Of a stretch of DNA of 64,000 nt, positions 1-64,000 are shown piece after piece; position 1 is the first letter of the stretch, and each line of letters starts with the position of its first letter. The notes under the pieces were generated by a model, which was not told the DNA's origin, did not search any database, and saw nothing but the letters and a program-made list of their open reading frames with translations. Source of the stretch: a virus; the IMG/VR virus record IMGVR_UViG_3300028920_000040, positions 59,836 to 123,835 of that record; one strand, written 5' to 3'. The position numbers and the translations under genes were made by a program.

Positions 1-106
1 GAATAAGTTTCTTAGTGTAGATAGAGATGTATTTTCAACTCCATTTGATGAACCTAGTAAAAACGCATTTAGAAAATTTTTAAATACAGTAGGAATATTT
101 GAATGA
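1..106 (+). CDS. 3' end of an upstream gene (partial)
   Basis: An open frame enters from the left edge (first whole codon at 2) and stops with TGA at 104-106, giving 34 residues ending in NTVGIF-E. The stop overlaps the next start as ATGA, which implies translational coupling. Too little is present to assign a function. Confidence 0.75.
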   Translation, partial: NKFLSVDRDVFSTPFDEPSKNAFRKFLNTVGIFE

Positions 107-693
107 AATTTCAAAAGTTTTATGAATCAAAAAAGAAAACTCCTGTAGTAGTATTTGCAGGACGTTTTCAGCCTTTTCATGTCGGTCATAAAGAAACTTA
201 TGATAATTTAGTTGAAAAGTTTGGAAAGGATAATGTTTATATAGCAACTTCTAATAAAGTAGAATTGCCAAAATCTCCTTTTAGATTTGCTGAAAAAAGA
301 AAAATTATAAGGAAGATGTTTAAGATTCCTTCTGATAAAATAGTTCAGGTTAAAAATCCATATGCTCCTTTAGAAGTATTAGAAAAATATCCTAAAAATT
401 CTGCATATGTTGCTGTTGTTGGAAAGAAAGATGCTGATCGATTGATGAAGGGCAAATATTTTGATATGTATAAGGACGATATTCCCCTTGATAAATACGA
501 AGATAAAGGTTATATTTACGTGGCTCCACAAAATACAAAGTTCTTTAATGGAAAGCGTATCACAGGAACTCTTGTAAGAGAGGTATTGAAGGATGGTTCA
601 GCCGAAGATAAGATGGATTTATTTAATGAACTATATCCAAAATTTAATCAGGAAATATTTGATTTAGTAATAAATAAAATTAGAGGAGAATAG
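103..693 (+). CDS. NMN adenylyltransferase-like nucleotidyltransferase
   Basis: Member of the HxGH nucleotidyltransferase superfamily (NadM/NadR type), which joins a phosphorylated substrate such as NMN to a nucleotide and releases pyrophosphate. Seen: GRFQPFHVGH at residues 20-29 and ITGTLVR at 153-159, matching the ISGTxxR phosphate-binding signature. The 196 aa length fits a single-domain NMNAT. The first residues, MKFQKFYES, resemble the N-terminal peptide of the 18-36 kb block, so the enzyme may be virion cargo; no clean [LI]-x-E follows. ATGA overlap with the upstream gene. NMN versus another substrate cannot be settled by reading. A NadE gene lies at 42265. Confidence 0.8.
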   Translation: MKFQKFYESKKKTPVVVFAGRFQPFHVGHKETYDNLVEKFGKDNVYIATSNKVELPKSPFRFAEKRKIIRKMFKIPSDKIVQVKNPYAPLEVLEKYPKNSAYVAVVGKKDADRLMKGKYFDMYKDDIPLDKYEDKGYIYVAPQNTKFFNGKRITGTLVREVLKDGSAEDKMDLFNELYPKFNQEIFDLVINKIRGE

Positions 694-694
694 A

Positions 695-1183
695 ATGAGT
701 TTCAAGGATTATTTCAGAAAGAAAATAGACGAAGTTAAATTAGGAAATATGTTTCCTGTTAGAAAAATTCCTGTTGACTTTAAGCAGTGGCAATACCCAA
801 AGGAACACAAAACTCTTCCTTTTAATGACCATGAAATTTCTGTTATAAGGGAAATAATCAATCGAAGCGAAGATACTGTATATCCTGTTAATATAATGGT
901 TTCAAAAGATAAGACGACTATTTTACTTCAATGGGAAGAGTATATGGACCCAGCTTCAGGAAATTCTGGAGCTTTATATAAAATTGATGGTGGAGATAAA
1001 AAATATTATTGGGCATCATTTCAAAGACCTGAAGAAATGGGTTGGGGACAAGAAACCGATCCTGAAAGGTCTACTTCAAAAGACGATATAAAAAATTATA
1101 GCTTCTCTCCTGAAAAGGAAGACGATATTCTTAAACTTCGTAAGCTTATAGTCATTCATGCAAGGCCTGGAAGAAATATATAA
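695..1183 (+). CDS. Tagged protein of unknown function, 162 aa
   Basis: Not recognised. The N-terminus MSFKDYFRKKIDE fits the shared tag, with a possible cut after Glu13 (I-D-E). The body is soluble, rich in Trp, Asp and Glu, with an acidic patch near residues 120-135. It starts 1 nt after the NMNAT-like gene behind GAGGAG, so the two are probably co-translated. Virion placement is inferred only from the tag. Confidence 0.8.
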   Translation: MSFKDYFRKKIDEVKLGNMFPVRKIPVDFKQWQYPKEHKTLPFNDHEISVIREIINRSEDTVYPVNIMVSKDKTTILLQWEEYMDPASGNSGALYKIDGGDKKYYWASFQRPEEMGWGQETDPERSTSKDDIKNYSFSPEKEDDILKLRKLIVIHARPGRNI

Positions 1184-1196
1184 TTCATTGACAAAT

Positions 1197-1427
1197 ATGA
1201 TAAAAAATATTATTTTTAATGTAAAGAAGTGTTTTCATTTAACATTTTTAATGTTAATATTTTCTGCATTTTTAAAATGCGGACCTGTTATGACTTATTA
1301 TACTTCTAACGAAAAAGAAATAGGAAATATACAGTACTTTCCAGAATTTGACAAAGTATTAGATACAACGATATATAATAGTGGTGAAAATAAAATATAC
1401 GGAGTTAGATACAGAATTAAAAAATAA
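1197..1427 (+). CDS. Small membrane-anchored protein
   Basis: A hydrophobic segment (FHLTFLMLIFSAFL) follows a basic N-terminus and is followed by K-C-G, which looks like a signal anchor or a poor lipobox. The rest is soluble. The in-frame ATG at 1197 is preferred because the earlier one at 1158 lies inside the previous gene; neither has a good ribosome site. TTGACA (1188-1193), 17 nt, then TATTTT (1211-1216) overlaps the start and could be a weak promoter, in which case an even later start would be used. No function assigned. Confidence 0.5.
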   Translation: MIKNIIFNVKKCFHLTFLMLIFSAFLKCGPVMTYYTSNEKEIGNIQYFPEFDKVLDTTIYNSGENKIYGVRYRIKK

Positions 1428-1452
1428 TAATTGAAATATTGAAGGAAAGTAT

Positions 1453-2241
1453 ATGATCAGAATAATTTCTGGTTGGTCAAATCCCGGCGGATCGACCACC
1501 GCATTTATTAACCTCACAAACGCACTTAATGAAGTAGGATACGAAACTATATTTTGCGGTCCTCATAATTGGCATTTAAACAAATGTCGTGCTGAACAAA
1601 CTGTTCCCGGTACTAAACTTAAAATACACAAAGACGATTCCTTAATTATTCATTTCATGAATAAATTTCAAGTCAGACCTCCTGTTAAAAAATTTATATT
1701 AAGTTCTCATGAACAAGATATACTTCCTATTAAAAATCTCAATTATAAAATATTTGATAAAATTCATTTTGTAAGTACTCATCAAAAAGAATATCATGAT
1801 GTAGACCATCCTCATTTTATATTACCAAATATATTGGACGATCTTAAACCAGGTAATAAACCAAATAGCAAGGTCGGCGGCATCATAGGATCAATAGATG
1901 GAAATAAAAGAGTACATCAATCGATTAGAAATGCATTAAAAGATGGTTGTGAGAAGGTACTTATCTTTGGTAATATATCCGATCCTTGGTATTGGCAGAA
2001 TAAAGTAAAGTGTTTAATTGATGGAAGCAAAGTTGTTTATTGTGGATATGTAGATGATAAACAAAAAATATATAATATGATAACAGATGTATATCATTCT
2101 TCTAAACTTGAAACATGGGGATATATTAAGGGAGAATGCAAACTTACAAATACAAATTATCATGGAAATAATTCGACTAATGGATATTGGGAAATGGATA
2201 AAGAAAAAATAATTGATTCTTGGACAAAGGAGCTGGCATGA
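1453..2241 (+). CDS. GT-B (GT4-like) glycosyltransferase
   Basis: Predicted retaining glycosyltransferase that would move a sugar from a nucleotide-sugar donor. The N-terminus has the GT4 pattern SGWSNPGGSTTAF (glycine-rich acceptor-side loop). The C-terminus has SSKLETWGYIKGEC, resembling the donor-binding E-x7-E region. At 262 aa it is shorter than usual GT4 enzymes (about 350), so the fold is compact or reduced. GAAGGA precedes the ATG. First gene of the glycan cluster; ATGA-coupled to the next gene. Confidence 0.7.
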   Translation: MIRIISGWSNPGGSTTAFINLTNALNEVGYETIFCGPHNWHLNKCRAEQTVPGTKLKIHKDDSLIIHFMNKFQVRPPVKKFILSSHEQDILPIKNLNYKIFDKIHFVSTHQKEYHDVDHPHFILPNILDDLKPGNKPNSKVGGIIGSIDGNKRVHQSIRNALKDGCEKVLIFGNISDPWYWQNKVKCLIDGSKVVYCGYVDDKQKIYNMITDVYHSSKLETWGYIKGECKLTNTNYHGNNSTNGYWEMDKEKIIDSWTKELA

Positions 2242-2969
2242 TAAGAATTCTTACCACTTTTTATAATTCAGAATTATATTTTCCAAAAACGGTTATTAGT
2301 TTAAGAAATCAAACTATTAAAGATTGGAAATGTTATGTTACAGACGATATGTCTTCAAGAAGAGCCAGAACATTTTTAGAATCTACTGTTGGATGGGATG
2401 ATAAATTTGAAATTATTTATAATGATAAAAAAATGTGGCAGTCTGGAAATTATTGGCAAGTTTTACAGAAAGAAGAAATAGATGATAATGATATTTGTAT
2501 AACACTTGATGGCGACGATTGGTTTCCGGACAATAAAGTTCTTGAAAGAGTGTTGAAGTATTATGAAGATAATAATACTTGGATGACATTTGGACAGTTT
2601 CTTTATTATGATAAGGGCGGAAAAACAAGAATGGGATTTTCTAGAAAACCAAATCTGTTTTCAGAAGCACGTAGACTTCCTTGGACATCTACTCATCTTA
2701 GAACATTTAAAGCTTTTCTATATAGAAAAGTTGATAAAAAAGATTTGATTGATCCATCGACAGGATGTTTTTGGCAAATGGCAGGAGATGTTGTAACATT
2801 TAGTCCGATGCTAGAAATGGCTGGTGAAGACAGAGTTAAATATTATAACGATATTAATTATGTATATAATGTTGAGACAGATATGAATGAGTTTAAAACT
2901 GATCTTGGACTGTCTACTAGAATAACTAGAGACATTGCAAATATGAAAAAATATGAAAGGATTGAATAA
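2238..2969 (+). CDS. GT2 family (GT-A) glycosyltransferase
   Basis: Classic GT2 layout: TTFYNSELYFPKTVISL near the N-terminus (nucleotide-sugar binding), YVTDDMSS as the first acidic motif and ITLDGDDWF as the metal-binding DxD-like motif. 243 aa from ATG 2238; an in-frame upstream ATG at 2220 lies within the previous gene, and 2238 has AAGGAG plus ATGA coupling. Inverting sugar transfer is likely; donor and acceptor are unknown. Confidence 0.85.
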   Translation: MIRILTTFYNSELYFPKTVISLRNQTIKDWKCYVTDDMSSRRARTFLESTVGWDDKFEIIYNDKKMWQSGNYWQVLQKEEIDDNDICITLDGDDWFPDNKVLERVLKYYEDNNTWMTFGQFLYYDKGGKTRMGFSRKPNLFSEARRLPWTSTHLRTFKAFLYRKVDKKDLIDPSTGCFWQMAGDVVTFSPMLEMAGEDRVKYYNDINYVYNVETDMNEFKTDLGLSTRITRDIANMKKYERIE

Positions 2970-3011
2970 TGATTGATAGTTTAATTTTTTCAAAGAAGGA
3001 AAGAAAATAAT

Positions 3012-3815
3012 ATGATTAGGGATGAAATATTTGATATAAGAATTTCAGATAACAATTGTGAAGTTGTTTATGTCAATAGAATTATTGATAATATAATTAG
3101 TTTGAGTGATTTAAATAAGTTAAAAGAATATAAATTCATTGTTACAGATTGTTTAACGGAGATTGATAAAAATTCAGAAAAAATAATTGTTATATTGACT
3201 GGAGATGAACATTATAGAAATCCTAATTATTTAAATCGTGTCCATTCTGTGTTTAAAAATTATGTATATAACGAACAAGATAATTTATTTGCTATTCCAT
3301 TAGGATATAATAAATATCAATTAGATATACCACACAAACCAATTTCTGAAAGAAAAATAGATGTGTTTTTTTCTGGACAAGTTAAAATATTTAATAGATA
3401 CGATTTAATGAATACATTTAGTAATCCATCTACATTACAATGCTATAATAATTTTATCAATAGGACAAATGGTTTTCGTCAAGGATTATCTCCTAAAGAT
3501 TATTCAAATACAATGATGAACTCAAAAATAGCATTATGTCCAGATGGTAATATAAGTTCAGAAACTTTTAGATTTTTTGAAGCAATGAGATATGGTTGTG
3601 TGGTAGTGACAACTAAAAAGCCAAAAAATTATATTTACGAAAATATGCCAGCTATAGTAATTGATAATTGGGAAAGTAGTGTTGAAATAATAAAAGATTT
3701 GCTTCAAGATGAAGATAGAATGTTAAATTTAAGTAATAAGTCTTTACGATATTGGAATGATATTTGTTCTGAGAAATCTGTAGCTAAATTTATACTATCA
3801 AAAATTAAATTTTGA
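3012..3815 (+). CDS. Exostosin-like glycosyltransferase
   Basis: The C-terminal half contains NSKIALCPDGNISSETFRFF followed by EAMRYGCVVV, the signature of the exostosin/GT47-like GT-B fold, in which the Glu and the E-A-x-x-x-G-C segment bind the nucleotide sugar. The N-terminal about 100 residues are divergent. Preceded by GAAGGAAAG. The 42-nt gap before it holds no obvious signal. Specific sugar unknown. Confidence 0.7.
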   Translation: MIRDEIFDIRISDNNCEVVYVNRIIDNIISLSDLNKLKEYKFIVTDCLTEIDKNSEKIIVILTGDEHYRNPNYLNRVHSVFKNYVYNEQDNLFAIPLGYNKYQLDIPHKPISERKIDVFFSGQVKIFNRYDLMNTFSNPSTLQCYNNFINRTNGFRQGLSPKDYSNTMMNSKIALCPDGNISSETFRFFEAMRYGCVVVTTKKPKNYIYENMPAIVIDNWESSVEIIKDLLQDEDRMLNLSNKSLRYWNDICSEKSVAKFILSKIKF

Positions 3816-3824
3816 GGAGCTTCT

Positions 3825-4640
3825 ATGAAAATCGATTGTTTAATTTTTTCCAAAGACAGAGCTTGTCAATTAGATTTATTATTAAGAAGCATTAAGGATA
3901 ATTTTGAAGAAATACATCCTATCATTTTGTTTAAACAAACGAATGAAAATTACAAGCTTGGATATGAGAAAGTCAATTCTTATCATTCTGGTTATGAATG
4001 GATTGAAGAAGAATCTTTTGTTCCTGATTTAAGAAAAATTGTTTCTACATTTAGAAATCAATTTTTTTTGGTCTTAGTTGATGATGAAATTGTAATAAGA
4101 GATTATCCTATTAAGAATGCTATGTATGCATTAGAATTAAATAACGATCTTCATTGTGTTTCATTAAGAATGAATCCGTCGATTCATTATACATATACTG
4201 CAGACCTTGCTTCTCCACCACCAACATTTTTCGATGATTATAGATTTGATGATCTTTTATTTTGGAACTGGGAAAATTACGATGGAAGGACAGACTGGGG
4301 ATATCCATCGTGTATAAATTCTCACATATACAGAAAAGAATTTATTATTCCTATGATACAAAATCTTCCTTTTAATAATGTTAATAGACTTGAAGGATTA
4401 TTAAATCTTCAAAGAAGCAGTTTTAAAAAACAAATGGCTTGTTTCAATAAATCAAAAACTATTAATATAGCAAATAATCTTATACAAACGGGAACAAATC
4501 GACACAGTAATAATCCAGAATATTCAGTAGAAAATCTTAATCGAAAATTTTTAGAAGGAAATAGAATATCGACAGAAAATTTTTATAATTATGATAATAA
4601 TTTAGCAACACTAGAAAGGGATTATATATGGTTGAAATAG
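3825..4640 (+). CDS. GT-A-like glycosyltransferase
   Basis: 271 aa. The start MKIDCLIFSKDRACQLDLL resembles GT-A enzymes that open with a strand and a K-D-R loop. FLVLVDDEIVI near residues 82-92 could be the metal-binding acidic motif, and WNWENYDGRTDWGYP sits where an acceptor loop would be. The assignment is by pattern and context inside the cluster, so the exact family is uncertain. SD GAGGAG; overlaps the next gene by 13 nt. Confidence 0.6.
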   Translation: MKIDCLIFSKDRACQLDLLLRSIKDNFEEIHPIILFKQTNENYKLGYEKVNSYHSGYEWIEEESFVPDLRKIVSTFRNQFFLVLVDDEIVIRDYPIKNAMYALELNNDLHCVSLRMNPSIHYTYTADLASPPPTFFDDYRFDDLLFWNWENYDGRTDWGYPSCINSHIYRKEFIIPMIQNLPFNNVNRLEGLLNLQRSSFKKQMACFNKSKTINIANNLIQTGTNRHSNNPEYSVENLNRKFLEGNRISTENFYNYDNNLATLERDYIWLK

Positions 4641-5461
4641 GTTTGATTGATAAAACTTTTATAATGTGTGGTCCTTCTTGTGGAACTGGCCAGACAGGAA
4701 TGGCTCCAAAACATATTAAATGGTATACTGGTGAAGACTATAGAAATATTACTGTATTAACTGATATGTGTCTTAATCAAGCTGATACTTGTTATAGTCG
4801 AATTAAAATCGCGTGGATAATAGAACCAAGAGCAATTGCTCCTTATGTATATAATGCAATTGAAAATCCTGCACTATATAATAAATTTGATTTTGTAATG
4901 ACACATGATAAGGAACTTCTTAATATTGATAATAATAAATTTCATTTTTGTCCTCTTGTTGGTCATTGGATAATAGATGATGATAATAAAATTCATAAGA
5001 AGACAAAAAATATTTCTATGATTGCTTCAGGAAAGAAACAAACAATAGGACAAAAATTAAGGCATTCTATAGTCGAATCTTGTAGAGACAATATAGATGG
5101 ATTGTATGGTAAAGGATATCAGGCCGTTGATAATAAAATAGAAGGATTAAAAGATTATAGATTCCATATAGTTGCTGAAAACGACAAGAAAGATTTTTGG
5201 TTTACTGAAAAAATTATAGATTGTTTTGCAACTGGTACAGTTCCTATATATTGGGGATGTCCGAGTATTGGTGCATTTTTTAATCCTGATGGAATATTAT
5301 CATTTGATACGATAGACGAACTTAAAGAAATTTTAAAAACAACTGGAGAAGAACTTTATAGTAATATGCTTCCTGCTATAAAACAAAACTTCGAATTATC
5401 TAAAAAGTATTTTTATCCAGAAGATTTTATGTATAATGCATTAATCAAGGATTTTGTATAA
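4628..5461 (+). CDS. GT10-like fucosyltransferase
   Basis: The C-terminal half carries the alpha-1,3-fucosyltransferase signature: HIVAEND, then WFTEKIIDCFATGTVPIYWG, then G-C-P and FFNPDGILSF. The Glu and Lys of T-E-K-I contact GDP in characterised GT10 enzymes. 277 aa is short because the N-terminal acceptor domain is reduced. GDP-L-fucose or a related GDP-6-deoxysugar is the expected donor, and a GDP-fucose/colitose synthase is encoded at 9243. SD AAAGGG with 8-nt spacing. Confidence 0.85.
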   Translation: MVEIGLIDKTFIMCGPSCGTGQTGMAPKHIKWYTGEDYRNITVLTDMCLNQADTCYSRIKIAWIIEPRAIAPYVYNAIENPALYNKFDFVMTHDKELLNIDNNKFHFCPLVGHWIIDDDNKIHKKTKNISMIASGKKQTIGQKLRHSIVESCRDNIDGLYGKGYQAVDNKIEGLKDYRFHIVAENDKKDFWFTEKIIDCFATGTVPIYWGCPSIGAFFNPDGILSFDTIDELKEILKTTGEELYSNMLPAIKQNFELSKKYFYPEDFMYNALIKDFV

Positions 5462-6498
5462 TGATGGAAGTTGTAATTAATCGTTCTGGTTCTGAGTTAC
5501 GCATACCGGAAATACAGAAAGTAATTCCGTGGGATGGAAAAAAATACATGCTTCATTCTGAATTTGTCAGAAGATATAGAGGATATTTAGAAGTAGTCGA
5601 TGTTAAAGTAAAAGAAAAAGAAGAATTATTAAAACAAGCAGAAAAAGAATTGAAGATTGAGATTAATAACTTTAATGCTGAAAAAACGAAGCTCGCCGAC
5701 CGTGATTTTCTTCATGAATTGGTTGAACAACATTCTCCAAATAGAAGATGTTGTTTTTTATATTCTTTTGATTTTAAAGAAAAAGAAATAGACAATGCTA
5801 TAAAAAGACTCAATATATCTATAAAATCAATAATCGATCAGAATGTTGATGTTTGTATTTGCAATACATCTAAGATTGATATTAAAAAATCTATAACTAA
5901 TATTAATAAAATAAGGTATTTGTATTATCCTTTAAAACAAGAAAATTATTGTAAACCAAAAACGATTAATATAGGCGTTAGAAAATTAGTAAATTCTGAA
6001 TATTTCTTTTTATCAGATATCGACTTAATATATCCACCATCATTTGTTAAAAATATGTTATCATATACGTTATATAAAGAACCAGTTAGAATTATATTTT
6101 TTAATTATAATCTTGGCAAATGTATAGATTATAAAAATTTTAAAACATATAAGAAACTTTTAGAAAGAGTTAAAGATTCACAAAGAACTACTATTGGTAT
6201 AGCTCCTGGCAATGGTCTTGTTCATTTAAAATCGTTTCATAAAATAGGTGGATTTGATGAAAGATATATAGGATATGGTCCTGAAGATGCAGATTTTAAT
6301 TTAAGAATATCAATTATCAATAAATATGTAGAAGTTAATTATGATAAAGTTAATACATATCATTTGTATCATCCTATTAATATAAACCAAGAATATAATA
6401 ATAAAAATATAGAATTATATAATAAAGTATGTTCTAAAATAAAAAAATATAATAAAAAAGTTCCATTAAAATGGACGGTTTCTGGAAATATTAAATAG
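5461..6498 (+). CDS. GT-A enzyme with galactosyltransferase C-terminal (7C-like) motif
   Basis: Two parts. Residues 1-80 are an extra domain ending in a charged Lys/Glu helix (predicted coiled coil). Residues 95-345 form a GT-A domain with FLSDIDLIY (DxD) and GNGLVHLKSFHKIGGFDE then GYGPEDADF, which is the Glyco_transf_7C/GT27 type signature. A terminal H-x-Y-H-P follows. The N-terminal extension is unusual and may tether the enzyme to a partner. TAATG overlap with the GT10 gene. Confidence 0.75.
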   Translation: MMEVVINRSGSELRIPEIQKVIPWDGKKYMLHSEFVRRYRGYLEVVDVKVKEKEELLKQAEKELKIEINNFNAEKTKLADRDFLHELVEQHSPNRRCCFLYSFDFKEKEIDNAIKRLNISIKSIIDQNVDVCICNTSKIDIKKSITNINKIRYLYYPLKQENYCKPKTINIGVRKLVNSEYFFLSDIDLIYPPSFVKNMLSYTLYKEPVRIIFFNYNLGKCIDYKNFKTYKKLLERVKDSQRTTIGIAPGNGLVHLKSFHKIGGFDERYIGYGPEDADFNLRISIINKYVEVNYDKVNTYHLYHPININQEYNNKNIELYNKVCSKIKKYNKKVPLKWTVSGNIK

Positions 6499-6508
6499 GA
6501 GACAAATA

Positions 6509-7075
6509 ATGAATTTAGAAATGGAAAAGAAACGCTTATCATATTCTTTGTCAGAAGATAGTATTGTTATGGATGTTGGTGGATATGAAGGAAAATGGAC
6601 ATCTGATATATTTTCAAAATATAAATGTTTTGTGTATGTATTTGAACCGGTTCAATCTTTTTATAATAATATAGTTAAAAAATTTAATGGAAAAGATAAA
6701 ATAAAATTATTTAATTACGCTCTTTCTAATAAAAACGGCAACACTAAAATGTGTGTGAATAAAGATCGTTCAAGTATGTTTGTTGGAAAACTTAATAGTG
6801 AAATTAATATGAGGGATATATCAGAAGTAATCGAAGAATTGAATTTAAATACGATAGACCTTATTAAAATAAACATTGAAGGAGCAGAATATGATTTGTT
6901 AGATCATATCATAGAGAAGAATATATTAACAAAATTTAAAAATATACAAGTTCAATTTCATAATTTTTATCCAAATGCTAAAGAAAGACGAGACACAATA
7001 AGAAAATTTCTTAATGAAACTCATGAGATATCTTTTGATTATCCATTTATTTGGGAAAGCTGGAAATTAAAATAA
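6509..7075 (+). CDS. FkbM family methyltransferase
   Basis: SAM-dependent O-methyltransferase. Seen: VMDVGGYEGKWTSDIF (SAM motif I), VFEPVQSFYNNI (motif II with acidic residue) and DLIKINIEGAEYDLL, the conserved FkbM I-[DN]-I/V-E-G-x-E motif. 188 aa is near the domain minimum. Likely methylates a sugar made or transferred by neighbours. SD TAGGAGA; its stop shares a base with the next start. Confidence 0.85.
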   Translation: MNLEMEKKRLSYSLSEDSIVMDVGGYEGKWTSDIFSKYKCFVYVFEPVQSFYNNIVKKFNGKDKIKLFNYALSNKNGNTKMCVNKDRSSMFVGKLNSEINMRDISEVIEELNLNTIDLIKINIEGAEYDLLDHIIEKNILTKFKNIQVQFHNFYPNAKERRDTIRKFLNETHEISFDYPFIWESWKLK

Positions 7076-7725
7076 TGAAAAAATTATATCTTTTATCTTA
7101 TCCGAAAAGTGGTAGTAACTGGTTGACATATTGTATTGAAAATATTTTTAAAACAAATGTTGTAGGTGCTACAAAAGAGTATACTGTATTTGGACATTCT
7201 CATAATATTAATTTTATAGATGATCTTGTTGTATGTAAAGGCCATGGTCATATGAAGAATGAGTGGATAGAATACGATGGATTAATTTTTTTGATTAGGG
7301 ATTATAAAAATAGTGTAGTTCCATTTAGTAATTTCAATATGAGTCTCGTCTTGAGCTGTTTATCGGGAGTAAGAAAAAATATTCCTGATTATATACACGG
7401 ATTAAAATATTTTGATTCGTTTAATAAACCAAAAGTAATGATAATATACGAGCAATTAATAAAATCTCCTGAAACAGAATTAAATAAAATATCAACATTT
7501 TTTTCAAATTTTAATATAGACACAAGTAATATTCAGAATTTTATTGATAATATTGAAAACCATAAAATAAATTCTATGAAAAAATATCGACCTGGTAAAC
7601 GTAAGAATAATAAATCGTGTTCAGAAAATCAATTAGAAAAAATTAGAACATATCTTAAAAAGAATTTTTTATCGATATATGAAAAGTATTTGTTAGTGTA
7701 TGATGATAAAAATACAGATAGATAG
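7075..7725 (+). CDS. Sulfotransferase-like protein 1
   Basis: PAPS-dependent sulfotransferase fold. SYPKSGSNWL at residues 8-17 matches the 5'-phosphosulfate loop (P-K-S/T-G-T/S-x-W/L), and FLIRDYKNSVV matches the 3'-phosphate motif R-D-P-x-x-x-x-x-S. IIYEQLIKSPETEL follows, as in sulfotransferases (Y-E-D-L). ATG 7075 is chosen over an in-frame ATG at 7051 that lies inside the FkbM gene. One of three such genes in the cluster. Confidence 0.75.
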   Translation: MKKLYLLSYPKSGSNWLTYCIENIFKTNVVGATKEYTVFGHSHNINFIDDLVVCKGHGHMKNEWIEYDGLIFLIRDYKNSVVPFSNFNMSLVLSCLSGVRKNIPDYIHGLKYFDSFNKPKVMIIYEQLIKSPETELNKISTFFSNFNIDTSNIQNFIDNIENHKINSMKKYRPGKRKNNKSCSENQLEKIRTYLKKNFLSIYEKYLLVYDDKNTDR

Positions 7726-7727
7726 TA

Positions 7728-8399
7728 ATGAAAAATTTAAATCAAAAATGTAGACTGGTAGCACATCCTCGGTGTGGCGGCCATTGGGTAAATTGCCTTA
7801 TTAATCTCTATATACACAAAATTGATTTTAAAGATTATATCCATAATGGAAAAAATAATGTGTGTATTCATACGCACGATGCAAAACTTTTGGAGAAGTA
7901 TAAGAATATAATTTATTTATATAGAAACCCTGTGGATAAGATTTATTCTACATGTTGTTTCTATGTTAAGAATCCAGAATATACTTATGGATTTCAAAAG
8001 AGGTATTATGTTGATGATATCTTTGATAAAGGAACCATTATCAAACACATTAATTTTTATATTGATAATATAAATAAATGGATTTTTCAAGATAATTTTA
8101 CTGATAAAAAGACTGTAATATCATATGATTTATTGGTAAATAATTTTGATTCAGAATTTTTAAAGATATTAAATCATTTTGAGAAACAATTTGATGCAGA
8201 TAATATTGTAAGAATAAAAGAAATATCAAAATTAGATATTAAGAAAAAAGATAATCAAAAAAGAATTATTAATACATCTAGTAATTATAATGATAATAAA
8301 AAAATTTTTAGAAATAAAATGACATCATTTATTTGGGAAAATATAAAAAATAAGAACGAGAACGTTTTTAAATTTTTGCAGGGAGAAATTTTATTATGA
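7728..8399 (+). CDS. Sulfotransferase-like protein 2
   Basis: AHPRCGGHWVNCLI near residues 12-25 fits the 5'-PSB loop with Lys replaced by Arg, and IIYLYRNPVDKIYS fits the 3'-PB motif (R-N-P-x-D-x-x-x-S). VISYDLLVNNF occupies the Y-E-D-L position. Starts 2 nt after the previous sulfotransferase-like stop. The Lys-to-Arg change weakens the activity prediction. Confidence 0.65.
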   Translation: MKNLNQKCRLVAHPRCGGHWVNCLINLYIHKIDFKDYIHNGKNNVCIHTHDAKLLEKYKNIIYLYRNPVDKIYSTCCFYVKNPEYTYGFQKRYYVDDIFDKGTIIKHINFYIDNINKWIFQDNFTDKKTVISYDLLVNNFDSEFLKILNHFEKQFDADNIVRIKEISKLDIKKKDNQKRIINTSSNYNDNKKIFRNKMTSFIWENIKNKNENVFKFLQGEILL

Positions 8400-8433
8400 A
8401 TTGTTTAATTTATTTTGTTAAGAAGGAGTGTAT

Positions 8434-9246
8434 ATGAAAAATTGCATAATGTATACTGTTAAGAATACACCAACATATTTTTCAATGTTGCAGAGAAGTT
8501 TATCATTGTTTAAAAATAACTTGAATCCTTGGATTGATAATCCTGATTTGATTATGATTCCTGACCCAGGCGCTGAACAAACTATTGAAAATATTGTTAG
8601 AAGTCTTGGACTAACTAATAAACTTATATTTAGAAAATTTCCAAATGTTATTCCTGAATATCCTGAAGAAATTAGAAACAAAATTGAGAGTGTTTTGAAT
8701 GACCCTACGATTCATGGTTCTGAAAAGCCAGGTTATAAACATATGTGTAGATACTGGGCCGGTTTAGTATTTAAAGAAGATATCATTCAAGAATATGATT
8801 ATTTCCTAAGATTAGACCCAGACTCATATATTATGTCGCCTGTTGAATATAATATATTTGAAGCAGTTAAGAATGAAAATAAAACATGTGCATACATAAA
8901 AGGAAGTAAGAAAATGGATAATCCTAAGATGGCATTGGGATTAAACGCAGAATTATTGAGGTTTGAAAATTCGTATGAAGGGAAAATAGTGGAATCAATA
9001 AATACAATCCCTGAAGGTTTATATTTTAATACTAATTTTGAAATTTGTAATATTAAAACTTTTGTCAATTCAGATTACTTGAAAGTGTTTGACCATGTTG
9101 ACAAAAGTGGGGGGATATACATACATAGATGGGGAGATCATATCATACGAACTGCAATAGTGACGATGCTTTTTGGTCAATCTGCAAGGAAAGAATTTGA
9201 AAATATTCATTATATGCATAATATTGAACATGTGGGGGCAAAATGA
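8434..9246 (+). CDS. GT15-like (KRE2/MNT1-type) mannosyltransferase
   Basis: Resembles the alpha-1,2-mannosyltransferase family known mainly from fungi. Landmarks in order: HMCRYWAGLVFKEDIIQEYD, then YFLRLDPDSYI (the acidic metal site, equivalent to E-P-D in yeast), YFNTNFEICNI, and KSGGIYIHRWGDHI near the C-terminus, all at the expected spacing. 270 aa lacks the fungal N-terminal anchor. The ATG at 8434 follows AAGGAG (8423-8428); an in-frame GTG at 8428 overlaps that site and is rejected. GDP-mannose is the expected donor. Confidence 0.75.
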   Translation: MKNCIMYTVKNTPTYFSMLQRSLSLFKNNLNPWIDNPDLIMIPDPGAEQTIENIVRSLGLTNKLIFRKFPNVIPEYPEEIRNKIESVLNDPTIHGSEKPGYKHMCRYWAGLVFKEDIIQEYDYFLRLDPDSYIMSPVEYNIFEAVKNENKTCAYIKGSKKMDNPKMALGLNAELLRFENSYEGKIVESINTIPEGLYFNTNFEICNIKTFVNSDYLKVFDHVDKSGGIYIHRWGDHIIRTAIVTMLFGQSARKEFENIHYMHNIEHVGAK

Positions 9247-10160
9247 AAGTTTATGTAACAGGCCATGACGGTTTTGTAGGTACTCATCTTTGCAGAAAAT
9301 TAAAAGAATTAAATTATGATATTATAACTGCTTCAATCGACGAATTAGATTTGAAGAATCAACCAGCAACATCAGAATTTTTTAATCTACATAAGCCAGA
9401 TATGGTTTTCCATTGCGCTGCAATTGTTGGTGGTATTGGAGCTAATATAAAATACCCATATAAATTCCTTTATGATAATCTTCAAATTCAAAATAATGTT
9501 ATTAATTCTTGTTTAAATCATAACGTGAAAAAAGTTTTATTTTTAGGTTCGTCATGTATATATCCAAAAGATTATCGCCAGCCTTTGGTTGAAGAAGATT
9601 TATTACAGGCCGATCTTGAACCAACAAACGAAGGATATGCTTTAGCGAAGATAGCAGGATTAAAACTATGTGAATATGCCAATAGAACTCAAGACACAAC
9701 TAAATTTATTTGTCTTATGCCTTCTAATCTTTATGGGCCTGGTGATAATTTTAATTTAGAAACTGCTCATGTAATTCCAAGTCTAATTAAAAAAATATCT
9801 GATGCTAAAAAAATAGGAAATGAAACTGTTGGTATTTGGGGAAGTGGTAATACACTAAGAGAATTTTTATTCGTCAAAGATGTTGTTGATGGAATGGTAT
9901 GGGCTATTACCAACTTAGAAAAGACAGAAACATTTTTGAACATTGGAACTGGTATAGATACAAGTATTAAAGAAATAATATATATGATTGCTGATGCTGT
10001 TGGATACGAAGGAGAATTTATTTTTGATACAACTAAGCCTGATGGCATGATGCGAAGATGCCTAGATGTTAGTAAGATAAATAAATTGGGATGGAAATAT
10101 AAAACGTCATTGAAAGAAGGAATTAAAAAAACAATCGAATGGTATTATGAAAATTATTGA
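9243..10160 (+). CDS. GDP-L-fucose synthase or GDP-L-colitose synthase
   Basis: SDR-extended epimerase/reductase. Seen: VTGHDGFVGTHL (NAD(P) Rossmann loop), GSSCIYPK, Y-A-L-A-K (catalytic Tyr and Lys), PSNLYGPGDNF and REFLFVKDVVDG. All are typical of GDP-4-keto-6-deoxymannose epimerase/reductase (Fcl/WcaG). ColC, which makes GDP-L-colitose, is a close relative, and the ColD-like gene at 10787 makes that product equally plausible. No GMD (GDP-mannose 4,6-dehydratase) is in the window. ATGA overlap with the GT15-like gene. Confidence 0.85.
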   Translation: MKVYVTGHDGFVGTHLCRKLKELNYDIITASIDELDLKNQPATSEFFNLHKPDMVFHCAAIVGGIGANIKYPYKFLYDNLQIQNNVINSCLNHNVKKVLFLGSSCIYPKDYRQPLVEEDLLQADLEPTNEGYALAKIAGLKLCEYANRTQDTTKFICLMPSNLYGPGDNFNLETAHVIPSLIKKISDAKKIGNETVGIWGSGNTLREFLFVKDVVDGMVWAITNLEKTETFLNIGTGIDTSIKEIIYMIADAVGYEGEFIFDTTKPDGMMRRCLDVSKINKLGWKYKTSLKEGIKKTIEWYYENY

Positions 10161-10785
10161 AAGTATTATAGGATATCCTAGAAGTGGAAATCATTGGTTA
10201 TGTTATTGTATTAGTTGTATATCTAATTGTAAAATAGGCCAAGAAAGTTATGCTCATGGAAATACAATACAATATTGGAATAAATTTAATGATCAAAATA
10301 ATTTTGTTTTTATTTTTAGAAACTATAAGGAATCCATTGTTAGACACTTAAGAGAAAATATTAGTATTGATAATATTATCGAACAATTATCAGGAATATC
10401 AGCAAAAGAAATTAATAAAGATAAAACGGACTATATTGCATTGCTTAAAATGTATGATGAATATCCGCCTGATAAAAAATTTTTAATTTTTTATGAAGAC
10501 TTAATTAAAAATCCTGAAAAAGAACTTAAAAGATTTTTAGAATTTACAGGAGAAGATTTATCAAGAGCCGATGAGTTTATTAAAAAAATAGATTATCATA
10601 AACGACAATCATTAATGTATTATAAAAATAATGTTCAATCGCCAATTACTAATGGAAATAAAAATAATCTTATTTTTCATTCTTTAAAATTAAATAAACA
10701 AGACAGAATATGTATAGATAATTATTTGAAAGAAAAATTTCCAATTTTATTTGAAAAATATTTAACCAGATATAGTGAGAATTAA
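10147..10785 (+). CDS. Sulfotransferase-like protein 3
   Basis: IIGYPRSGNHWLCYC near residues 6-20 matches the 5'-PSB loop (P-R-S-G-x-x-W-L), FVFIFRNYKESIVRHL the 3'-PB motif, and IFYEDLIKNPEKEL the downstream Y-E-D-L element. 212 aa is short for the family. Overlaps the epimerase gene by 14 nt. The acceptor is unknown, probably a sugar hydroxyl given the context. Confidence 0.75.
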   Translation: MKIIESIIGYPRSGNHWLCYCISCISNCKIGQESYAHGNTIQYWNKFNDQNNFVFIFRNYKESIVRHLRENISIDNIIEQLSGISAKEINKDKTDYIALLKMYDEYPPDKKFLIFYEDLIKNPEKELKRFLEFTGEDLSRADEFIKKIDYHKRQSLMYYKNNVQSPITNGNKNNLIFHSLKLNKQDRICIDNYLKEKFPILFEKYLTRYSEN

Positions 10786-10786
10786 C

Positions 10787-11944
10787 ATGATACCTCTAGT
10801 TCGCGACACAATCAATAATGAAGACATTGACAAACTTATTGAATGGTTGAAGACATATCCTAAACTTACCAAAGGAAAATTGACAACTGATTTTGAAGAT
10901 ATGTGGAGCCGTTTCCAAAAACGAAAATATTCTACATATGTTAATTCAGGATCATCAGCAAACCTTGCTATGGTCTATGCCTTCAAATTAAGCAAAAGAA
11001 ACATTAATAAGAATAAAAGAATTGTTGTTCCTACTTTGTCGTGGGTAACTACAGTATCTCCTGTAATTCAACTTGGATATGATCCCATCCTATGTGAAGT
11101 AGACAAACAGACTCTTGGTCTTGATCCAGACTATTTTGAAATGTTGTGTGAAAAGTATAAACCTGAAGCGGCCATAGTTACACACATACTTGGTATTCCT
11201 TGCAACATGAAAAGAATTATGGAAACTGCTGAAAAGTATGATGTAGTAGTTCTTGAAGATTCTTGTGAGGCAGTCGGTTCGACAAGTAACGGTACCATGA
11301 CAGGAAACTTTGGTTTGATGAGTACTTTCTCATATTACTTCGGTCACCATATGTCAACAATAGAAGGCGGAATGGTTTGTACTGATGATAAAGAAATGGA
11401 CGATCTTTTAAAGATGATCAGAAGTCATGGATGGTCCCGTGATCTTGACGATGAGAAAAAAGAAGAGTTAAGTTTGAAATATAAGATATCAGAATTTAAT
11501 GATATGTTTACTTTTTATGTTCCGTCTTTTAATTTAAGAGCCACCGATCTTCAGGCATTTATTGGAATAAAACAGATTCCAAGACTCTATGAAAACTGCG
11601 AAAAAAGATATCAAAATTTTAAACAGTATCAATTACAAATTGAAAATGATTATTGGAAACTTCCTTATCAATATGATATGGTTTCTAATTTTGCATATCC
11701 AATCATTCATCCAAAAAGAAATGATATAGTTAAAAGACTAAAAGAAAATGATATTGAAGTTCGTCCTTTGGTTTGTGGATCGATTGCGAGACAACCATTT
11801 TATAGAGACCTGTACGGACTGGCAGACCTTAAGTTTGGAGACGAGGTTCATTTACATGGATGCTATGTACCAAATAATCCTGAATTGACCAAAGAAGAAA
11901 TAAATAAAATTTGTTCGATCATAAATATGGAGATTAAAAAATGA
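10787..11944 (+). CDS. ColD-like GDP-keto-deoxysugar 3-dehydratase (DegT fold)
   Basis: PLP-binding DegT/DnrJ/EryC1/StrS fold. Seen: NSGSSANLAMVYA (PLP phosphate), EDSCEAVGST (Asp contacting the pyridine N) and SYYFGHHMSTIEGG. In that last motif the internal-aldimine Lys of sugar aminotransferases (S-F-H-x-x-K) is replaced by His187. Lys-to-His at this point is the hallmark of ColD and RfbH 3-dehydratases, which remove the C3 hydroxyl rather than aminate. With the Fcl/ColC-like gene at 9243, a GDP-3,6-dideoxy-L-sugar is a likely product. RfbH's iron-sulfur cysteines are not evident. Start: ATG 10787, not the in-frame GTG at 10775. Confidence 0.8.
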   Translation: MIPLVRDTINNEDIDKLIEWLKTYPKLTKGKLTTDFEDMWSRFQKRKYSTYVNSGSSANLAMVYAFKLSKRNINKNKRIVVPTLSWVTTVSPVIQLGYDPILCEVDKQTLGLDPDYFEMLCEKYKPEAAIVTHILGIPCNMKRIMETAEKYDVVVLEDSCEAVGSTSNGTMTGNFGLMSTFSYYFGHHMSTIEGGMVCTDDKEMDDLLKMIRSHGWSRDLDDEKKEELSLKYKISEFNDMFTFYVPSFNLRATDLQAFIGIKQIPRLYENCEKRYQNFKQYQLQIENDYWKLPYQYDMVSNFAYPIIHPKRNDIVKRLKENDIEVRPLVCGSIARQPFYRDLYGLADLKFGDEVHLHGCYVPNNPELTKEEINKICSIINMEIKK

Positions 11945-12429
11945 TTCCACAAGACTTATATAATAAATTTCTTGATAATATGGTTCTTGCTTGTGTTGAT
12001 TGTTGTGTAGTGCATGATGATAAAATGTTGCTTGTTAAAAGAAAATCAGAACCAGCGAGTGGATTATGGTGGTTTCCAGGCGGTAGAATAATAAAAGGAG
12101 AACCTATTAAAGAAGCTTCATTAAGAAAAGTTAAGGAAGAAACTGGAATAGATTCTGAGTTTGTTAAAATATTAGGTGTAGAAGAAACTATGTTTGAAAA
12201 AGGACCTCACGGAGGAGATATTCATAGTATTAATGTTGTAAGCATTTTAAATGCAAAAAATACTGAAGTTATTCTTGATAATTATAGTTCTGAATATCAA
12301 TGGGTAAAAGGAATTTATGAATACGATCATATTCATTCTTATGTATCTAAATTCATGGAACTAGCTGGATTTCAACACAAAAGAAAATTTGGACAGATTA
12401 CAGACCCCACTGATCATGTATATCTATAA
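11941..12429 (+). CDS. Nudix hydrolase, GDP-mannose mannosyl hydrolase-like
   Basis: Nudix box GGRIIKGEPIKEASLRKVKE followed by E-T-G-I; the R-E-U-x-E-E portion reads R-K-V-K-E-E, so the first catalytic Glu is Lys. GDP-mannose mannosyl hydrolases also have altered Nudix boxes, and the upstream LVKRKSEPASGLWWFPGGR matches that group. 162 aa is the usual size. Probably hydrolyses a GDP-sugar and so tunes donor supply. ATGA overlap with the ColD-like gene. Confidence 0.75.
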   Translation: MIPQDLYNKFLDNMVLACVDCCVVHDDKMLLVKRKSEPASGLWWFPGGRIIKGEPIKEASLRKVKEETGIDSEFVKILGVEETMFEKGPHGGDIHSINVVSILNAKNTEVILDNYSSEYQWVKGIYEYDHIHSYVSKFMELAGFQHKRKFGQITDPTDHVYL

Positions 12430-12432
12430 ATA
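12425..12432 (+). promoter_or_regulatory. Candidate T4-type late promoter TATAAATA
   Basis: Exact match to the T4 late -10 element, overlapping the Nudix stop and lying 33 nt ahead of the 55-aa gene and the large adhesin, which are presumably late. An AT-rich sequence yields several such octamers by chance, so position is the only support. Confidence 0.35.
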
Positions 12433-12455
12433 CTCCTAGAAACCCATTCTAGGAG
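12433..12455 (+). promoter_or_regulatory. Hairpin covering the ribosome site of the 55-aa gene
   Basis: Perfect 9-bp stem CTCCTAGAA / TTCTAGGAG with loop ACCCA. The right arm contains the AGGAG used by the ATG at 12465. It is followed by GAAAA rather than a U tract, so it is better read as a translational switch or mRNA 5'-end stabiliser than as a terminator. Confidence 0.6.
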
Positions 12456-12464
12456 GAAAATTAC

Positions 12465-12632
12465 ATGAACGTAACTGCTACTTTAGACGGCGAATCCGTA
12501 ACTATTGTTGATATCGACGTTAACGGATCACAAATTTACATCACATATGTAGACGCAAGCTCAAATCTTAAAACCAAAATTAAGTACTTTGAGGAAAACG
12601 AAACTATAGCTTCATCCGCAGTCGTCAACTAA
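12465..12632 (+). CDS. 55-aa protein matching the adhesin C-terminal module
   Basis: Starts MNVTATLDGESVTIVDIDV behind AGGAGG. Its whole length aligns by eye with the last about 50 residues of the 1532-aa protein just downstream: ATLDGESVTIV versus ATYNGESVSIV, YITYVDASSNL versus YPIYVDGSYNL, and ETIASSAVV versus GTIVATGAS. It is therefore a stand-alone copy of that terminal domain, perhaps a cap, chaperone or decoration protein. Function not known. Confidence 0.75.
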   Translation: MNVTATLDGESVTIVDIDVNGSQIYITYVDASSNLKTKIKYFEENETIASSAVVN

Positions 12633-12665
12633 GATTAAATAAAATTAGAAATATAGGAGATAAGT

Positions 12666-15600
12666 ATGTCCAATAATTTCCATTGGGTAGGTACAGATAC
12701 TAGTTTTAATACATCGGCAAACTGGTCTTCAGCTACAAGTGGTGCAGGAGGATATGGTGTTCCTACATCTGCCGATAATATAATATTTGATTATGGTTCT
12801 CAGGATTGTAATTTGAGCAGTGCAATTATTTGTCATTCTATTTCATCCACACCAACCTATTCTGGTGATTTAAATCTAAGTGGAAATAACATTACATGTG
12901 TTAGTGGTGGTGGAATATCACTAGATCATAATGGAACAATTAATACTGGAGGTTCTGTTGACTTAACTACAGATTCAGATGTTTATGTATCAACATTATT
13001 AACAGGATTACTTTTTGGATCGGCTAGATTTATATTTACTTCTGATGGAACATTTGATGTTCGTGGTAATAGATATTTAGACGGAATAAAATTAGACGGA
13101 GATAATCTTACTGTTACATATGCATCTACTAATGGTGTTCATGAAAATGGTTTTGGCAACTATCCATTAGAAGCCGGTAATAATTGTACTTTTATACCAA
13201 ACCAAAGATTTATTATGCGTCGTAGTAGTGAGCCTGTAGAAACTACGCTTGCTTTTTTCTCTGCTGGTTCTAATTTTACTGTTGGTGGTACTGGTATATT
13301 TGAATTTTATGCTTTATTTGCAATTAATGAAACCAGACAAATTCCAGCTTTTACTTATACAGGATCAAATCAAGTTAGATATATTTGTACGTCTGAAAAC
13401 ACCACACTTGAAATTACTGGAGATTTAGATTTAGGAACAGCTACAATCAATCTTGGTGCTGATAGTAGAATGTATGATCATACTTTAGATTTAAATGGTC
13501 ATACTATTAATTGTGGTACATTTGCTGGCCCTATGATTCGTTATCTTAATGGCCCTACACCAAGTTGTGATTTTACTAGTGCTACAATAAACTGTAATAA
13601 TTTTGTATTAGGAACTCAGTATGCAGTAACATCGGCCCATGCTGGTAATTGGAATCTTGAAGGATTTACACTCAATACAAGTGGTGATATAACATATCCA
13701 GCATATCAAAATATTTCTGGTGATTATAATATTAATATTTTTGATGATTGTGATATTACAAGTAATAGTGCAACATTAGGAAATATTAATGTTAATACAT
13801 CAGGTACTGTTAATCTTCAAGATGCATTAACTTGTAGTACTGTAACAATTACAGATGGTAATTGGTATTATAACAGTAATACTTTAGATTGTGTTTCTGG
13901 TGGATTTTCTATGGACGGTGGTGTTAGAACGCTTTCCGCAGATGGAGAAACTTTTATTGCTGGAGATTTTCATGTGGGAGGAAGTGTAGATGTTAATATT
14001 GATAAACGTATAACATTTACCGATAATGGAAATCTTGATATTGATCGTTCAGCATATGATATAAACGGAATAACAATAAACGCAGGTGTTACCGTGACCC
14101 GTATTTGTGGGGCAACTGGTCAATCTCATATAAATGACGGTGATGGCGTACCGCTTATCATGGGTGATAATAGCACCTTCACAGTCAACGGTTCCGGCGA
14201 TCTTGGATTATGGCTTGGGAGTGCTGGAGCGTCAATGACATTCGGAAGCGGTGCAGTAATAAACGGGAGCAGAAATATTGTTGCCTGTCTCACAAATGCG
14301 GCGGTTACGGGTACTTGTCCGGCCTTTACCTATTCGGGTACGGGCGGCGTATACTTCCAAACCTTGAGCAATAGTAGCTCAATACAGCTCACGGGTGCGC
14401 TAAATGTTACAAGTGGAACCGGGATTAATTTCAATCTCATTGGATCAAGCACATCAATTGACCTGAACGAGCAGACAATAACTGCCCCTGCGTTTTCTTA
14501 TACTGGTACAGGCACCTTTGATTTCGACAACACAACGCAGAATACAGACGGGAATTATTCTATTGCCGCCACGTCAACTATCAGCAACCCGTCAACGTCA
14601 ACTATCAACATCACTGGAACCTGTGACTTAACTTCCAATGGAAAAACTTTAGGAGCCATAGTGTTTCCGTCTGGTAGTTCTGGTACAACAACCCTCCAAG
14701 ATGATTTAACTTGTGCATCTATTGCCATGAACTCTGGTAATACAAATTCATTCGTTGCTAACGGAAACGACATTACCTGTATTTCTGGTGGAATGAATTT
14801 GGTTGACGGTAGAATTACTATTACTAATCCTAGCAATGTATCACTTGCTGGTGATTTAACATATAAAGCTACAATGTTAAATCAGGGTAGCCGTATAAAT
14901 GTATTCACTTTTACTGCGAACGCAACAATTACATGGAATGATACGGGGAGTAATTGGGATATTGATGGTGGCCTTGTAATAGCTGATGGTGTAACTCTAA
15001 TAAAAGCAGGTAGTGTTGGTACAGCTTTTCAGCCGCACGGCAACGGATCGAACGCGGCTATTACAATGACAAATGCTACTTTAACATTAAATTCTGGTAT
15101 TCAGGTAAAGATGGATGCTACTGGAAGTGTCTTTAATCTTACTGGTAGTAATACCTTTAATGGTAGTGATACGATGGAGTTAAGAATAAATGGAGGTAAT
15201 AATAAAATTGCAACAATAGATGCGTTTACATTGGGCGGTACTGTAAATCTATATCTTAATACTACTGCTGGTACAGGACATTCGTTCCTTTTTGATGGTG
15301 ATGTTGCGGTTTCTGGTGGAACATTTACGCATAATATTCTTGACGGAAATAAAATAGACTTTAATGGAAATATATTAACAGTAGGCGATTATACTGAACA
15401 GCTTAATGGAACTGAAAGAATAGAACTTAATGGTGGTTCATTTGTTTGTGATTCTTTTGATCTTACAGGAACCGGGGGAACATTTGATGTTTCTGCTGGT
15501 AATATTGTTTGTACTAGTGCTTTCACAGCAGGTTCTAATTTAACATTTGGAAATGCTAATACTGGAAATTTATTAAACCCAACTGGAGTAACTTTTAATA

Positions 15601-17264
15601 CTAATGGTGTTGAAATTCCTGTATTATACTTTAGTGGAACCTCTGCTGACTTTACTTTAAATGAATCCATTAAGTGTGCTGGTGTTACTACTATTGCTGA
15701 TTATAGTGGAGATTTTTCATACGGTGGTTATGAATTAAGTTCTAATGGAGATATGAATTTCGATCATACTGGAGCGTTAGCCGCTAATGCTACAACACAT
15801 GTAAATGGTAATCTTCATGCTGGTAATACTATAGCAGGATATGATATTTTCTCTAGAATACATTTTACTGGTTCTGGTAATTTAGATATTGATGATGTTG
15901 TAATTGGTACTGGTATAACCAATGGACTTGAATTAGACGATGATGTAACCGTACCTGTAATAGGCGCATCACAAACAAGTATAACAGATGGTACTCCTAT
16001 AATCATATTAGGTGATAATGCTACTCTTACGGTCAATAATACTGTTAAATTGCGTAATACTGTTAATGCTAACTCGGCGTTTTCTCTTGGTGCTGGTGCT
16101 CAGATTAATGGAAGTGGAACAGTTATTATAGAAATGGCATCAACAAGTATTAAAACATGTAAGGTTGGAAATCTTAATTATACAGGAACTGGAAGTGTTC
16201 AATGTGGAGCTTCTATTGTTGTTGGTATAGTTGAATTAGATAATGATACAAATATTGATGGAGAGTTGAGAGTATTAGATAATGCTCAATTTAATATGAA
16301 TTCTCAAACATTAGATTGTGGAAGTTTCAGATTTGGTAATGGAATACTTGATATGACAAGTGGAACCATAAATTGTGATGGCGATTTTTACATGGATGAT
16401 CCAACAGCTACAATTCAAAATATTTCTGATTCTATTATAAACATTTTGGGAACTTGCACATTTACTTCCAATGGAATTACTTTCCAAGATATTAATGCAA
16501 ATACAGCCGCACAAATTTTAACATTTGTGGATGGATTAACTTGTGATAATCTTAAAGCAAATCCAGCCGCAAGATTAAGATTTAAGGGTGGAGAAACTTA
16601 TACTTGGTCAACATTCAATGAACTTGATTGGGCAGGAGAAACGATAAACAAAATTACTATTGATACTGATGGTGGAGTTGCTTTCTGGGATAATCCATCA
16701 AGTATGAAGTTATTTAACTGTAATGTTTCTGGTATTTCTGCTCTTGAAGAAGTCGATGCGTTTGTTACAGACGGAAATACAGATAATGGTAGTAATACAA
16801 ACTTCGACTTTACAGAAACATATCCTGCTATTTTTAATGTAACATGGAATAATAGTACAAGTACTATTGGTGTCGAGTGTAGTGGAGCAGAACCAGTACA
16901 GCTCGATGGTAAAGTTGAAGTGTCTGAAACAGGCGAAGCGAACTGGGTAGAACTAGATGTATATCTTGGTTGGAGTGATAATTTAGTTTCGGGCACAATA
17001 GGAAATCTATCGGCAGATTCTTACGATGTTAAACTAACTAATGATGATGGACAATCTACTATTAGTATTGGCGGACTTTCTCTTGGAGGAGAAACTGTTG
17101 TTCAAGCAACATATAATGGAGAATCTGTAAGTATAGTTGGATATAGTAAGTCGGGAGATTCGACATATCCAATATATGTTGACGGATCATATAATCTAAT
17201 AATATCAAAGGACTATACTATTTCTGCAGGAACCATTGTTGCGACAGGAGCATCTATAGCTTAA
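12666..17264 (+). CDS. Giant repeat adhesin / tail-fibre-like beta-helix protein, 1532 aa
   Basis: Begins NFHWVGTDTSFNTSANWS, a W-V-G...N-W motif common at the start of secreted or phage surface beta-helix proteins. The middle is built from degenerate repeats rich in Asn, Thr, Ser and Gly, with recurring units such as LTSNGKTLGAI, TTTLQDDLTCASI and NDITCISGGMNL (compare CDITSNSATLGNI, TVNLQDALTCSTV). The last about 50 residues match the 55-aa protein. About 14080-14630 has visibly higher G+C and different codon choice from the flanks, suggesting module exchange. Probably a virion surface or receptor-binding fibre and a plausible acceptor for the glycan cluster. No catalytic domain seen. Confidence 0.75.
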   Translation: MSNNFHWVGTDTSFNTSANWSSATSGAGGYGVPTSADNIIFDYGSQDCNLSSAIICHSISSTPTYSGDLNLSGNNITCVSGGGISLDHNGTINTGGSVDLTTDSDVYVSTLLTGLLFGSARFIFTSDGTFDVRGNRYLDGIKLDGDNLTVTYASTNGVHENGFGNYPLEAGNNCTFIPNQRFIMRRSSEPVETTLAFFSAGSNFTVGGTGIFEFYALFAINETRQIPAFTYTGSNQVRYICTSENTTLEITGDLDLGTATINLGADSRMYDHTLDLNGHTINCGTFAGPMIRYLNGPTPSCDFTSATINCNNFVLGTQYAVTSAHAGNWNLEGFTLNTSGDITYPAYQNISGDYNINIFDDCDITSNSATLGNINVNTSGTVNLQDALTCSTVTITDGNWYYNSNTLDCVSGGFSMDGGVRTLSADGETFIAGDFHVGGSVDVNIDKRITFTDNGNLDIDRSAYDINGITINAGVTVTRICGATGQSHINDGDGVPLIMGDNSTFTVNGSGDLGLWLGSAGASMTFGSGAVINGSRNIVACLTNAAVTGTCPAFTYSGTGGVYFQTLSNSSSIQLTGALNVTSGTGINFNLIGSSTSIDLNEQTITAPAFSYTGTGTFDFDNTTQNTDGNYSIAATSTISNPSTSTINITGTCDLTSNGKTLGAIVFPSGSSGTTTLQDDLTCASIAMNSGNTNSFVANGNDITCISGGMNLVDGRITITNPSNVSLAGDLTYKATMLNQGSRINVFTFTANATITWNDTGSNWDIDGGLVIADGVTLIKAGSVGTAFQPHGNGSNAAITMTNATLTLNSGIQVKMDATGSVFNLTGSNTFNGSDTMELRINGGNNKIATIDAFTLGGTVNLYLNTTAGTGHSFLFDGDVAVSGGTFTHNILDGNKIDFNGNILTVGDYTEQLNGTERIELNGGSFVCDSFDLTGTGGTFDVSAGNIVCTSAFTAGSNLTFGNANTGNLLNPTGVTFNTNGVEIPVLYFSGTSADFTLNESIKCAGVTTIADYSGDFSYGGYELSSNGDMNFDHTGALAANATTHVNGNLHAGNTIAGYDIFSRIHFTGSGNLDIDDVVIGTGITNGLELDDDVTVPVIGASQTSITDGTPIIILGDNATLTVNNTVKLRNTVNANSAFSLGAGAQINGSGTVIIEMASTSIKTCKVGNLNYTGTGSVQCGASIVVGIVELDNDTNIDGELRVLDNAQFNMNSQTLDCGSFRFGNGILDMTSGTINCDGDFYMDDPTATIQNISDSIINILGTCTFTSNGITFQDINANTAAQILTFVDGLTCDNLKANPAARLRFKGGETYTWSTFNELDWAGETINKITIDTDGGVAFWDNPSSMKLFNCNVSGISALEEVDAFVTDGNTDNGSNTNFDFTETYPAIFNVTWNNSTSTIGVECSGAEPVQLDGKVEVSETGEANWVELDVYLGWSDNLVSGTIGNLSADSYDVKLTNDDGQSTISIGGLSLGGETVVQATYNGESVSIVGYSKSGDSTYPIYVDGSYNLIISKDYTISAGTIVATGASIA

Positions 17265-17265
17265 T

Positions 17266-17412
17266 ATGATTACTGAAATGAAACATACTGAAAGATTTGG
17301 CATCAAGTGGCCAAGAAGAAAATTAGAAGTTAAGAAACTTTCTGAAGTATATAAATCAGGAAACAATAATCGTCGCAAGGACGATACGAATAAGGTGGAT
17401 ATACTTATATGA
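17266..17412 (+). CDS. 48-aa basic hypothetical protein
   Basis: Starts 1 nt after the adhesin stop (MITEMKHTERFGIKWPRRKL) and ends by ATGA overlap with the next gene. Lys/Arg-rich, no domain recognised. Good packing between two genes supports it, but there is no strong ribosome site. Confidence 0.5.
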   Translation: MITEMKHTERFGIKWPRRKLEVKKLSEVYKSGNNNRRKDDTNKVDILI

Positions 17413-17681
17413 CTAATCTTATTTTAATAGGAGCAGCCATTTTAATTTTGGTTGTTTGGAAAGGATATAATCCTCCAAACGAATATGATGTTAAATATTA
17501 TGATGGAAGTCATCTCATTTGGAATGTCGTATCAACTAAAAAGCCAAAAAGAACAAAAAAATATATAAAGGTATATAATCCCGAAACAGAAACTTGGATG
17601 GAGATTAATATTAAAGATTCGGCTAGTGTTAAAATAGAAAAGATAGATTATATATTAAGAAAGGAAAAAGTACCGAAATAA
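17409..17681 (+). CDS. 90-aa single-pass membrane protein
   Basis: The N-terminus NLILIGAAILILVVW is a clear membrane segment, followed by a soluble tail with a Lys/Arg-rich stretch (KKPKRTKKYIK). Its stop is directly adjacent to the tmRNA 5' end. Function unknown. Confidence 0.7.
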   Translation: MTNLILIGAAILILVVWKGYNPPNEYDVKYYDGSHLIWNVVSTKKPKRTKKYIKVYNPETETWMEINIKDSASVKIEKIDYILRKEKVPK

Positions 17682-18028
17682 GGGCCTGACTTGGATTTCG
17701 ACTTAATGATCTTTGACAGGTAGTTGCATGTAGGAGTTGATCGATGGCTCCTTAAAAATCGATCAAAATATAAATGCAGAAGAATACTCTTATGCAATGG
17801 CTGCTTAATTAAAAAGCGGCGATCCAATGATCTGATGCTTCTAGGATCATTGGTTAATCAGAAGCTGGATGGTATGTAATCCCTGACATATCATTAAGAT
17901 ATTGGGATGCTTTTGTAATAAGTTTGTATAGTTTTTTATTACAAAATAAGATATTAAATTATACTAAACATGTGAACGAAACTATTTGGCGGATATTAAG
18001 GACTCGGGTTCGATCCCCGACAGGTCCA
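17682..18028 (+). ncRNA. ssrA: tmRNA (SsrA), 347 nt
   Basis: Rescues stalled ribosomes by acting first as tRNA-Ala and then as mRNA. The acceptor stem GGGCCTG (17682-17688) pairs with CAGGTCC (18021-18027) over 7 bp, with a G3-U wobble as in the AlaRS identity pair; the discriminator is A18028. The T arm is TCGGG-TTCGATC-CCCGA. PK1: GGAG (17733-17736) with CTCC (17748-17751), around stem TTGATCGAT/ATCGATCAA. After the tag, PK2: stem CCAATGATC/GATCATTGG with GCTTCT pairing to AGAAGC. Another 11-bp hairpin TTTTGTAATAA/TTATTACAAAA follows. The 3' CCA is not encoded, so it must be added; a CCA-adding enzyme is encoded at 32598. Confidence 0.95.
17776..17808 (+). other. tmRNA tag reading frame
   Basis: From resume codon GCA at 17776 the frame reads AEEYSYAMAA and stops at TAA 17806-17808. 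Ten codons including the resume Ala is the same length as the E. coli tag ANDENYALAA, and the hydrophobic A-M-A-A end fits recognition by ClpXP-type proteases. The resume position is inferred from length and from the upstream pseudoknot. Confidence 0.88.
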
Positions 18029-18053
18029 TTATTTTTGTTATAAAGGATTTAAA

Positions 18054-18061
18054 TATAAATA
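18054..18061 (+). promoter_or_regulatory. Candidate T4-type late promoter TATAAATA
   Basis: Exact octamer in the gap between the tmRNA and the first gene of the tagged block, 38 nt before that gene's ATG. Context fits late transcription of head-protein genes; chance occurrence is possible in this composition. Confidence 0.4.
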
Positions 18062-18098
18062 ATTATGATATATTCAATTATTTATCGAGGACTGCCAA

Positions 18099-19124
18099 AT
18101 GAATTTTAGAGATTATTATTTTACAGAATCTAAAAAATACGATCATATAGATTTTAAACCCCCGAATGGAGTCGCATCTGAAGCAAAAAAAGGATTAGAG
18201 TTTCGTCAAAAAGCGGGAGATAAAGGCGGATTATCTGTTAAACAAGCCAAAAAAGAGGGTGTTGGATCAGGAGTTCAAAGAGCAGTCAATCTTAAAAATA
18301 GAGATACAATGTCTCCAAAGACTGTTAAAAGAATGAAAGCATTTTTTGATAGACATGAAAAAAATGCAAAAATAGATTCGAAATATAAAGGAACTCCTTG
18401 GAAAGATAAAGGCTATGTCGCATGGCTACTTTGGGGAGGAGATGCAGGAAGATCGTGGGCAAATAAGATAGTTCGTCAAATGGAATCTGCTGATAAAAAA
18501 ATTAATGAAGGATTTGAAGATGTTGAAAAAGCATTAGAAAGAGGCAGAAATAGCGATCCGGCCGATCCCGATCTTTGGGAAAAAATTAAAAAAGAAGCAG
18601 ACAAAAAATATGGAAAAAAGTCTTCTGCATATAAAAGTGGAAAATATATCATCAAAGAAAATGATTTACCGGAGTTAGTTCTCCCAATAGGAATTTCGGG
18701 CTCGGGTAAAAGTACATGGATTAAGGAATTTAACAAAGATAACAAATACAGAGTTGTCGAGCCGGATGGAATTCGCAGAGAAGTAACTGGTGATGTATCT
18801 GATGCAAGTCAGGATAAACAAGTTTGGAAGATTGCAAAACAGAGGACTATAAATTCGTTAAGAGGCGACCAGAGTGTTATTTTGGATGCCACCAACATTG
18901 ATCCTGACCACCGAGCAGAATTTATAGAAGGTCTTCCTGAATGTGAATTAAAAGCAAAAATATTTAGACTTGATCCTGAAGAAGCAAAGAAAAGAATTAA
19001 ATCTGATATAGAATCTGGAAAAGATAGATCGAATGTACCTGAAGAAATTGTCGATAAGATGTTTGATAGATTTCAGGATAGTATTTCAAAATTAGAAGAT
19101 CAAGGATTTCAAATTATTAAATAA
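18099..19124 (+). CDS. Tagged DUF5824-like protein fused to a PNK-type kinase
   Basis: Three parts. Tag MNFRDYYFTE (F-T-E at residue 10). Residues about 25-125 resemble the phage DUF5824 type domain (VASEAKKGLEFRQKAGDKGG, then VAWLLWGGDAGRSWANKI). Residues about 190-341 are a P-loop kinase of the polynucleotide kinase/AAA_33 group: GISGSGKSTW at 198-207, EPDGIRREVTG, and VILDATNI as the Walker B region. T4 PNK repairs cleaved RNA ends, so a role in RNA repair or nucleotide phosphorylation is plausible. First gene of the tagged block; GAGGA ribosome site. Confidence 0.8.
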   Translation: MNFRDYYFTESKKYDHIDFKPPNGVASEAKKGLEFRQKAGDKGGLSVKQAKKEGVGSGVQRAVNLKNRDTMSPKTVKRMKAFFDRHEKNAKIDSKYKGTPWKDKGYVAWLLWGGDAGRSWANKIVRQMESADKKINEGFEDVEKALERGRNSDPADPDLWEKIKKEADKKYGKKSSAYKSGKYIIKENDLPELVLPIGISGSGKSTWIKEFNKDNKYRVVEPDGIRREVTGDVSDASQDKQVWKIAKQRTINSLRGDQSVILDATNIDPDHRAEFIEGLPECELKAKIFRLDPEEAKKRIKSDIESGKDRSNVPEEIVDKMFDRFQDSISKLEDQGFQIIK

Positions 19125-19134
19125 GGAGAGTAAA

Positions 19135-19458
19135 ATGAATTTTAAAGATTATTTAGATGAAGTTATAATGAGGCAGTTGAATGAATCTGGTGGCAAAACT
19201 AAAACAATAGTTACATATAAAGTAAAAGCTAAGAAAAAGATTGAAGACCCGAAATACAAAGAACCAGGTGCGTTTGTTAAAAAGGGATTAACTAAGGAAA
19301 TCAAAAAAAATGAAATAGATTTTATTAAGAAGAATGGTTATACTTTTGATATTCCAATGAGAGATTATTCCGCCAAGATTAAAGTGAGTCCAGAAGATTT
19401 GGATATTTTAGAAGTAACACAAACAATTACAACAAGTACATCTTCTAAAAAAATATAA
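19135..19458 (+). CDS. Tagged 107-aa protein
   Basis: Tag MNFKDYLDEVIMRQLNE with L-D-E and L-N-E as possible cut points (Glu9, Glu17). The body is Lys-rich (KVKAKKKIEDPKYKEP) and ends in a Thr/Ser run. GGAGAG precedes the start. Not recognised. Confidence 0.75.
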   Translation: MNFKDYLDEVIMRQLNESGGKTKTIVTYKVKAKKKIEDPKYKEPGAFVKKGLTKEIKKNEIDFIKKNGYTFDIPMRDYSAKIKVSPEDLDILEVTQTITTSTSSKKI

Positions 19459-19497
19459 TCTAAATTAGAAGATCAAGGATTTCAAGTAATCGATTAG
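19459..19497 (+). pseudogene. Relic of a duplicated kinase-gene 3' end
   Basis: Directly after the stop of the preceding gene and in the same frame, 13 codons read SKLEDQGFQVID then stop. This repeats the last residues of the kinase gene (SKLEDQGFQIIK) with matching DNA at 19086-19127, including the AGGAG that follows. It looks like a scar of tandem duplication or unequal recombination, now serving as leader for the next gene. Confidence 0.7.
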
Positions 19498-19505
19498 GAG
19501 AAAAA

Positions 19506-20903
19506 ATGAATTTTAGAGAACATTATTTTACTCTTATAGAAAGATTTGGTCTTGACGCAATGTACGTTCCTCCAAAGGATAAGCAGTATCAATTATATGA
19601 CTTCTATGCATTGTCTTTAATTAATCCAAATGCTTTTATGGATGAAGAAGCACAAGACTATTTTAAGCAGGCTAAAGAAACTATCGTTAATCATATCTAT
19701 AATGACTTTATGTATGCTGTATATTTTGCATTAGCGTCTGAACTATATCATACAAATGATGCGTCTGATTTTGAAAGTTTTAATTATAAAAATGAAAAAG
19801 ATAGAGCAGATTTAAAAAAAGAAGTTGGTCTTACCGATAAAGAAATTGATATTCTAGGAAAATTAGGGTCTAATATTCCAAGTAGAAAAGTAAGATATAA
19901 TAAGCTCAAAAAATTACTTTCTCCTGATGAGATGGCTAATATAGCAATAAAAGTTTTTGGAAAACATAAATGGTGGAATTCTGCATATGGCGGCGAAGCA
20001 TGGGCAAATATTGCTAAGGGATATAAAAGATTAATTAATGCAAAAACTATTGGAGATAAAATGGTTGCTATCGATCACGTTTACGATCTTCAACATAATT
20101 CAGATACTGTATTCGATAAGGTACAAGAATATTATAAAGGAGGCGACCTTTATTGGTTAAAGAATGCTCTTGATGATAAGGCACAAATCAAAGAACCTCA
20201 TGTTTATCTAGATAAAACATCTCCTCAATTATTCAGACCCCTTGCATATGCTTTTAAACAGCTATATGGAAAAACTCTTGAATCTTTTAAAACAGAAAAA
20301 GAAGAAAAAATTAAACAAATATTAGGAAAGTATAATGTTGATATTAATGATCCTCTCGTACAAGAATTTTTAAATGCTATTCAACCATTATTAGCCGTTT
20401 ATGAAAAATTAGATAATTATACTAAAACTGAAATTATTAGTATTATTAAAATTATAAAACAGAAAGATTATAATCAATTGAGTGACGATGATACATATGA
20501 TGATTTAAGAGACGCTATAGACACCGAAGAAACATATGATGTTATTGATTATAAAACCGAAGTTAATATTAGAAAAGCAATATCAAAGTTTATTAATAGA
20601 ATAGAAAATTATAAAACAAAACAATTTTCTAATTATCTTATAAAAGCTGGTTCTGAATTATTTGATTATATTATTAAAAATAGTTATAATGCAGATAAAA
20701 TAATGAAGACATATGATAAATTTCTTAAATTGGCCGAAAAAATTTCTACAGCATATAATATAGATTTAATACAAGATATATTTCAGAATATAGTAGAAAA
20801 CATTGAAAACGATAAGATTAAATTTAAAAACGAACAGCAAAAAGAAAAAGCAAAAAAGTTAGTAACAACATTATTAATGGATATCGAAGATTGGGGATTA
20901 TAA
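19506..20903 (+). CDS. DFYAL-family paralog A1, tagged
   Basis: First of six tandem relatives of a family I do not recognise, named here for the conserved D-F-Y-A-L. Tag MNFREHYFTLIE (L-I-E, Glu12). Shared core: RFGLDAMYVPPKDKQYQLYD, MDEEAQDYF, YGGEAW..IAKGYKRLI, MVAIDHVYDLQHNSDTVFDK and IKEPHVYLDKTSPQLFRPLA. The invariant H-x-Y-D-L-Q-H-N might be a metal or catalytic site. The C-terminal about 190 residues are Lys/Asp/Asn-rich helices unique to this copy. 465 aa. Confidence 0.8.
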   Translation: MNFREHYFTLIERFGLDAMYVPPKDKQYQLYDFYALSLINPNAFMDEEAQDYFKQAKETIVNHIYNDFMYAVYFALASELYHTNDASDFESFNYKNEKDRADLKKEVGLTDKEIDILGKLGSNIPSRKVRYNKLKKLLSPDEMANIAIKVFGKHKWWNSAYGGEAWANIAKGYKRLINAKTIGDKMVAIDHVYDLQHNSDTVFDKVQEYYKGGDLYWLKNALDDKAQIKEPHVYLDKTSPQLFRPLAYAFKQLYGKTLESFKTEKEEKIKQILGKYNVDINDPLVQEFLNAIQPLLAVYEKLDNYTKTEIISIIKIIKQKDYNQLSDDDTYDDLRDAIDTEETYDVIDYKTEVNIRKAISKFINRIENYKTKQFSNYLIKAGSELFDYIIKNSYNADKIMKTYDKFLKLAEKISTAYNIDLIQDIFQNIVENIENDKIKFKNEQQKEKAKKLVTTLLMDIEDWGL

Positions 20904-22231
20904 TGAATTTTAGAGAACATTACTTTATAGAAAAGTTTGGTATGGAATCAATTTACACCATACCAAAAGACAAAGAACAACAGCTCTTTGACTTTTATGC
21001 TTTAACAATGTTCAATCCTAATGCATTAATGGATGAAGAAGCCCAGATGTTTTTTTCAGAAGCTAAAGAAAAAATTATTGACAGCCTTCAAAAATCTTTT
21101 ATAGATGCTTTATATACGGCCATTGCTGCTGAACTTACTCATACATTAATGCAGGCTTATCCTTTCTATTATGCATATCGTAATGATCATGACATTAAAT
21201 CAAAAAAATCTAAAGCAGAAGTTGAAGAAAAATTTACTCCTGAAGAAATAAAGGTACTTAAAAACTCTCATAATATTAGATCATATAATTATGATCAAAG
21301 AGCAAATTTCTTTAAAGAAAAAGGATACACTCCTGAAAAATTATATATTCTAGCTAAAAAAGTTTTTGATTTAAATTGGAGTTCTTCATTTGGTGGAAAG
21401 AAATGGAAAGAAATAGCGGTGGGATTAGAAAGATTAATTAATGCAAAATCTATGGGTGATAAAATGGTCGCTATAGATCATGCTTATGATCTTCAACACA
21501 ACAACGATACAGTCTTCAATAAAGTAAAAGAATTCGCTAAGCACGGAAGTTACGAGTGGCTCAAAAGAGCATTGGATTTAAAAGCACAAATTAAAGAGCC
21601 TCATGTTTATCTTGATAATATTTCTTCACAATTATATAGACCAATGGCTTACGCATTAAAACAAATATATGGAAAAACATTGGAAAGTTTTCTAAAACAA
21701 AAAGAAGAAGAAAAACAAAAATTTAAAGAAGAAATTTTAGAAAAGTGGCCAAACATTTTTAATGGAATTCGTCTTGAACACCAGGCAAAGAGATCATCAA
21801 TACAATATAATGTTCCAGTTAGTATATTTATACAATATGATTTTGATAAAAATAAATTAATAGATTCTTTTTATGTTCGACATAGTAACAAATCAATGTT
21901 AAATGATTATAGAAATAGTCCAGATACTATAGAAGTTAAAGTAATAAAACCAGAAGAAGCAAAACAGTTTATAATAAAAAAAGCAACAGACGCAAAAAAA
22001 TACAATTCAAGTGATTATAATAAATTTTTAAAAGGAGCAATTCAAGCAGCTAGGTCAAGAAATTCTTTTATGGCTCTTTATTATAATACATCATATAATA
22101 ATTTTGGATTTTCTAGTATAGGCGATTTTGGATATAATAATGAAAAAGATATAAAACCAGGATTTATAGCACTTGGTAATTATGTAATAATAGCCATTGT
22201 TAATCCAGACGGGAGTATAGATGAAATTTAG
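20903..22231 (+). CDS. DFYAL-family paralog B1, tagged
   Basis: Tag MNFREHYFIE, then the B-type signature KFGMESIYTIPKDKEQQLFD. It keeps the family core (MVAIDHAYDLQHNNDTVFNK; IKEPHVYLDNISSQLYRPMA). The C-terminal domain (about residues 290-442) differs from type A and looks mixed alpha/beta (VSIFIQYDFDKNKLIDSFYV...). Start taken at ATG 20903, which shares a base with the previous stop; an in-frame ATG 12 nt upstream lies inside that gene. Confidence 0.8.
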   Translation: MNFREHYFIEKFGMESIYTIPKDKEQQLFDFYALTMFNPNALMDEEAQMFFSEAKEKIIDSLQKSFIDALYTAIAAELTHTLMQAYPFYYAYRNDHDIKSKKSKAEVEEKFTPEEIKVLKNSHNIRSYNYDQRANFFKEKGYTPEKLYILAKKVFDLNWSSSFGGKKWKEIAVGLERLINAKSMGDKMVAIDHAYDLQHNNDTVFNKVKEFAKHGSYEWLKRALDLKAQIKEPHVYLDNISSQLYRPMAYALKQIYGKTLESFLKQKEEEKQKFKEEILEKWPNIFNGIRLEHQAKRSSIQYNVPVSIFIQYDFDKNKLIDSFYVRHSNKSMLNDYRNSPDTIEVKVIKPEEAKQFIIKKATDAKKYNSSDYNKFLKGAIQAARSRNSFMALYYNTSYNNFGFSSIGDFGYNNEKDIKPGFIALGNYVIIAIVNPDGSIDEI

Positions 22232-23537
22232 AGAACATTATTTTACAGAGAAGTTTGGTATGGAATCTATATATTCTCTGCCAAAAGACAAAGAACAACA
22301 GCTCTTTGACTTTTATGCTTTAACAATGTTCAATCCTAGTGCTTTGATGGACGAAGAAGCCGAAATGTTTTTTAATGAAGCAAAAGAAACAGTAATAAAT
22401 GGTCTTCAAAAATCTTTTATAGATGCTTTATATACAGCCATTGCTGCTGAACTTTTTCATACAAAAGATCAAGCAAAACCATTTCATGAATATGAACATT
22501 CTTTTTCTATAAAAAATAGAAAAAATGCAAAAAGTATTATCGAGTCTCAATTTACTCCAGAAGAAATAGCTTTAATAGATGATATTTCTAATGAATATGA
22601 CTATTCTAGAGGCGAATTGGATTATGATCAAAGAGCAAAAATTTTTAAAGAAGGTGGATATTCTCCTGAAAAATTATATAAATTTGCTAAAAAAGTTTTT
22701 AATCTTGATTGGTATGGTGGATATGGCGGCAAGAAATGGAAACAAATTGCAGATGGATTAGAAAGATTAATAGATTCAAAATCTCTTGGTGATAAAATGG
22801 TCGCTATAGATCATGCTTATGATCTTCAACATAACAACGATACAGTCTTTAATAAAGTAAAAAAATTCGCTAAGCACGGAAGTTATAGTTGGCTTAAGAG
22901 AGCTTTAGATTTAAAAGCCAAAATTAAAGAGCCTCATGTTTATCTTAATAATATTTCTTCACAATTATATAGGCCTCTTGCTTATGCATTTAAAAAACTT
23001 TATAATAAAACTCTTGAAGACTTTACTAGACAACAAGCAGAAAATAGAGAAACAAATAAAAAAAGAGTTTTAGAATTGTGGGCAAAATCAGATGATTTAG
23101 ATTATATTAAAAGACGTATGATTTATTCTTCACTGAGGGATAACTCTAACGTATCATCTTTTGCAAGATATGATAGTGAAAACGATGAGATAATAAATAC
23201 TTTTTATATATCACACGATAATAATGGAATACAAAGATATAGAAACGATCCAGAATATTTTGAATTGGAAACGATAACACCAGAAAAAGCAAAAGAAGAA
23301 GCAGTAAAAATAGCAAATGATGCAAAAAAATTGAAACCACAAAAATATAAAAATGAATTAAAAGATGTACAATATTATGCAAATGTGTTTAATAAAAATG
23401 GTGCAATATACTATGATATAGAAGATGATACTTTTGAAAATACTTTTTATTCTAATGCTTTTATTAATAAAAACCCTGGAGATATATTTAGTTCGACGTT
23501 TGTATTGATGAAAATAGTTACTCCAAAAAAAGATTAA
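22221..23537 (+). CDS. DFYAL-family paralog B2, tagged
   Basis: Tag MKFREHYFTE. B-type opening KFGMESIYSLPKDKEQQLFD and core MVAIDHAYDLQHNNDTVFNK. The C-terminal domain aligns with B1 (NVSSFARYDSENDEIINTFY, then PEKAKEEAVKIANDAKK). Overlaps B1 by 11 nt. The first 400 nt are close to B1 at DNA level, so duplication is recent relative to the A/B split. Confidence 0.8.
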   Translation: MKFREHYFTEKFGMESIYSLPKDKEQQLFDFYALTMFNPSALMDEEAEMFFNEAKETVINGLQKSFIDALYTAIAAELFHTKDQAKPFHEYEHSFSIKNRKNAKSIIESQFTPEEIALIDDISNEYDYSRGELDYDQRAKIFKEGGYSPEKLYKFAKKVFNLDWYGGYGGKKWKQIADGLERLIDSKSLGDKMVAIDHAYDLQHNNDTVFNKVKKFAKHGSYSWLKRALDLKAKIKEPHVYLNNISSQLYRPLAYAFKKLYNKTLEDFTRQQAENRETNKKRVLELWAKSDDLDYIKRRMIYSSLRDNSNVSSFARYDSENDEIINTFYISHDNNGIQRYRNDPEYFELETITPEKAKEEAVKIANDAKKLKPQKYKNELKDVQYYANVFNKNGAIYYDIEDDTFENTFYSNAFINKNPGDIFSSTFVLMKIVTPKKD

Positions 23538-23559
23538 ATATAAAATATGGAGAATAATT

Positions 23560-23715
23560 GTGAAAAAAATTAAATCTTATTTAGACGAAAAACTTTTTGG
23601 TGGAAAAAAGTCAGATGTTGAAGTTATTGCTAAGGCAATATCTAAAATAATTAAAGATAAAGCTAAGGATGCGGGAATTGATCCTAAGGAAATACTTCAT
23701 TATATCAAGGTATAA
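23560..23715 (+). CDS. Small tagged-type protein, 51 aa
   Basis: GTG start behind GGAGAA. Reads MKKIKSYLDEKLFGG, where I-K-S-Y-L-D-E fits the tag core with a cut after Glu10, followed by a Lys-rich helix (VIAKAISKIIKDKAKDAG). Sits between paralogs B2 and B3. Function unknown. Confidence 0.65.
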   Translation: MKKIKSYLDEKLFGGKKSDVEVIAKAISKIIKDKAKDAGIDPKEILHYIKV

Positions 23716-23719
23716 TTAT

Positions 23720-25045
23720 ATGAATTTTAGAGAATATTACTTTGTAGAAAAATTTGGTATGGAATCAATTTATTCTTTACCGGAAGACAAAGAACAACAG
23801 CTCTTTGACTTTTATGCATTGTCATTAATTAATCCTAATGCATTAATGGATGAAGAAGCTCAAATGTTTTTTAATGAAGCAAAAGAAACAGTAATAAATG
23901 GTCTTCAAAAATCTTTTATAGGTGCTTTATATACAGCCGTTGCCGCAGAACTTTTCCATACACAAGCACAAGCAATTCCTTTCTATAAGGCTAAATGGGG
24001 AAGTTCTAAACAAAGAATAAACGCAATAAATAAAATTGAAAAAATTTTTACTCCTGAAGAAATAAAATTAGTAGAAGACATGCGTAATTTTGGTTTAAAG
24101 AGTTATGATAAAAGAGCAAACTTTTTAAAAGAAAAAGGATATACTCCTGAAAAATTATATAAACTAGGACAAAAAATATTTGGTTTATCTTGGTCTTCAG
24201 GATATGGCGGTAAGAAATGGAAGCAGATAGCCGATGCATTAGAAAGACTGATTAATGCAACTTCTCCCGGTGAGAAAATGGTTGCTATAGATCATGCTTA
24301 TGATCTTCAACATAACAACGATACAGTCTTTAATAAAGTAAAAGAGTTTGCAAAACACGGTAGTTATAGTTGGCTTAAGAGAGCTTTAGATTTAAAAGCC
24401 AAAATTAAAGAACCTCATATTTATCTTCAAAATATATCTGCTCAGCTTTATAGACCTCTTGCTTACGCATTAAAACAAATATATGGAAAAACATTAGAAG
24501 ATTTTATAAGACAAAAAGAAGAACAAAAACAAAAAATTATAGATGATATTTTAAAGAATTGGCCAGAAAATGAAAGTCAAAAAGGCGTAGATCAATCTGC
24601 AAAATTTCGTTCGGTTCAAGATAATGCTCCGGTTAGTATATTTATAAAATATGATTTTGATGAACACAAAATAATCGATGATTCTTTTGTTTCACATCTT
24701 CGCGACAATCTTTTAAAATCTTATAAAAATAGCGATGATTATATCGAAATCAAAATAATAAATCCTAAAGATGCAAAGAAAGAAATACTTGAAAAAGCAA
24801 AATTAGCAAGAGAAAAATCTGATGATTATAATGAGCAGATAGAAGTGACACAACAAGACGCAGAACAAACAAAAATGGAATATATAATTTATTATGATCC
24901 ATTGGAAAAATATGAAAATTTTGGTCATACTGGAAGAAAAAATTTAAGATCGGAGTATCAAAGAAGTAAACCAGGCGATATGATATATGATAGATATGTA
25001 TTAATGGCAATTATTAAATCGGATGGAAGTGTAGATGAACTTTAA
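23720..25045 (+). CDS. DFYAL-family paralog B3, tagged
   Basis: Tag MNFREYYFVE and B-type core. The C-terminus is B-type (VSIFIKYDFDEHKIIDDSFV; YIIYYDPLEKYENFGHTGRK). Start ATG 23720 rather than an in-frame start 51 nt earlier inside the preceding small gene. The leader AAGGTATAATTAT is also found before paralog A3 at 26208, showing that the initiation region was copied with the gene. Confidence 0.8.
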   Translation: MNFREYYFVEKFGMESIYSLPEDKEQQLFDFYALSLINPNALMDEEAQMFFNEAKETVINGLQKSFIGALYTAVAAELFHTQAQAIPFYKAKWGSSKQRINAINKIEKIFTPEEIKLVEDMRNFGLKSYDKRANFLKEKGYTPEKLYKLGQKIFGLSWSSGYGGKKWKQIADALERLINATSPGEKMVAIDHAYDLQHNNDTVFNKVKEFAKHGSYSWLKRALDLKAKIKEPHIYLQNISAQLYRPLAYALKQIYGKTLEDFIRQKEEQKQKIIDDILKNWPENESQKGVDQSAKFRSVQDNAPVSIFIKYDFDEHKIIDDSFVSHLRDNLLKSYKNSDDYIEIKIINPKDAKKEILEKAKLAREKSDDYNEQIEVTQQDAEQTKMEYIIYYDPLEKYENFGHTGRKNLRSEYQRSKPGDMIYDRYVLMAIIKSDGSVDEL

Positions 25046-26186
25046 AGAATACTATAATTTAAACGAAAGATTTGGTCTTGATGCGATGTACGTTCCTCCA
25101 AAGGATAAGCAGTATCAATTATATGACTTCTATGCATTATCATTAATTAATCCAAATGCTTTTATGGATGAAGAAGCTAAGGATTATTTTAAACAAGCCA
25201 AAGAATCAATCATAGATGCAACATATAAAGACTTTGTTAATGCTTTATTCTTTTCTATTGCATCAGAGATTTTTCATATGGAAGACTCTGCATACTTTTC
25301 TCGATTGAATCGAAAAGATATAAAAGATTTTTATAATCTTACTGATAAAGAAATGAAATTTGTAGAAAAAATGTTTGAAGACAACAGTGCAAAATCTAGA
25401 GAAGAAAGAAATAAAATAGTAAGACATGAATTTTCCCCACAAGAACTTGCTAACTTTGCAACGAAAATATTTGCTGGTAATCCAAAAGCATCTCACGAAG
25501 TTGGAGAAAATGATATGTGGGAAGAAGGGTATGGTGGAAAAGCATGGTGGAATATTGCTAAAGGATATAATAGACTGCTTAATGCAAAATCCATACCAGA
25601 TAAAATGGTTGCTATAGATCATGTATATGATTTACAACACAACTCTAATACTGTATTTGATAAGGTACGAGATTATTATAAGAGCGGGTATTCTTGGCTA
25701 AAAGATTCATTAGACGATAAAGCACAAATTAAAGACCCACACGTTTATATTGATAAAACATCTCCTCAATTGTTTAGACCTTTAGCTTACGCTTTTAAAC
25801 AGTTATATGGAAAGACTATTGAATCTTTTAAAAAAGAACAATCAGAAAAATATGAAAAAGATATTATAGAGTTTATGGATAAAAACGGAATTGATCATTC
25901 GCTTTCGTTTTTAGTTGATGGTTTTTTTGACGCACTAGAATTTTTAAATAAATATAAAACAGAAATGGGACTTTCAAAAGAATGGATTGAAAATCGAAAA
26001 TTTAGGTTTAAATATAGTTTAATAGATCAAAATCAAAACAATATAGAAGGTGGTATAAACTTTATAATAGATTTAATTGAACAACATGTTAATATGGCTA
26101 ATATACCATCGTCAGAATCAAAGATAATTATTGATAAATTAGAAGATATTATTAATAAGTTATCAAATTTAAATTATTTTAAATAA
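25035..26186 (+). CDS. DFYAL-family paralog A2, tagged
   Basis: Tag MNFKEYYNLNE (L-N-E, Glu11), then RFGLDAMYVPPKDKQYQLYD. Full core retained (MVAIDHVYDLQHNSNTVFDK; IKDPHVYIDKTSPQLFRPLA). The C-terminal part is shorter than in A1 and unrelated by eye. Overlaps B3 by 11 nt. Confidence 0.8.
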   Translation: MNFKEYYNLNERFGLDAMYVPPKDKQYQLYDFYALSLINPNAFMDEEAKDYFKQAKESIIDATYKDFVNALFFSIASEIFHMEDSAYFSRLNRKDIKDFYNLTDKEMKFVEKMFEDNSAKSREERNKIVRHEFSPQELANFATKIFAGNPKASHEVGENDMWEEGYGGKAWWNIAKGYNRLLNAKSIPDKMVAIDHVYDLQHNSNTVFDKVRDYYKSGYSWLKDSLDDKAQIKDPHVYIDKTSPQLFRPLAYAFKQLYGKTIESFKKEQSEKYEKDIIEFMDKNGIDHSLSFLVDGFFDALEFLNKYKTEMGLSKEWIENRKFRFKYSLIDQNQNNIEGGINFIIDLIEQHVNMANIPSSESKIIIDKLEDIINKLSNLNYFK

Positions 26187-26207
26187 TAAAATTAAAGGTA
26201 TAATTAT

Positions 26208-27371
26208 ATGAATTTTAGAGAACATTACTTTACTCTTTTGGAAAGATTTGGTCTTGATGCCATGTATGTTCCTCCAAAGGATAAGCAGTATCAATTATAT
26301 GACTTCTATGCATTATCATTAATAAATCCATATGCTTTTTTGGATGAAGAAGCACAAGACTATTTTAAGCAGGCTAAAGAAGCAATTATAAATGAGACAT
26401 ATAAAGATTTTATTGACGCAGTATACTTTTCTCTTGCTTCTGAATTATATCATATAGGTGATGCCAGTACATTTCCTGATATGACAGACTCAGAAATAAA
26501 AGATGCAGGAATTAATCTTACTCCTAAAGAAAAAAATACTCTAATTAAATTAAAATATATTGATGACTTCATTGATGATATTCCAGATAGAGTAACAAGA
26601 AATGATGAAATGAGAAATATATTTTCTCCAATAGAAATGGCTAATTTTGCAATAAAAATTTTTCAAGAGAATATATGGGAAGACGGTTTCGGCGGTAAAG
26701 CTTGGCAGGATATTGCTAAGGGATATAAAAGATTAGTTAATGCAAAATCCATGCCAGATAAAATGGTTGCAATTGATCATGTTTACGATCTTCAACATAA
26801 TAATGATACTGTATTTGATAAGGTACAAGAATATTATAACGCCGATAAGGGCGGATATAGATGGTTAAAGAATGCTCTTGATGATAAAGCACGAATTAAA
26901 GAACCTCATGTTTATCTAGATAAAACATCTCCTCAATTATATAGACCTCTTGCATATGCTTTTAAAGAACTTTATGGAAAAACTCTTGAGGGGTTTAAAT
27001 ATGAGCAAGAGCAAGAGCATAAAAAAAGAACATCTGATTATATGAAAAAATGGAATGTCGAACCAGAATATAAAAATATCATTGAAAAATATTTAAATGC
27101 TTTAGATATACTTAAAAAATATAATGTTGTTAATGATTCTTGGGCAAAAGATAGATTAGATATACTTGGTATTAATTTAAAAAATCTAAACATTTTTAAA
27201 GATAAATTAACTACATTAGAGAAAGATCGCACTATTAGAAATATTAATGGTATTATTGAAAGTACAATATCTATGTTTATTATGGAACAAAATGACTCTA
27301 TACCAGATAGAGTAGCACAAGAACAAATTAATATATTAAAATCTTTAGTCTTAGAAATACCAGACGAATAA
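26208..27371 (+). CDS. DFYAL-family paralog A3, tagged
   Basis: Tag MNFREHYFTLLE (L-L-E, Glu12) and A-type core (GGKAWQDIAKGYKRLVNAKS; MVAIDHVYDLQHNNDTVFDK). Leader and first codons nearly duplicate those of 23720. The C-terminal about 120 residues are helical and poorly conserved. Last member of the tandem array. Confidence 0.8.
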   Translation: MNFREHYFTLLERFGLDAMYVPPKDKQYQLYDFYALSLINPYAFLDEEAQDYFKQAKEAIINETYKDFIDAVYFSLASELYHIGDASTFPDMTDSEIKDAGINLTPKEKNTLIKLKYIDDFIDDIPDRVTRNDEMRNIFSPIEMANFAIKIFQENIWEDGFGGKAWQDIAKGYKRLVNAKSMPDKMVAIDHVYDLQHNNDTVFDKVQEYYNADKGGYRWLKNALDDKARIKEPHVYLDKTSPQLYRPLAYAFKELYGKTLEGFKYEQEQEHKKRTSDYMKKWNVEPEYKNIIEKYLNALDILKKYNVVNDSWAKDRLDILGINLKNLNIFKDKLTTLEKDRTIRNINGIIESTISMFIMEQNDSIPDRVAQEQINILKSLVLEIPDE

Positions 27372-27385
27372 ATTGGAGATGTAAT

Positions 27386-28918
27386 ATGAATTTTAGAGAA
27401 CACTACTATAAAGACGGTAGATTTATGATGCCGATCTGGTATGACATTGCAACTATTAATGAAGATGGTTGTATTGAGATGTCTATACCTCATCATTTCT
27501 TTCCTGTACTTGTTGAGAATAAAGTTATTAGACTTCGTATAAAAGATCAAGAATTTAATAACATGGACGAGGCTATTCAATATCACGATAGTCTTATGGA
27601 AAAGAAAGGATCAAAAACAAAGAGTGGTGTAGTGTGGGTAGACTCTAAAGGTAATAAAAGAAGCTTTGAAGTAGTTGCTGACAATATTAAAATAGGTGCT
27701 GACACGATTATTCTTAATATGTCTACTGCTCATAAGTGTATGTCTGCTATGCTTGGTATGTGTCCTTTGGGCGGGAAGTGTTATGCAATTTCTAAAGAAA
27801 AAAGATTTGACGCCGCTTTAGCTGGAGATAAAAGACAGGAAGAACAATGGTCCTGTATGACTCCCGAAGCTATTGCACAAGGTATTAAAGACCTTGCCGC
27901 GGCCGATCCCGGTATTAAATATGTAAGATTAAATGAAGCTGGCGAATTTAGAAATTTACCAAAAGGAAAAGAACTTCTTTCCAAGATGGATAAACAGGCA
28001 CAAGGACAAGTTGCTAAGGCCGCTTGGGCAGATGTTGATGATATTTCCAAGTTAAAAAAGATTGCTTCATTAGTTCCCGAATTAAAATTTTATACATATA
28101 CGCATAGAAAAGATTTACAGGAAGAACTAAAAGGACTTGGAAAAAATATTGTTATTAATGGATCGGGATTCATGGTAGATAATGCGTTCATGCCTATTGA
28201 ACTTAATGAATATCTTCCTATTATTGATGGTATTCTTGCTAACAGATATAAAGTTGTTAATGGAGAAAAAGTTTCTCCTAACAAGGCAACAGAGTGTATT
28301 GGAGACTGTAGAGTATGTGATAAATGCAAAGTTGCAAGAGAAATGAATATCTATCTTCCTATTCATGGTGCTGGTACAGAAAAACAAAAAGCATTGGATA
28401 AAATTAAGAAAAAAGTTATTGGAAATCCTGCTTTTAATAAAATATTAATGGCTGATATTACAGACGATGAAAAGGTTGAACAATTGCTTGATATAGTTGG
28501 AATAGAAGATAAAGAAATGATTAATAAACTTAAACCTCTTGTAAGACAAAGGAAAGGATTCTTTAAGAAACTTCTCAATTCAGAAAAATCAAAAGTAGAT
28601 TTTATTAGTGCAATTGCTTCATATATAGAATCAGACGACGAACCAACAGCCGCCGAAGTTGCAAAAGAACCTTCTCAATTAGAAAAACAAAAAGCATTAG
28701 CCGCTTCTGTTGACGCTCTTATGGGAAGACTAAGATCAAATCTTGAGGCAGCGAGATCAAAAGGACAGACAACCGGTGCAAAGAAATGGCAGAATTTTAT
28801 AAAGACAATAGATAATATTATAGACAAAGCCAGGTCTGGCGAAGATATTAAACCTACTGGTGCAATTGCAAAAGAACTTGGAAAAGATATCAAAAGAACT
28901 TTTAAGGGAGTTTCATAA
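27386..28918 (+). CDS. Tagged GP88-like cysteine protein
   Basis: 510 aa. The start MNFREHYYKDGRF keeps the tag's first half but has no [LI]-x-E. The middle resembles the phage gene product 88 family: MSTAHKCMSAMLGMC then PLGGKCYA (Cys118, 126, 132), later VRLNEAGEF, and a second cluster CIGDCRVCDKC near residues 303-313. The two Cys clusters suggest a metal or Fe-S site. The C-terminal about 150 residues are Ala/Lys-rich helices. Biochemical role of the family is not known to me. Strong SD GGAGAT. Confidence 0.65.
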   Translation: MNFREHYYKDGRFMMPIWYDIATINEDGCIEMSIPHHFFPVLVENKVIRLRIKDQEFNNMDEAIQYHDSLMEKKGSKTKSGVVWVDSKGNKRSFEVVADNIKIGADTIILNMSTAHKCMSAMLGMCPLGGKCYAISKEKRFDAALAGDKRQEEQWSCMTPEAIAQGIKDLAAADPGIKYVRLNEAGEFRNLPKGKELLSKMDKQAQGQVAKAAWADVDDISKLKKIASLVPELKFYTYTHRKDLQEELKGLGKNIVINGSGFMVDNAFMPIELNEYLPIIDGILANRYKVVNGEKVSPNKATECIGDCRVCDKCKVAREMNIYLPIHGAGTEKQKALDKIKKKVIGNPAFNKILMADITDDEKVEQLLDIVGIEDKEMINKLKPLVRQRKGFFKKLLNSEKSKVDFISAIASYIESDDEPTAAEVAKEPSQLEKQKALAASVDALMGRLRSNLEAARSKGQTTGAKKWQNFIKTIDNIIDKARSGEDIKPTGAIAKELGKDIKRTFKGVS

Positions 28919-29340
28919 TGTCATTTAAAGATTATTTAAAGAAAAAATTAAATGAAGGCAAATATGATAATACTAATTTAGCCGATCCAAATAGTTATTA
29001 TAAAGTAATAGACTCCTTTGATGTATTTGTAAAAACCGGGTCAAGTCATGCTAATACTTATTATGGAAGTGGAGAAATTCTTAAGTCTGTTTGGAAGAAA
29101 ATGTCAGCAGAACCCGGATATGAAATTCATAATCTCATGGGAGGTACATATATAATTCCAACAGATACGGACGACTTGGTTGCATGGAAAGTTTTAATAA
29201 AAGAACCAGAGTTTGCTCCTTTTGTAAAAAAGTATTATCCAGACCAACAGGTATTTCCTCTTGATAAATTAGAACAAATATCTAAAGAAGAAGCATTATC
29301 AGGAGTTGATTATATTGATAAAATGGAGATTACAAAATGA
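28918..29340 (+). CDS. Tagged 140-aa protein
   Basis: Model example of the tag: MSFKDYLKKKLNE, cut predicted after Glu13. The body is compact and mixed alpha/beta (VDSFDVFVKTGSS-like start, PTDTDDLVAWKVLIKEPEFA). TAATG-coupled to the GP88-like gene. Not recognised. Confidence 0.75.
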   Translation: MSFKDYLKKKLNEGKYDNTNLADPNSYYKVIDSFDVFVKTGSSHANTYYGSGEILKSVWKKMSAEPGYEIHNLMGGTYIIPTDTDDLVAWKVLIKEPEFAPFVKKYYPDQQVFPLDKLEQISKEEALSGVDYIDKMEITK

Positions 29341-29915
29341 AATTTGCTATGTTCTACGAACAGGAAATTGACGACTGGCGTGAGAGAAAAGTGTGGCACA
29401 TCACACCAACAGGCCAAAGAAATCATGTTAAGATAAAAAGTCTTTCTCCAGAAGAACAAGAAAAATATAAGCCGGCTTTACTCGATCTTCATGTTAAAAA
29501 GAAAAAGAAAAGTGCTGAAAATAAAAATCCTGAGAAAAAGGAAAAGGAGAAAAAAGCTTCAGCCGGAGAAATTTTAGACCCGGACCTTCTAGATTTTTAT
29601 TATATTATAAATAGTCCTGAAGATATCGATAAGATAGAAAAAGGAAAATTAATTAAGGCTACTGATCTTTCAAGTAAAGCAATAGAATGGTCTGGCGACG
29701 ATAAATACATAGTTAGTGTATCAAATGTTCCTATTAAGGCTGTTGTGCTTTATAAGAATGATGAAGGAGAAATGGTACATTTTCCTGAGAATATGAAGAC
29801 GCACGACAAATATGAATTTATTAAGTTTCAAGAAAACGACGAGTTTCTTTTAAACTTATTTCCATTTTTAGAACAAATAACAATTAAACTTTCAGATAAG
29901 GAAGAAAAAAAATGA
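29337..29915 (+). CDS. Protein with partial tag, 192 aa
   Basis: MKFAMFYEQE shares the F-x-x-F-Y opening. Then WHITPTGQRNHVKIKSLSPE, a Lys-rich linker (residues about 55-80), and a folded C-terminal half with KAVVLYKNDEGEMVHF. ATGA-coupled on both sides. The W-H-I-T-P-T-G-Q-R motif recurs in phage proteins, but I cannot attach a function. Confidence 0.7.
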   Translation: MKFAMFYEQEIDDWRERKVWHITPTGQRNHVKIKSLSPEEQEKYKPALLDLHVKKKKKSAENKNPEKKEKEKKASAGEILDPDLLDFYYIINSPEDIDKIEKGKLIKATDLSSKAIEWSGDDKYIVSVSNVPIKAVVLYKNDEGEMVHFPENMKTHDKYEFIKFQENDEFLLNLFPFLEQITIKLSDKEEKK

Positions 29916-30121
29916 GCTTAAAAAATTTTCTTATTCAAAAATTAAATGAAGATGATGGCATACCAAGACCACCAACAGAAAGTGAAAAAGGTTCTATGCA
30001 AGCATTATTTAATACTTGGCGTAATATAGGAAGAGGTCTAGCAGATGATCACATGCCTCTTGATATTGTAGAAACAGTTGTAAGATATTTAGAAGATTGT
30101 GGTTATATTAAAGGAGAATAA
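29912..30121 (+). CDS. Tagged 69-aa protein
   Basis: MSLKNFLIQKLNE (cut after Glu13) then a short helical body rich in Arg, Asp and Glu (WRNIGRGLADDHMPLDIVET). Coupled to the previous gene by ATGA; supplies AAGGAG for the next. Confidence 0.7.
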   Translation: MSLKNFLIQKLNEDDGIPRPPTESEKGSMQALFNTWRNIGRGLADDHMPLDIVETVVRYLEDCGYIKGE

Positions 30122-30122
30122 A

Positions 30123-30398
30123 ATGAATAGCAAATCTTTTCAGCAGTATTTAAACGAAGACATTTATGCAAATGCACTTAGAAAAAAATTAACCCCAGAA
30201 GAAATTAAAAGGATTGACAGTTTTGTTGATAGTGAAGGAGAAGAGTGGGACGATCTTGAAGGCGATCTTTATGATAAACTCATGGATTTCTTTGCTGATG
30301 AAATGCCATATGGTGTTATGAAAGCAAGAACTGGTGATCCTATGGAATGGATGTACGATAAATTCATATCAATGGGATTTGGAACAAGAGTAAAATAA
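30123..30398 (+). CDS. Tagged 91-aa acidic protein
   Basis: MNSKSFQQYLNE (Y-L-N-E, Glu12) then an acidic helical body (EEWDDLEGDLYDKLMDFFAD). ATG 30123 chosen because AAGGAG lies 5-10 nt upstream and the tag then begins at residue 1; an in-frame start at 30099 lies in the previous gene. Confidence 0.7.
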   Translation: MNSKSFQQYLNEDIYANALRKKLTPEEIKRIDSFVDSEGEEWDDLEGDLYDKLMDFFADEMPYGVMKARTGDPMEWMYDKFISMGFGTRVK

Positions 30399-30399
30399 T

Positions 30400-30963
30400 A
30401 TGACTTTCAAAGATTTTTATCTTGACGAAAAGATGGCGAGGTGGAACCTACCTAAAAAGAAATGGGTATCTTTACCATTGGAAGAACTTAATGATGATAT
30501 GAAACAACTTCTTTGGAGAATGTATTCGGATTCATATAGTCGTCAAGGACTTGCTTTGAATACAAAAAATATTAATGAATTGGTTGATAAATATAAAGTT
30601 TCCTGGTTCATTGATGTTGATACAGATACTACACCAGAAGCATTTATAATTTATAGAGAATCACCAGTAGGCAATAAAATTGCTCTTTTAGGAACAGACG
30701 ATAACCGTCTTTCAAAAAGACTTCTTGTAAGAAAGTTAATTTCTCTTTTAAGAAAGCCAGGTTGGTATATAGAAGCCTCCCATAAGATTGCAGACATTAT
30801 TGAGAATAAGGGTGGCAAATGGATTGACGACGAAGAAAAGGTTAAAAAGATTCTTGCTCCTGCGGAAATAGATGAATGGCTTGGTGATGGAAGATATAAA
30901 AGAACACTTAAAGGAACAAATATAGAAGTTACAAAAAGACTCTATGGTAATCCAAGAGGATAA
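30400..30963 (+). CDS. Tagged 187-aa protein, possibly GNAT-like
   Basis: Tag MTFKDFYLDE. The middle (WFIDVDTDTTPEAFIIYRES, then KIALLGTDD) has the strand pattern of an acetyltransferase core, followed by helix LSKRLLVRKLISLLRKPGWY. No acetyl-CoA loop Q/R-x-x-G-x-G/A is evident, so this is only suggestive. 1 nt after the previous stop, with no strong SD. Confidence 0.55.
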   Translation: MTFKDFYLDEKMARWNLPKKKWVSLPLEELNDDMKQLLWRMYSDSYSRQGLALNTKNINELVDKYKVSWFIDVDTDTTPEAFIIYRESPVGNKIALLGTDDNRLSKRLLVRKLISLLRKPGWYIEASHKIADIIENKGGKWIDDEEKVKKILAPAEIDEWLGDGRYKRTLKGTNIEVTKRLYGNPRG

Positions 30964-30972
30964 GGAGTAGAT

Positions 30973-31239
30973 ATGAAATATCAAGATTATTTGACAAAAC
31001 TATTAAAAGAACAATCAAAAGAAGAAACTAAAATTAATGAGCTTGAAGAAGAAATTTCTGATTTGATTTGGAGATATGATCCTGAAGGAGAGGATAATTT
31101 TTTTGATGACGACTTAGATAAAATCAAAAAGATTAAAAATCCAAAATCAAAAATTAAAGCACTTGAAAGATTAATTTCAGATATCAAATGGCGATATGAT
31201 CCTGAAGGGGAAGACGAAAATAATTTTTTTGATGATTAA
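30973..31239 (+). CDS. Tagged 88-aa acidic repeat protein
   Basis: Tag MKYQDYLTKLLKE. Contains two near-identical units, IWRYDPEGEDNFFDDD (residues about 34-49) and KWRYDPEGEDENNFFDD at the C-terminus, separated by a helix. Net acidic; may bind cations or DNA-condensing partners in the head. SD AAGGAG. Confidence 0.7.
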   Translation: MKYQDYLTKLLKEQSKEETKINELEEEISDLIWRYDPEGEDNFFDDDLDKIKKIKNPKSKIKALERLISDIKWRYDPEGEDENNFFDD

Positions 31240-31259
31240 ATATAGTAAAGAAAAATATA

Positions 31260-31388
31260 ATGTCATTTAAAAAATATTATAATACAGATATAAATTATAA
31301 AATAAATTTAGAAAATGCTCAACGATTATATGGAAATTTAGTTCCTTGGGAGTTAGATAAAAAAGTTGCTAATAAATTAAGAGGATGA
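31260..31388 (+). CDS. 42-aa protein with partial tag
   Basis: Reads MSFKKYYNTDINYKINLENA and ends VANKLRG. The F-K-K-Y-Y start matches the tag, but no [LI]-x-E close behind. Only a weak ribosome site (AAAGAAAA). Probably a truncated or minimal family member. Confidence 0.5.
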   Translation: MSFKKYYNTDINYKINLENAQRLYGNLVPWELDKKVANKLRG

Positions 31389-31404
31389 TGAAAGGAGAAT
31401 TGTT

Positions 31405-31614
31405 ATGAATTTTGTTAAAAAGTTTTTTAAGAAATTGGCTAAAAAAATTCTTATTAAAAAGATTGAAGACGAGAAATTTCAAGAAGAAATTACTAAGAAG
31501 ATTAGAGAAAAGATTGAAATTCCTAATGTAGATGAGAAAGAAGAAGAAAAATTTGTCAATCAGATTTATGATGCATTACAGGAATTGCTTGTAGGTATTG
31601 TAGAGGATATTTAA
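31405..31614 (+). CDS. 69-aa amphipathic helical protein
   Basis: Starts MNFVKKFFKKLAKKIL, strongly basic and amphipathic, then an acidic helix and a hydrophobic end (ALQELLVGIVEDI). It resembles the tag only in M-N-F; it may be membrane-active. Good AAAGGAGAA ribosome site. Confidence 0.6.
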   Translation: MNFVKKFFKKLAKKILIKKIEDEKFQEEITKKIREKIEIPNVDEKEEEKFVNQIYDALQELLVGIVEDI

Positions 31615-31616
31615 TA

Positions 31617-32018
31617 ATGTCATTTAAAGCTTATTTAAAAGAAAGAGTATTACTTGAAGGTATTAAACCTATAAAGAATGCTGTTATGAAAAGAACTCAT
31701 AAGATTGTTAATGCTTTAAATGATTCTGATGAAGAACAGAAACTTAGATGGAATGTCGGTAAGATAGATTTTGGTGGAGTTCCTACAGAATTTCTTTTTA
31801 CTACTGCAGATATAAATGGTAAAGACTATACTTTCTTTTCATATAATGCAGGCGGTGGATCAAGCATTGTTGCATGGAATTATATAACTCCAAGTTCTTC
31901 TCCCTCTTTTGATGGAACTGAAGGACAGTTACCAGCAACAGATAAATATCAAGACGATCTTTCGGATGATGATTTAGAAGAAATTAAAAAAGTGTTTGAA
32001 AAAATAAAGAGCAAATAA
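31617..32018 (+). CDS. Tagged 133-aa protein
   Basis: Tag MSFKAYLKERVLLE (cut after Glu9 or Glu14). The body has beta strands with a glycine-rich turn (FFSYNAGGGSSIVAWNYITP) and an acidic helical C-terminus. Not recognised. Confidence 0.7.
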   Translation: MSFKAYLKERVLLEGIKPIKNAVMKRTHKIVNALNDSDEEQKLRWNVGKIDFGGVPTEFLFTTADINGKDYTFFSYNAGGGSSIVAWNYITPSSSPSFDGTEGQLPATDKYQDDLSDDDLEEIKKVFEKIKSK

Positions 32019-32019
32019 A

Positions 32020-32073
32020 ATGAAGTTTGAGGAATTTTACATGAAAGAAAATAAAAAGGAGAATCAAAAATGA
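32020..32073 (+). CDS. 17-aa tag-only mini-ORF
   Basis: MKFEEFYMKENKKENQK then TGA, which overlaps the next ATG. It consists of little more than the tag sequence and contains the AAAAGGAG that serves the next gene. Either a coupling leader peptide or the stub of a deleted cargo gene. Confidence 0.45.
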   Translation: MKFEEFYMKENKKENQK

Positions 32074-32441
32074 GCTTTAAAAAGTATTTAAATGAAAAAA
32101 ATCATTTAAAAGAATCCAGATTTTATAAGAGTCAAAAAGTTATATATAAAGACGAGCCATATATTATAACTAAAACTATTGCGCCGCCCGAGGGACATGG
32201 TTGGTATCATAGTGAACTATATGTCATAATTCAACCAGAAGCTGGCGGTGAAGAAATTAAAGTAGATACTGATGAGCTAACTCCTATTGAATCAGATGAT
32301 AAAGATTTATTATCTAAAAAGGAATTAGTCAAAAAAATATCTTCATTGGCTGCCAAATCAAGATATGAGTTAGAAAAAAAATCATTAGGTATTGATATAG
32401 ACATGATTAATTTTAATGAACTTATGAGTATGATGAAATAA
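32070..32441 (+). CDS. Tagged 123-aa protein
   Basis: Tag MSFKKYLNEKNHLKE (Glu9 or Glu15). Then an SH3-like strand set (RFYKSQKVIYKDEPYIITKT, ELYVIIQPEAGGEEIKVDTD) and a C-terminal helix with Met-rich end. Possibly a small beta-barrel; not recognised. Confidence 0.7.
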   Translation: MSFKKYLNEKNHLKESRFYKSQKVIYKDEPYIITKTIAPPEGHGWYHSELYVIIQPEAGGEEIKVDTDELTPIESDDKDLLSKKELVKKISSLAAKSRYELEKKSLGIDIDMINFNELMSMMK

Positions 32442-32445
32442 TATT

Positions 32446-32598
32446 ATGAACTTTAAAGACCATTATTTAAAAGAAGCTGGTGAGAAAAATGATATATTAT
32501 ATCATACCACCCTTGCTGCGACCGTCCCAAAGATATTAGAAGACGGAATAATTTATCCAACACCAGAAACATTTAAGGCATTAGCACAAAGACATTAA
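32446..32598 (+). pseudogene. Tagged, truncated ART-fold (ADP-ribosyltransferase-like) fragment
   Basis: Tag MNFKDHYLKE is followed by ILYHTTLAATVPKILEDGI, which matches the first strand and helix of ADP-ribosyltransferase-fold enzymes (the Y-H-x-T motif of KptA/DarT-like groups). The frame then stops at 50 aa, whereas the domain needs about 150. T4 Alt, a packaged ADP-ribosyltransferase, is a functional parallel. Likely a remnant, though the short protein may still be made. TAATG overlap with the CCA gene. Confidence 0.55.
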
Positions 32599-34037
32599 TG
32601 AGATTCTCAACATTTTATACAACACACTTCTTACTTGAAGCTGGTACCTTCTCCGATTGGAAAGGCTACGTGGAGAGAACTCCCGAGCTTAAAAATGCGG
32701 TAGAAGTAATGCAGAAGATAGATGCGAAAGGAAAAGACATTCGCAGCTATGTTGTGGGTGGTGCTGTTCGTGATATCGTTATGGGTAGAGATTTTAATGA
32801 TGTTGATATCGCAACCAATCTTCCTATATCAGAAATCGAAAAGATGTTCAAGACTCATGATATTGGAAAGAATAAAGACTTTGGTATTGTTGTTGTTGAT
32901 TACAAAGGCGATGTATTTGAAATTGCAAACTTCCGTCAGGATGGTGCATACCTTGATGGTCGCAGACCAGAAGATGTAAAGATCGTTATGAGTTTCGAAG
33001 ACGATGCCGGCCGCAGAGACTTTACTGTCAATGCAATGGGTATCGACAAAGACGGAAATGTTATAGACTTCTTTGACGGAAAGAAAGATATCAAAGACAA
33101 AGTAATTAAAACTGTTGGTGATCCTAATAAAAGATTCGCAGAAGATTATTTAAGAATGTTAAGAGCCATTCGTTTTGGTTCTAAACTTGGTTTCCGTATT
33201 GACGATGATACCATGAAGGCTATCAAATCCAAATCGCATAAGATAAAAGATATTGCTGTCGAAAGAGTTATGAAAGAAGTCATTAAGATGGCAGAACAGG
33301 AAGGATCAAAGTTTGCAGATGCAATCATAACATTGAAAGATGCAGGACTTCTTCAATATATCTTTCCTGAAATTATAGAAATGGATTCTTTCGAACATTC
33401 AGTAGAACATCATCCAGAAGGAAATGTTCTTCAACATACATTGGCCGCACTTAAATCAAGCAATAGTAAAGACCCATTGGTTAATCTTTCTATTCTGTTT
33501 CATGATGTGGGCAAACTAAAGACACATGAAGTAGATGAAAAAGGTCTGCATAGATATTTTGGTCATGCTGAAGAGGCTAGAGAAATCATTGAGAATCTTG
33601 CAAAGAGACTTAAGCTCGACAATGAAACCAAGAATGCAATGCTATATTCAGCAATCAATCATATGAAGTTCCACGACTTCCTGAAGATGAGCAACTCCAA
33701 GATAATGAGTTTGATGGGAGATGATAACTGGGATTTACTTTATCAAGTTGCATTGGCCGATGCTAAGGCTCGTGGAGAGGCATTTGATGAGGAAGAATGG
33801 AAAAAGATTACTGATAAGATAGATGATCTTACCGCCAAATATAAATCCAAAAAGGCTATAGATAATATAAGAAAGATAGTTAATGGCAGAATGGTCATGG
33901 ACTTATTGAATATGAAAGGTGGTCCTGAGCTTGGTAGAATTATAAATACTACTATTGAATGGATATTGGACAACAATATAGACCTTAATGATATAGACAA
34001 AATAAAGGAATTTATAATATCGCAAAGGGGCGAATGA
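32598..34037 (+). CDS. cca: Tagged CCA-adding tRNA nucleotidyltransferase with HD domain
   Basis: Adds or repairs the 3' CCA of tRNAs (and of this phage's tmRNA, which lacks an encoded CCA). Seen: YVVGGAVRD (residues 51-59), FNDVDIAT with catalytic Asp68 and Asp70, RRDFTVNAM, and EDYLRMLRAIRF; then an HD phosphohydrolase domain with NVLQHT and LFHDVGK near residue 300. The first 14 residues MRFSTFYTTHFLLE fit the tag (L-L-E). They are extra to the enzyme, so it may be packaged and processed. 479 aa, slightly G+C-richer than its neighbours. An archaeal-type enzyme is excluded by the motifs. Confidence 0.93.
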   Translation: MRFSTFYTTHFLLEAGTFSDWKGYVERTPELKNAVEVMQKIDAKGKDIRSYVVGGAVRDIVMGRDFNDVDIATNLPISEIEKMFKTHDIGKNKDFGIVVVDYKGDVFEIANFRQDGAYLDGRRPEDVKIVMSFEDDAGRRDFTVNAMGIDKDGNVIDFFDGKKDIKDKVIKTVGDPNKRFAEDYLRMLRAIRFGSKLGFRIDDDTMKAIKSKSHKIKDIAVERVMKEVIKMAEQEGSKFADAIITLKDAGLLQYIFPEIIEMDSFEHSVEHHPEGNVLQHTLAALKSSNSKDPLVNLSILFHDVGKLKTHEVDEKGLHRYFGHAEEAREIIENLAKRLKLDNETKNAMLYSAINHMKFHDFLKMSNSKIMSLMGDDNWDLLYQVALADAKARGEAFDEEEWKKITDKIDDLTAKYKSKKAIDNIRKIVNGRMVMDLLNMKGGPELGRIINTTIEWILDNNIDLNDIDKIKEFIISQRGE

Positions 34038-34294
34038 TGGATAAATTTAAAAAATATCTTGACAAGAAGATCAACGAGGCTTCAAAATATTCTAAGAAAT
34101 CAGATGCATATAAAACAGTTGGTAACATTACAGAAACAATTGAAAATATGGTTAGATGTGTTGAATATGGCGATGGTACTACTGATATGGACGGACAAGT
34201 CCAGTGTGCTAAAGAAATATACGAAAAATTTATAGAACCTCTTGAACAAGAAATAAAACTATTACGTAGTCCATCATCTCCCTCACATGGATGA
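34037..34294 (+). CDS. Tagged 85-aa protein
   Basis: MDKFKKYLDKKINE (I-N-E, Glu14), then a helical body (ETIENMVRCVEYGDGTTD...). Of the paired ATGs at 34034 and 34037 the second is preferred: spacing from AAAGGGG is better and it aligns with the following two paralog starts. Confidence 0.7.
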   Translation: MDKFKKYLDKKINEASKYSKKSDAYKTVGNITETIENMVRCVEYGDGTTDMDGQVQCAKEIYEKFIEPLEQEIKLLRSPSSPSHG

Positions 34295-34307
34295 TAAGGA
34301 GTAAACA

Positions 34308-34628
34308 ATGAACAAATTTAAAGACTATCTTGATAATAAACTTAATGAAGATTACGCACAAGACAAATTTAATCTTGCTCTACAAAAAGGCGTAAGTGCA
34401 TTTTGGCAGGCAATGTGGGAAGTTTTTGGTAAGGAAGTCAGTACCGATCCTGTAACAGAAAAAGAATTAAGAGATGCAATGGCCCGTACAATTGCAAGAA
34501 TTCAAAATCCTTTAGACGATGATCCAGAAAAGGATGATGAAGACGATACTAATAAAATTATTAATACTATTTATAAGTCCGATGACGACGATGATGACGA
34601 AGTTATTAGAATAGTCCCTGATAAATAA
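34308..34628 (+). CDS. Tagged 106-aa acidic protein
   Basis: MNKFKDYLDNKLNE (Glu14). The body has a helix (FNLALQKGVSAFWQAMWEVF) and a very acidic tail with an Asp run (residues about 80-98). The start region is nearly identical in DNA to that of 34652. SD AAGGAG. Confidence 0.75.
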   Translation: MNKFKDYLDNKLNEDYAQDKFNLALQKGVSAFWQAMWEVFGKEVSTDPVTEKELRDAMARTIARIQNPLDDDPEKDDEDDTNKIINTIYKSDDDDDDEVIRIVPDK

Positions 34629-34651
34629 GAATAAATAATTAGGAGCGAACA

Positions 34652-34978
34652 ATGAACAAATTTAAAGACTATCTTGATAAGAAGATTAATGAAGAATCTT
34701 TACAAGACATAATTGAAAATACTACTGAAAAAGCAGAAATGGCTTTTTGGGCTTCTGTTGAAGAATCTCTTGCCATGGCGAAGGTTCCAGCTAGTATAAT
34801 TCCAACAAAAAAACTTAGAATGGCAATGAAGGATGCTGTTAATTCTTCTGTCTACAGCGACGGTTCCGAAGAATCCCGTGCATTCGAAAAAGAATTTCGT
34901 CCTGAGCCACGCAGACCAAGAGAACCATCACCAGAAGAAAAAGCTTTTGAAAAGGAATTTGGTCCGGAGGAAGTATGA
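34652..34978 (+). CDS. Tagged 108-aa protein, paralog of the previous
   Basis: MNKFKDYLDKKINE (Glu14). Core AEMAFWASVEESLAMAKV parallels SAFWQAMWEVFGKEV of the previous gene. C-terminal tail rich in Pro, Arg and Glu with a repeated A-F-E-K-E-F unit (SRAFEKEFRPE, KAFEKEFGPE). SD AGGAG. Confidence 0.75.
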   Translation: MNKFKDYLDKKINEESLQDIIENTTEKAEMAFWASVEESLAMAKVPASIIPTKKLRMAMKDAVNSSVYSDGSEESRAFEKEFRPEPRRPREPSPEEKAFEKEFGPEEV

Positions 34979-35412
34979 GCATTATAGATCATCTAGATAA
35001 ACATATCAAAGGCCAATTTAATGAAGAGGCAACTCTTACTGAGTTGTTTAAAATTAAAAAGTTTGTCGAATTTATAAAAGATAAAGGCGTTCAAGAATTG
35101 GACGACGAACATCTTGAAGAATTGATTGCAGACTTTCATATTAATTCTGATCTTGTTTATCAAAATATAGAAGACTTCAAAGAAATGTTACGCAATGCCG
35201 GTGTTAGTTATGACGACGATGAAGGATCAACTGGGCCCATAAGAGCATTTGTAATGTTCCTTCAGGACAAGGGAGTAACAGAAGTCAACAATGAAAACTG
35301 GAATGCTTTACTAGATGAATTTGGTATGCTTGACTCTGATGTATTAGATGCCAACTGGGAATTCCTTATGTCTTTATTAGATGAAGTTGGTATAACAAAC
35401 AATTTAAAATAA
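34975..35412 (+). CDS. Tagged two-repeat helical protein, 145 aa
   Basis: MSIIDHLDKHIKGQFNE (F-N-E). Two tandem units of about 55 residues follow: FIKDKGVQELDDEHLEELIA... and FLQDKGVTEVNNENWNALLD..., each ending L-R/D-x-A/V-G-V/I. Probably a helical-bundle repeat. ATGA-coupled to the previous gene. Confidence 0.7.
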   Translation: MSIIDHLDKHIKGQFNEEATLTELFKIKKFVEFIKDKGVQELDDEHLEELIADFHINSDLVYQNIEDFKEMLRNAGVSYDDDEGSTGPIRAFVMFLQDKGVTEVNNENWNALLDEFGMLDSDVLDANWEFLMSLLDEVGITNNLK

Positions 35413-35430
35413 ATTGAACAAGGAGGCAAT

Positions 35431-35556
35431 ATGTCTTTTTTTGACTATCTATCACAAAATCTTGGAATTGAAATTCATAATGATCAACCAGAAAATATTG
35501 ATACACAAGAAACTGTAACTGAAGAAGAAATCTCTGAGGAAACTAAGGAGGATTAA
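35431..35556 (+). CDS. 41-aa protein: tag plus acidic tail
   Basis: MSFFDYLSQNLGIE followed by about 25 mostly acidic residues. Excellent AGGAGG ribosome site. It appears to be the tag joined to a short Glu-rich peptide; T4 heads also contain small acidic peptides left from processing, so a structural role is possible. Confidence 0.65.
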   Translation: MSFFDYLSQNLGIEIHNDQPENIDTQETVTEEEISEETKED

Positions 35557-35879
35557 TGTCTATTTTAGAACATATTCAAAAATCTATTGATAAGACCATT
35601 GTAGAAAAGAAGTCTTCTGAAGAAGAAGAAAAAGGCGTATCTTGGTACATTAACAAATTTAAAGATAAAATGTCAGGATCAACATTTGCTACATCAATTG
35701 GTTGGGTAGATGGTATCGGTAAGGCGATTACGGATAAAGAAAAAGCAAAGGTTCTCAAAGGTATTATGAAGTATATAGATATACCTAAGAGTTCGGATGC
35801 TAAAAAGTACGAAAAATACAAAGAAGAAGTACAAAGAAAAATAAAAGAATATCCTTGGTGTAAATCAGTATTGAAATAA
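35556..35879 (+). CDS. Tagged-type 107-aa protein
   Basis: MSILEHIQKSIDKTIVE (I-V-E, Glu17) then a Glu run and a helical domain (YINKFKDKMSGSTFATSIGW; ITDKEKAKVLKGIMKYI). TAATG-coupled. Not recognised. Confidence 0.65.
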   Translation: MSILEHIQKSIDKTIVEKKSSEEEEKGVSWYINKFKDKMSGSTFATSIGWVDGIGKAITDKEKAKVLKGIMKYIDIPKSSDAKKYEKYKEEVQRKIKEYPWCKSVLK

Positions 35880-35891
35880 TAGGAGGAACAG

Positions 35892-36215
35892 ATGACATTT
35901 TTAGAAGGCATTCAAGAAATTCTTGATAAGAGTCAAAAAATAATAATTGAAAAGAAATTATCGACTAAAGAGAAGAAGGCTCTTCCTAAGAAATCATTTG
36001 CTCTTCCAAAGGAACATGCAAAGGTTGCTGATAATAAAAATCACTTTCCAATTAATGACGAATCACACGCACGAAACGCACTTGCTCGTGCCAATCAGTA
36101 TAAGAAATCTCCACGATGGTTTAAAGGAAATTTAGATCAGCTCAAGAAGATTGTTGCTGATTCTGTAAAAAAGAAATTTTCTGATATTGATGTGACAGAA
36201 AAATCTTACAAATAA
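35892..36215 (+). CDS. Tagged-type protein with phage HFPIND motif
   Basis: MTFLEGIQEILDKSQKIIIE (I-I-E, Glu20) then SFALPKEHAKVADNKNHFPI and NDESHARNALARANQYKKSP. This F-A-L-P...P-I-N-D..H-A-R-N-A-L-A-R pattern is widespread in phage structural and maturation proteins. Last tagged gene of the block. SD AGGAGG. Confidence 0.7.
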   Translation: MTFLEGIQEILDKSQKIIIEKKLSTKEKKALPKKSFALPKEHAKVADNKNHFPINDESHARNALARANQYKKSPRWFKGNLDQLKKIVADSVKKKFSDIDVTEKSYK

Positions 36216-36233
36216 TTTAATAAGGAGTTTATA

Positions 36234-36464
36234 ATGAACTTGGTGTTTAATGTTTCCCGTGGTGCTAATAATAATTATTACGAAATCAAAGACCGTTTTA
36301 ATGACGAAGATGCTGAAATTAAATATGCTTCAGCAGACGATGATGAATTTGCTTTAAGGTTTAATGTCAAGAACGGCGCCGAGGCCGACGAACTACAACA
36401 GAATCTAGCAAGTGGATTACTTGCTGGTGCGGGTGGTAGTTTCGATATCGAAGGCGATGAATAA
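36234..36464 (+). CDS. 76-aa acidic protein
   Basis: No tag. Reads MNLVFNVSRGANNNYYEIKD and ends GAGGSFDIEGDE; predicted beta-rich with an acidic surface. SD AAGGAG. Marks the end of the tagged block. Function unknown. Confidence 0.65.
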   Translation: MNLVFNVSRGANNNYYEIKDRFNDEDAEIKYASADDDEFALRFNVKNGAEADELQQNLASGLLAGAGGSFDIEGDE

Positions 36465-36618
36465 GAAAAAGAAAAAGAAATCAGATAAAAAAAGAGGATG
36501 GGGACTTCGGTTCGGTGAATTTTATTACGGAGCCGAGTTTCCACATAAAGATTTTTTCGACTCAAAAAGATATGACGTTGATATGAAAGGAATTCAAGGC
36601 GACGTAGAAGTTTCTTAA
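36457..36618 (+). CDS. 53-aa basic protein
   Basis: Starts with a Lys run (MNKKKKKKSDKKRGWG) and continues GLRFGEFYYGAEFPHKDFFD. Overlaps the previous gene by 8 nt. The N-terminus suggests nucleic-acid binding. ATG 36457 is chosen over an in-frame start 45 nt earlier lying deep in the previous gene. Confidence 0.55.
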   Translation: MNKKKKKKSDKKRGWGLRFGEFYYGAEFPHKDFFDSKRYDVDMKGIQGDVEVS

Positions 36619-36621
36619 ATA

Positions 36622-36918
36622 ATGAATAAAAAAATTGAAAATCAGAATATTGAAATATTTAAAGAAATGCTTACTGAAATAATGACCTTCATTTCTAAGC
36701 TACCTAAATCCTCAGAACATTACCATATTAAAAATATGATAAAATCCTTACTTAATGGAAGGATGAAACCTGATGCCATTATTAGATCAGTTGACAAAAA
36801 CAAAAAGATGGCCAGAATGCAAACCAGTAGAAATCCCACCGAAAGAGAAAGAACCATTCAAATTTGGGAGCATATTGAAGAAGTATTACGAAAATACATA
36901 ACTTCATTAAAAACTTGA
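36622..36918 (+). CDS. 98-aa helical hypothetical protein
   Basis: Charged helical protein (IEIFKEMLTEIMTFISKLPK). Its TGA stop lies inside the -35 element of the promoter that opens the next region. No domain recognised. Confidence 0.6.
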   Translation: MNKKIENQNIEIFKEMLTEIMTFISKLPKSSEHYHIKNMIKSLLNGRMKPDAIIRSVDKNKKMARMQTSRNPTERERTIQIWEHIEEVLRKYITSLKT

Positions 36919-36943
36919 CTTCCATACACCCATAATATATATT
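36915..36943 (+). promoter_or_regulatory. Sigma70-like promoter P1
   Basis: TTGACT (36915-36920), 17 nt, TATATT (36938-36943). Lies at the head of a 204-nt gap and precedes a second promoter at 37046; the two gaps also share the repeat TTTTTGCCG (about 36961 and 37051). Confidence 0.65.
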
Positions 36944-37045
36944 CTATTATATATGGTACTTTTTTGCCGTTTCTGGTCTATTTTAGACACCTATTCCACA
37001 TAACTCATTGATATTAAAGAAGTTAGAAAAAAGTGAAAAAAAAGC

Positions 37046-37074
37046 TTGACTTTTTGCCGAAATGGCTGTATAAT
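37046..37074 (+). promoter_or_regulatory. Sigma70-like promoter P2 (near consensus)
   Basis: TTGACT (37046-37051), 17 nt, TATAAT (37069-37074); transcription would start near 37081. This rules out the GTG at 37033 as start of the downstream gene. Confidence 0.8.
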
Positions 37075-37122
37075 ATAGATGAAGATAAGAGAGAAACGAT
37101 TCAACCAGAAAGACACGATTTT

Positions 37123-37512
37123 ATGATCGATCCCATTTTAATTAATGTTGACGAACGAAATGCTGAATTTCAGAGAACCGGAATTAGCATTGACATTGGC
37201 AAATTTGCTGAAATTTGTCGAAATAATAAATTGTCAATCGATCTTGACAATTCGTACATTGATATTGAAGACAATATCGAATCCGAAAAATCTGTCGTGT
37301 TCAATCGCAACGGATTTTCTTCTTTCGGTAAAATCTGTAAAATAATTTCGGATGCATCAAAAATTAACGGATTGAATGTTATATTTACCGGATCAGCAGA
37401 ATCGGACGAGAGCCCATATTATTTCTCTTTTCGGTTTGTGGATTCTATCAATCCGAATTTTGAATGTGGAATTGTTTGGAAAGATCAATCTAATTATTTG
37501 AATTCTATTTAA
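37123..37512 (+). CDS. 129-aa hypothetical protein
   Basis: Start moved to ATG 37123 because promoter P2 lies inside the longer frame. Acidic and Asn/Ile-rich (DPILINVDERNAEFQRTGIS; FGKICKIISDASKINGLNVI). Likely an early gene. Not recognised. Confidence 0.6.
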   Translation: MIDPILINVDERNAEFQRTGISIDIGKFAEICRNNKLSIDLDNSYIDIEDNIESEKSVVFNRNGFSSFGKICKIISDASKINGLNVIFTGSAESDESPYYFSFRFVDSINPNFECGIVWKDQSNYLNSI

Positions 37513-37539
37513 TTTTAAATTAGAAAGACAATTTTTTTC

Positions 37540-37761
37540 ATGAACGACGAACACAAATCAAACGATATTGTATCATTCTTTGAAATTGCACGGGATGAAA
37601 TTAACGACAATCTCATCCCATCAATTCTCAATAGTGCGAATCGAGAAGACGATTCAGAAGAATATTTCATCTGGGCAAAATATAACGAAGACGAATTTAA
37701 ACAGATCATTAACAAATATGTAAATGATCTGGTCGAATACATTCAAGATAAACATATCTAA
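37540..37761 (+). CDS. 73-aa acidic helical protein
   Basis: Reads MNDEHKSNDIVSFFEIARDE and ends VNDLVEYIQDKHI. Strongly acidic, which fits small early phage proteins that bind host enzymes, but no specific match. Weak ribosome site. Confidence 0.55.
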   Translation: MNDEHKSNDIVSFFEIARDEINDNLIPSILNSANREDDSEEYFIWAKYNEDEFKQIINKYVNDLVEYIQDKHI

Positions 37762-37781
37762 AAATTTATAAGGAGTTTGTT

Positions 37782-38624
37782 GTGCCGAAGTCAATGATCA
37801 CTAATGAGAATGTGAAGAAAGAAATTAACGGATTGATTGAATCCTTTAAGAATCCTGATTCTCTTGAAATGGTTGCGAAAACAATGTTCAACCGTGGCAA
37901 AGAAATTCCTTCTGATAAGTGGAGTACATTGAATCGCCTTATTATGATGGCTCATGGTACGGCGGATGCTCGTGGATCGAAAGCATGGTGGAAGGCCGGC
38001 CGTAAGGTTATGAAGGCTTCTCACTTCTGTATTATCGCTCCGAAGATCATTTATGTTAAAACTGATGAAAAAGACGAAGACGGAAATTATATAAAAATTT
38101 CCAAGTGTATTGGATTCTATCCGATTGCTGTCTGGCCTGTTGAAAAGACCGAAGGCAAAGAAATTGATTACAAACCGGATCGTGAAATGCCAGAATTTTT
38201 TGGCAAAGAGATTGCCGAGAAGTGGGGAATCAAAGTAAGTCAGGGTTTTAATAATCCTTCTTATTATGCCTACTTCAGCCCTGACAAAGACGAAATTAAG
38301 ATGGCAACTGATAATCAGCAGACGTTTTTCCATGAGCTTGCTCACGCCGCTGAAAAGAAGTTGAATGGATCGGTTAAGGCCGGTCAGGATGCTATGCAGG
38401 AAATTGTTGCAGAATTTTCTGCTTCTGTTCTCATGCGTATGTTCGGCCTGAAAGCTGGTACAAAGAATACATATGACTATATCAAGAGGTATGCATACGA
38501 GAAAGATAAGGAAGTTATCGAGTCTGTTATTCCTCTGATTAGTCGAATCTCAAAGGTTGTTAATTTGATTCTTGAGGAAAGCGCAAATCTTTCCGATAAG
38601 AAGAAGTATAAGAAAGCCGCTTAA
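37782..38624 (+). CDS. ArdC-like protein with ssDNA-binding and zinc-peptidase parts
   Basis: 280 aa. The N-terminal half has the ArdC/DUF1738 pattern (KWSTLNRLIMMAHGTADARG then SKAWWKAGRKVMKASH, i.e. W-x-T-x-N...G-x-x-V-x-K). The C-terminal half has the metallopeptidase motif H184-E-L-A-H188 with a downstream QEIVAEFSASVLMRMFG glutamate helix. Plasmid ArdC protects incoming ssDNA from restriction, so an antirestriction role is plausible. GTG start with AAGGAG. No tag. Confidence 0.75.
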   Translation: MPKSMITNENVKKEINGLIESFKNPDSLEMVAKTMFNRGKEIPSDKWSTLNRLIMMAHGTADARGSKAWWKAGRKVMKASHFCIIAPKIIYVKTDEKDEDGNYIKISKCIGFYPIAVWPVEKTEGKEIDYKPDREMPEFFGKEIAEKWGIKVSQGFNNPSYYAYFSPDKDEIKMATDNQQTFFHELAHAAEKKLNGSVKAGQDAMQEIVAEFSASVLMRMFGLKAGTKNTYDYIKRYAYEKDKEVIESVIPLISRISKVVNLILEESANLSDKKKYKKAA

Positions 38625-38920
38625 TGTTTGAAAATGAATGCTTGCCGACTCCTTCCGCACCAAATATTAATCCTAGGCCGAAGGTCAATTACAAACTCAA
38701 GTACGCCGGTATCAAGCTAATGAGAAAAACCACTTTGGTTTATCATTGTTGTAAGTGTGGCAAAAAGATTACAACATACTGGAACGGTCCTGGAATTGAT
38801 GTCGAAGGAGATTTTATTAGTTTAGAAAATGATTGGAGCGAATTGTTCGAACAATGGATTCCAATTGCTAATATGGTTCAATGTAAAATGTGTACAGTTT
38901 TTCCTAATAGGGTTGCATAA
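38624..38920 (+). CDS. 98-aa zinc-ribbon protein
   Basis: Cys pairs YHCCKCGKKI (residues about 41-50) and QCKMC near residue 88 form a plausible four-Cys zinc ribbon. Pro-rich N-terminus. TAATG-coupled on both sides with the ArdC-like gene and the next zinc ribbon. Confidence 0.65.
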   Translation: MFENECLPTPSAPNINPRPKVNYKLKYAGIKLMRKTTLVYHCCKCGKKITTYWNGPGIDVEGDFISLENDWSELFEQWIPIANMVQCKMCTVFPNRVA

Positions 38921-39102
38921 TGTCTTTAACTGAATGTCCATGCGGTAGTAAAAAATTTCCGTGGATCATGTATGATGCTCGTGGAATTTCTTGTGGGTAT
39001 GTATGCGAAGATTGTGAATCTGAAAAGAAGTTGAAGTATCGATCAGAAATTTTTGTTAATCCGAATTATAATACATACGAACCAATTGATGAGGAATATT
39101 GA
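38920..39102 (+). CDS. 60-aa zinc-ribbon protein
   Basis: CPCGSKKFPW near the start and VCEDCESEKK in the middle give C-x-C and C-x2-C pairs typical of tiny phage zinc ribbons (transcription or nuclease cofactors). Acidic C-terminus. Confidence 0.65.
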   Translation: MSLTECPCGSKKFPWIMYDARGISCGYVCEDCESEKKLKYRSEIFVNPNYNTYEPIDEEY

Positions 39103-39104
39103 AA

Positions 39105-39401
39105 ATGCAGAAGCTTAAAAAGACATATCGTAAAAACGGTTTTAATTATGTTCAAGTCAAACGGAACGAGAAAGCCGCAATTTACAAACAGATTGATCCG
39201 ACGACAGGTCATGAATCTTATGAAGTTTTTATGATCAAGGTTACAAAGCCTTTTACTCTTAAATCAAAAGGAAAAAATCCAAAGGTCTATAATTATCCTG
39301 CTATGGAAAAATTTCCTGGCAATGAAGATTTTGGCAAGATTGCGTGGGCATACATGACAATCGAAACTACAACGGAGAAGTATAAGGAACTATCAAAATG
39401 A
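39105..39401 (+). CDS. 98-aa basic hypothetical protein
   Basis: Lys-rich beta-type protein (MQKLKKTYRKNGFNYVQVKR; FEVFMIKVTKPFTLKSKGKN-like order in the middle). ATG 39105 preferred over TTG 39099 since GAGG is 11 nt upstream. Not recognised. Confidence 0.55.
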   Translation: MQKLKKTYRKNGFNYVQVKRNEKAAIYKQIDPTTGHESYEVFMIKVTKPFTLKSKGKNPKVYNYPAMEKFPGNEDFGKIAWAYMTIETTTEKYKELSK

Positions 39402-39413
39402 TGGAGAGGACAA

Positions 39414-39722
39414 ATGAAAGTAAAACAGTTTAATTACGATTGTATTAGTGATTACATGTATGACGGGCGGAGAACCTTTCTGTTTAATGCATCAATGATA
39501 TCAACCTGTGCTCCGTTGTTTGATGATTGTGATTCAAACAATGAAGTCGAGGAAAAATTGAAGAAGGCAAATGTTATTTTGTCTACTGATAAAGCGGATA
39601 GTGAAAGCTGTGCAATGTATATTAATTTCAGTTCGCGTAAGTTTGCTGAAAATTTTATAGACCGTTTGAATGCTTATCTTCTTAAAAAGGTCGAACTTTT
39701 AAAAGAAGCATATAATTTTTAA
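39414..39722 (+). CDS. 102-aa hypothetical protein
   Basis: MKVKQFNYDCISDYMYDGRR, later FNASMISTCAPLFDDCD and a C-terminal helix with Leu/Lys. Good GGAGAGG ribosome site. Four cysteines are scattered and do not form an obvious finger. Confidence 0.6.
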   Translation: MKVKQFNYDCISDYMYDGRRTFLFNASMISTCAPLFDDCDSNNEVEEKLKKANVILSTDKADSESCAMYINFSSRKFAENFIDRLNAYLLKKVELLKEAYNF

Positions 39723-39737
39723 AGTTGTAAAATAAAA

Positions 39738-39914
39738 ATGAATACTATTTACGAATGTTGTAAGGCTGGCAAAGATGTGAACAAAACATTAAAAGTTGTT
39801 CACAATGCAAATACCGAACTTAATGCAATTGACTGGTTGGAAAAAAATGGGGGCGGTGTTTATAGAAACGCTTTACACAAATTTCAGTTTACAGTAAAAG
39901 GAAAAACAAAATGA
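39738..39914 (+). CDS. 58-aa hypothetical protein
   Basis: Reads MNTIYECCKAGKDVNKTLKV and ends FQFTVKGKTK. ATGA overlap with the next gene supports it. The phrase ALHKFQFTVKG suggests a small beta fold; otherwise unknown. Confidence 0.5.
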   Translation: MNTIYECCKAGKDVNKTLKVVHNANTELNAIDWLEKNGGGVYRNALHKFQFTVKGKTK

Positions 39915-40141
39915 AAAACAATCATAATCAATTAAACGTTAAAACAATTATAAGGAATTACCTAAAAGAGAATGATTATAAGGGTTTAATGTTTGAGAAT
40001 GCAATGGGCGATGCTTGTGCTTGTGATCTTAATGATCTTGCCCCTTGTGAAGATTGTCTTGAAGTATTTCCCGAATGCTTGCCCTGCACATTCAAGAAGT
40101 ATCGTGAACTTATTGAATCTCAAGAAAAAGGAACAAAATGA
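39911..40141 (+). CDS. 76-aa Cys-rich protein
   Basis: MKNNHNQLNVKTIIRNYLKE, then GDACACDLNDLAPCEDCLEV and LPCTF: six cysteines in a compact stretch, likely zinc-binding. Shares its initiation region and first five residues with the next gene. Confidence 0.6.
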   Translation: MKNNHNQLNVKTIIRNYLKENDYKGLMFENAMGDACACDLNDLAPCEDCLEVFPECLPCTFKKYRELIESQEKGTK

Positions 40142-40512
40142 AAAACAATCATAAGCAATTCCTTCATGACATTTTCGTTACTGCCCTTGAAGGCGGAATC
40201 GGATACTGGTCATTCGCAACGAAGTATCATTGGGGAGAAGGCATTGGCAAAGAAGACCTCGATGGTTTTTATGCAACGATTATAGACGTTGAAACTGATA
40301 ATCCTTATTGGGAAGGCGAGAAGTTAATTAATGCTGATGTCATTAAAAAAGGCATTGATAGAATTATTAACAAAGAAGGTTTTAGAATCAATTCAGAAAT
40401 AAGGAAAGCAATCGGCCATGCGACTATAGATCAGGATACTAGCTGGCTTGATGCCGAACATGCTGATTGTATTGTTCAGGCAGGATTGTTTAATGAAATA
40501 GTGTTCGGATAA
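40138..40512 (+). CDS. 124-aa conserved-type phage protein
   Basis: MKNNHKQFLHDIFVTALEGG then GYWSFATKYHWGEG and FYATIIDVETDNPYW. This G-I-G-Y-W-x-x-A...Y pattern is familiar from uncharacterised phage proteins. C-terminus DADCIVQAGLFNE-like. ATGA-coupled to the previous gene. Confidence 0.65.
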   Translation: MKNNHKQFLHDIFVTALEGGIGYWSFATKYHWGEGIGKEDLDGFYATIIDVETDNPYWEGEKLINADVIKKGIDRIINKEGFRINSEIRKAIGHATIDQDTSWLDAEHADCIVQAGLFNEIVFG

Positions 40513-40516
40513 TATT

Positions 40517-40700
40517 AGGTGTTGTGTTTGGTGGAACTAGACACTGCTCTTGTGAGGCGTGACCCTTAACTGGGAATGTCGAGTCGGAAGGCGAAACAAC
40601 ACAAGCTAAGATATTAGATATGGCGAATCCATGCACCTTCTTGCGTAAATTATAGTTTTGATCCAAATGCGTAAGTAAATGCGGGAACACAACACTTTTT
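40517..40700 (+). ncRNA. Candidate structured non-coding RNA, about 180 nt
   Basis: No gene lies between 40513 and 40780. AGGTGTTGTGTT (40517-40528) pairs with AACACAACACTT (40686-40697), 12 bp with one G-U, closing a 157-nt interior, and is followed by TTTTT ending at 40700, like a terminator. Inside, CTTGTG pairs with CACAAG (about 40549 and 40600), and there are small hairpins such as ATGG-CGAAT-CCAT and TTTG-ATC-CAAA. G+C is higher than in flanking DNA. It matches none of tmRNA, RNase P, 6S RNA, tRNA or group I intron cores that I can recall. A promoter for it is not obvious; it may be processed from the upstream transcript. Confidence 0.6.
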
Positions 40701-40718
40701 AAATTGACAAAAACATTA

Positions 40719-40747
40719 TTGACTTAATACCAACCATTTATTATATT
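40719..40747 (+). promoter_or_regulatory. Sigma70-like promoter P3
   Basis: TTGACT (40719-40724), 17 nt, TATATT (40742-40747), giving a short leader before the ATG at 40781. A second TTGACA sits at 40704. Confidence 0.7.
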
Positions 40748-40780
40748 ATATTTGGTTGAGAATTTATATTCGGAGAAACC

Positions 40781-41746
40781 ATGAACTATACTGAAAAATT
40801 TTGTACCGAAAGATTTGGCCAGAACCACCAGTGGTTCAAGGACGGTGTTGTTCTTGAAACCCTTATGGGCAGCCATGCTTATGGTACAAACAATCAGGAT
40901 TCCGACTACGACGTTGTTGCAGTTGTTATGGACAAACACGACTTCTTGTTCCCTCAGCGTTATGGATATACAGTTGGATATAACAATCTTCCTACAATGA
41001 AGAATGGTGTGTTGGAATCGAAAGGTCCTAACAAGAAACTTGTTCTTGATAGTGGTAAGGAAGTTGAAGGCGAATGGAGATTGCTTACTAATTTCTGTCG
41101 CCTTGCTGTAAAGGGATCGCCAAATCTTGTTGAAGTTCTTTTTGCTCAGAGAAACCTTGTTACTGTTGGGCATGAAGTTGGATGGATGCTTAGAGACAAT
41201 CGAAAGCTTTTTCTTTCGATTGCTGTCTTCAATTCTTTTAAAGGATATGCATTTGGCCAGCTTGATAGACTTAGGAAAGATGTCAACAGAGGAAAGACCG
41301 AAAATCCAAAGAGACAGGAATTTCTTGACAAGTTTGGATACGATGTTAAAATGGCTTACCATACTCTTCGTCTTCTTGACCAGCTTGAGCAGTTGCTTAC
41401 AGTTGGCGATCTTGACCTTATGAAGAATAAAGAAGAATGTAAGGCAATGAGAAAAGGCGAATGGGGAACGTGGAAGGAATTTGAAAAGTTTACTCTTGAG
41501 AAGCTTCGCTATGTTGAAGACCTATCAAGAAACGGAACTCTTCCTCCTGAACCTCGGACAGTCGCAGTCGGTGAACTTTTGAAGAATTGTGTTGAGTCTT
41601 ATTACGGTTCGGAATCTGCAATGCAGAAGCAGGCAACAGAATATGTTAGTGCTGCTGAAGTAATGAAGAAACTTGACCGTCTTGAAAGACTTGTAAAACA
41701 AAGGTCGTCATCGGAACAGAATCGTTCCCGGTGCGGACCTTTCTAA
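40781..41746 (+). CDS. RlaP/YcgL-like nucleotidyltransferase
   Basis: DNA polymerase beta-type nucleotidyltransferase fold: LETLMGSHAYGTNNQDSDYD then VVAVVM, i.e. G-S-x-A-Y-G-T...S-D-x-D with the catalytic Asp pair near residues 46-48. The rest (FGYDVKMAYHTLRLLDQLEQ) resembles the helical part of RlaP-family enzymes, a group genomically linked with RNA ligases and RNA repair. 321 aa. First gene after promoter P3; G+C higher than average. Confidence 0.78.
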   Translation: MNYTEKFCTERFGQNHQWFKDGVVLETLMGSHAYGTNNQDSDYDVVAVVMDKHDFLFPQRYGYTVGYNNLPTMKNGVLESKGPNKKLVLDSGKEVEGEWRLLTNFCRLAVKGSPNLVEVLFAQRNLVTVGHEVGWMLRDNRKLFLSIAVFNSFKGYAFGQLDRLRKDVNRGKTENPKRQEFLDKFGYDVKMAYHTLRLLDQLEQLLTVGDLDLMKNKEECKAMRKGEWGTWKEFEKFTLEKLRYVEDLSRNGTLPPEPRTVAVGELLKNCVESYYGSESAMQKQATEYVSAAEVMKKLDRLERLVKQRSSSEQNRSRCGPF

Positions 41747-41754
41747 AGAAAGGT
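41737..41754 (+). promoter_or_regulatory. Hairpin covering the ribosome site of the next gene
   Basis: Perfect 7-bp stem ACCTTTC-TAAA-GAAAGGT over the stop codon of the NTase gene. The right arm contains AAAGG, 8 nt ahead of the ATG at 41762. No U tract follows, so translational control is more likely than termination. Confidence 0.55.
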
Positions 41755-41761
41755 TAATGTA

Positions 41762-42268
41762 ATGAAAAGACTTCGTGTATTTTTGAAGTTGAAATGGAAC
41801 GAAACATTCGGAAAAATATTTTCTAATATTGTTTATGCCTTTAAGGAACCAAAGAGTATAGATTCCGAATCAATTAAGAATCTTATAATTCTAGTATCTG
41901 TATATGCTCTCCTTCAAGGAATAGTTTGGGGATCGCATCTTACAGAAAAACACTTTGGTTGGACATGGCAGTATACTGTTTTAGAGTGGACAAACGACAA
42001 TCCAGAAGAACCTATGTCTTTGGTATATACAAAAACAGATTCTCCTAAAGAATATCATTGGGTAGTCTCTTTAGGTATTCTTGTTGTTCTTGCTCCTCTT
42101 GTAGGCGCAGTAATTTTAATGTCATGGCTTATATTTCCAACGGGAGCAATTATATTATTCTTAATAGGATATTTCACAGCCGCAGGAATATGTTCCTTTT
42201 GTAAATGGATAAAATCGAATTGGGAAGAAGCAGGACGAATTGTTGAAGAAGAAAAGAATCTAAAATGA
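41762..42268 (+). CDS. 168-aa membrane protein, three predicted TM segments
   Basis: Hydrophobic segments at LIILVSVYALLQGIVWG (about 40-56), WVVSLGILVVLAPLVGAVIL (about 98-118) and IFPTGAIILFLIGYFTAAGI (about 122-142), with charged ends. ATGA overlap with nadE. Function unknown. Confidence 0.7.
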   Translation: MKRLRVFLKLKWNETFGKIFSNIVYAFKEPKSIDSESIKNLIILVSVYALLQGIVWGSHLTEKHFGWTWQYTVLEWTNDNPEEPMSLVYTKTDSPKEYHWVVSLGILVVLAPLVGAVILMSWLIFPTGAIILFLIGYFTAAGICSFCKWIKSNWEEAGRIVEEEKNLK

Positions 42269-43146
42269 ATTATAATACTGTAACAAAAAACATTCGAAAG
42301 AAACTAAAAGAGTACATTGAAGAAAATGATATCAAGGCTCTTGTCATTGGTGTATCGGGCGGAATCGATTCGGCTGTTTGTTGTGCATTGGCCAAACCAG
42401 TATGCGACGAACTGGGCATACCTTTGATTGGTAGAAGCATTCCTATTGAATCGAATAAGCAGGATGAAATTAATCGAGCAGATATGGTCGGAGGATCGTT
42501 CTGCACGAATTATTATTCGTTCAATCTTAATGAAGAATATAAATTTATTCTGAAAGATATGATCGTAGATAAGAATGACATTGATACAAAGATTCGTAAA
42601 GGTAATGTCAAGGCAAGACTTCGTATGATATATCTGTATGACATTGCACAAGAGAACAGAGGCATGGTTCTTTCGACAGATAACTATACTGAATACTTGC
42701 TTGGCTTCTGGACATTGCACGGCGACGTTGGTGACTATGGAATGATACAGAATCTTTGGAAAACTGAAGTCTACGAACTAGCAGAAGATTTGTGGTATAC
42801 CAGTCCGACACTTAATCAGCAACACGCTCTCCATGCATGTATTAAAGCAGTACCTACTGATGGTCTTGGAATAACAGATAGTGATCTTGATCAGCTTGGT
42901 GCAAAGGATTATGGAGAAGCGGATCGTATTTTGAAGATTGCTTTGACAAATGATATGGATAGTTTTATTTGGGACGATCATCTAAAGTATGATGGTAGAC
43001 CAGAAGATTATAATGAGTTTGCCCGTGAAAGAAGTATGTTAATAAACATAGATAAAAATCCTGTTATTCTTCGAATGAAAAATAGCGCATACAAAAGAAA
43101 CAATCCGTTTAACCTATCGAGGTCGGTATTGTTTGGAGAGGAATAA
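42265..43146 (+). CDS. nadE: NH3-dependent NAD synthetase
   Basis: Final step of NAD synthesis: amidates nicotinic acid adenine dinucleotide using ATP and ammonia. SGGIDS at residues 31-36 is the N-type ATP pyrophosphatase P-loop; RMIYLYDIAQENRGMVLSTD then NYTEYLLGFWTLHGD is diagnostic of NadE. 293 aa with no glutaminase domain, so ammonia-dependent. Together with the NMNAT-like enzyme at 103, the phage could restore NAD in the host. Confidence 0.9.
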   Translation: MNYNTVTKNIRKKLKEYIEENDIKALVIGVSGGIDSAVCCALAKPVCDELGIPLIGRSIPIESNKQDEINRADMVGGSFCTNYYSFNLNEEYKFILKDMIVDKNDIDTKIRKGNVKARLRMIYLYDIAQENRGMVLSTDNYTEYLLGFWTLHGDVGDYGMIQNLWKTEVYELAEDLWYTSPTLNQQHALHACIKAVPTDGLGITDSDLDQLGAKDYGEADRILKIALTNDMDSFIWDDHLKYDGRPEDYNEFARERSMLINIDKNPVILRMKNSAYKRNNPFNLSRSVLFGEE

Positions 43147-43150
43147 AATA

Positions 43151-43924
43151 ATGGATAAGTCAAGTCTCGGAGATCGTATGAAGAGGTATGAAGCAGTGTC
43201 TTCACATATTTTGACAAACAGAACTCCTGTAATTATTCGAATCGACGGCAAAGCATTCCACACATTCACAAGGGGAATGGATCGACCTTTCGATGATAGA
43301 TTGTCCATGTGTATGCAGGAAACAATGAAGGCACTAGTCAGTAAGATTAGTGGCTGTTTCTTTGCGTATACTCAATCAGATGAAATCAGTCTTCTGCTTA
43401 TTGATTATCGTTCATTGGAAACACAACCATGGTTTGATAATAAGCTTCAGAAGATTGCTTCTGTTTCTTCAAGTATGGCAACAGCATATTTTAATAAATG
43501 GTACGATTGCTTATTCAATGACGATGAAATTAATAATAAGTTAGCAATGTTTGATGCCAGGGTTTTTAACTTGCCTCGTGAAGAGGTCACGAATTATTTT
43601 ATATGGAGGCAACAGGACTGTACAAGAAATAGTGTGCAGATGGTTGGAAGAGCTAACTTCTCACACAAACAGCTTGAAAAAAAGAACTGTAGTGATATTC
43701 AGGAAATGTTGTTCAATGAAAAAGGAATCAACTGGAACGATACTCCTGTTAAGTATAAGAGAGGATCGTGTGCATATAGGAATTATGACAATGGCAATGG
43801 AGTTACAAGGTCGTCTGTTATAATTGATGATGAAATTCCTGTCTTTACTAAGGACAGAGAATTTATTGAAAAATGGGTTTCGATTGATCAAACTTCTGAT
43901 AAATACTTTACGGAAGCCAATTGA
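43151..43924 (+). CDS. tRNA-His guanylyltransferase (Thg1) family 3'-5' polymerase
   Basis: Seen: TPVIIRIDGKAFHTFTRG (metal-binding RIDG), FAYTQSDEISLLL (S-D-E catalytic acid), FDARVFNLPREEVTNYFIWR and QQDCTRNS, all Thg1 signatures. Bacterial and phage Thg1-like proteins often repair 5' ends of truncated tRNAs by reverse polymerisation, so tRNA repair is the likely role. ATG 43151 chosen over an in-frame TTG at 43133 inside nadE. 257 aa. Confidence 0.9.
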   Translation: MDKSSLGDRMKRYEAVSSHILTNRTPVIIRIDGKAFHTFTRGMDRPFDDRLSMCMQETMKALVSKISGCFFAYTQSDEISLLLIDYRSLETQPWFDNKLQKIASVSSSMATAYFNKWYDCLFNDDEINNKLAMFDARVFNLPREEVTNYFIWRQQDCTRNSVQMVGRANFSHKQLEKKNCSDIQEMLFNEKGINWNDTPVKYKRGSCAYRNYDNGNGVTRSSVIIDDEIPVFTKDREFIEKWVSIDQTSDKYFTEAN

Positions 43925-43957
43925 AGAATACTAAATTTAACAAAGGAGATTTTACCT

Positions 43958-44119
43958 GTGGGCAAGACATTTAAAGAGAATTATAGTGATGAAAGATCGC
44001 CCAAAAAACTAAAAAATATCTCAAAAGAAAAGAGACATAATACTAAACAAATTCTAAGACGATACAGCTTAGGTGATGTTTTTGACGAAGACGAAGATTT
44101 ATTTGATGACGAATACTAA
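43958..44119 (+). CDS. 53-aa protein with acidic tail
   Basis: GTG start behind AAGGAGA. Basic first half (ERSPKKLKNISKEKRHNTKQ) and Asp/Glu tail (FDEDEDLFDDEY). No domain recognised. Confidence 0.5.
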   Translation: MGKTFKENYSDERSPKKLKNISKEKRHNTKQILRRYSLGDVFDEDEDLFDDEY

Positions 44120-44146
44120 GTATGTCGTCAAGGATAAGGAGCGGAT

Positions 44147-44419
44147 ATGGAAAAGAAAAATCCGTTCAAGACATTCCTTGATTGTCAAAAAGAAAAAATT
44201 GAGCTTGATAAAATAAAAGATGAAATTGAATTAAATAAATCATTTAATTTGCAAGAGTTCTTTATAGATTGGATACAAAGAAATTCCGAATGGTTTAGAA
44301 GAGCCTGGGATATTTCTAAGTGTAAAGACTGTAGCAAAACAGAATATTGCGGTTGGAAAGCAATTAGTGCTTGTGATAAGTTTAAAGGAGATTGCGATGA
44401 GCAAGAAAAAGAAATTTGA
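44147..44419 (+). CDS. 90-aa Cys-containing protein
   Basis: Helical first half (FLDCQKEKIELDKIKDEIEL) then WFRRAWDISKCKDCSKTEYC with C-x2-C-x5-C and a further C-x5-C pair, a possible zinc site. SD AAGGAG. Supplies AAAGGAG for the next start inside its 3' end. Confidence 0.6.
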   Translation: MEKKNPFKTFLDCQKEKIELDKIKDEIELNKSFNLQEFFIDWIQRNSEWFRRAWDISKCKDCSKTEYCGWKAISACDKFKGDCDEQEKEI

Positions 44420-44561
44420 AGAAGTTGAAATTGAAATGAATGACGATCAGTTTATGAAGCTGGCTCTCATGGCACACGAACAAGATATTACTATTAATCA
44501 GCTTTGTAATAACATTCTGAAAGAACAGATTGACAGAATGGAAAAGGATTTGAAGAAATGA
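44397..44561 (+). CDS. 54-aa ribbon-helix-helix-like protein
   Basis: After a Lys run: VEIEMNDDQFMKLALMAHEQ then DITINQLCNNILKEQI. A strand followed by two helices with a T/I-x-x-x-L-x-N pattern fits an Arc/MetJ-type small DNA-binding or anti-toxin-like protein. ATG 44397 sits 6 nt after AAAGGAG; overlaps the previous gene by 23 nt. ATGA-coupled to the patatin gene, so it may control it. Confidence 0.6.
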   Translation: MSKKKKFEEVEIEMNDDQFMKLALMAHEQDITINQLCNNILKEQIDRMEKDLKK

Positions 44562-45454
44562 AAAATATTGCTATAATGTCAGGTGGAGGAGCCAAGGGTT
44601 ATATAACTGCACAGGCTCTTGAAATGATGGAGAATAAAGTTGGTCCTCTTCATGAACACTATGATCTTATGGCAGGAAGTTCTGTTGGAGCAATTAACGC
44701 GGCTTTCCTTGCGAGTGGATTACTAACAGCAAAACAGATTAATGATTTTTATCCTGAAATGGTTAAAAAGATTTTTGCAAAAAAATGGTATCCGACTATT
44801 CCAAAGTATGATAGACGAAACTTCATTGAGATATGGAATGATACTATTGGTTTTAATTTTAAGATGAAGGATTGTAAGACTAAGCTTCAGATTACTTCTG
44901 TTGACATGACGACTGGTAAAAACCATTTTTTCAAATCGTGGGAAGATAAAGACGGAGAGGAAAGGCTTTTAATTGTTGTATTACGATCATTTGCCGCTCC
45001 TCTTTATTTTGGTCCTCTTGCAGATTCTAAGACTAAAAAAGTTTGGATGGACGGGGGAATGGGAACTTCAAACATGCCGATTGATCAAGCACGAATTGAA
45101 GCGAGAGATATTTTAAATTGGAAGAGTAATCTTCAGTTTGATGCGTTTGGTTGTGGATATGTAAATGAAAAGATTCCTTTTGAAAAAGCAAAGAAATATA
45201 AACTGATTAGACAACTTGGAAGATTTGTACAGCCTGTTGATGGCGGACTTGCAAGAATGCAGTCAAGAGGAGAACAGGTTAGAAGAATGAAGGTCATTGC
45301 CGAGCATGAGAATAATATTGGTTTTCGTTGCTGGGATATTGAAATTCCTAAAAAGATTGATGGATTAGATAAAGTAAAATGTTTAAGTCAGTATAAAAAG
45401 TACGGAATTGAAATGAGCAAAAAGCCCGTTGATGATATTCCTATTGTTATTTAA
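44558..45454 (+). CDS. Patatin-like phospholipase
   Basis: Ser-Asp acyl hydrolase. Seen: MSGGGAKG oxyanion loop (residues 7-14), AGSSVGAINAAF with nucleophile Ser42 in G-x-S-x-G, and VWMDGGMG with Asp165 of the D-G-G dyad. All catalytic parts are present. No signal peptide or tag. Could act on host membrane lipids late in infection. 298 aa. Confidence 0.85.
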   Translation: MKNIAIMSGGGAKGYITAQALEMMENKVGPLHEHYDLMAGSSVGAINAAFLASGLLTAKQINDFYPEMVKKIFAKKWYPTIPKYDRRNFIEIWNDTIGFNFKMKDCKTKLQITSVDMTTGKNHFFKSWEDKDGEERLLIVVLRSFAAPLYFGPLADSKTKKVWMDGGMGTSNMPIDQARIEARDILNWKSNLQFDAFGCGYVNEKIPFEKAKKYKLIRQLGRFVQPVDGGLARMQSRGEQVRRMKVIAEHENNIGFRCWDIEIPKKIDGLDKVKCLSQYKKYGIEMSKKPVDDIPIVI

Positions 45455-45461
45455 CCCTTTG

Positions 45462-45477
45462 AAGAAAGGCCTTTCTT
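45462..45477 (+). promoter_or_regulatory. 16-bp perfect palindrome abutting a start codon
   Basis: AAGAAAGGCCTTTCTT ends one base before GTG 45478. The left half holds the AAAGG ribosome site and the right half its complement, so the RNA could hide the site; as DNA it could also be a dimer operator. Confidence 0.5.
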
Positions 45478-45846
45478 GTGGTTATTCCAAAAAGAAAGAA
45501 GAAAGAAAAGCTTGTTGAAAAGACCTGCGCTTTCCCAAAGTGCGATAAAATTTTTTATGGTACTGGTGCCAGCCGTTATTGTAAAGAGCATCGTTCTCGC
45601 AAGTACCGTAAGATCATCGACAAGACAGTTGTAAAAAAGAGAAAGATTATTAATAATCTTGACACAAATCAAACCATTGAACATTCATATAATGAAGTTC
45701 AAAAGGTTCTTTTTACGTGTGCTCTTGAAGGATGTAACAATACTTTTGAGGTAAAAATCTTTCCCAAAATTTTTGTATATCCTAAGTATTGTGCAGAACA
45801 TCGTAATCACTATAAAAGAGAAAGGTTTCTAAAATGTACTATGTAA
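45478..45846 (+). CDS. 122-aa double zinc-finger protein
   Basis: Two similar fingers: CAFPKCDKIFYG...YCKEHRSRKY (residues about 18-45) and CALEGCNNTFEV...YCAEHRNHYK (about 82-112), each C-x4-C...C-x2-H. A basic linker lies between. GTG start directly after the palindrome. Likely nucleic-acid binding. Confidence 0.65.
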   Translation: MVIPKRKKKEKLVEKTCAFPKCDKIFYGTGASRYCKEHRSRKYRKIIDKTVVKKRKIINNLDTNQTIEHSYNEVQKVLFTCALEGCNNTFEVKIFPKIFVYPKYCAEHRNHYKRERFLKCTM

Positions 45847-46154
45847 GACGTTATACTGCAGGTGGAATGGATTATGATCCGAGGCAGAAGCATTGGGCAG
45901 TTTATCATTGCGATAATTGTGGTGAAGATGTCGATATTGATATCACAAGACATTTTGAAACTTATGATCTATCGACTCCTAAGAAATGTCCTCATTGTAA
46001 ATGTCTTGATCCTGAAGATCATGAAAAGAATCTTAAGTCTAAGATTAAAGACCTTACCTTAAAAAAGAATCGTATTCAAATTGAAATTGACCAAATCATA
46101 AGGGAACTTGATGAACTCGCCAGCAAACAAAAATCAGTCAAGACTTCGAAGTAA
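45834..46154 (+). CDS. 106-aa zinc-ribbon coiled-coil protein
   Basis: YHCDNCGEDV and KKCPHCKCLD form a four-Cys ribbon in the first half; the second half is a predicted coiled coil (KIKDLTLKKNRIQIEIDQII). Overlaps both neighbours. Function unknown. Confidence 0.65.
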   Translation: MYYVRRYTAGGMDYDPRQKHWAVYHCDNCGEDVDIDITRHFETYDLSTPKKCPHCKCLDPEDHEKNLKSKIKDLTLKKNRIQIEIDQIIRELDELASKQKSVKTSK

Positions 46155-46551
46155 TAGCAAAAATACAAAAAAAGTTTTTCTTCCTTGGAATAAATATATT
46201 ATATTAATAGAGGAATTAGTTCAGAAGATTAAGGATTCTAAGGAAGAATTTGATTGTATTTACGGTGTTCCTCGTGGTGGAATGATTCCCGCAGTAATAA
46301 TTTCTCACGCATTAAATATTCCAATAATGGGAAACCCTCTGGATGGATATAAGAAAAGAATGCTTATTGTTGATGATTTAGTTGATACTGGAAAAACCGT
46401 TGTTGATTTAACTAAGTTTCTTAAGGAGCATACTGCTGTTTCACATTTTAAAATTGCCTCAATATACAGGCACGAAAAATGTGAAGTGGCTCCTGACTAT
46501 TATGTAGAAACTAATAATATGTGGATAGAATTTCCATATGAAGGAGATTAA
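46111..46551 (+). CDS. Phosphoribosyltransferase
   Basis: Type I PRTase: IYGVPRGGMIPAVI (hood/pyrophosphate loop) and MLIVDDLVDTGKTVVDL (PRPP-binding D-D-x-x-x-T-G). 146 aa from ATG 46111, chosen for AAGGGA upstream; overlaps the previous gene by 44 nt. Probably purine or xanthine salvage; the base is not readable. Acts upstream of the IMPDH/GMPR-type enzyme at 47382. Confidence 0.8.
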   Translation: MNSPANKNQSRLRSNSKNTKKVFLPWNKYIILIEELVQKIKDSKEEFDCIYGVPRGGMIPAVIISHALNIPIMGNPLDGYKKRMLIVDDLVDTGKTVVDLTKFLKEHTAVSHFKIASIYRHEKCEVAPDYYVETNNMWIEFPYEGD

Positions 46552-46553
46552 AA

Positions 46554-47099
46554 ATGAATGCAGAAAAACAAAATCTAATTATTGATAATCACAAATATTT
46601 GTTTGAACTGATGAATAATCATACCAGACCTTTTACTTTTAAGGAAAAATTCTCTTGGTATTTTTATTTGGTCAAATCAAAAATTAAATATTACTTGGAT
46701 GTTAAGCGTTGGATTAGAGACTATAAGTTTGTAAAGAAATGTAAAAAAGAAGGCAAAAGATATATGCTTTCAAAACCAAGAAGATGGTGTAAACCATATC
46801 GTTCTATATATCCAATCTCTTTTGGATTTGAGTGTGGTGATGGATGGTTTGATCTTATCAACAATCTTATAACAAAGATTGATGAGCTTGATGTCAATAA
46901 TGAAGTAAGAATCTTTCAAATCAAAGAAAAGTTTGGTGGACTAAGAGTTTACATTGATGGACCCGGTACAGACGAAATATATGATCTTATTGAGAAAGCC
47001 GAGAACGAATCTTATAAGATTTGTGAAAAATGTGGTAATCCAGGCAAGCCTAATAAGAAAGGTTGGATTTCTACTTTGTGTGATGAATGTAGAGGTTAA
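46554..47099 (+). CDS. 181-aa conserved-type phage protein with C-terminal zinc knuckle
   Basis: FGFECGDGWFDLINNLITKI, then KEKFGGLRVYIDGPG, and KICEKCGNPGKPNKKGW followed by LCDECRG. The G-D-G-W...K-F-G-x-L-R and C-x2-C...C-x2-C layout is common to an uncharacterised phage family. SD AAGGAGA. Confidence 0.7.
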   Translation: MNAEKQNLIIDNHKYLFELMNNHTRPFTFKEKFSWYFYLVKSKIKYYLDVKRWIRDYKFVKKCKKEGKRYMLSKPRRWCKPYRSIYPISFGFECGDGWFDLINNLITKIDELDVNNEVRIFQIKEKFGGLRVYIDGPGTDEIYDLIEKAENESYKICEKCGNPGKPNKKGWISTLCDECRG

Positions 47100-47101
47100 G
47101 A

Positions 47102-47389
47102 ATGAAATGGGAAACAAAACCTCGATATCGTGAAGGAGATACAAGAATTGTTAAACGATTCTTGATTTTTCCAGTTTCCATTCATGGAGAAACGAGATGG
47201 TGTGAAACTGTTTATGTTAAGCAACGGTACGAGGAAGGCTATGACTGCAACTATTGGAAATGGTTAGAATGGATTGATCCAGTATCAGTAGTTACAATTA
47301 AGTCAACTTTAAAAAACAATATAAAAAAATTAACTAATAACCTAATTAATACAATTCGTATTGAAGCAGAGAGTAAAATTAATGAATGA
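47102..47389 (+). CDS. 95-aa hypothetical protein
   Basis: Trp/Tyr-rich beta-type protein (MKWETKPRYREGDTRIVKRF; GYDCNYWKWLEWIDP) ending in an amphipathic helix. Starts 2 nt after the previous stop. No recognised domain. Confidence 0.6.
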   Translation: MKWETKPRYREGDTRIVKRFLIFPVSIHGETRWCETVYVKQRYEEGYDCNYWKWLEWIDPVSVVTIKSTLKNNIKKLTNNLINTIRIEAESKINE

Positions 47390-48470
47390 TGTTCGAAAAG
47401 TTCTAAGTTACAATGACGTTCTTCTTTGTCCTCGCAATTCTATGTTGGAGCATATCAGTGATGCAAAAATAGAAATAGATTATAATTCATCTATTCCTTT
47501 TACTTCTGTTCCTCTTATCAATGCTCCAATGGATACTGTATGCTCTCCGAAGCTTCTACATTGTCTACATGAAACATTCGGGCTTCCTGTAACAATTCAT
47601 CGTTGGTTCAAATGTGTAGAAGATCAAATTAAATATTATAAGGAATGTAATATTAATTATGATAAAGATATTTTTATTGCAATTGGTAATGTTACCAAAT
47701 GGAAAGAATGGATCGATAAGCTTTTAGAATTTAGATACGGCAACACTTGTTCGTTTGGTCTTCTTGTTGATGTAGCAAACGGGGATACTAAGGCAACATG
47801 TGATTCTGTTAAGTATATCCGTGACCAAATGAGAACTCTTTATAGCTCTAGTGTCGATAAGGAAGGCTTGAATATCATGGCCGGGAATATTGCAACTCGA
47901 TCTGGATTTGCAAGACTTCAAGATGCTGGTGCGGATTTTATTAGGGTTGGTATCGGCGGTGGAAGCATCTGTTCGACAAGATTAAATATTGGTTTTGGTA
48001 TTCCAACATTGACTTCTGTATTCGATTGTGCAAAGATTAAAGATACTGCTTATCTTGTTGCTGATGGTGGAATCGAATACTCTGGTGATATAATGAAAGC
48101 AATCGCTGCCGGTGCAGATATGGTTATGGCAGGAAAGATGTTTGCCGCGACTGATTTGTCTGGTGGAGAAAAGATTACACAAGGAATAGAAGAAAAACCT
48201 GTCGCTGTTAGATATCGTGGAATGGCATCGAAAGAATCTATTGAGAAACTTAATAGTAAGAAGTCAACCGTATCTGTCGAAGGAGTATCGGGATATATTC
48301 CTTATAAAGGAACAACTAACGAAGTTGTTGCTGAAGTAATTGGAAATATGAGAACAGCAATTTCTTATTACGCCGGTTGTACAAATTGGAATCAGTTCAG
48401 AAAGAAAGTAAAGTTTCTTGAGATTACAACTCAAGGATGGAACGAAAGCCTAACGAGAGTGGGGCAATGA
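47382..48470 (+). CDS. IMP dehydrogenase / GMP reductase family enzyme
   Basis: TIM-barrel purine enzyme. Seen: LSYNDVLLCPRNS, PLINAPMDTV, VGIGGGSICSTR with the catalytic Cys, LVADGGIEYSGD (phosphate site), and VRYRGMASKES with VEGVSGYIPYKG. No CBS domains: 362 aa corresponds to the catalytic core alone, as in GMP reductase and in phage IMPDHs. The flap does not clearly separate the two activities. Start ATG 47382, not an in-frame ATG at 47361 in the previous gene. Confidence 0.85.
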   Translation: MNDVRKVLSYNDVLLCPRNSMLEHISDAKIEIDYNSSIPFTSVPLINAPMDTVCSPKLLHCLHETFGLPVTIHRWFKCVEDQIKYYKECNINYDKDIFIAIGNVTKWKEWIDKLLEFRYGNTCSFGLLVDVANGDTKATCDSVKYIRDQMRTLYSSSVDKEGLNIMAGNIATRSGFARLQDAGADFIRVGIGGGSICSTRLNIGFGIPTLTSVFDCAKIKDTAYLVADGGIEYSGDIMKAIAAGADMVMAGKMFAATDLSGGEKITQGIEEKPVAVRYRGMASKESIEKLNSKKSTVSVEGVSGYIPYKGTTNEVVAEVIGNMRTAISYYAGCTNWNQFRKKVKFLEITTQGWNESLTRVGQ

Positions 48471-48898
48471 ACACAACAGCCGATTCGTGGAATAGAATAA
48501 GAGATAAACAAGTATTAGAATATAGAACTGGTCTTACAGAAGAAGGAAATGAAACAAGAAAGTTCTATTCGAAAAAAGGAACACTGCTTGCTAAAGGATA
48601 TATAAGAATTGTTTATGGCGATCATGGTCCTTACATCGAATTTGATGATAGACATTTGATACATGAGAACTGGAAGATCAGAAAGATAAAAGGAGCTAGA
48701 GCGTGGTACGATGAGTGCGAACCTATTGATGGGTCAAGAGTAACTCTTTATGTTCAAAAGAAACCAGTTACTATGTTACCTAATCCTCCAAAAGGAAAGT
48801 ATTCAGCAAGAAACAACCGTAAAGAAGGATATGCAGATTACAAAGTTGGAATGCTTTATATATCACCAGACGATTTAATATGCGAAGTAAGAAAATAA
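48467..48898 (+). CDS. 143-aa hypothetical protein
   Basis: MNTTADSWNRIRDKQVLEYR; later FYSKKGTLLAKGYIRIVYGD then HGPYIEF, a conserved-looking K-G-x-x-x-A-x-G-Y-x-R-I-V-x-G-D-x-G-P-Y phage motif. ATGA overlap with the IMPDH-type gene decides the start. Confidence 0.65.
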   Translation: MNTTADSWNRIRDKQVLEYRTGLTEEGNETRKFYSKKGTLLAKGYIRIVYGDHGPYIEFDDRHLIHENWKIRKIKGARAWYDECEPIDGSRVTLYVQKKPVTMLPNPPKGKYSARNNRKEGYADYKVGMLYISPDDLICEVRK

Positions 48899-49215
48899 AA
48901 AAGATAGAATATAAATTTGGCGATGTTGTTAAATGTAAGATGAAGGAGTGTCTCAACTATGAGAAAGGAAAATGCTCAATCATCATACCAAATATATTAA
49001 AAAAGTTAGAACCTAATTCTACTTATTGTAATTACTATGATGATAACTTTGAAAAGAGTTATGATGAATTAAAAAAATCAGGAGGCGTTATTAATGATAT
49101 TCTCCGAAAGCTCAGAAAAAGAACAGCTCAGGATATTAAAGAAACTAAGAAACAAGTTAGAAAAGCAAGAAGAAACGCAAATAAAAAAACAAAATCCTAT
49201 ATTAAAAAACGATGA
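48880..49215 (+). CDS. 111-aa Cys-containing basic protein
   Basis: VKCKMKECLNYEKGKCSIII with C-x4-C-x7-C and a later YCNYY: a possible zinc site. The C-terminal 40 residues are a very basic helix (KQVRKARRNANKKTKSYIKK). Its last 122 nt also encode the start of the next gene in another frame. Confidence 0.6.
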   Translation: MRSKKIKKIEYKFGDVVKCKMKECLNYEKGKCSIIIPNILKKLEPNSTYCNYYDDNFEKSYDELKKSGGVINDILRKLRKRTAQDIKETKKQVRKARRNANKKTKSYIKKR

Positions 49216-49864
49216 AGAAGTCATTTGTGAAATAGATATTGCTTCTCCTCCTCAGGAAATTACTGTCTTCATGATTCTCTTAAAGAGAATGAAGAAGAAA
49301 AACAATCTAGATTTTTGTTTAAAGATAATGATAGATTACTCAATGCCAGGCATGGGAGTTTACTTTAGAAGTAAAAAAGGAATGATTTTTATTAATCCTG
49401 AAAACTGTATTAATATTGAAGATATTAGTAACATCAACGATAAAGTAGATTTTTGGAATGGATATGTAAAAGACTTAACATTATTTGGTGTGACTATTCA
49501 TGAGTTTTGTCATTATGCGTCGGAAGAAGTTTTTTCTGGAATGATTAATGATTATAGAAAAACATTTCCAACAAAAAGACTTCGACTTAATGATTACTCA
49601 AATAATTCTATTGACGATGAAATTGCGGAAACAATGACATTGTATATTACAAATCCACTATTCCTTAAACTTATTTCGAAAGAACACTGGGATTTTTTCA
49701 AGAAGTATTTTACTTCGCCTGTACCGACGAGTCATAAACAGTCATATGATATCTATGAAAAGTTTCCTCCGATTATTAAGGAAAGATTAAAAAACGATTG
49801 GAATATTGATTATAATATTTTAACAAATAAATTTTTTAAATTGGAGAATATAAAAGATGGATAA
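49094..49864 (+). CDS. HExxH metallopeptidase-like protein
   Basis: VTIHEFCHYASEE with H136-E-F-C-H140 and a downstream DDEIAETMTLYI helix whose Glu could be the third zinc ligand. The start is deep in the previous gene but AGGAGG (49080-49085) lies 8 nt upstream, so it is probably used. The N-terminal 40 residues are Lys/Glu-rich and could be dispensable. Substrate unknown. Confidence 0.65.
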   Translation: MIFSESSEKEQLRILKKLRNKLEKQEETQIKKQNPILKNDEEVICEIDIASPPQEITVFMILLKRMKKKNNLDFCLKIMIDYSMPGMGVYFRSKKGMIFINPENCINIEDISNINDKVDFWNGYVKDLTLFGVTIHEFCHYASEEVFSGMINDYRKTFPTKRLRLNDYSNNSIDDEIAETMTLYITNPLFLKLISKEHWDFFKKYFTSPVPTSHKQSYDIYEKFPPIIKERLKNDWNIDYNILTNKFFKLENIKDG

Positions 49865-50132
49865 GTTTTTTCGGCCGGATTATACTAATGTTCCTATATG
49901 TCCTGAGTGTAATTCATTAGATGTGTCTACTGATATAAGCACAAACAAAATTGTTTGTAAAAAATGTGGATATGGTGGAGAAAAGAAAGTAATAGACTTT
50001 GAAGAAAAGGCTAAGGATATTTTAGAAAAAGAAAAAGAAAAAATTGCTATGGCGGCTAAGCTCGGAGAAAAAATTTCACTTGCAGATAAACAAAATAATA
50101 ACGATCCTATTATACCAAGAATTCCTTTATGA
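49857..50132 (+). CDS. 91-aa zinc-ribbon protein
   Basis: CPECNSLDVS...VCKKCGYGGEK: TFIIS/TFIIB-type ribbon in the first 45 residues, then a Lys/Glu helix. Small ribbons like this often accompany transcription factors or nucleases. SD GGAGAA. Confidence 0.65.
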   Translation: MDKFFRPDYTNVPICPECNSLDVSTDISTNKIVCKKCGYGGEKKVIDFEEKAKDILEKEKEKIAMAAKLGEKISLADKQNNNDPIIPRIPL

Positions 50133-50788
50133 ATAAAACATTTAAAAGTGTTGATGATTATCGGGAAGAAATATTTAAAGGGCACGATACTTTTAAATAT
50201 AAAATTACATCTTTTATGTATAAGTATTTTATAAATCCTTTATCTGTTTTCTCTCCGTCTAATATTTTATATAGAATTAAAGTATTATTATTCTATATTA
50301 AAAACGGATGGGATTATAGAGATACGTGGTCTTTAGATAGTGCTTTTTCAGATTGGATACTTAAAAAAACAAACTGTCTTGATAAAATAGAAGCTAGTGA
50401 ATTTGAAAAGGAATTAATAAAACTTTCTCTCTATGCTATTAAAAATGACTGGATTCATACTTCAAAAGATATTTCTTTAACTGAAACAAAATCTTTAGAA
50501 ATATTATTTTATTATATTAGACTACTAAAAGAAAAAGACGATCCTTTTGCAAACGAATTTGCTACCTGGTGGATATTAAGACTTGAAAGATTTATTGAAT
50601 ATGTTCATGGATATCCCTCTACTATGACAGAAGAAGAATGGCCAAAGATTTTAAATAAAATACTCTTAGGTATGAAATACTTTGGAGATTGGAATTTAGG
50701 TTTAGGAATTACAGTTGACGAAAAAGAAAAGATTATTGATGAATCATTTAATCTTCTTAAAACACACATGAGGAGTTTATGGGACTAA
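50129..50788 (+). CDS. 219-aa hypothetical phage protein
   Basis: Helical protein with YKYFINPLSVFSPSNILYRI and NGWDYRDTWSLDSAFSDWIL, and later ILLGMKYFGDWN. The G-W-D-Y-R-D-T-W-S-L-D motif is familiar from uncharacterised phage ORFs, but no function is known to me. ATGA-coupled. Confidence 0.65.
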   Translation: MNKTFKSVDDYREEIFKGHDTFKYKITSFMYKYFINPLSVFSPSNILYRIKVLLFYIKNGWDYRDTWSLDSAFSDWILKKTNCLDKIEASEFEKELIKLSLYAIKNDWIHTSKDISLTETKSLEILFYYIRLLKEKDDPFANEFATWWILRLERFIEYVHGYPSTMTEEEWPKILNKILLGMKYFGDWNLGLGITVDEKEKIIDESFNLLKTHMRSLWD

Positions 50789-50970
50789 AAAAGAAAATTA
50801 GTTTTGTTGGAAGGTCAATAGTATGGCTTTCAGGAGTATGTGCATATTTCGGAAGTATTATTAAAGCAATTACTACATTTAACTTTTGGTATATATTTAC
50901 GGCTGTAGTTTGTTTGATTTGTCTTTCTATATTATCTATACATAATGAATGGAGGCGCTATGCGAAGTAA
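50779..50970 (+). CDS. 63-aa two-TM membrane protein
   Basis: Hydrophobic segments IVWLSGVCAYFGSIIKAI and FWYIFTAVVCLICLSILSI with a basic N-terminus. Overlaps both neighbours by 10-11 nt. A small inner-membrane protein; whether it is holin-like cannot be said. Confidence 0.6.
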   Translation: MGLKKKISFVGRSIVWLSGVCAYFGSIIKAITTFNFWYIFTAVVCLICLSILSIHNEWRRYAK

Positions 50971-51220
50971 AGAAGAAAAAAGAGCTGAAGCTAAAGAACG
51001 GCAGAAGAAGTGGGAATCTCTCACTTTGGAACAACAGCTCAAGGCCATCGATGAAAGACTTGGAAAAGGAGTTGGAGCAACTAAACAACGACTTAAAATT
51101 AAAATGTTGATGGAAAAGGCCAAAGATGTTTCTAGAAAGAAAAAAACAAGCAAGGAGAAACACGAAGATGCAAAAGAACGTAAAGGCGTTCATAAAGTAC
51201 GCAGTGGGAGAACTAATTGA
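50960..51220 (+). CDS. 86-aa highly charged helical protein
   Basis: MRSKEEKRAEAKERQKKWES, then Lys/Glu-rich throughout; predicted single helix or coiled coil. ATG 50960 has GGAGG 4 nt upstream. Contains the ribosome site of the next gene near its 3' end. Confidence 0.5.
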   Translation: MRSKEEKRAEAKERQKKWESLTLEQQLKAIDERLGKGVGATKQRLKIKMLMEKAKDVSRKKKTSKEKHEDAKERKGVHKVRSGRTN

Positions 51221-51815
51221 ATCTGGTTGTCAAATAGTACTTGAAAAAAAGGAAGACGTAAAGAATCCTTTTGATGGAATGGAATACTCTGGCTTCTTTG
51301 AACGCAGACCTTACTTATGTTTTCATTGTGCAATAGGTCTTTCTCAAAAAGATTGGTTCCCTGTATTTGTACATGAGTTTGCACACTTTTTACAATATAA
51401 AGATGAAAGTAAAAAAACTCCTTATTGGATACAACAAAGGTATGCAGAAAAGATATTACCAGAACCACCGGGAAACGATCCTATCTATCTTTGGTTGGAA
51501 AAGAAGCTTGAGCTTAATCCTAAAGTTATAAAAAAATTAGCAAGAGTTACTCAAAGAATGGAACTCGATGCTGATAAAAGAGCAATTGGAATTATTAAAA
51601 GATTTGATCTTCCAATTGATATTGACTGGTATATTAAAACAACAAATGCATATATTTTATTTTTTAATATAATTACAGAAACAAGAATGTGGTTTGATAA
51701 AGAACCCGGAGTAGTTCCTGAAATTTATAAAATAATGCCAAACACATGGAAGAAAGGATATAGTAAAACTCCTAAAAAATATAGAGAACTAGTAATGAAA
51801 CATTGTTTTAAATAA
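51168..51815 (+). CDS. HExxH metallopeptidase-like protein
   Basis: VFVHEFAHFLQYKDES with H69-E-F-A-H73 and RMELDADKRAIGIIK, whose E-x-x-A-D resembles the zinc-ligand helix of gluzincins. 215 aa from ATG 51168, preceded by AAGGAG. Overlaps the previous gene by 53 nt. Second such protein in 2.5 kb. Confidence 0.65.
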   Translation: MQKNVKAFIKYAVGELIESGCQIVLEKKEDVKNPFDGMEYSGFFERRPYLCFHCAIGLSQKDWFPVFVHEFAHFLQYKDESKKTPYWIQQRYAEKILPEPPGNDPIYLWLEKKLELNPKVIKKLARVTQRMELDADKRAIGIIKRFDLPIDIDWYIKTTNAYILFFNIITETRMWFDKEPGVVPEIYKIMPNTWKKGYSKTPKKYRELVMKHCFK

Positions 51816-51817
51816 TT

Positions 51818-52036
51818 ATGAACAAACTTAAAAAACCCGATTTACCAATAGGATATCTACTTAGAGGAAGATATTCATTAATTATATTCAAAAAATTAGA
51901 TTCGACTTTAAATCATTCTTATTATGGTATTAAAGATATACACACACAATCGGATCAAAAATCTTCTTATGTTTATCAACATATATTGAATGGACTTATT
52001 GATTATGAGGAAAATAGGAATTCGACAAAAGCTTAA
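51818..52036 (+). CDS. 72-aa hypothetical protein
   Basis: MNKLKKPDLPIGYLLRGRYS, mixed beta/alpha with Tyr/Ser; no recognised motif and no clear ribosome site. Kept because it fits the tight packing. Confidence 0.45.
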   Translation: MNKLKKPDLPIGYLLRGRYSLIIFKKLDSTLNHSYYGIKDIHTQSDQKSSYVYQHILNGLIDYEENRNSTKA

Positions 52037-52382
52037 TAATATAAAAAATAATCTGATTAATTATGCTTATGAATCAGAAAAACAAATATTTTTATCCAAT
52101 AATCATCGACTTAATATTGACTTTATTACAGGTAAATATTATTTTAATAATACATCTCAATTTTTTAATAATACAATGAATCATTATAATGTAAATCTTA
52201 TTAAGGATATTATTACAAAAAGTGTAATTGAATACTGGCACAAACTTTTTTATGAAGATATTAATAATTATTCATATAACATACACCACTATTCATATTC
52301 TATGGAAACTATTCCTTGGAAAAATCATTATCCTAATCAAAAGATTTATCGATATCCTGACTACAAAAAATATCTTTTATAG
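51990..52382 (+). CDS. Asn/Tyr-rich 130-aa protein
   Basis: After a charged N-terminus it is dominated by Asn, Tyr, His and Ile (YYFNNTSQFFNNTMNHYNVN). ATG 52005 is an equally good start. Overlaps the previous gene in another frame. Composition suggests low-constraint sequence; confidence is modest. Confidence 0.45.
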   Translation: MDLLIMRKIGIRQKLNNIKNNLINYAYESEKQIFLSNNHRLNIDFITGKYYFNNTSQFFNNTMNHYNVNLIKDIITKSVIEYWHKLFYEDINNYSYNIHHYSYSMETIPWKNHYPNQKIYRYPDYKKYLL

Positions 52383-52394
52383 AAAGATTATATA

Positions 52395-52724
52395 ATGTCT
52401 CATTACTTTTATTGGATTCCTCCCTTTATAATATATGTTTTTATATATGCTTGGACATCTAAGCAAACAAACATTCACGGTGGAAAATGGATGTTGTGGT
52501 TATATCTATGCGGAGCACTCAGTCCTTTCTGGGTTATTGTAAGCAGACTATCGACAAATCTTCTTTTCGATGGTGCTTTGTATGATATACTAATGTGTAT
52601 AACATTTATTATTGGTATGATTATTTTTGGAACGGGTAAAGGATTTACAGCAATGCAATGGGCTGGTCTTACGATTTCTATGTTAGGATTAGTTCTAATG
52701 AAAGTTGAGGATTTTATAAAATGA
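52395..52724 (+). CDS. 109-aa four-TM membrane protein (small transporter-like)
   Basis: Four hydrophobic segments: FYWIPPFIIYVFIYAW, LWLYLCGALSPFWVIV, LYDILMCITFIIGMIIFG and AMQWAGLTISMLGLVLMK. Size and the final G-L-x-x-x-x-L-G-L-x-L-M-K resemble SMR/EamA-type half transporters. ATGA-coupled to the next gene. Confidence 0.6.
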   Translation: MSHYFYWIPPFIIYVFIYAWTSKQTNIHGGKWMLWLYLCGALSPFWVIVSRLSTNLLFDGALYDILMCITFIIGMIIFGTGKGFTAMQWAGLTISMLGLVLMKVEDFIK

Positions 52725-53332
52725 ATGATGTATGTCCTGATGTAGTTTATTACGATCCTTGGGAATGTAATATAAGTACAAAGATAGAAAGTATAATGTA
52801 TATTGCAAGTATACCTCTGGCAATTTTTACTTTTGGTCTGTTCGCTATACTTTTTCTTGATATATGTTTGTGGCCGAAAGACGCTTTAAGAATGATAAAA
52901 ATGTACAAATATTTAAAGAACTTAGATTTAAACGAAATAAGTTTTTCTTCTGGTTCTGAAATATATAGAATATTAACACCAAAATTTAGAGTTTGTTTAT
53001 GGGTAAAAAAATCAAAAAATAAATCTCTTGAAAAAATTATTGCCCGAAGAAAATGGTCAATTCATCCTGCTAATATATGGACAACAAGTATGAATTGTAT
53101 CATCCCTATCGGCCCAGGTATCATAACAACAATAACGAAACATTTAATAGAAAAGGAAATGAAAAAAATTGTGTACCACGCTGCTATCAATTCAAAATCA
53201 GTAAGTTATTATGGATTCATAAATGATATAACAGATTATCTAAAGAGTGAGATGAAAAGTAATATTCCGTTTGATATAGACAAAAACACAATTAAACATA
53301 TCATATTTCGTAGATTTCAATCAGTAATTTGA
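52721..53332 (+). CDS. 203-aa membrane-associated protein
   Basis: A single long hydrophobic region YIASIPLAIFTFGLFAILFL near residues 30-50, then a soluble domain of about 150 residues. Possibly paired with the preceding membrane protein. Not recognised. Confidence 0.55.
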   Translation: MNDVCPDVVYYDPWECNISTKIESIMYIASIPLAIFTFGLFAILFLDICLWPKDALRMIKMYKYLKNLDLNEISFSSGSEIYRILTPKFRVCLWVKKSKNKSLEKIIARRKWSIHPANIWTTSMNCIIPIGPGIITTITKHLIEKEMKKIVYHAAINSKSVSYYGFINDITDYLKSEMKSNIPFDIDKNTIKHIIFRRFQSVI

Positions 53333-53344
53333 AAGGATTAACCA

Positions 53345-54661
53345 ATGTTAGATTATTACATTGTACCAAAGTGTAAAAGGGAACAATTGTTTGACTTCTA
53401 TGCATTAACTATGTTTAGTCCTCGTTGTTTAACAAACGAAGACGATATAGATTATTTTACAAGAGCAAAACAAGATATTATAAATCATAATAGAAATACA
53501 TTTATTAATGCATTAAAGGATTCAGTATCTTGTGAGCTATGGCACGTTCCAAGAAGGGCTAAAGAATATTATAATACAAAATATAATCCAAATTATGATA
53601 TGAATGAAGAAAAATTTAATGATTGGTTAAATGTAATAAAAAATACTTTTACTAATAAAGAAATTGATTTTTTTGATAATGTTGTTATGCCTAAAAGAAA
53701 AGAACATGGAGATATTAAATACGACAGACGAATTGTTTTATTCAATAAATATTTTTCTGATCCTTCAAAAATTGCTTCTCTTGGTATAAGATCATTTGGT
53801 AAACTTCGTTGGTCTGACGACTTCGGAGGAAAAAATTGGTATAATATATCGAAAGCATTATCTTTTCTAATTGAATCCCGTACTATTAATGATAGAATGG
53901 TTGCAGTCGATCACGCATATGATCTTCAGCATAATACTAATACCGCATTTAATAAAACTCCTGAGTTTGCAATTGATGGTGATTATGAATGGCTTAAGAT
54001 CGCATTAGATAAAAAATATAATCTTGTAGAGCCTCACGAAATTCTTTCTCATGTATCTCATCAATTACGCAGACCTCTCGCAAGAGTATTTAAATATCTT
54101 TATAATAAAACTTATGAGTCTTATATAGAAGAAGATCGTATAAGAAAAGAAAAAAGAATTGATTCTTATATTTCAAAATTAAAAGAAAGTTATGATTATA
54201 ATTATTATATGAACGAATTAATATATACAATATATAAACTTCAGGAACCATATTGTATTTTTATTCATAAAGAAAATTGTAATGTTAAAATTAGGAGATT
54301 GTGCAGAAAAGAATTTCATGAAAGTAATGGATGGATTGCTATCGAAACAAAAACAGTTGAACAGGCTGAAGAAGATATCTTTAATAATATAGTCAATCTT
54401 ATATCATCAGAAAACTATAAAAATCGTATTACTAAAGCACAAGAATATGTTATGCAATATAAAAACTCTTCTAAATATTTTTACTATGATATTTTCAGCG
54501 GAGTCATAATAGATACATATAAACCTATATCAAATTCTAATTACAGTCATATATTACTTACAAAGATTGCTTTTAATGATATACAGACAGAACAAACAGA
54601 ATTGAATTTAGAAAAACAAACTGAAAAAATAAAATGCGATCTTGAAGAACTTCCTTTTTAA
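53345..54661 (+). CDS. Untagged DFYAL-family paralog
   Basis: Remote seventh member of the 19506-27371 family. MLDYYIVPKCKREQLFDFYA aligns with the family from residue about 20, so the head tag is simply absent. Core kept: FGGKNWYNISKAL, MVAVDHAYDLQHNTNTAFNK, VEPHEILSHVSHQLRRPLAR. The C-terminus is B-type (CIFIHKENC, VEQAEEDIF, YYDIFSG). SD AAAGGA. An untagged copy next to early-type genes suggests a version made in the cell rather than packaged. Confidence 0.8.
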   Translation: MLDYYIVPKCKREQLFDFYALTMFSPRCLTNEDDIDYFTRAKQDIINHNRNTFINALKDSVSCELWHVPRRAKEYYNTKYNPNYDMNEEKFNDWLNVIKNTFTNKEIDFFDNVVMPKRKEHGDIKYDRRIVLFNKYFSDPSKIASLGIRSFGKLRWSDDFGGKNWYNISKALSFLIESRTINDRMVAVDHAYDLQHNTNTAFNKTPEFAIDGDYEWLKIALDKKYNLVEPHEILSHVSHQLRRPLARVFKYLYNKTYESYIEEDRIRKEKRIDSYISKLKESYDYNYYMNELIYTIYKLQEPYCIFIHKENCNVKIRRLCRKEFHESNGWIAIETKTVEQAEEDIFNNIVNLISSENYKNRITKAQEYVMQYKNSSKYFYYDIFSGVIIDTYKPISNSNYSHILLTKIAFNDIQTEQTELNLEKQTEKIKCDLEELPF

Positions 54662-54664
54662 ATT

Positions 54665-54850
54665 ATGATAAATCAAGTAAAATGGACTCAGATAGCTGTA
54701 AGAAAAAAGATATCGATATTTCTTAGTGATGATATTGACTATAATCTTATAACCGATATAATTAATAAAATTTCTGATAAACCTGACTTAATCAACCAAC
54801 TTATTGTGTCGGATATTACAAATAAAATGAAAAAATGTCTTGACACGTGA
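54665..54850 (+). CDS. 61-aa hypothetical protein
   Basis: MINQVKWTQIAVRKKISIFL then Asp/Ile-rich helices. Its 3' end overlaps the -35 of the next promoter. Nothing recognised. Confidence 0.45.
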   Translation: MINQVKWTQIAVRKKISIFLSDDIDYNLITDIINKISDKPDLINQLIVSDITNKMKKCLDT

Positions 54851-54868
54851 GATTAACAATATTATATT
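54840..54868 (+). promoter_or_regulatory. Sigma70-like promoter P4
   Basis: TTGACA (54840-54845), 17 nt, TATATT (54863-54868), upstream of the HTH gene at 54918. Confidence 0.7.
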
Positions 54869-54917
54869 AATATTGTGTAATTATATGTTTGTTTCACTTA
54901 ATTGAAGGAGGCTGTCA

Positions 54918-55082
54918 ATGTCAGCTAAGCTCACTCCGTCTGAAAAGGCCGCTCGTGCTCGCGAAAGGCGCAATGCTCGTATTTACAAGATGTATTTCGA
55001 TCGTGGTCTTTCTACTCGCACTATTGCCGAGAAGATTGGTCTTTCTAAGACTCGCGTACATGAGATTGTCGCATACGAATAA
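54918..55082 (+). CDS. 54-aa helix-turn-helix protein
   Basis: Ala/Arg/Lys-rich first half (SEKAARARERRNARIYKMYF) then DRGLSTRTIAEKIGLSKTRV and HEIVAYE, a sigma-region-4/resolvase-type HTH. Excellent AAGGAGG ribosome site. Codon use is G+C-richer than the surroundings. Own promoter P4 in front and a strong hairpin behind, so it is a single-gene unit: a good candidate regulator. Confidence 0.75.
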   Translation: MSAKLTPSEKAARARERRNARIYKMYFDRGLSTRTIAEKIGLSKTRVHEIVAYE

Positions 55083-55099
55083 GCCGACCGTTTCATAAT

Positions 55100-55126
55100 G
55101 GAAGGGGCGGTGATCCTGCCCCTTCC
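55100..55126 (+). terminator. Strong hairpin after the HTH gene
   Basis: GGAAGGGGC (55100-55108), 9-nt loop, GCCCCTTCC (55118-55126), perfect 9 bp and G+C-rich. No U tract directly follows, so it is either an atypical terminator or an mRNA 3'-end stabiliser. Confidence 0.5.
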
Positions 55127-55146
55127 TACTCCCGAAAGAAAATAAT

Positions 55147-55461
55147 ATGATAAAAAGAAACAAAGTATCGCCAGAAACTATTGAGCGTGTAATGATGCAC
55201 GTTGTTGATTGCCTTAATCTAGAAATAGAAAATAAGGGCGATGGTGCATTTGTAACTGATCATGAAGCTTACGGAGTCATTGCCGAAGAAATAGATGAGT
55301 TAACTGATGCTCTTCGTTCGAATGACTATGGAAGCTTTGAATCTGAATTAATTGATGTGGTTGTTTCCTGTCTCTGGGCTTTAATGAGTCGAGAAACAAA
55401 CACACTTGAAAATGATAAACCCGTTGATGAAGGAGAACAAGATGATAATTTTTTCGTCTAA
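55147..55461 (+). CDS. MazG-like NTP pyrophosphohydrolase
   Basis: HEAYGVIAEEIDELTDALRS then ESELIDVVVSCLWAL: the E-E-x-x-E...E-x-x-D metal-binding pattern of the all-alpha MazG/HisE fold. Acidic tail. Such phage enzymes clear modified NTPs or lower ppGpp. 104 aa. Confidence 0.7.
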   Translation: MIKRNKVSPETIERVMMHVVDCLNLEIENKGDGAFVTDHEAYGVIAEEIDELTDALRSNDYGSFESELIDVVVSCLWALMSRETNTLENDKPVDEGEQDDNFFV

Positions 55462-55870
55462 GAAACTACAGGAAGCCGTCAATGAAGCTATTGACAAAGC
55501 AATCTCGACTTCAAAAGAAGACAAGACAAAGATTCTCAGTTTGCAGAACCAAATTGAAATGCTAAAGAAAGAGAAGATCAAGGTCAAGGACGAGCTCGAT
55601 GAACTTCAACTTCAAAAGAAGATTGACAAGCGAGACATCGAACACATGGTAAAGATTAAGGAAGAAAAGAATGAGATTGAATTCGAAAAGAAGACGGTCG
55701 AACTTCAAAAGCAATTTTCTGAAAAGGAAATGACAATCCTTAAGGATACTCATGAGAAGTCAATGGCTCTTCTTGAACAGGGTAAGAAAGACCTCAGTGA
55801 TATCTATGGTAAGATCATTGAACGTCTTCCTAACGTCAACATGGAAATCAATAGGGACATTAGTAGGTAA
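55442..55870 (+). CDS. 142-aa coiled-coil protein
   Basis: Long charged heptad region (ILSLQNQIEMLKKEKIKVKD... through ...QKQFSEKEMTILKD). ATG 55442 has AAGGAG 6 nt upstream. Overlaps the MazG gene by 20 nt. Possibly a scaffold or adaptor; not recognised. Confidence 0.65.
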   Translation: MIIFSSKKLQEAVNEAIDKAISTSKEDKTKILSLQNQIEMLKKEKIKVKDELDELQLQKKIDKRDIEHMVKIKEEKNEIEFEKKTVELQKQFSEKEMTILKDTHEKSMALLEQGKKDLSDIYGKIIERLPNVNMEINRDISR

Positions 55871-56145
55871 TGGCCTTGGCTTCATTAGACGGATCAGGAA
55901 ATACTGGAAGTGTGTGTACTAGTGGTTGTTTCGTAGTCGACTCAACCACTGACAACTATTTTACTTATACCCCTCATACATTTACAGATTATAAAATTAA
56001 TTGCAATGGCAGTCTTTACGGAATGCATGTTGATGCTGAACAGGAAGATTCTAAATCTAAAAATAAAAAGAAGACCTTCAAAGAAAGATTACAAAAAGAA
56101 ATTGACGAATGGTGTAGGGATGTTTTAGAAAATGAAGATGACTGA
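55870..56145 (+). CDS. 91-aa protein with C-terminal WCR helix
   Basis: Ser/Thr/Gly-rich first half with two Cys (VCTSGCFVVDSTTD) and a C-terminal helix TFKERLQKEIDEWCRDVLE. That helix recurs in the next gene. TAATG-coupled. Confidence 0.55.
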   Translation: MALASLDGSGNTGSVCTSGCFVVDSTTDNYFTYTPHTFTDYKINCNGSLYGMHVDAEQEDSKSKNKKKTFKERLQKEIDEWCRDVLENEDD

Positions 56146-56584
56146 AAAAGAATGGGAAAGAAAACATGCTAGTGAAATCCTAGAAGGATTGTCTAATAAA
56201 GTATCAGAAAATTTATGGCCTCCTACTTCTTTAGAATATAAGAACTATATGAATAGAAATGGTTTCAAAACTACTTTAGAGACTCCTCATAATGAATCAG
56301 GAGTACTTAGAAAATTTCCTCGTATTGTAGAACGATGGATTGAAAATGATTCTTACGGTTGTACGACTATACAAGCGTTCCGTCTTAGTGATGGAAGAAT
56401 CATAAAAGAAAAAGCAGATCATATGAACGCAAAGTTTGCTGGTACATACGCGGGTACTCCTTATTATCAAAGTGAAAACGAACATGTTCCTGAAGCAGGA
56501 TGGACAACAAAATTACCAAAATCATTTGAACAAGAACTTAGGGATGAAGTTGATGGTTGGTGTAGAGGAGCATTAAAATGTTAA
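56132..56584 (+). CDS. 150-aa protein with C-terminal WCR helix
   Basis: Central domain WIENDSYGCTTIQAFRLSDG; C-terminus SFEQELRDEVDGWCRGALK is the counterpart of the helix ending the previous protein. Overlaps both neighbours. The paired helices may dimerise or bind the same partner. Confidence 0.6.
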   Translation: MKMTEKEWERKHASEILEGLSNKVSENLWPPTSLEYKNYMNRNGFKTTLETPHNESGVLRKFPRIVERWIENDSYGCTTIQAFRLSDGRIIKEKADHMNAKFAGTYAGTPYYQSENEHVPEAGWTTKLPKSFEQELRDEVDGWCRGALKC

Positions 56585-56832
56585 ACTTACTTTTAATACC
56601 TGTAGTTATCTTTTTTGGATTGTTATTCATTTGTATGATGCTTTACATTGTAGCAAGAATTATCAGAATGCCTTTTCTTGATTGGATCTTTTGTAAAGTG
56701 TTTCCCTGGCACTCTGGAACATATGACGATGTTCATCATGCAGAAAATGATCCCCATAAGTTTCTAGTGTTCGCTAAATGTAAGTGGTGTGGGTATGAAG
56801 GACAAATTGATAGTCAGGGAAATTTATTCTAA
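56578..56832 (+). CDS. 84-aa membrane protein with zinc pair
   Basis: N-terminal membrane segment LLLIPVVIFFGLLFICMMLY, then VFAKCKWCGYEGQID with one C-x2-C. A His-rich patch (H-S-G-T-Y-D-D-V-H-H) lies between. Function unknown. Confidence 0.55.
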   Translation: MLNLLLIPVVIFFGLLFICMMLYIVARIIRMPFLDWIFCKVFPWHSGTYDDVHHAENDPHKFLVFAKCKWCGYEGQIDSQGNLF

Positions 56833-56842
56833 GGAGTATTAA

Positions 56843-57025
56843 ATGAAGGTTAAAATTCATCCAAATAATAAAGATCAGTTATTAATAATGCCCGAAACAG
56901 ATTTTGAAACACAATGGATTGAAGATTTTGCCGATGTTAAAAATGGAGAAGCTTCTATGTATATTAAACGCGGTGCCGAAACTTCTCGTGTAGTTGGTGT
57001 TGTTGTTAGACCAAAAAGGGATTAG
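56843..57025 (+). CDS. 60-aa hypothetical protein
   Basis: Small beta-type protein (MKVKIHPNNKDQLLIMPETD; MYIKRGAETSRVVGVVVRPK). AAGGAG ribosome site. No match. Confidence 0.55.
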   Translation: MKVKIHPNNKDQLLIMPETDFETQWIEDFADVKNGEASMYIKRGAETSRVVGVVVRPKRD

Positions 57026-57068
57026 GATGTCTAACAATGTGCAACTTTAGAATTAAGCAAGATAAAAA

Positions 57069-57509
57069 ATGATGAACATATTTAAAAAAATATCTCTGTG
57101 TTTTAAAAAACCATATTACTTTCCAAGAAAAGATTTTAAAGTCTTTACAAGATATAAACTACCGGAAGCCCTCAAAGACATTCCACTTGCCAACAGTAAG
57201 CTTGGCTACGTCAATGTAAAAAAAATTGATGAAGGACATCATAATCTGAACTTCGAAACATGGCATTTTTTTGGTGGAGATAGAGTTCGCCGTGGAGATG
57301 TATGGGTTACAACAAGTGCTTCAACAGGCGAGTTGATGGCAGTTGTGTTCACAAAGGTTGATTGCTATTTCTCTAGTATGGAAACGTGCTCCTGTGACTA
57401 TGGAGGCGAAGGACAGAACTTTGGATTCGCCGGTGACTTATTACAGATTGAAAGAATGAAAGAACTTGTAATTAAAGGTAAAAAAATGAAACCTGTAGTA
57501 TTATCATAA
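57069..57509 (+). CDS. 146-aa hypothetical protein
   Basis: Basic aromatic N-terminus, then GDVWVTTSASTGELMAVVFT and METCSCDYGGEGQNFGFAGD. Not recognised; the glycine-rich C-x-C-D-Y-G-G-E-G loop is distinctive. The 43 nt before it hold no strong signal. Confidence 0.55.
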   Translation: MMNIFKKISLCFKKPYYFPRKDFKVFTRYKLPEALKDIPLANSKLGYVNVKKIDEGHHNLNFETWHFFGGDRVRRGDVWVTTSASTGELMAVVFTKVDCYFSSMETCSCDYGGEGQNFGFAGDLLQIERMKELVIKGKKMKPVVLS

Positions 57510-57519
57510 GGATATAATT

Positions 57520-57693
57520 ATGAAAGTTAATTGTCCAAACATTTATTGTTATCATCACGGAATTGAGTACATGTGTAACTGTAAGATTACAGATAGACAG
57601 AATATTACTAAGACATATATTTCAAATGATGATAGAGTAAACTATTCTAATCGTTGTGAGAAACGCAGGCTTTACGAAGAAAACCATTCATGA
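57520..57693 (+). CDS. 57-aa Cys/His-rich protein
   Basis: MKVNCPNIYCYHHGIEYMCN then C, with five Cys and several His: a likely zinc mini-protein. TAAGGA upstream; ATGA overlap with the next, similar gene. Confidence 0.55.
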   Translation: MKVNCPNIYCYHHGIEYMCNCKITDRQNITKTYISNDDRVNYSNRCEKRRLYEENHS

Positions 57694-57854
57694 AAAATTA
57701 TTACGATTACTTCCGCCCTTGCTTCTGTTTTACAGAACCTACAAACAAATGTGTGCATAGGTTTAATTGTGATATAAGAACAGCAACTGCTTGTCCGAAG
57801 GATTGTGAACATGAACATTATGTTGAGGAAGAAAGGAATCCCGACAATGACTAA
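57690..57854 (+). CDS. 54-aa Cys-rich protein
   Basis: MKNYYDYFRPCFCFTEPTNK then C-V-H...C-D...C-P-K-D-C-E-H: probable zinc binding. Acidic end. Coupled to the previous gene. Confidence 0.5.
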   Translation: MKNYYDYFRPCFCFTEPTNKCVHRFNCDIRTATACPKDCEHEHYVEEERNPDND

Positions 57855-58032
57855 ACAGCTTAAAATAAGCGATGTAATAAAACGGCTTAAAGAATTAAAA
57901 AAAGAACACGGGGATGCTGAATTATGGTATCATATATGTGGAAAAAAAGTTGGAGAAGATATGCCAATGCAAGTAGAAGGAATAAAAGTAATCGAAAGAG
58001 ACTGGGGAGATAAGTATATAACAATATGGTAA
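57847..58032 (+). CDS. 61-aa hypothetical protein
   Basis: MTKQLKISDVIKRLKELKKE then HGDAELWYHICGKK, a small fold often seen in phages (helix then G-D-x-E-L/V strand). ATG 57847 preferred; AAAGGA lies about 9 nt upstream. Confidence 0.55.
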   Translation: MTKQLKISDVIKRLKELKKEHGDAELWYHICGKKVGEDMPMQVEGIKVIERDWGDKYITIW

Positions 58033-58044
58033 AGAGGTACTATC

Positions 58045-58320
58045 ATGAAATTCTTTAAACAATTATTCTGCAAACATTGTTTTCCTTCAAGGAATATTCC
58101 TAATGAAGAATATGATAAAGAGTGTGGTCATATCTTTGTGTGTGAAAAATGTGGGAAAGAAAAAGTATTCTGGTTTCATGACTATAAAGAAATAGATAGA
58201 TATATAAAAAACGAAAGCACATCCGGAATTACTGTTTATATTCAATGGCAAGAATTAGTAAAAATATTAGAGTGTACTAAATGCGGAGACATTATAACAA
58301 GGAAGTATAACATATCATGA
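58045..58320 (+). CDS. 91-aa zinc-finger protein
   Basis: HIFVCEKCGKEKVFWF and ILECTKCGDIITRK give two C-x2-C pairs; a further C-K-H-C near residue 11. Likely metal-binding. ATGA-coupled to a tiny membrane peptide. Confidence 0.6.
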   Translation: MKFFKQLFCKHCFPSRNIPNEEYDKECGHIFVCEKCGKEKVFWFHDYKEIDRYIKNESTSGITVYIQWQELVKILECTKCGDIITRKYNIS

Positions 58321-58391
58321 GAAGATTAAAAGAAGCCGCCCTTATAATTGGTGCTACTCTTATTGGATTCCTTATTGGCGCATTGATATGA
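58317..58391 (+). CDS. 24-aa single-TM mini-protein
   Basis: MRRLKEAALIIGATLIGFLI then GALI: two Arg, one Lys and one glycine-zipper-like membrane helix. ATGA overlaps on both sides support translation. Confidence 0.5.
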   Translation: MRRLKEAALIIGATLIGFLIGALI

Positions 58392-58579
58392 ACATGTCCG
58401 AGAAGATAAGAGTAAGTGCTAAACATATTACCGAAAACTTTGACATATTGTATTATAATTATCCAAAAGCATTAAGCGACAAAGTTTTTTTAGAAATATG
58501 TAGACACCTCATATTCAAATTTCCTAGCAATAGAAATAGCTGGGGATTAATTCCTTTTACTCCGCGGGACTTAGAATAA
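58388..58579 (+). CDS. 63-aa hypothetical protein
   Basis: MNMSEKIRVSAKHITENFDI, helical, with LEICRHLIFKF. Coupled to the mini-protein; ends just before promoter P5. Nothing recognised. Confidence 0.5.
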   Translation: MNMSEKIRVSAKHITENFDILYYNYPKALSDKVFLEICRHLIFKFPSNRNSWGLIPFTPRDLE

Positions 58580-58585
58580 TAATCC

Positions 58586-58614
58586 TTGACTTTTCAAGAT
58601 AATAGTTGTATAAT
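58586..58614 (+). promoter_or_regulatory. Sigma70-like promoter P5 (near consensus)
   Basis: TTGACT (58586-58591), 17 nt, TATAAT (58609-58614). A dyad CTTGA-CTTT-TCAAG (58585-58598) covers the -35. The expected start point coincides with the ATG at 58621. Confidence 0.8.
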
Positions 58615-58620
58615 ATAACT

Positions 58621-59055
58621 ATGCAGACATTCATTACAGATACAGACTTCCATAAAATTGCCAAGACTCTTGACAACAAAAGACTAGGTAAGCAAAGAGT
58701 TGAGGCCATGCAAATCCTTAATACATTAAATCCTGACTATACTAATAAAGGATGGAAGCATCATCCTGCAGTATTAATGTGGGAAGGATATGAATCTACA
58801 TTAAGAAGTTATCTATCAGCAATGATTAAGGAATGGAAGTCAAGAGGATTTAAAAATACCATAGAAGTTAAAGGTTCTAAAAGCAATAAAAAACCTTGGT
58901 GGCTTTGTGGAAAACTTATTGTGTCTCATCGATCAAATCTCATAAGAAAGAATCCTGAATTTTATAGTCAGTACAATTGGAATCTTCCTGACGATATTCC
59001 TTACTACTGGCCCGTTCGATGGAATAATAAAAAACAAAAAATAGTGAAAAACTAA
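58621..59055 (+). CDS. Pyrimidine dimer DNA glycosylase-like (MSMEG_6728 family)
   Basis: MQTFITDTDFHKIAKTLDNK then RLGKQRVEAMQIL, WKHHPAVLMWEGYE, and SHRSNLIRKNPEFYSQYNW near the C-terminus match the Pyr_excise family related to T4 endonuclease V, which removes UV-induced dimers. Assignment is by family resemblance; the bacterial members are little studied. No Shine-Dalgarno: promoter P5 places transcription start at or next to the A of the ATG, so the mRNA is probably leaderless. 144 aa. Confidence 0.72.
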   Translation: MQTFITDTDFHKIAKTLDNKRLGKQRVEAMQILNTLNPDYTNKGWKHHPAVLMWEGYESTLRSYLSAMIKEWKSRGFKNTIEVKGSKSNKKPWWLCGKLIVSHRSNLIRKNPEFYSQYNWNLPDDIPYYWPVRWNNKKQKIVKN

Positions 59056-59103
59056 CAGACATAGAAACCTTATCCTTAATAAATATTTTTGAAGGGGAAC
59101 ATT

Positions 59104-59250
59104 ATGGCAAAAACAATAATGAAAGTAAGTGCCGAACGGAAGACAACTCATATCCTTAAAAGAATGAAGAAGCAAGGATATACGCTGATCAGCAAAAAGA
59201 AAGATAAGTATGGCGATCAGACCTTTCATTTTGAAAAAACACAGGACTAG
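59104..59250 (+). CDS. 48-aa basic protein
   Basis: MAKTIMKVSAERKTTHILKR then MKKQGYTLISKKKDKYGDQT. Basic, beta/alpha; GAAGGGG ribosome site. Could be a small nucleic-acid binding protein. Confidence 0.5.
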   Translation: MAKTIMKVSAERKTTHILKRMKKQGYTLISKKKDKYGDQTFHFEKTQD

Positions 59251-59253
59251 TCT

Positions 59254-59508
59254 ATGCACAATAACATTAAGGTTAATTCATTTAGTATAAATTCTATGAA
59301 AAAGTATATCCAAAAAGAGTCGAAAAAAGAAACCCTATTAGAGATCAAGAGATTCTGCTTGGATCAATTACCGCTCGAACTTCCCTCCGCAGAATCAATC
59401 GAATTCGGTTTGTGTAATAATTTTGAATTGAAAACAACTACTATTCAAAAATCGTGTTTTAATTCTGTAATTAGAAAGATTGATGAAATGCTCAATTACT
59501 TACAATGA
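59254..59508 (+). CDS. 84-aa hypothetical protein
   Basis: MHNNIKVNSFSINSMKKYIQ, helical, with FCLDQLPLELPSAESIEFGL. No motif recognised. ATGA-coupled to the next gene. Confidence 0.5.
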   Translation: MHNNIKVNSFSINSMKKYIQKESKKETLLEIKRFCLDQLPLELPSAESIEFGLCNNFELKTTTIQKSCFNSVIRKIDEMLNYLQ

Positions 59509-59630
59509 AAATGATACTTAAAATATTTTCAGCAGCCATCATTTCAATCGTAGCAACTTTACTGACTTTTATATTTCTATTCTCAGGTTTATTTCACGAG
59601 AAGCCTTATAAAAAAGACGAAGAAAATTAA
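59505..59630 (+). CDS. 41-aa single-TM protein
   Basis: MKMILKIFSAAIISIVATLL then TFIFLFSGLF and a charged tail. One membrane helix; ends 9 nt before promoter P6. Confidence 0.5.
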   Translation: MKMILKIFSAAIISIVATLLTFIFLFSGLFHEKPYKKDEEN

Positions 59631-59638
59631 TTGAGTCC

Positions 59639-59667
59639 TTGACTTAAGGACTGGGATATATTATATT
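59639..59667 (+). promoter_or_regulatory. Sigma70-like promoter P6 with operator-like dyad
   Basis: TTGACT (59639-59644), 17 nt, TATATT (59662-59667). A perfect dyad AGTCCTT-GACTT-AAGGACT (59634-59652) overlaps the -35, as a repressor site would. Confidence 0.7.
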
Positions 59668-59690
59668 ATTATAGATAAATTCTATATAGA

Positions 59691-59705
59691 AAGGATATAT
59701 TCCTT
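59691..59705 (+). promoter_or_regulatory. Hairpin hiding the ribosome site, abutting ATG 59706
   Basis: AAGGA-TATAT-TCCTT: the left arm is the ribosome site and the right arm its complement, ending directly before the ATG. Same design as at 45462. Confidence 0.5.
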
Positions 59706-60017
59706 ATGTCTGCATACAGACCATATTACGGACACAGTAAACCAAATTTTTCCACTCCTCCAAACAATCCCCCTAAAAATAATCTTATCTATTATATAAG
59801 CATTCCTATTATCTCGGCCATTATTATATTAAGCACTTTATTTATTGTCGAAACCTCTCACGACAATTATAATAAAATAATCAGCATTGCTCGTGGTTCT
59901 GCCAATATGAGGCCAATTATAGGTAAAGCATTGAGAAATAATAAGATATCTATCTTTGAAAGATGGATGATCAATCGTGAATATCACAAACAAAAGAAAA
60001 AAATTAATAAACGATAG
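59706..60017 (+). CDS. 103-aa single-TM protein
   Basis: Pro/Asn-rich N-terminus (PPNNPPKNN), one membrane helix ISIPIISAIIILSTLFIV (about 32-50), then a basic C-terminal tail (REYHKQKKKINKR). First gene of promoter P6. Confidence 0.6.
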   Translation: MSAYRPYYGHSKPNFSTPPNNPPKNNLIYYISIPIISAIIILSTLFIVETSHDNYNKIISIARGSANMRPIIGKALRNNKISIFERWMINREYHKQKKKINKR

Positions 60018-60053
60018 TCAAAGAAAAATCAATAACATAAGAAAGAATTTGTT

Positions 60054-60284
60054 ATGAAAACACGAATAGCATTACTTAAAGCCAACATAAGATGCAACAA
60101 CGGGTATTACTATACTCCTGAATGTCTTATGAAAATAGCAGAAAGAAAACCAGAGACAGGTAAATTCATTTACGATGAAGTAACAGAAACTTTATTATAT
60201 GAATATGATTCTTTGGATTATCTTCACCACGCAAAAAGTTATGATCCAAACCTTTTGATTCCACCAGAGTTTAGTACAGAATGA
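60054..60284 (+). CDS. 76-aa hypothetical protein
   Basis: MKTRIALLKANIRCNNGYYY then TPECLMKIAERKPETGKFIY. Alpha/beta; weak ribosome site (AAGAA). Not recognised. Confidence 0.5.
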   Translation: MKTRIALLKANIRCNNGYYYTPECLMKIAERKPETGKFIYDEVTETLLYEYDSLDYLHHAKSYDPNLLIPPEFSTE

Positions 60285-60291
60285 GACTAAA

Positions 60292-60738
60292 ATGATTAAG
60301 CAAGTAATAGTAATGCGAAAAGATTTGAATATGCGTAAAGGCAAGATGATTGCTCAAGGCGCACATGCTTCTATGAAAGTCTTACTTGATAGAGTTAATG
60401 GTTATACTGATCATCAAGTAGTTAGTGATTGTAAAAAGAAAGATTATCCTTGTTATTGTGTAATGACTAATAGGTATCACACAGGAACTATAACTTTGTC
60501 TCATACAATGCATGAGTGGGTTACTGGAATCTTCACAAAAATATGTGTATCAGTTAATTCAGAAGAAGAACTGCTACAAATATATAAAAGTGCTGCTGAA
60601 CAAAAGATACCTTGTGCATTGATAAAAGATAATGGTCTTACAGAATTCAAAGGAGTTCCAACAAATACTTGTTGTGCTATCGGTCCTGATGAAGCTGAGA
60701 AGATCGATGCAATTACTGGAGACTTAAAGTTACTGTGA
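60292..60738 (+). CDS. Peptidyl-tRNA hydrolase, Pth2 type
   Basis: Releases peptides from peptidyl-tRNA that has fallen off the ribosome. Seen: KQVIVMRKDLNMRKGKMIAQ then GAHASMK at the start, LIKDNGLTEFKG and PTNTCCAIGPDEAEKIDAIT at the end, the archaeal/eukaryotic Pth2 signature. 148 aa, with an insertion after residue 40 relative to the about 115-aa norm. Works naturally alongside the tmRNA at 17682. Confidence 0.88.
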   Translation: MIKQVIVMRKDLNMRKGKMIAQGAHASMKVLLDRVNGYTDHQVVSDCKKKDYPCYCVMTNRYHTGTITLSHTMHEWVTGIFTKICVSVNSEEELLQIYKSAAEQKIPCALIKDNGLTEFKGVPTNTCCAIGPDEAEKIDAITGDLKLL

Positions 60739-60803
60739 GGACATATAATGTATGATATGACAAATACCTGCTCAATTCATTATTAAATCAGAAATGAAAA
60801 AAT

Positions 60804-61064
60804 ATGAACATAAAAGAATTCATAACTAATAATCTTGTCGAAAACGATTGGATACTTAATGGTAAAGAAGAATGCTCAAATGCTTTTAATAATTGGGATA
60901 GATATCACATTGGTCCTCAACCCAGATATGAATTAAACTATAAGGTCAGAACAGAAACAGTAACTGGTATTCATCTTAATGTAAATAAAATATCTTTTTT
61001 AAATGAAATGAATCATCAGATTAAAGACACACTAAAATATCATTATGCACGACAACTCGGATAA
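60804..61064 (+). CDS. 86-aa hypothetical protein
   Basis: MNIKEFITNNLVENDWILNG then WDRYHIGPQPRYELNYKVRT. The start F-I-T-N-N-L-V-E vaguely recalls the head tag (L-V-E), but the body and location differ, so it is not counted. No match. Confidence 0.5.
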   Translation: MNIKEFITNNLVENDWILNGKEECSNAFNNWDRYHIGPQPRYELNYKVRTETVTGIHLNVNKISFLNEMNHQIKDTLKYHYARQLG

Positions 61065-61311
61065 ATTTGTAGACTTCCTGCTTTGGGGCGGGTTCGGTAA
61101 AAAGAGCTGGATCATGAGACTCTTTAAGACGACCCGTATATTTGATTACATCGGTCGAGCAGTAATATCCTTAACACTGGGAGCAATCTATATTTTATTG
61201 TTTCCTTTGACTCTAGCACTAACAATGATGATAGCTTCAAGATTTGATAAGGACTTAACTAACGGAGAAGGATCAGACCTTCCCGAAGAAGACGATGGTG
61301 AGATATTATAA
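61045..61311 (+). CDS. 88-aa single-TM protein with acidic tail
   Basis: Amphipathic N-terminus (FVDFLLWGGFGKKSWIMRLF), membrane helix AVISLTLGAIYILLFPLTLA, acidic C-terminus (GSDLPEEDDGEIL). Overlaps the previous gene by 20 nt and shares a base with the next start. Confidence 0.6.
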   Translation: MHDNSDKFVDFLLWGGFGKKSWIMRLFKTTRIFDYIGRAVISLTLGAIYILLFPLTLALTMMIASRFDKDLTNGEGSDLPEEDDGEIL

Positions 61312-61538
61312 TGCAAAAGATTAGAGATAATATTTTCTACTTCATGAAAAAATCAAATGACTATGATAAAGCGAGAAAACAGATAATAGATATTTTAAGT
61401 AATTCTATTCATGAACATATAAACCAAGATTTATCAGTAGATATATTTTCCGAATTTTTAATAAAGGTAATAACCAAATCAAATATAAAAAACCACGAAA
61501 TGTCAAAAGAGATTGATAACTATAATGAAACCAATTAG
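61311..61538 (+). CDS. 75-aa helical protein
   Basis: MQKIRDNIFYFMKKSNDYDK then ARKQIIDILSNSIHEHINQD. Belongs by style to the right-edge family of short I/K/N-rich ORFs. Unknown. Confidence 0.5.
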   Translation: MQKIRDNIFYFMKKSNDYDKARKQIIDILSNSIHEHINQDLSVDIFSEFLIKVITKSNIKNHEMSKEIDNYNETN

Positions 61539-61821
61539 AGATAATATATGGGGATGGGGAAACACAAAGGTTCAACGGATGCAACCTAACATTGTTGATC
61601 CTGAAAGAAAAAATATTACCGACGGACAACCAGGTAAAGTTAATTACTATACTTTCGTACTTCATCCCAGGTGGCGGATGCCAATAATTCAACCATGCAA
61701 AAATGAATTATTCATATACGACTATAGTTCTTTCCTACAATACGGGATACTAGGAATGTTTTTCAATAAGATAAGGCACTTTCTAATTCGGATCGCGAGT
61801 GTTCTTACTTTAAAATATTAG
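61525..61821 (+). CDS. 98-aa hypothetical protein
   Basis: MKPIRDNIWGWGNTKVQRMQ then FVLHPRWRMPIIQPCKNELF. The start M-K/Q-x-I-R-D-N-I matches the preceding gene. Start at ATG 61525. Followed by a weak TAGG...CCTA hairpin and T6 near 61823-61846 that could be a terminator. Confidence 0.5.
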   Translation: MKPIRDNIWGWGNTKVQRMQPNIVDPERKNITDGQPGKVNYYTFVLHPRWRMPIIQPCKNELFIYDYSSFLQYGILGMFFNKIRHFLIRIASVLTLKY

Positions 61822-61844
61822 GCTTTACGCCCCTAGGCTTTTTT

Positions 61845-62042
61845 ATGAAAACAATTAAAACAAAATTATCATCTAACGGAAGTGCTCCCTGTCCGATACA
61901 ATCGTTACCAGAACAAATATCCAATAACTTATATAGTAAAATAAGAAGATCATTTTATGTTCAGACCCTTCATCTTTCCAGACTTCGTGATGAATACCTG
62001 ATAACGGAAATAAGGAAATACTTCTATAATGAAAAACATTAG
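61845..62042 (+). CDS. 65-aa right-edge family member
   Basis: MKTIKTKLSSNGSAPCPIQS; core EQISNNLYSKIRRSFYVQTL; end LITEIRKYFYNEKH. Shares the L-x-x-K-I...E-I-x-x-x pattern with the next two genes. Confidence 0.5.
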   Translation: MKTIKTKLSSNGSAPCPIQSLPEQISNNLYSKIRRSFYVQTLHLSRLRDEYLITEIRKYFYNEKH

Positions 62043-62274
62043 TATATTACTTAACGAAATATTATTTTTAAATCTCCGTGATATCTTCTATGATAGAAAT
62101 GGATGGAAGAATATTAATGGCCAAGTCAATCAATCCTTATCCGATAAGATATGGTGGTTAATAATAAACGAGTTAAACAAACCTAAAAATAATTCGTGGT
62201 TCAGGTGGCCATCAGCAATTACATCAGGATTCAAATCTCAAGAGATGCTTAAGGAGATTAAAAGGAATATTTAA
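62029..62274 (+). CDS. 81-aa right-edge family member
   Basis: MKNISILLNEILFLNLRDIF; core GQVNQSLSDKIWWLIINELN; end QEMLKEIKRNI. Overlaps the previous gene by 14 nt. Aligns with 62275 over most of its length. Confidence 0.55.
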   Translation: MKNISILLNEILFLNLRDIFYDRNGWKNINGQVNQSLSDKIWWLIINELNKPKNNSWFRWPSAITSGFKSQEMLKEIKRNI

Positions 62275-62556
62275 ATGAAGACACCTAAACCGGAAATAGC
62301 TTATGTACTTAATACACATGTATTCTGGAAAAGTGAGAACATATTTTTTCAACGTGGCTGGTGGACTACAGTCAATCAACAAGTCGAACAAACCTTATTC
62401 AATAAGATATGGGAAATGGCCATAAACAGATTAAGAGAACATACTAACAATCGGTTAATGCCTTATCGAAGAATATATATCGAACATATAATAATACAGG
62501 AAATAACAAGATACAAATCTGAACATTATGAAAAACATATCACGCATACTTCATAA
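62275..62556 (+). CDS. 93-aa right-edge family member
   Basis: GWWTTVNQQVEQTLFNKIWE then MAINRLREHTNN parallels GWKNINGQVNQSLSDKIWWL of the previous gene; end IIIQEITRYK. Starts directly after the previous stop. Confidence 0.55.
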   Translation: MKTPKPEIAYVLNTHVFWKSENIFFQRGWWTTVNQQVEQTLFNKIWEMAINRLREHTNNRLMPYRRIYIEHIIIQEITRYKSEHYEKHITHTS

Positions 62557-62710
62557 TAGAAGATGGGAACCAATCCATAGAGAGAGAATAAAAATATATG
62601 TCGTGCTTAAGGTAAAGGTATTCGTTGAAAGAAAAACAGGTCCTGTTCCATCAGTCTTATTTTATAATCTAAGAGAATATAATTCATGCAAAACATTAAA
62701 AGCCAAATAA
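62528..62710 (+). CDS. 60-aa basic right-edge ORF
   Basis: MKNISRILHNRRWEPIHRER then IKIYVVLKVKVFVERKTG. Starts M-K-N-I-S like 62029. Overlaps both neighbours; unknown. Confidence 0.45.
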   Translation: MKNISRILHNRRWEPIHRERIKIYVVLKVKVFVERKTGPVPSVLFYNLREYNSCKTLKAK

Positions 62711-62871
62711 TAAACAAATCAATTAAGATCAAAACAGCAAAGTATAGTTTAAAAGACTTTACGGAATGGTGCAGAAACTGGAATAGAATATTATGGTTCA
62801 ATGGAAGTGAAGTAGGAGCATCAGTAAAGGAATATATTATAAGACAGGCACTTGAAAATGAAACCCATTAA
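62686..62871 (+). CDS. 61-aa right-edge ORF
   Basis: MQNIKSQIINKSIKIKTAKY then DFTEWCRNWNRILWFNGSEV and a final helix EYIIRQALENE. Overlaps both neighbours. Unknown. Confidence 0.45.
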   Translation: MQNIKSQIINKSIKIKTAKYSLKDFTEWCRNWNRILWFNGSEVGASVKEYIIRQALENETH

Positions 62872-63163
62872 TATAGAATCCTTCTTACCCGACACCGAAA
62901 AAGAATCCTGTATGGTCTGTGGAAAACCAACAGCAAAGAAAAGCATATTATGTTACCCATGCAGAACCTATGCCAGAATGAAACACGGAATAAGGAAATA
63001 TTCTCCTAATGCAAAACTTCCACCCGTACCATGCAGATTACAAATAGATAAGTTAATGAAAACCATAGAAGTACTGCAATCCTTAAAGGAAGAAATATAC
63101 AGAACAGGAACATACTCAGACATATTAAGGTTTAAAGAATTAAATGGAATCCATAAGAAATAA
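62852..63163 (+). CDS. 103-aa zinc-finger protein
   Basis: SCMVCGKPTAKKSILCYPCR: C-x2-C-x10-C-x2-C finger near residues 20-38, followed by a basic segment and a helix (LMKTIEVLQSLKEEIY). Probably binds nucleic acid. Confidence 0.6.
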   Translation: MKMKPINIESFLPDTEKESCMVCGKPTAKKSILCYPCRTYARMKHGIRKYSPNAKLPPVPCRLQIDKLMKTIEVLQSLKEEIYRTGTYSDILRFKELNGIHKK

Positions 63164-63320
63164 AATAAACACGTATAGTATAAAATATTCTTCTGATATA
63201 ACATCCCCAGAATTAAACAGATATCTAGGTGATTACTTATCACTAATAGTTCATCGTAAAATATTTCACATTAAAAATTCAATACGAATGATATTTCGTG
63301 AAATCCTTTTCAGAAACTAA
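63144..63320 (+). CDS. 58-aa right-edge ORF
   Basis: MESIRNKINTYSIKYSSDIT, core YLGDYLSLIVHRKIFHIKNS, end MIFREILFRN. Overlaps the zinc-finger gene by 20 nt. Its layout parallels 61845. Confidence 0.45.
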   Translation: MESIRNKINTYSIKYSSDITSPELNRYLGDYLSLIVHRKIFHIKNSIRMIFREILFRN

Positions 63321-63331
63321 AGGAGAACTCT

Positions 63332-63550
63332 ATGACAGAAAAAGAATTCCTAGAATACACTTCCGACCCAAACAACGCCAATAGAATACATGGATCAATC
63401 GACATAGCCGAATGGAACCTTGGGTTCGATAAGGTATTAGAAGAATGTAAAAGATGCAATCCCAAAGACGGTGAAGCTATTCAGTACATACTGGATAATA
63501 AGATTAATTCAAACTTCCTGATGTACAGGCACTTGAATGAAATCCATTAA
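63332..63550 (+). CDS. 72-aa hypothetical protein
   Basis: MTEKEFLEYTSDPNNANRIH then WNLGFDKVLEECKRCNPKDG. Acidic, helical, one C-x2-C. Good AAGGAG ribosome site. Not of the right-edge family. Confidence 0.55.
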   Translation: MTEKEFLEYTSDPNNANRIHGSIDIAEWNLGFDKVLEECKRCNPKDGEAIQYILDNKINSNFLMYRHLNEIH

Positions 63551-63725
63551 AACAAACATACTTACAAATAGTAAAAATGCTCAAATAGATTTATACTATA
63601 GTCCGAAAGCTTATAATTCTAATTTCTATGTTCAATATGGATTATGGCATATGGAGCTGGTAGTAGATTTACTTACAGATCATTTTAAGGATAAAATATA
63701 TAATCAACTATATTATTACAAATAG
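63537..63725 (+). CDS. 62-aa right-edge family member
   Basis: MKSIKTNILTNSKNAQIDLY, core LVVDLLTDHFKDKIYNQLYY. Start resembles 61845 (M-K-[TS]-I-K-T). Overlaps the previous gene by 14 nt. Confidence 0.5.
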   Translation: MKSIKTNILTNSKNAQIDLYYSPKAYNSNFYVQYGLWHMELVVDLLTDHFKDKIYNQLYYYK

Positions 63726-63771
63726 ATTCATGGGCATGATACAAAGATTCAGTCAGTACTAGAAGATTATA

Positions 63772-64000
63772 ATGAAAAACATCAGGTATATAATAATACA
63801 GAAATATTGTCAGACAGGATATGAGGCTATGCTAACAATGCCTTCTCTCCTTCATGAAACATGGATGCAATATAGCAATACATTCTACTTAAAATATCCA
63901 AGGGGTATATCTCTACTCCTTAAAAGAAACGTAAGAAATTACTTAAATAAAAAGAAGTTTAAACTATTGAATTTACTGAACCTTAACTTTTGGAAAACTG
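63772..64000 (+). CDS. Right-edge ORF running out of the window (partial)
   Basis: Begins MKNIRYIIIQKYCQTGYEAM and stays open to the last base; ends so far with LNLNFWKT. Starts M-K-N-I like 62029 and 62528. Confidence 0.45.
   Translation, partial: MKNIRYIIIQKYCQTGYEAMLTMPSLLHETWMQYSNTFYLKYPRGISLLLKRNVRNYLNKKKFKLLNLLNLNFWKT

Follow-up and report, generated by a model that had tools for sequence, protein, structure and literature searches.

Organization of the tandem array

The window, which is the whole stretch of 64,000 nucleotides analysed here, was taken from one virus record. ORF checking located six plus-strand genes in one run at 19506-27371 (Table 1), and the tandem array claimed in the first-pass annotation was found gene for gene. 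Overlaps of 1-11 bases occur at the junctions of three neighbouring pairs. The genes at 20903 and 23720 begin at internal ATG codons within longer ORFs that start at 20891 and 23669. Alignment of the six proteins confirmed the two subtypes and the shared core of about 250 residues described earlier, with 19506, 25035 and 26208 in subtype A and 20903, 22221 and 23720 in subtype B. The count of six stood for the tagged array genes. Searching the complete virus record of 123,835 bases added one further copy, which is untagged and has a subtype B-like C-terminus (blastp 2.5e-7 against copy 3). The predicted pI is acidic to near neutral (5.1-6.5) in five of the six array copies and 8.7 in the remaining one.

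Shortly before the tagged gene cluster, at window positions 17682-18031 on the plus strand, lies a phage-encoded tmRNA (Rfam RF00023, 132.7 bits, E 1.1e-51), and its tag peptide is AEEYSYAMAA by ARAGORN. Translations between 1453 and 12429 on the plus strand were read by eye as glycosyltransferase-, sulfotransferase-, nucleotide-sugar epimerase-, aminotransferase- and Nudix-like. Judged from these translations, this gene run suggests surface-sugar or glycan modification.

Table 1 Features of the array and its neighbourhood in window coordinates. A slash marks the predicted cut.
Feature	Position	Strand	Details
Copy 1, subtype A	19506..20903	+	465 aa; tag MNFREHYFTLIE/RFG
Copy 2, subtype B	20903..22231	+	442 aa from ATG at 20903; tag MNFREHYFIE/KFG
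Copy 3, subtype B	22221..23537	+	438 aa; tag MKFREHYFTE/KFG; structure modelled
Copy 4, subtype B	23720..25045	+	441 aa, ATG inside ORF 23669-25045; tag MNFREYYFVE/KFG
Copy 5, subtype A	25035..26186	+	383 aa; tag MNFKEYYNLNE/RFG
Copy 6, subtype A	26208..27371	+	387 aa; tag MNFREHYFTLLE/RFG
Seventh copy, untagged	53345..54661	+	438 aa; all candidate active-site residues kept
Predicted capsid-targeting tag, copy 3	22221..22250	+	cut predicted after E10; equivalents open the other five genes
E77-x-x-H80, copy 3	22449..22460	+	E 74/74, H 72/74
G169-G170-x-x-W173, copy 3	22725..22739	+	invariant 74/74
D197-x6-H204-N205-x6-K212, copy 3	22809..22856	+	D, H 74/74; N, K in all non-gapped rows
Cytidylyltransferase-like neighbour (PF01467)	103..693	+	tagged-looking, MKFQKFYESKKK
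Tagged neighbour without assigned function	695..1183	+	MSFKDYFRKKIDE
Tagged neighbour, AAA_33 / polynucleotide-kinase-like domain	18099..19124	+	MNFRDYYFTE
Tagged neighbour without assigned function	19135..19458	+	MNFKDYLDE
Tagged-looking neighbour, GP88 domain (PF17338)	27386..28918	+	MNFREHYYKDGRF; no clear LxE site
Further tagged small genes at 28918, 30400, 30973, 31617, 32070	within 28918..32441	+	
Gene 29337	within 28918..32441	+	opens MKFAMFYEQE
Tagged tRNA nucleotidyltransferase	32598..34037	+	MRFSTFYTTHFLLE

N-terminal tag, cut site and T4-type head genes

The six array proteins open with M[N/K]F[R/K]E, followed by an aromatic residue, [L/I/F/V]xE and then [R/K]FG. The residue two positions before the tag glutamate is F in copies 2-4 and L in copies 1, 5 and 6, and in subtype B the glutamate is residue 10. 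For the T4 internal protein IPIII, the first ten residues suffice for packaging, with residues 4 and 7 serving targeting and residues 8 and 10 serving processing (PMC9026906). All six tags have the IPIII-like spacing of a T4-style targeting peptide. The FxE of subtype B departs slightly from the [I/L]xE cut site of T4.

The tag motif, which was set after inspecting the tags, was found in 15 of 159 non-overlapping ORFs of the record, compared with a mean of 0.03 when N-termini were shuffled. Most of these ORFs lie at 18-34 kb, and they include a kinase-like protein and the tRNA nucleotidyltransferase. Since unrelated proteins of the record are also tagged, the tag appears to mark a cargo class and not the array family alone. 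The tRNA nucleotidyltransferase carries the tag, and an RlaP-type RNA-repair nucleotidyltransferase at 40781-41746 opens with MNYTEKFCTE; these openings suggest that RNA-repair enzymes may be among the packaged cargo. Tag dialects seem to be phage-specific and common to unrelated proteins of one phage, for example M[NS]F[KR][DE]Y in the window, M[RK]F..LY in L001 and FxxW in L014.

Across the family members of the large-phage type, [LIVMF]xE stands directly before the core in 39 of 42 tagged or fused members, two of which (one L001 copy, FINE/A, and L141, YLQE/K) rest on tag sites assigned by eye, versus 0 of 13 giant-protein members; the background of this motif is 0.30 per 20-residue stretch. 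In fusions of more than 1000 residues the site is located mid-protein, still just ahead of the core.

The same virus record (L011) encodes a Peptidase_S77 prohead protease (3.7e-22) and a T4_CASP scaffold (5.5e-19), so that a prohead protease and a scaffold of T4 type are present in one virus, as well as a Gp23 capsid protein (5e-84) and Portal_T4 (2.6e-100). The source virus is a large T4-like phage. T4-type Gp23 and/or Peptidase_S77 was detected in 13 of the 24 records whose cores are tagged or fused, many of these records being fragments, and in none of the 11 giant-protein or 15 siphophage records (0/26 together; Fisher p 7e-6, kinship ignored). The tag, the cut site and this co-distribution lead to a reading of the six proteins as T4-style internal head proteins that would be co-ejected with the DNA. 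The delivery signal proposed for the array thus gained support from the T4-like spacing of the tag, the LxE-type site and the T4-type head genes in the record.

Conserved core and fast-evolving C-termini

The six copies share the core, and M-V-A-I-D-H-x-Y-D-L-Q-H-N is intact in all of them. Cores of different subtypes are 50-54% identical, those of subtype A 67-70% and those of subtype B 72-75%. In subtype B the C-termini form one domain, with about 28-40% identity and blastp values of 6e-22 to 6e-45. Those of subtype A are barely alike among themselves (best blastp 0.002), and blastp gave no reliable similarity between A and B C-termini (best 0.005, short stretches).

Between same-subtype pairs, dN was 0.02-0.10 in the first 30 residues, which include the tag, 0.19-0.24 in the core and 0.48-0.95 in the C-termini, where the values are inflated by alignment error, mostly in the poorly aligned subtype A. 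The subtype B C-termini align well and still show raised dN, and dS is of the same order in core and C-terminus. The tag and the core therefore evolve slowly and the C-termini fast. Other family members carry C-terminal parts of different kinds, with GxW repeats in L001, KOW in L118 and, from its sequence, a hexapeptide-like repeat in L002. The earlier description of a conserved core with swapped C-termini is supported, the C-termini being either fast-evolving or exchanged.

Candidate site residues

Conservation was counted over 74 aligned family members and is numbered by the 22221 protein (copy 3). F31, Y32, E77, G169, G170, W173, D197 and H204 are invariant in all 74. N205 and K212 are present in every non-gapped row, and H80 in 72 of 74. 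In siphophage members H198 is mostly T, D201 is T and Q203 is A or C. The D-H-x-Y-D-L-Q-H-N string had been called invariant; this holds for the window copies, and family-wide only D, L (nearly), H and N are kept. H198, D201 and Q203 were lost in the wide alignment and are subfamily features, so the candidate site becomes E77xxH80 plus D197-x6-H204-N205. The idea of a catalytic or metal site survived as a conserved polar site with a changed residue set, in which E77 and H80 had gone unnoted. The family-wide candidate site is E-x-x-H plus D-x6-H-N plus K. This pattern makes an enzyme plausible, and the conserved site could instead be structural.

Structure prediction and database searches

The AlphaFold model of copy 3, built from the alignment, had a pLDDT of 93.2 and a pTM of 0.85. 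Its core is mostly helical and its C-terminal part is alpha/beta. Foldseek with this model gave a best E of 1.2 against PDB and no match at E <= 0.001 in BFVD, a set of predicted viral structures; such a failure is no proof of a new fold. Insignificant Foldseek matches to ribonucleotide reductase R2, superoxide dismutase and GAF domains, several of which are metalloproteins, were set aside. The profile search of PDB with the sequence gave no match, and Pfam, NCBIfam and PADLOC returned no convincing function. Weak matches to AAA-lid, TraD_N, Gluconate_2-dh3 and AbiEii were rejected as below curated cut-offs or near chance. The check by structure prediction and fold comparison suggested earlier yielded a confident model and no match to a mundane structural family.

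All six window proteins matched PHROG 20946 (E 1.8e-6 to 3e-11) over about 50-80 residues in the W..GG..W..D..HN region. The family had been called unrecognised, which is nearly right: it has no assigned function, but it is already catalogued. This hit is partial and has no function attached, and the window members add the tag and other C-termini. The delivery route is known and the cargo domain is catalogued; its residue pattern, its contexts and the absence of a match to known folds are described here.

Distribution of the family

Viral contig scans, the window and the phage records between them yielded 145 different family members. Tandem tagged copies were found in other phages (three in L001, four in L112 and two each in L128, L144, L014 and L193), and the tree shows separate lineage-specific expansions in the window, L001, L193, L112 and L128. 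L193, the single genome contig match, was rejected as evidence of a cellular family: the contig belongs to a phage, carries a Gp23 capsid gene and had been binned with Cyclobacteriaceae.

In siphophages the core occurs untagged and once per record, in about 40 Vibrio, Stenotrophomonas, Rhizobium and Rhodobacter phage records. The siphophage block order is a PPDK-like enzyme, small gene(s), usually a tyrosine phosphatase-annotated gene, the core, a second phosphatase-like or transporter-annotated gene and DNA polymerase; a portal is also present in most records. The siphophage core is homologous to the large-phage core (hhalign probability 100, 8e-53). Literature searching found no virion proteomics for relatives, including in the papers on siphophages with the homologous block.

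The core is also found inside proteins of more than 2000 aa (L132, L164, L168, L172) and in fusions of 1324-1944 aa. These four giant frames exceed 2100 residues and are cut by the locus ends, and they gave no Pfam match at E 0.01. A plasmid search found no relatives of the giant-protein core. Whether the core always follows the tag had been posed as a check, and the viral contig scans answered it in the negative, as siphophage and giant-protein members are untagged. With untagged siphophage members, delivery is not universal in the family.

An additional family, here called HNT-type (L001 9671-10306; parts of L132, L167 and L172), carries TYRSDM...DRxNNxIHNT. It is similar to the latter half of the core, D-x6-HN spacing included; one such gene directly follows the three L001 copies, and others lie inside giant proteins. 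Comparison with the core by hhalign gave a probability of only 73% (E 3e-5) with one profile and 0.4% with the other. The HNT-type model has a pLDDT of 74, weaker than that of the core, and no fold match. Kinship to the core is suggestive. In HNT-type members of L001 and the giants, D and HN are kept, and Q and K/Y replace E and H. If the HNT-type is related, a metal site would therefore not be common to all members.

Discussion

The six array proteins are best read as T4-style internal head proteins, with a probability of about 0.6 for the whole reading. The N-terminal 10-12 residues would act as a capsid-targeting sequence that draws the proteins into the prohead core, and the phage Peptidase_S77 prohead protease would cut after the glutamate of [L/I/F/V]xE. 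The mature core with its C-terminal module would remain in the head and be ejected into the host with the DNA. Packaging and trimming of the six proteins is, judging by the tags, very probable. The helical core, with its polar site E77/H80/D197/H204/N205/K212 accompanied by W173 and F31-Y32, would most likely be a metal-dependent enzyme that acts before phage gene expression, and the variable C-termini would most likely select targets or partners. The array, the tag with its site, the T4-type head genes, the residue conservation, the confident model and the rapid change of the C-termini are computed results; packaging, cleavage, ejection, enzymatic activity and any target are what we infer. 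The untagged seventh copy would be made in the cell after infection. T4 has a comparable pairing, in which Alt is packaged and ModA and ModB are produced after infection; the seventh copy recalls it by analogy only.

The likeness to T4 IPI, IPII, IPIII and Alt lies in the short targeting peptide at the N-terminus, which ends in a site for the prohead protease, in the T4-type protease, scaffold, portal and capsid of the window virus, and in fast-evolving cargo. Unlike the T4 internal proteins, the window proteins are much larger, are not basic on the whole, have another domain and occur as six tandem copies, and their packaging is predicted from sequence. Large multi-domain polyvalent proteins of phages and plasmids (PMC5512222) and P1 DarB, which has an N-terminal capsid-packaging signal (PMC9024508), were also compared. 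The likeness is that the core also occurs within the giant proteins and long fusions, whereas the window copies are single-core proteins of 383-465 aa. They hold one core, one C-terminal part and no other Pfam domain, as opposed to the at least two domains of disparate activity that define polyvalent proteins, and no polyvalent-type Pfam domains were found in the giants examined.

The proteins might be packaged and yet be structural, as prohead-core or DNA-organising proteins with a part in building or filling the head and no activity in the host. T4 core and internal proteins use the same route into the head (PMC9026906), the genes are in tandem, and homologs lie in head or packaging gene neighbourhoods. 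However, the pI of five of the six copies is unlike that of the basic T4 internal proteins, the invariant polar residues are kept even by the untagged paralog, and the core is fused to unrelated modules such as KOW and GxW repeats and is found in siphophages and giant proteins, in records without detected T4-type head genes. These points make a structural role unlikely. A metal-dependent enzyme acting early in the host is favoured over a purely structural head protein, and at roughly even odds the residue pattern may be read this way.

A delivered but non-catalytic domain is another unlikely reading, with a probability similar to that of the structural role. Here the core would bind a ligand or nucleic acid and serve as a decoy or inhibitor of host defence, like T4 IPI, which is packaged and inhibits a type IV restriction enzyme (PMC9026906). 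Fast C-termini next to a slow tag and core are as expected in an arms race, but that E, H, D, H, N and K stay invariant in phages of great diversity speaks for chemistry more than for contacts between proteins. The delivery part is shared with the internal head protein reading, and the probabilities are not meant to sum to one. Less probable still are unpackaged cytoplasmic enzymes of the infected cell, in which the tag does other work such as membrane or partner binding. In favour of such enzymes, the siphophage relatives lack a tag and occur as single genes, whose conserved block comprises a PPDK-like enzyme, DNA polymerase, portal and tyrosine phosphatase-like genes; the seventh window copy is likewise untagged. 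The tag spacing, the LxE site, the co-distribution with T4-type head genes and the tags on unrelated neighbours argue against them.

The diversified effector family proposed in the first-pass annotation stood as far as the delivery signal, the conserved core and the variable C-termini are concerned; that the proteins are effectors rather than packaged structural proteins is something we infer. A broader proposal is tentative and somewhat less probable than even: the core may be a mostly helical enzyme of new fold whose site is E-H-D-H-N-K, seen only in phages so far, that serves as exchangeable early-infection cargo, tagged and in tandem in T4-type large phages, within giant proteins of other phages, and as one gene next to those of tyrosine phosphatase type in siphophages.

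No known fold was detected for the core, and the residues that could be mutated are defined, which opens its chemistry to direct tests. If the internal head protein reading is true, the tags would allow the packaged cargo of uncultured T4-type large phages to be listed from sequence alone, and an uncharacterised domain in well over 100 phage contigs would become a testable early-infection protein.
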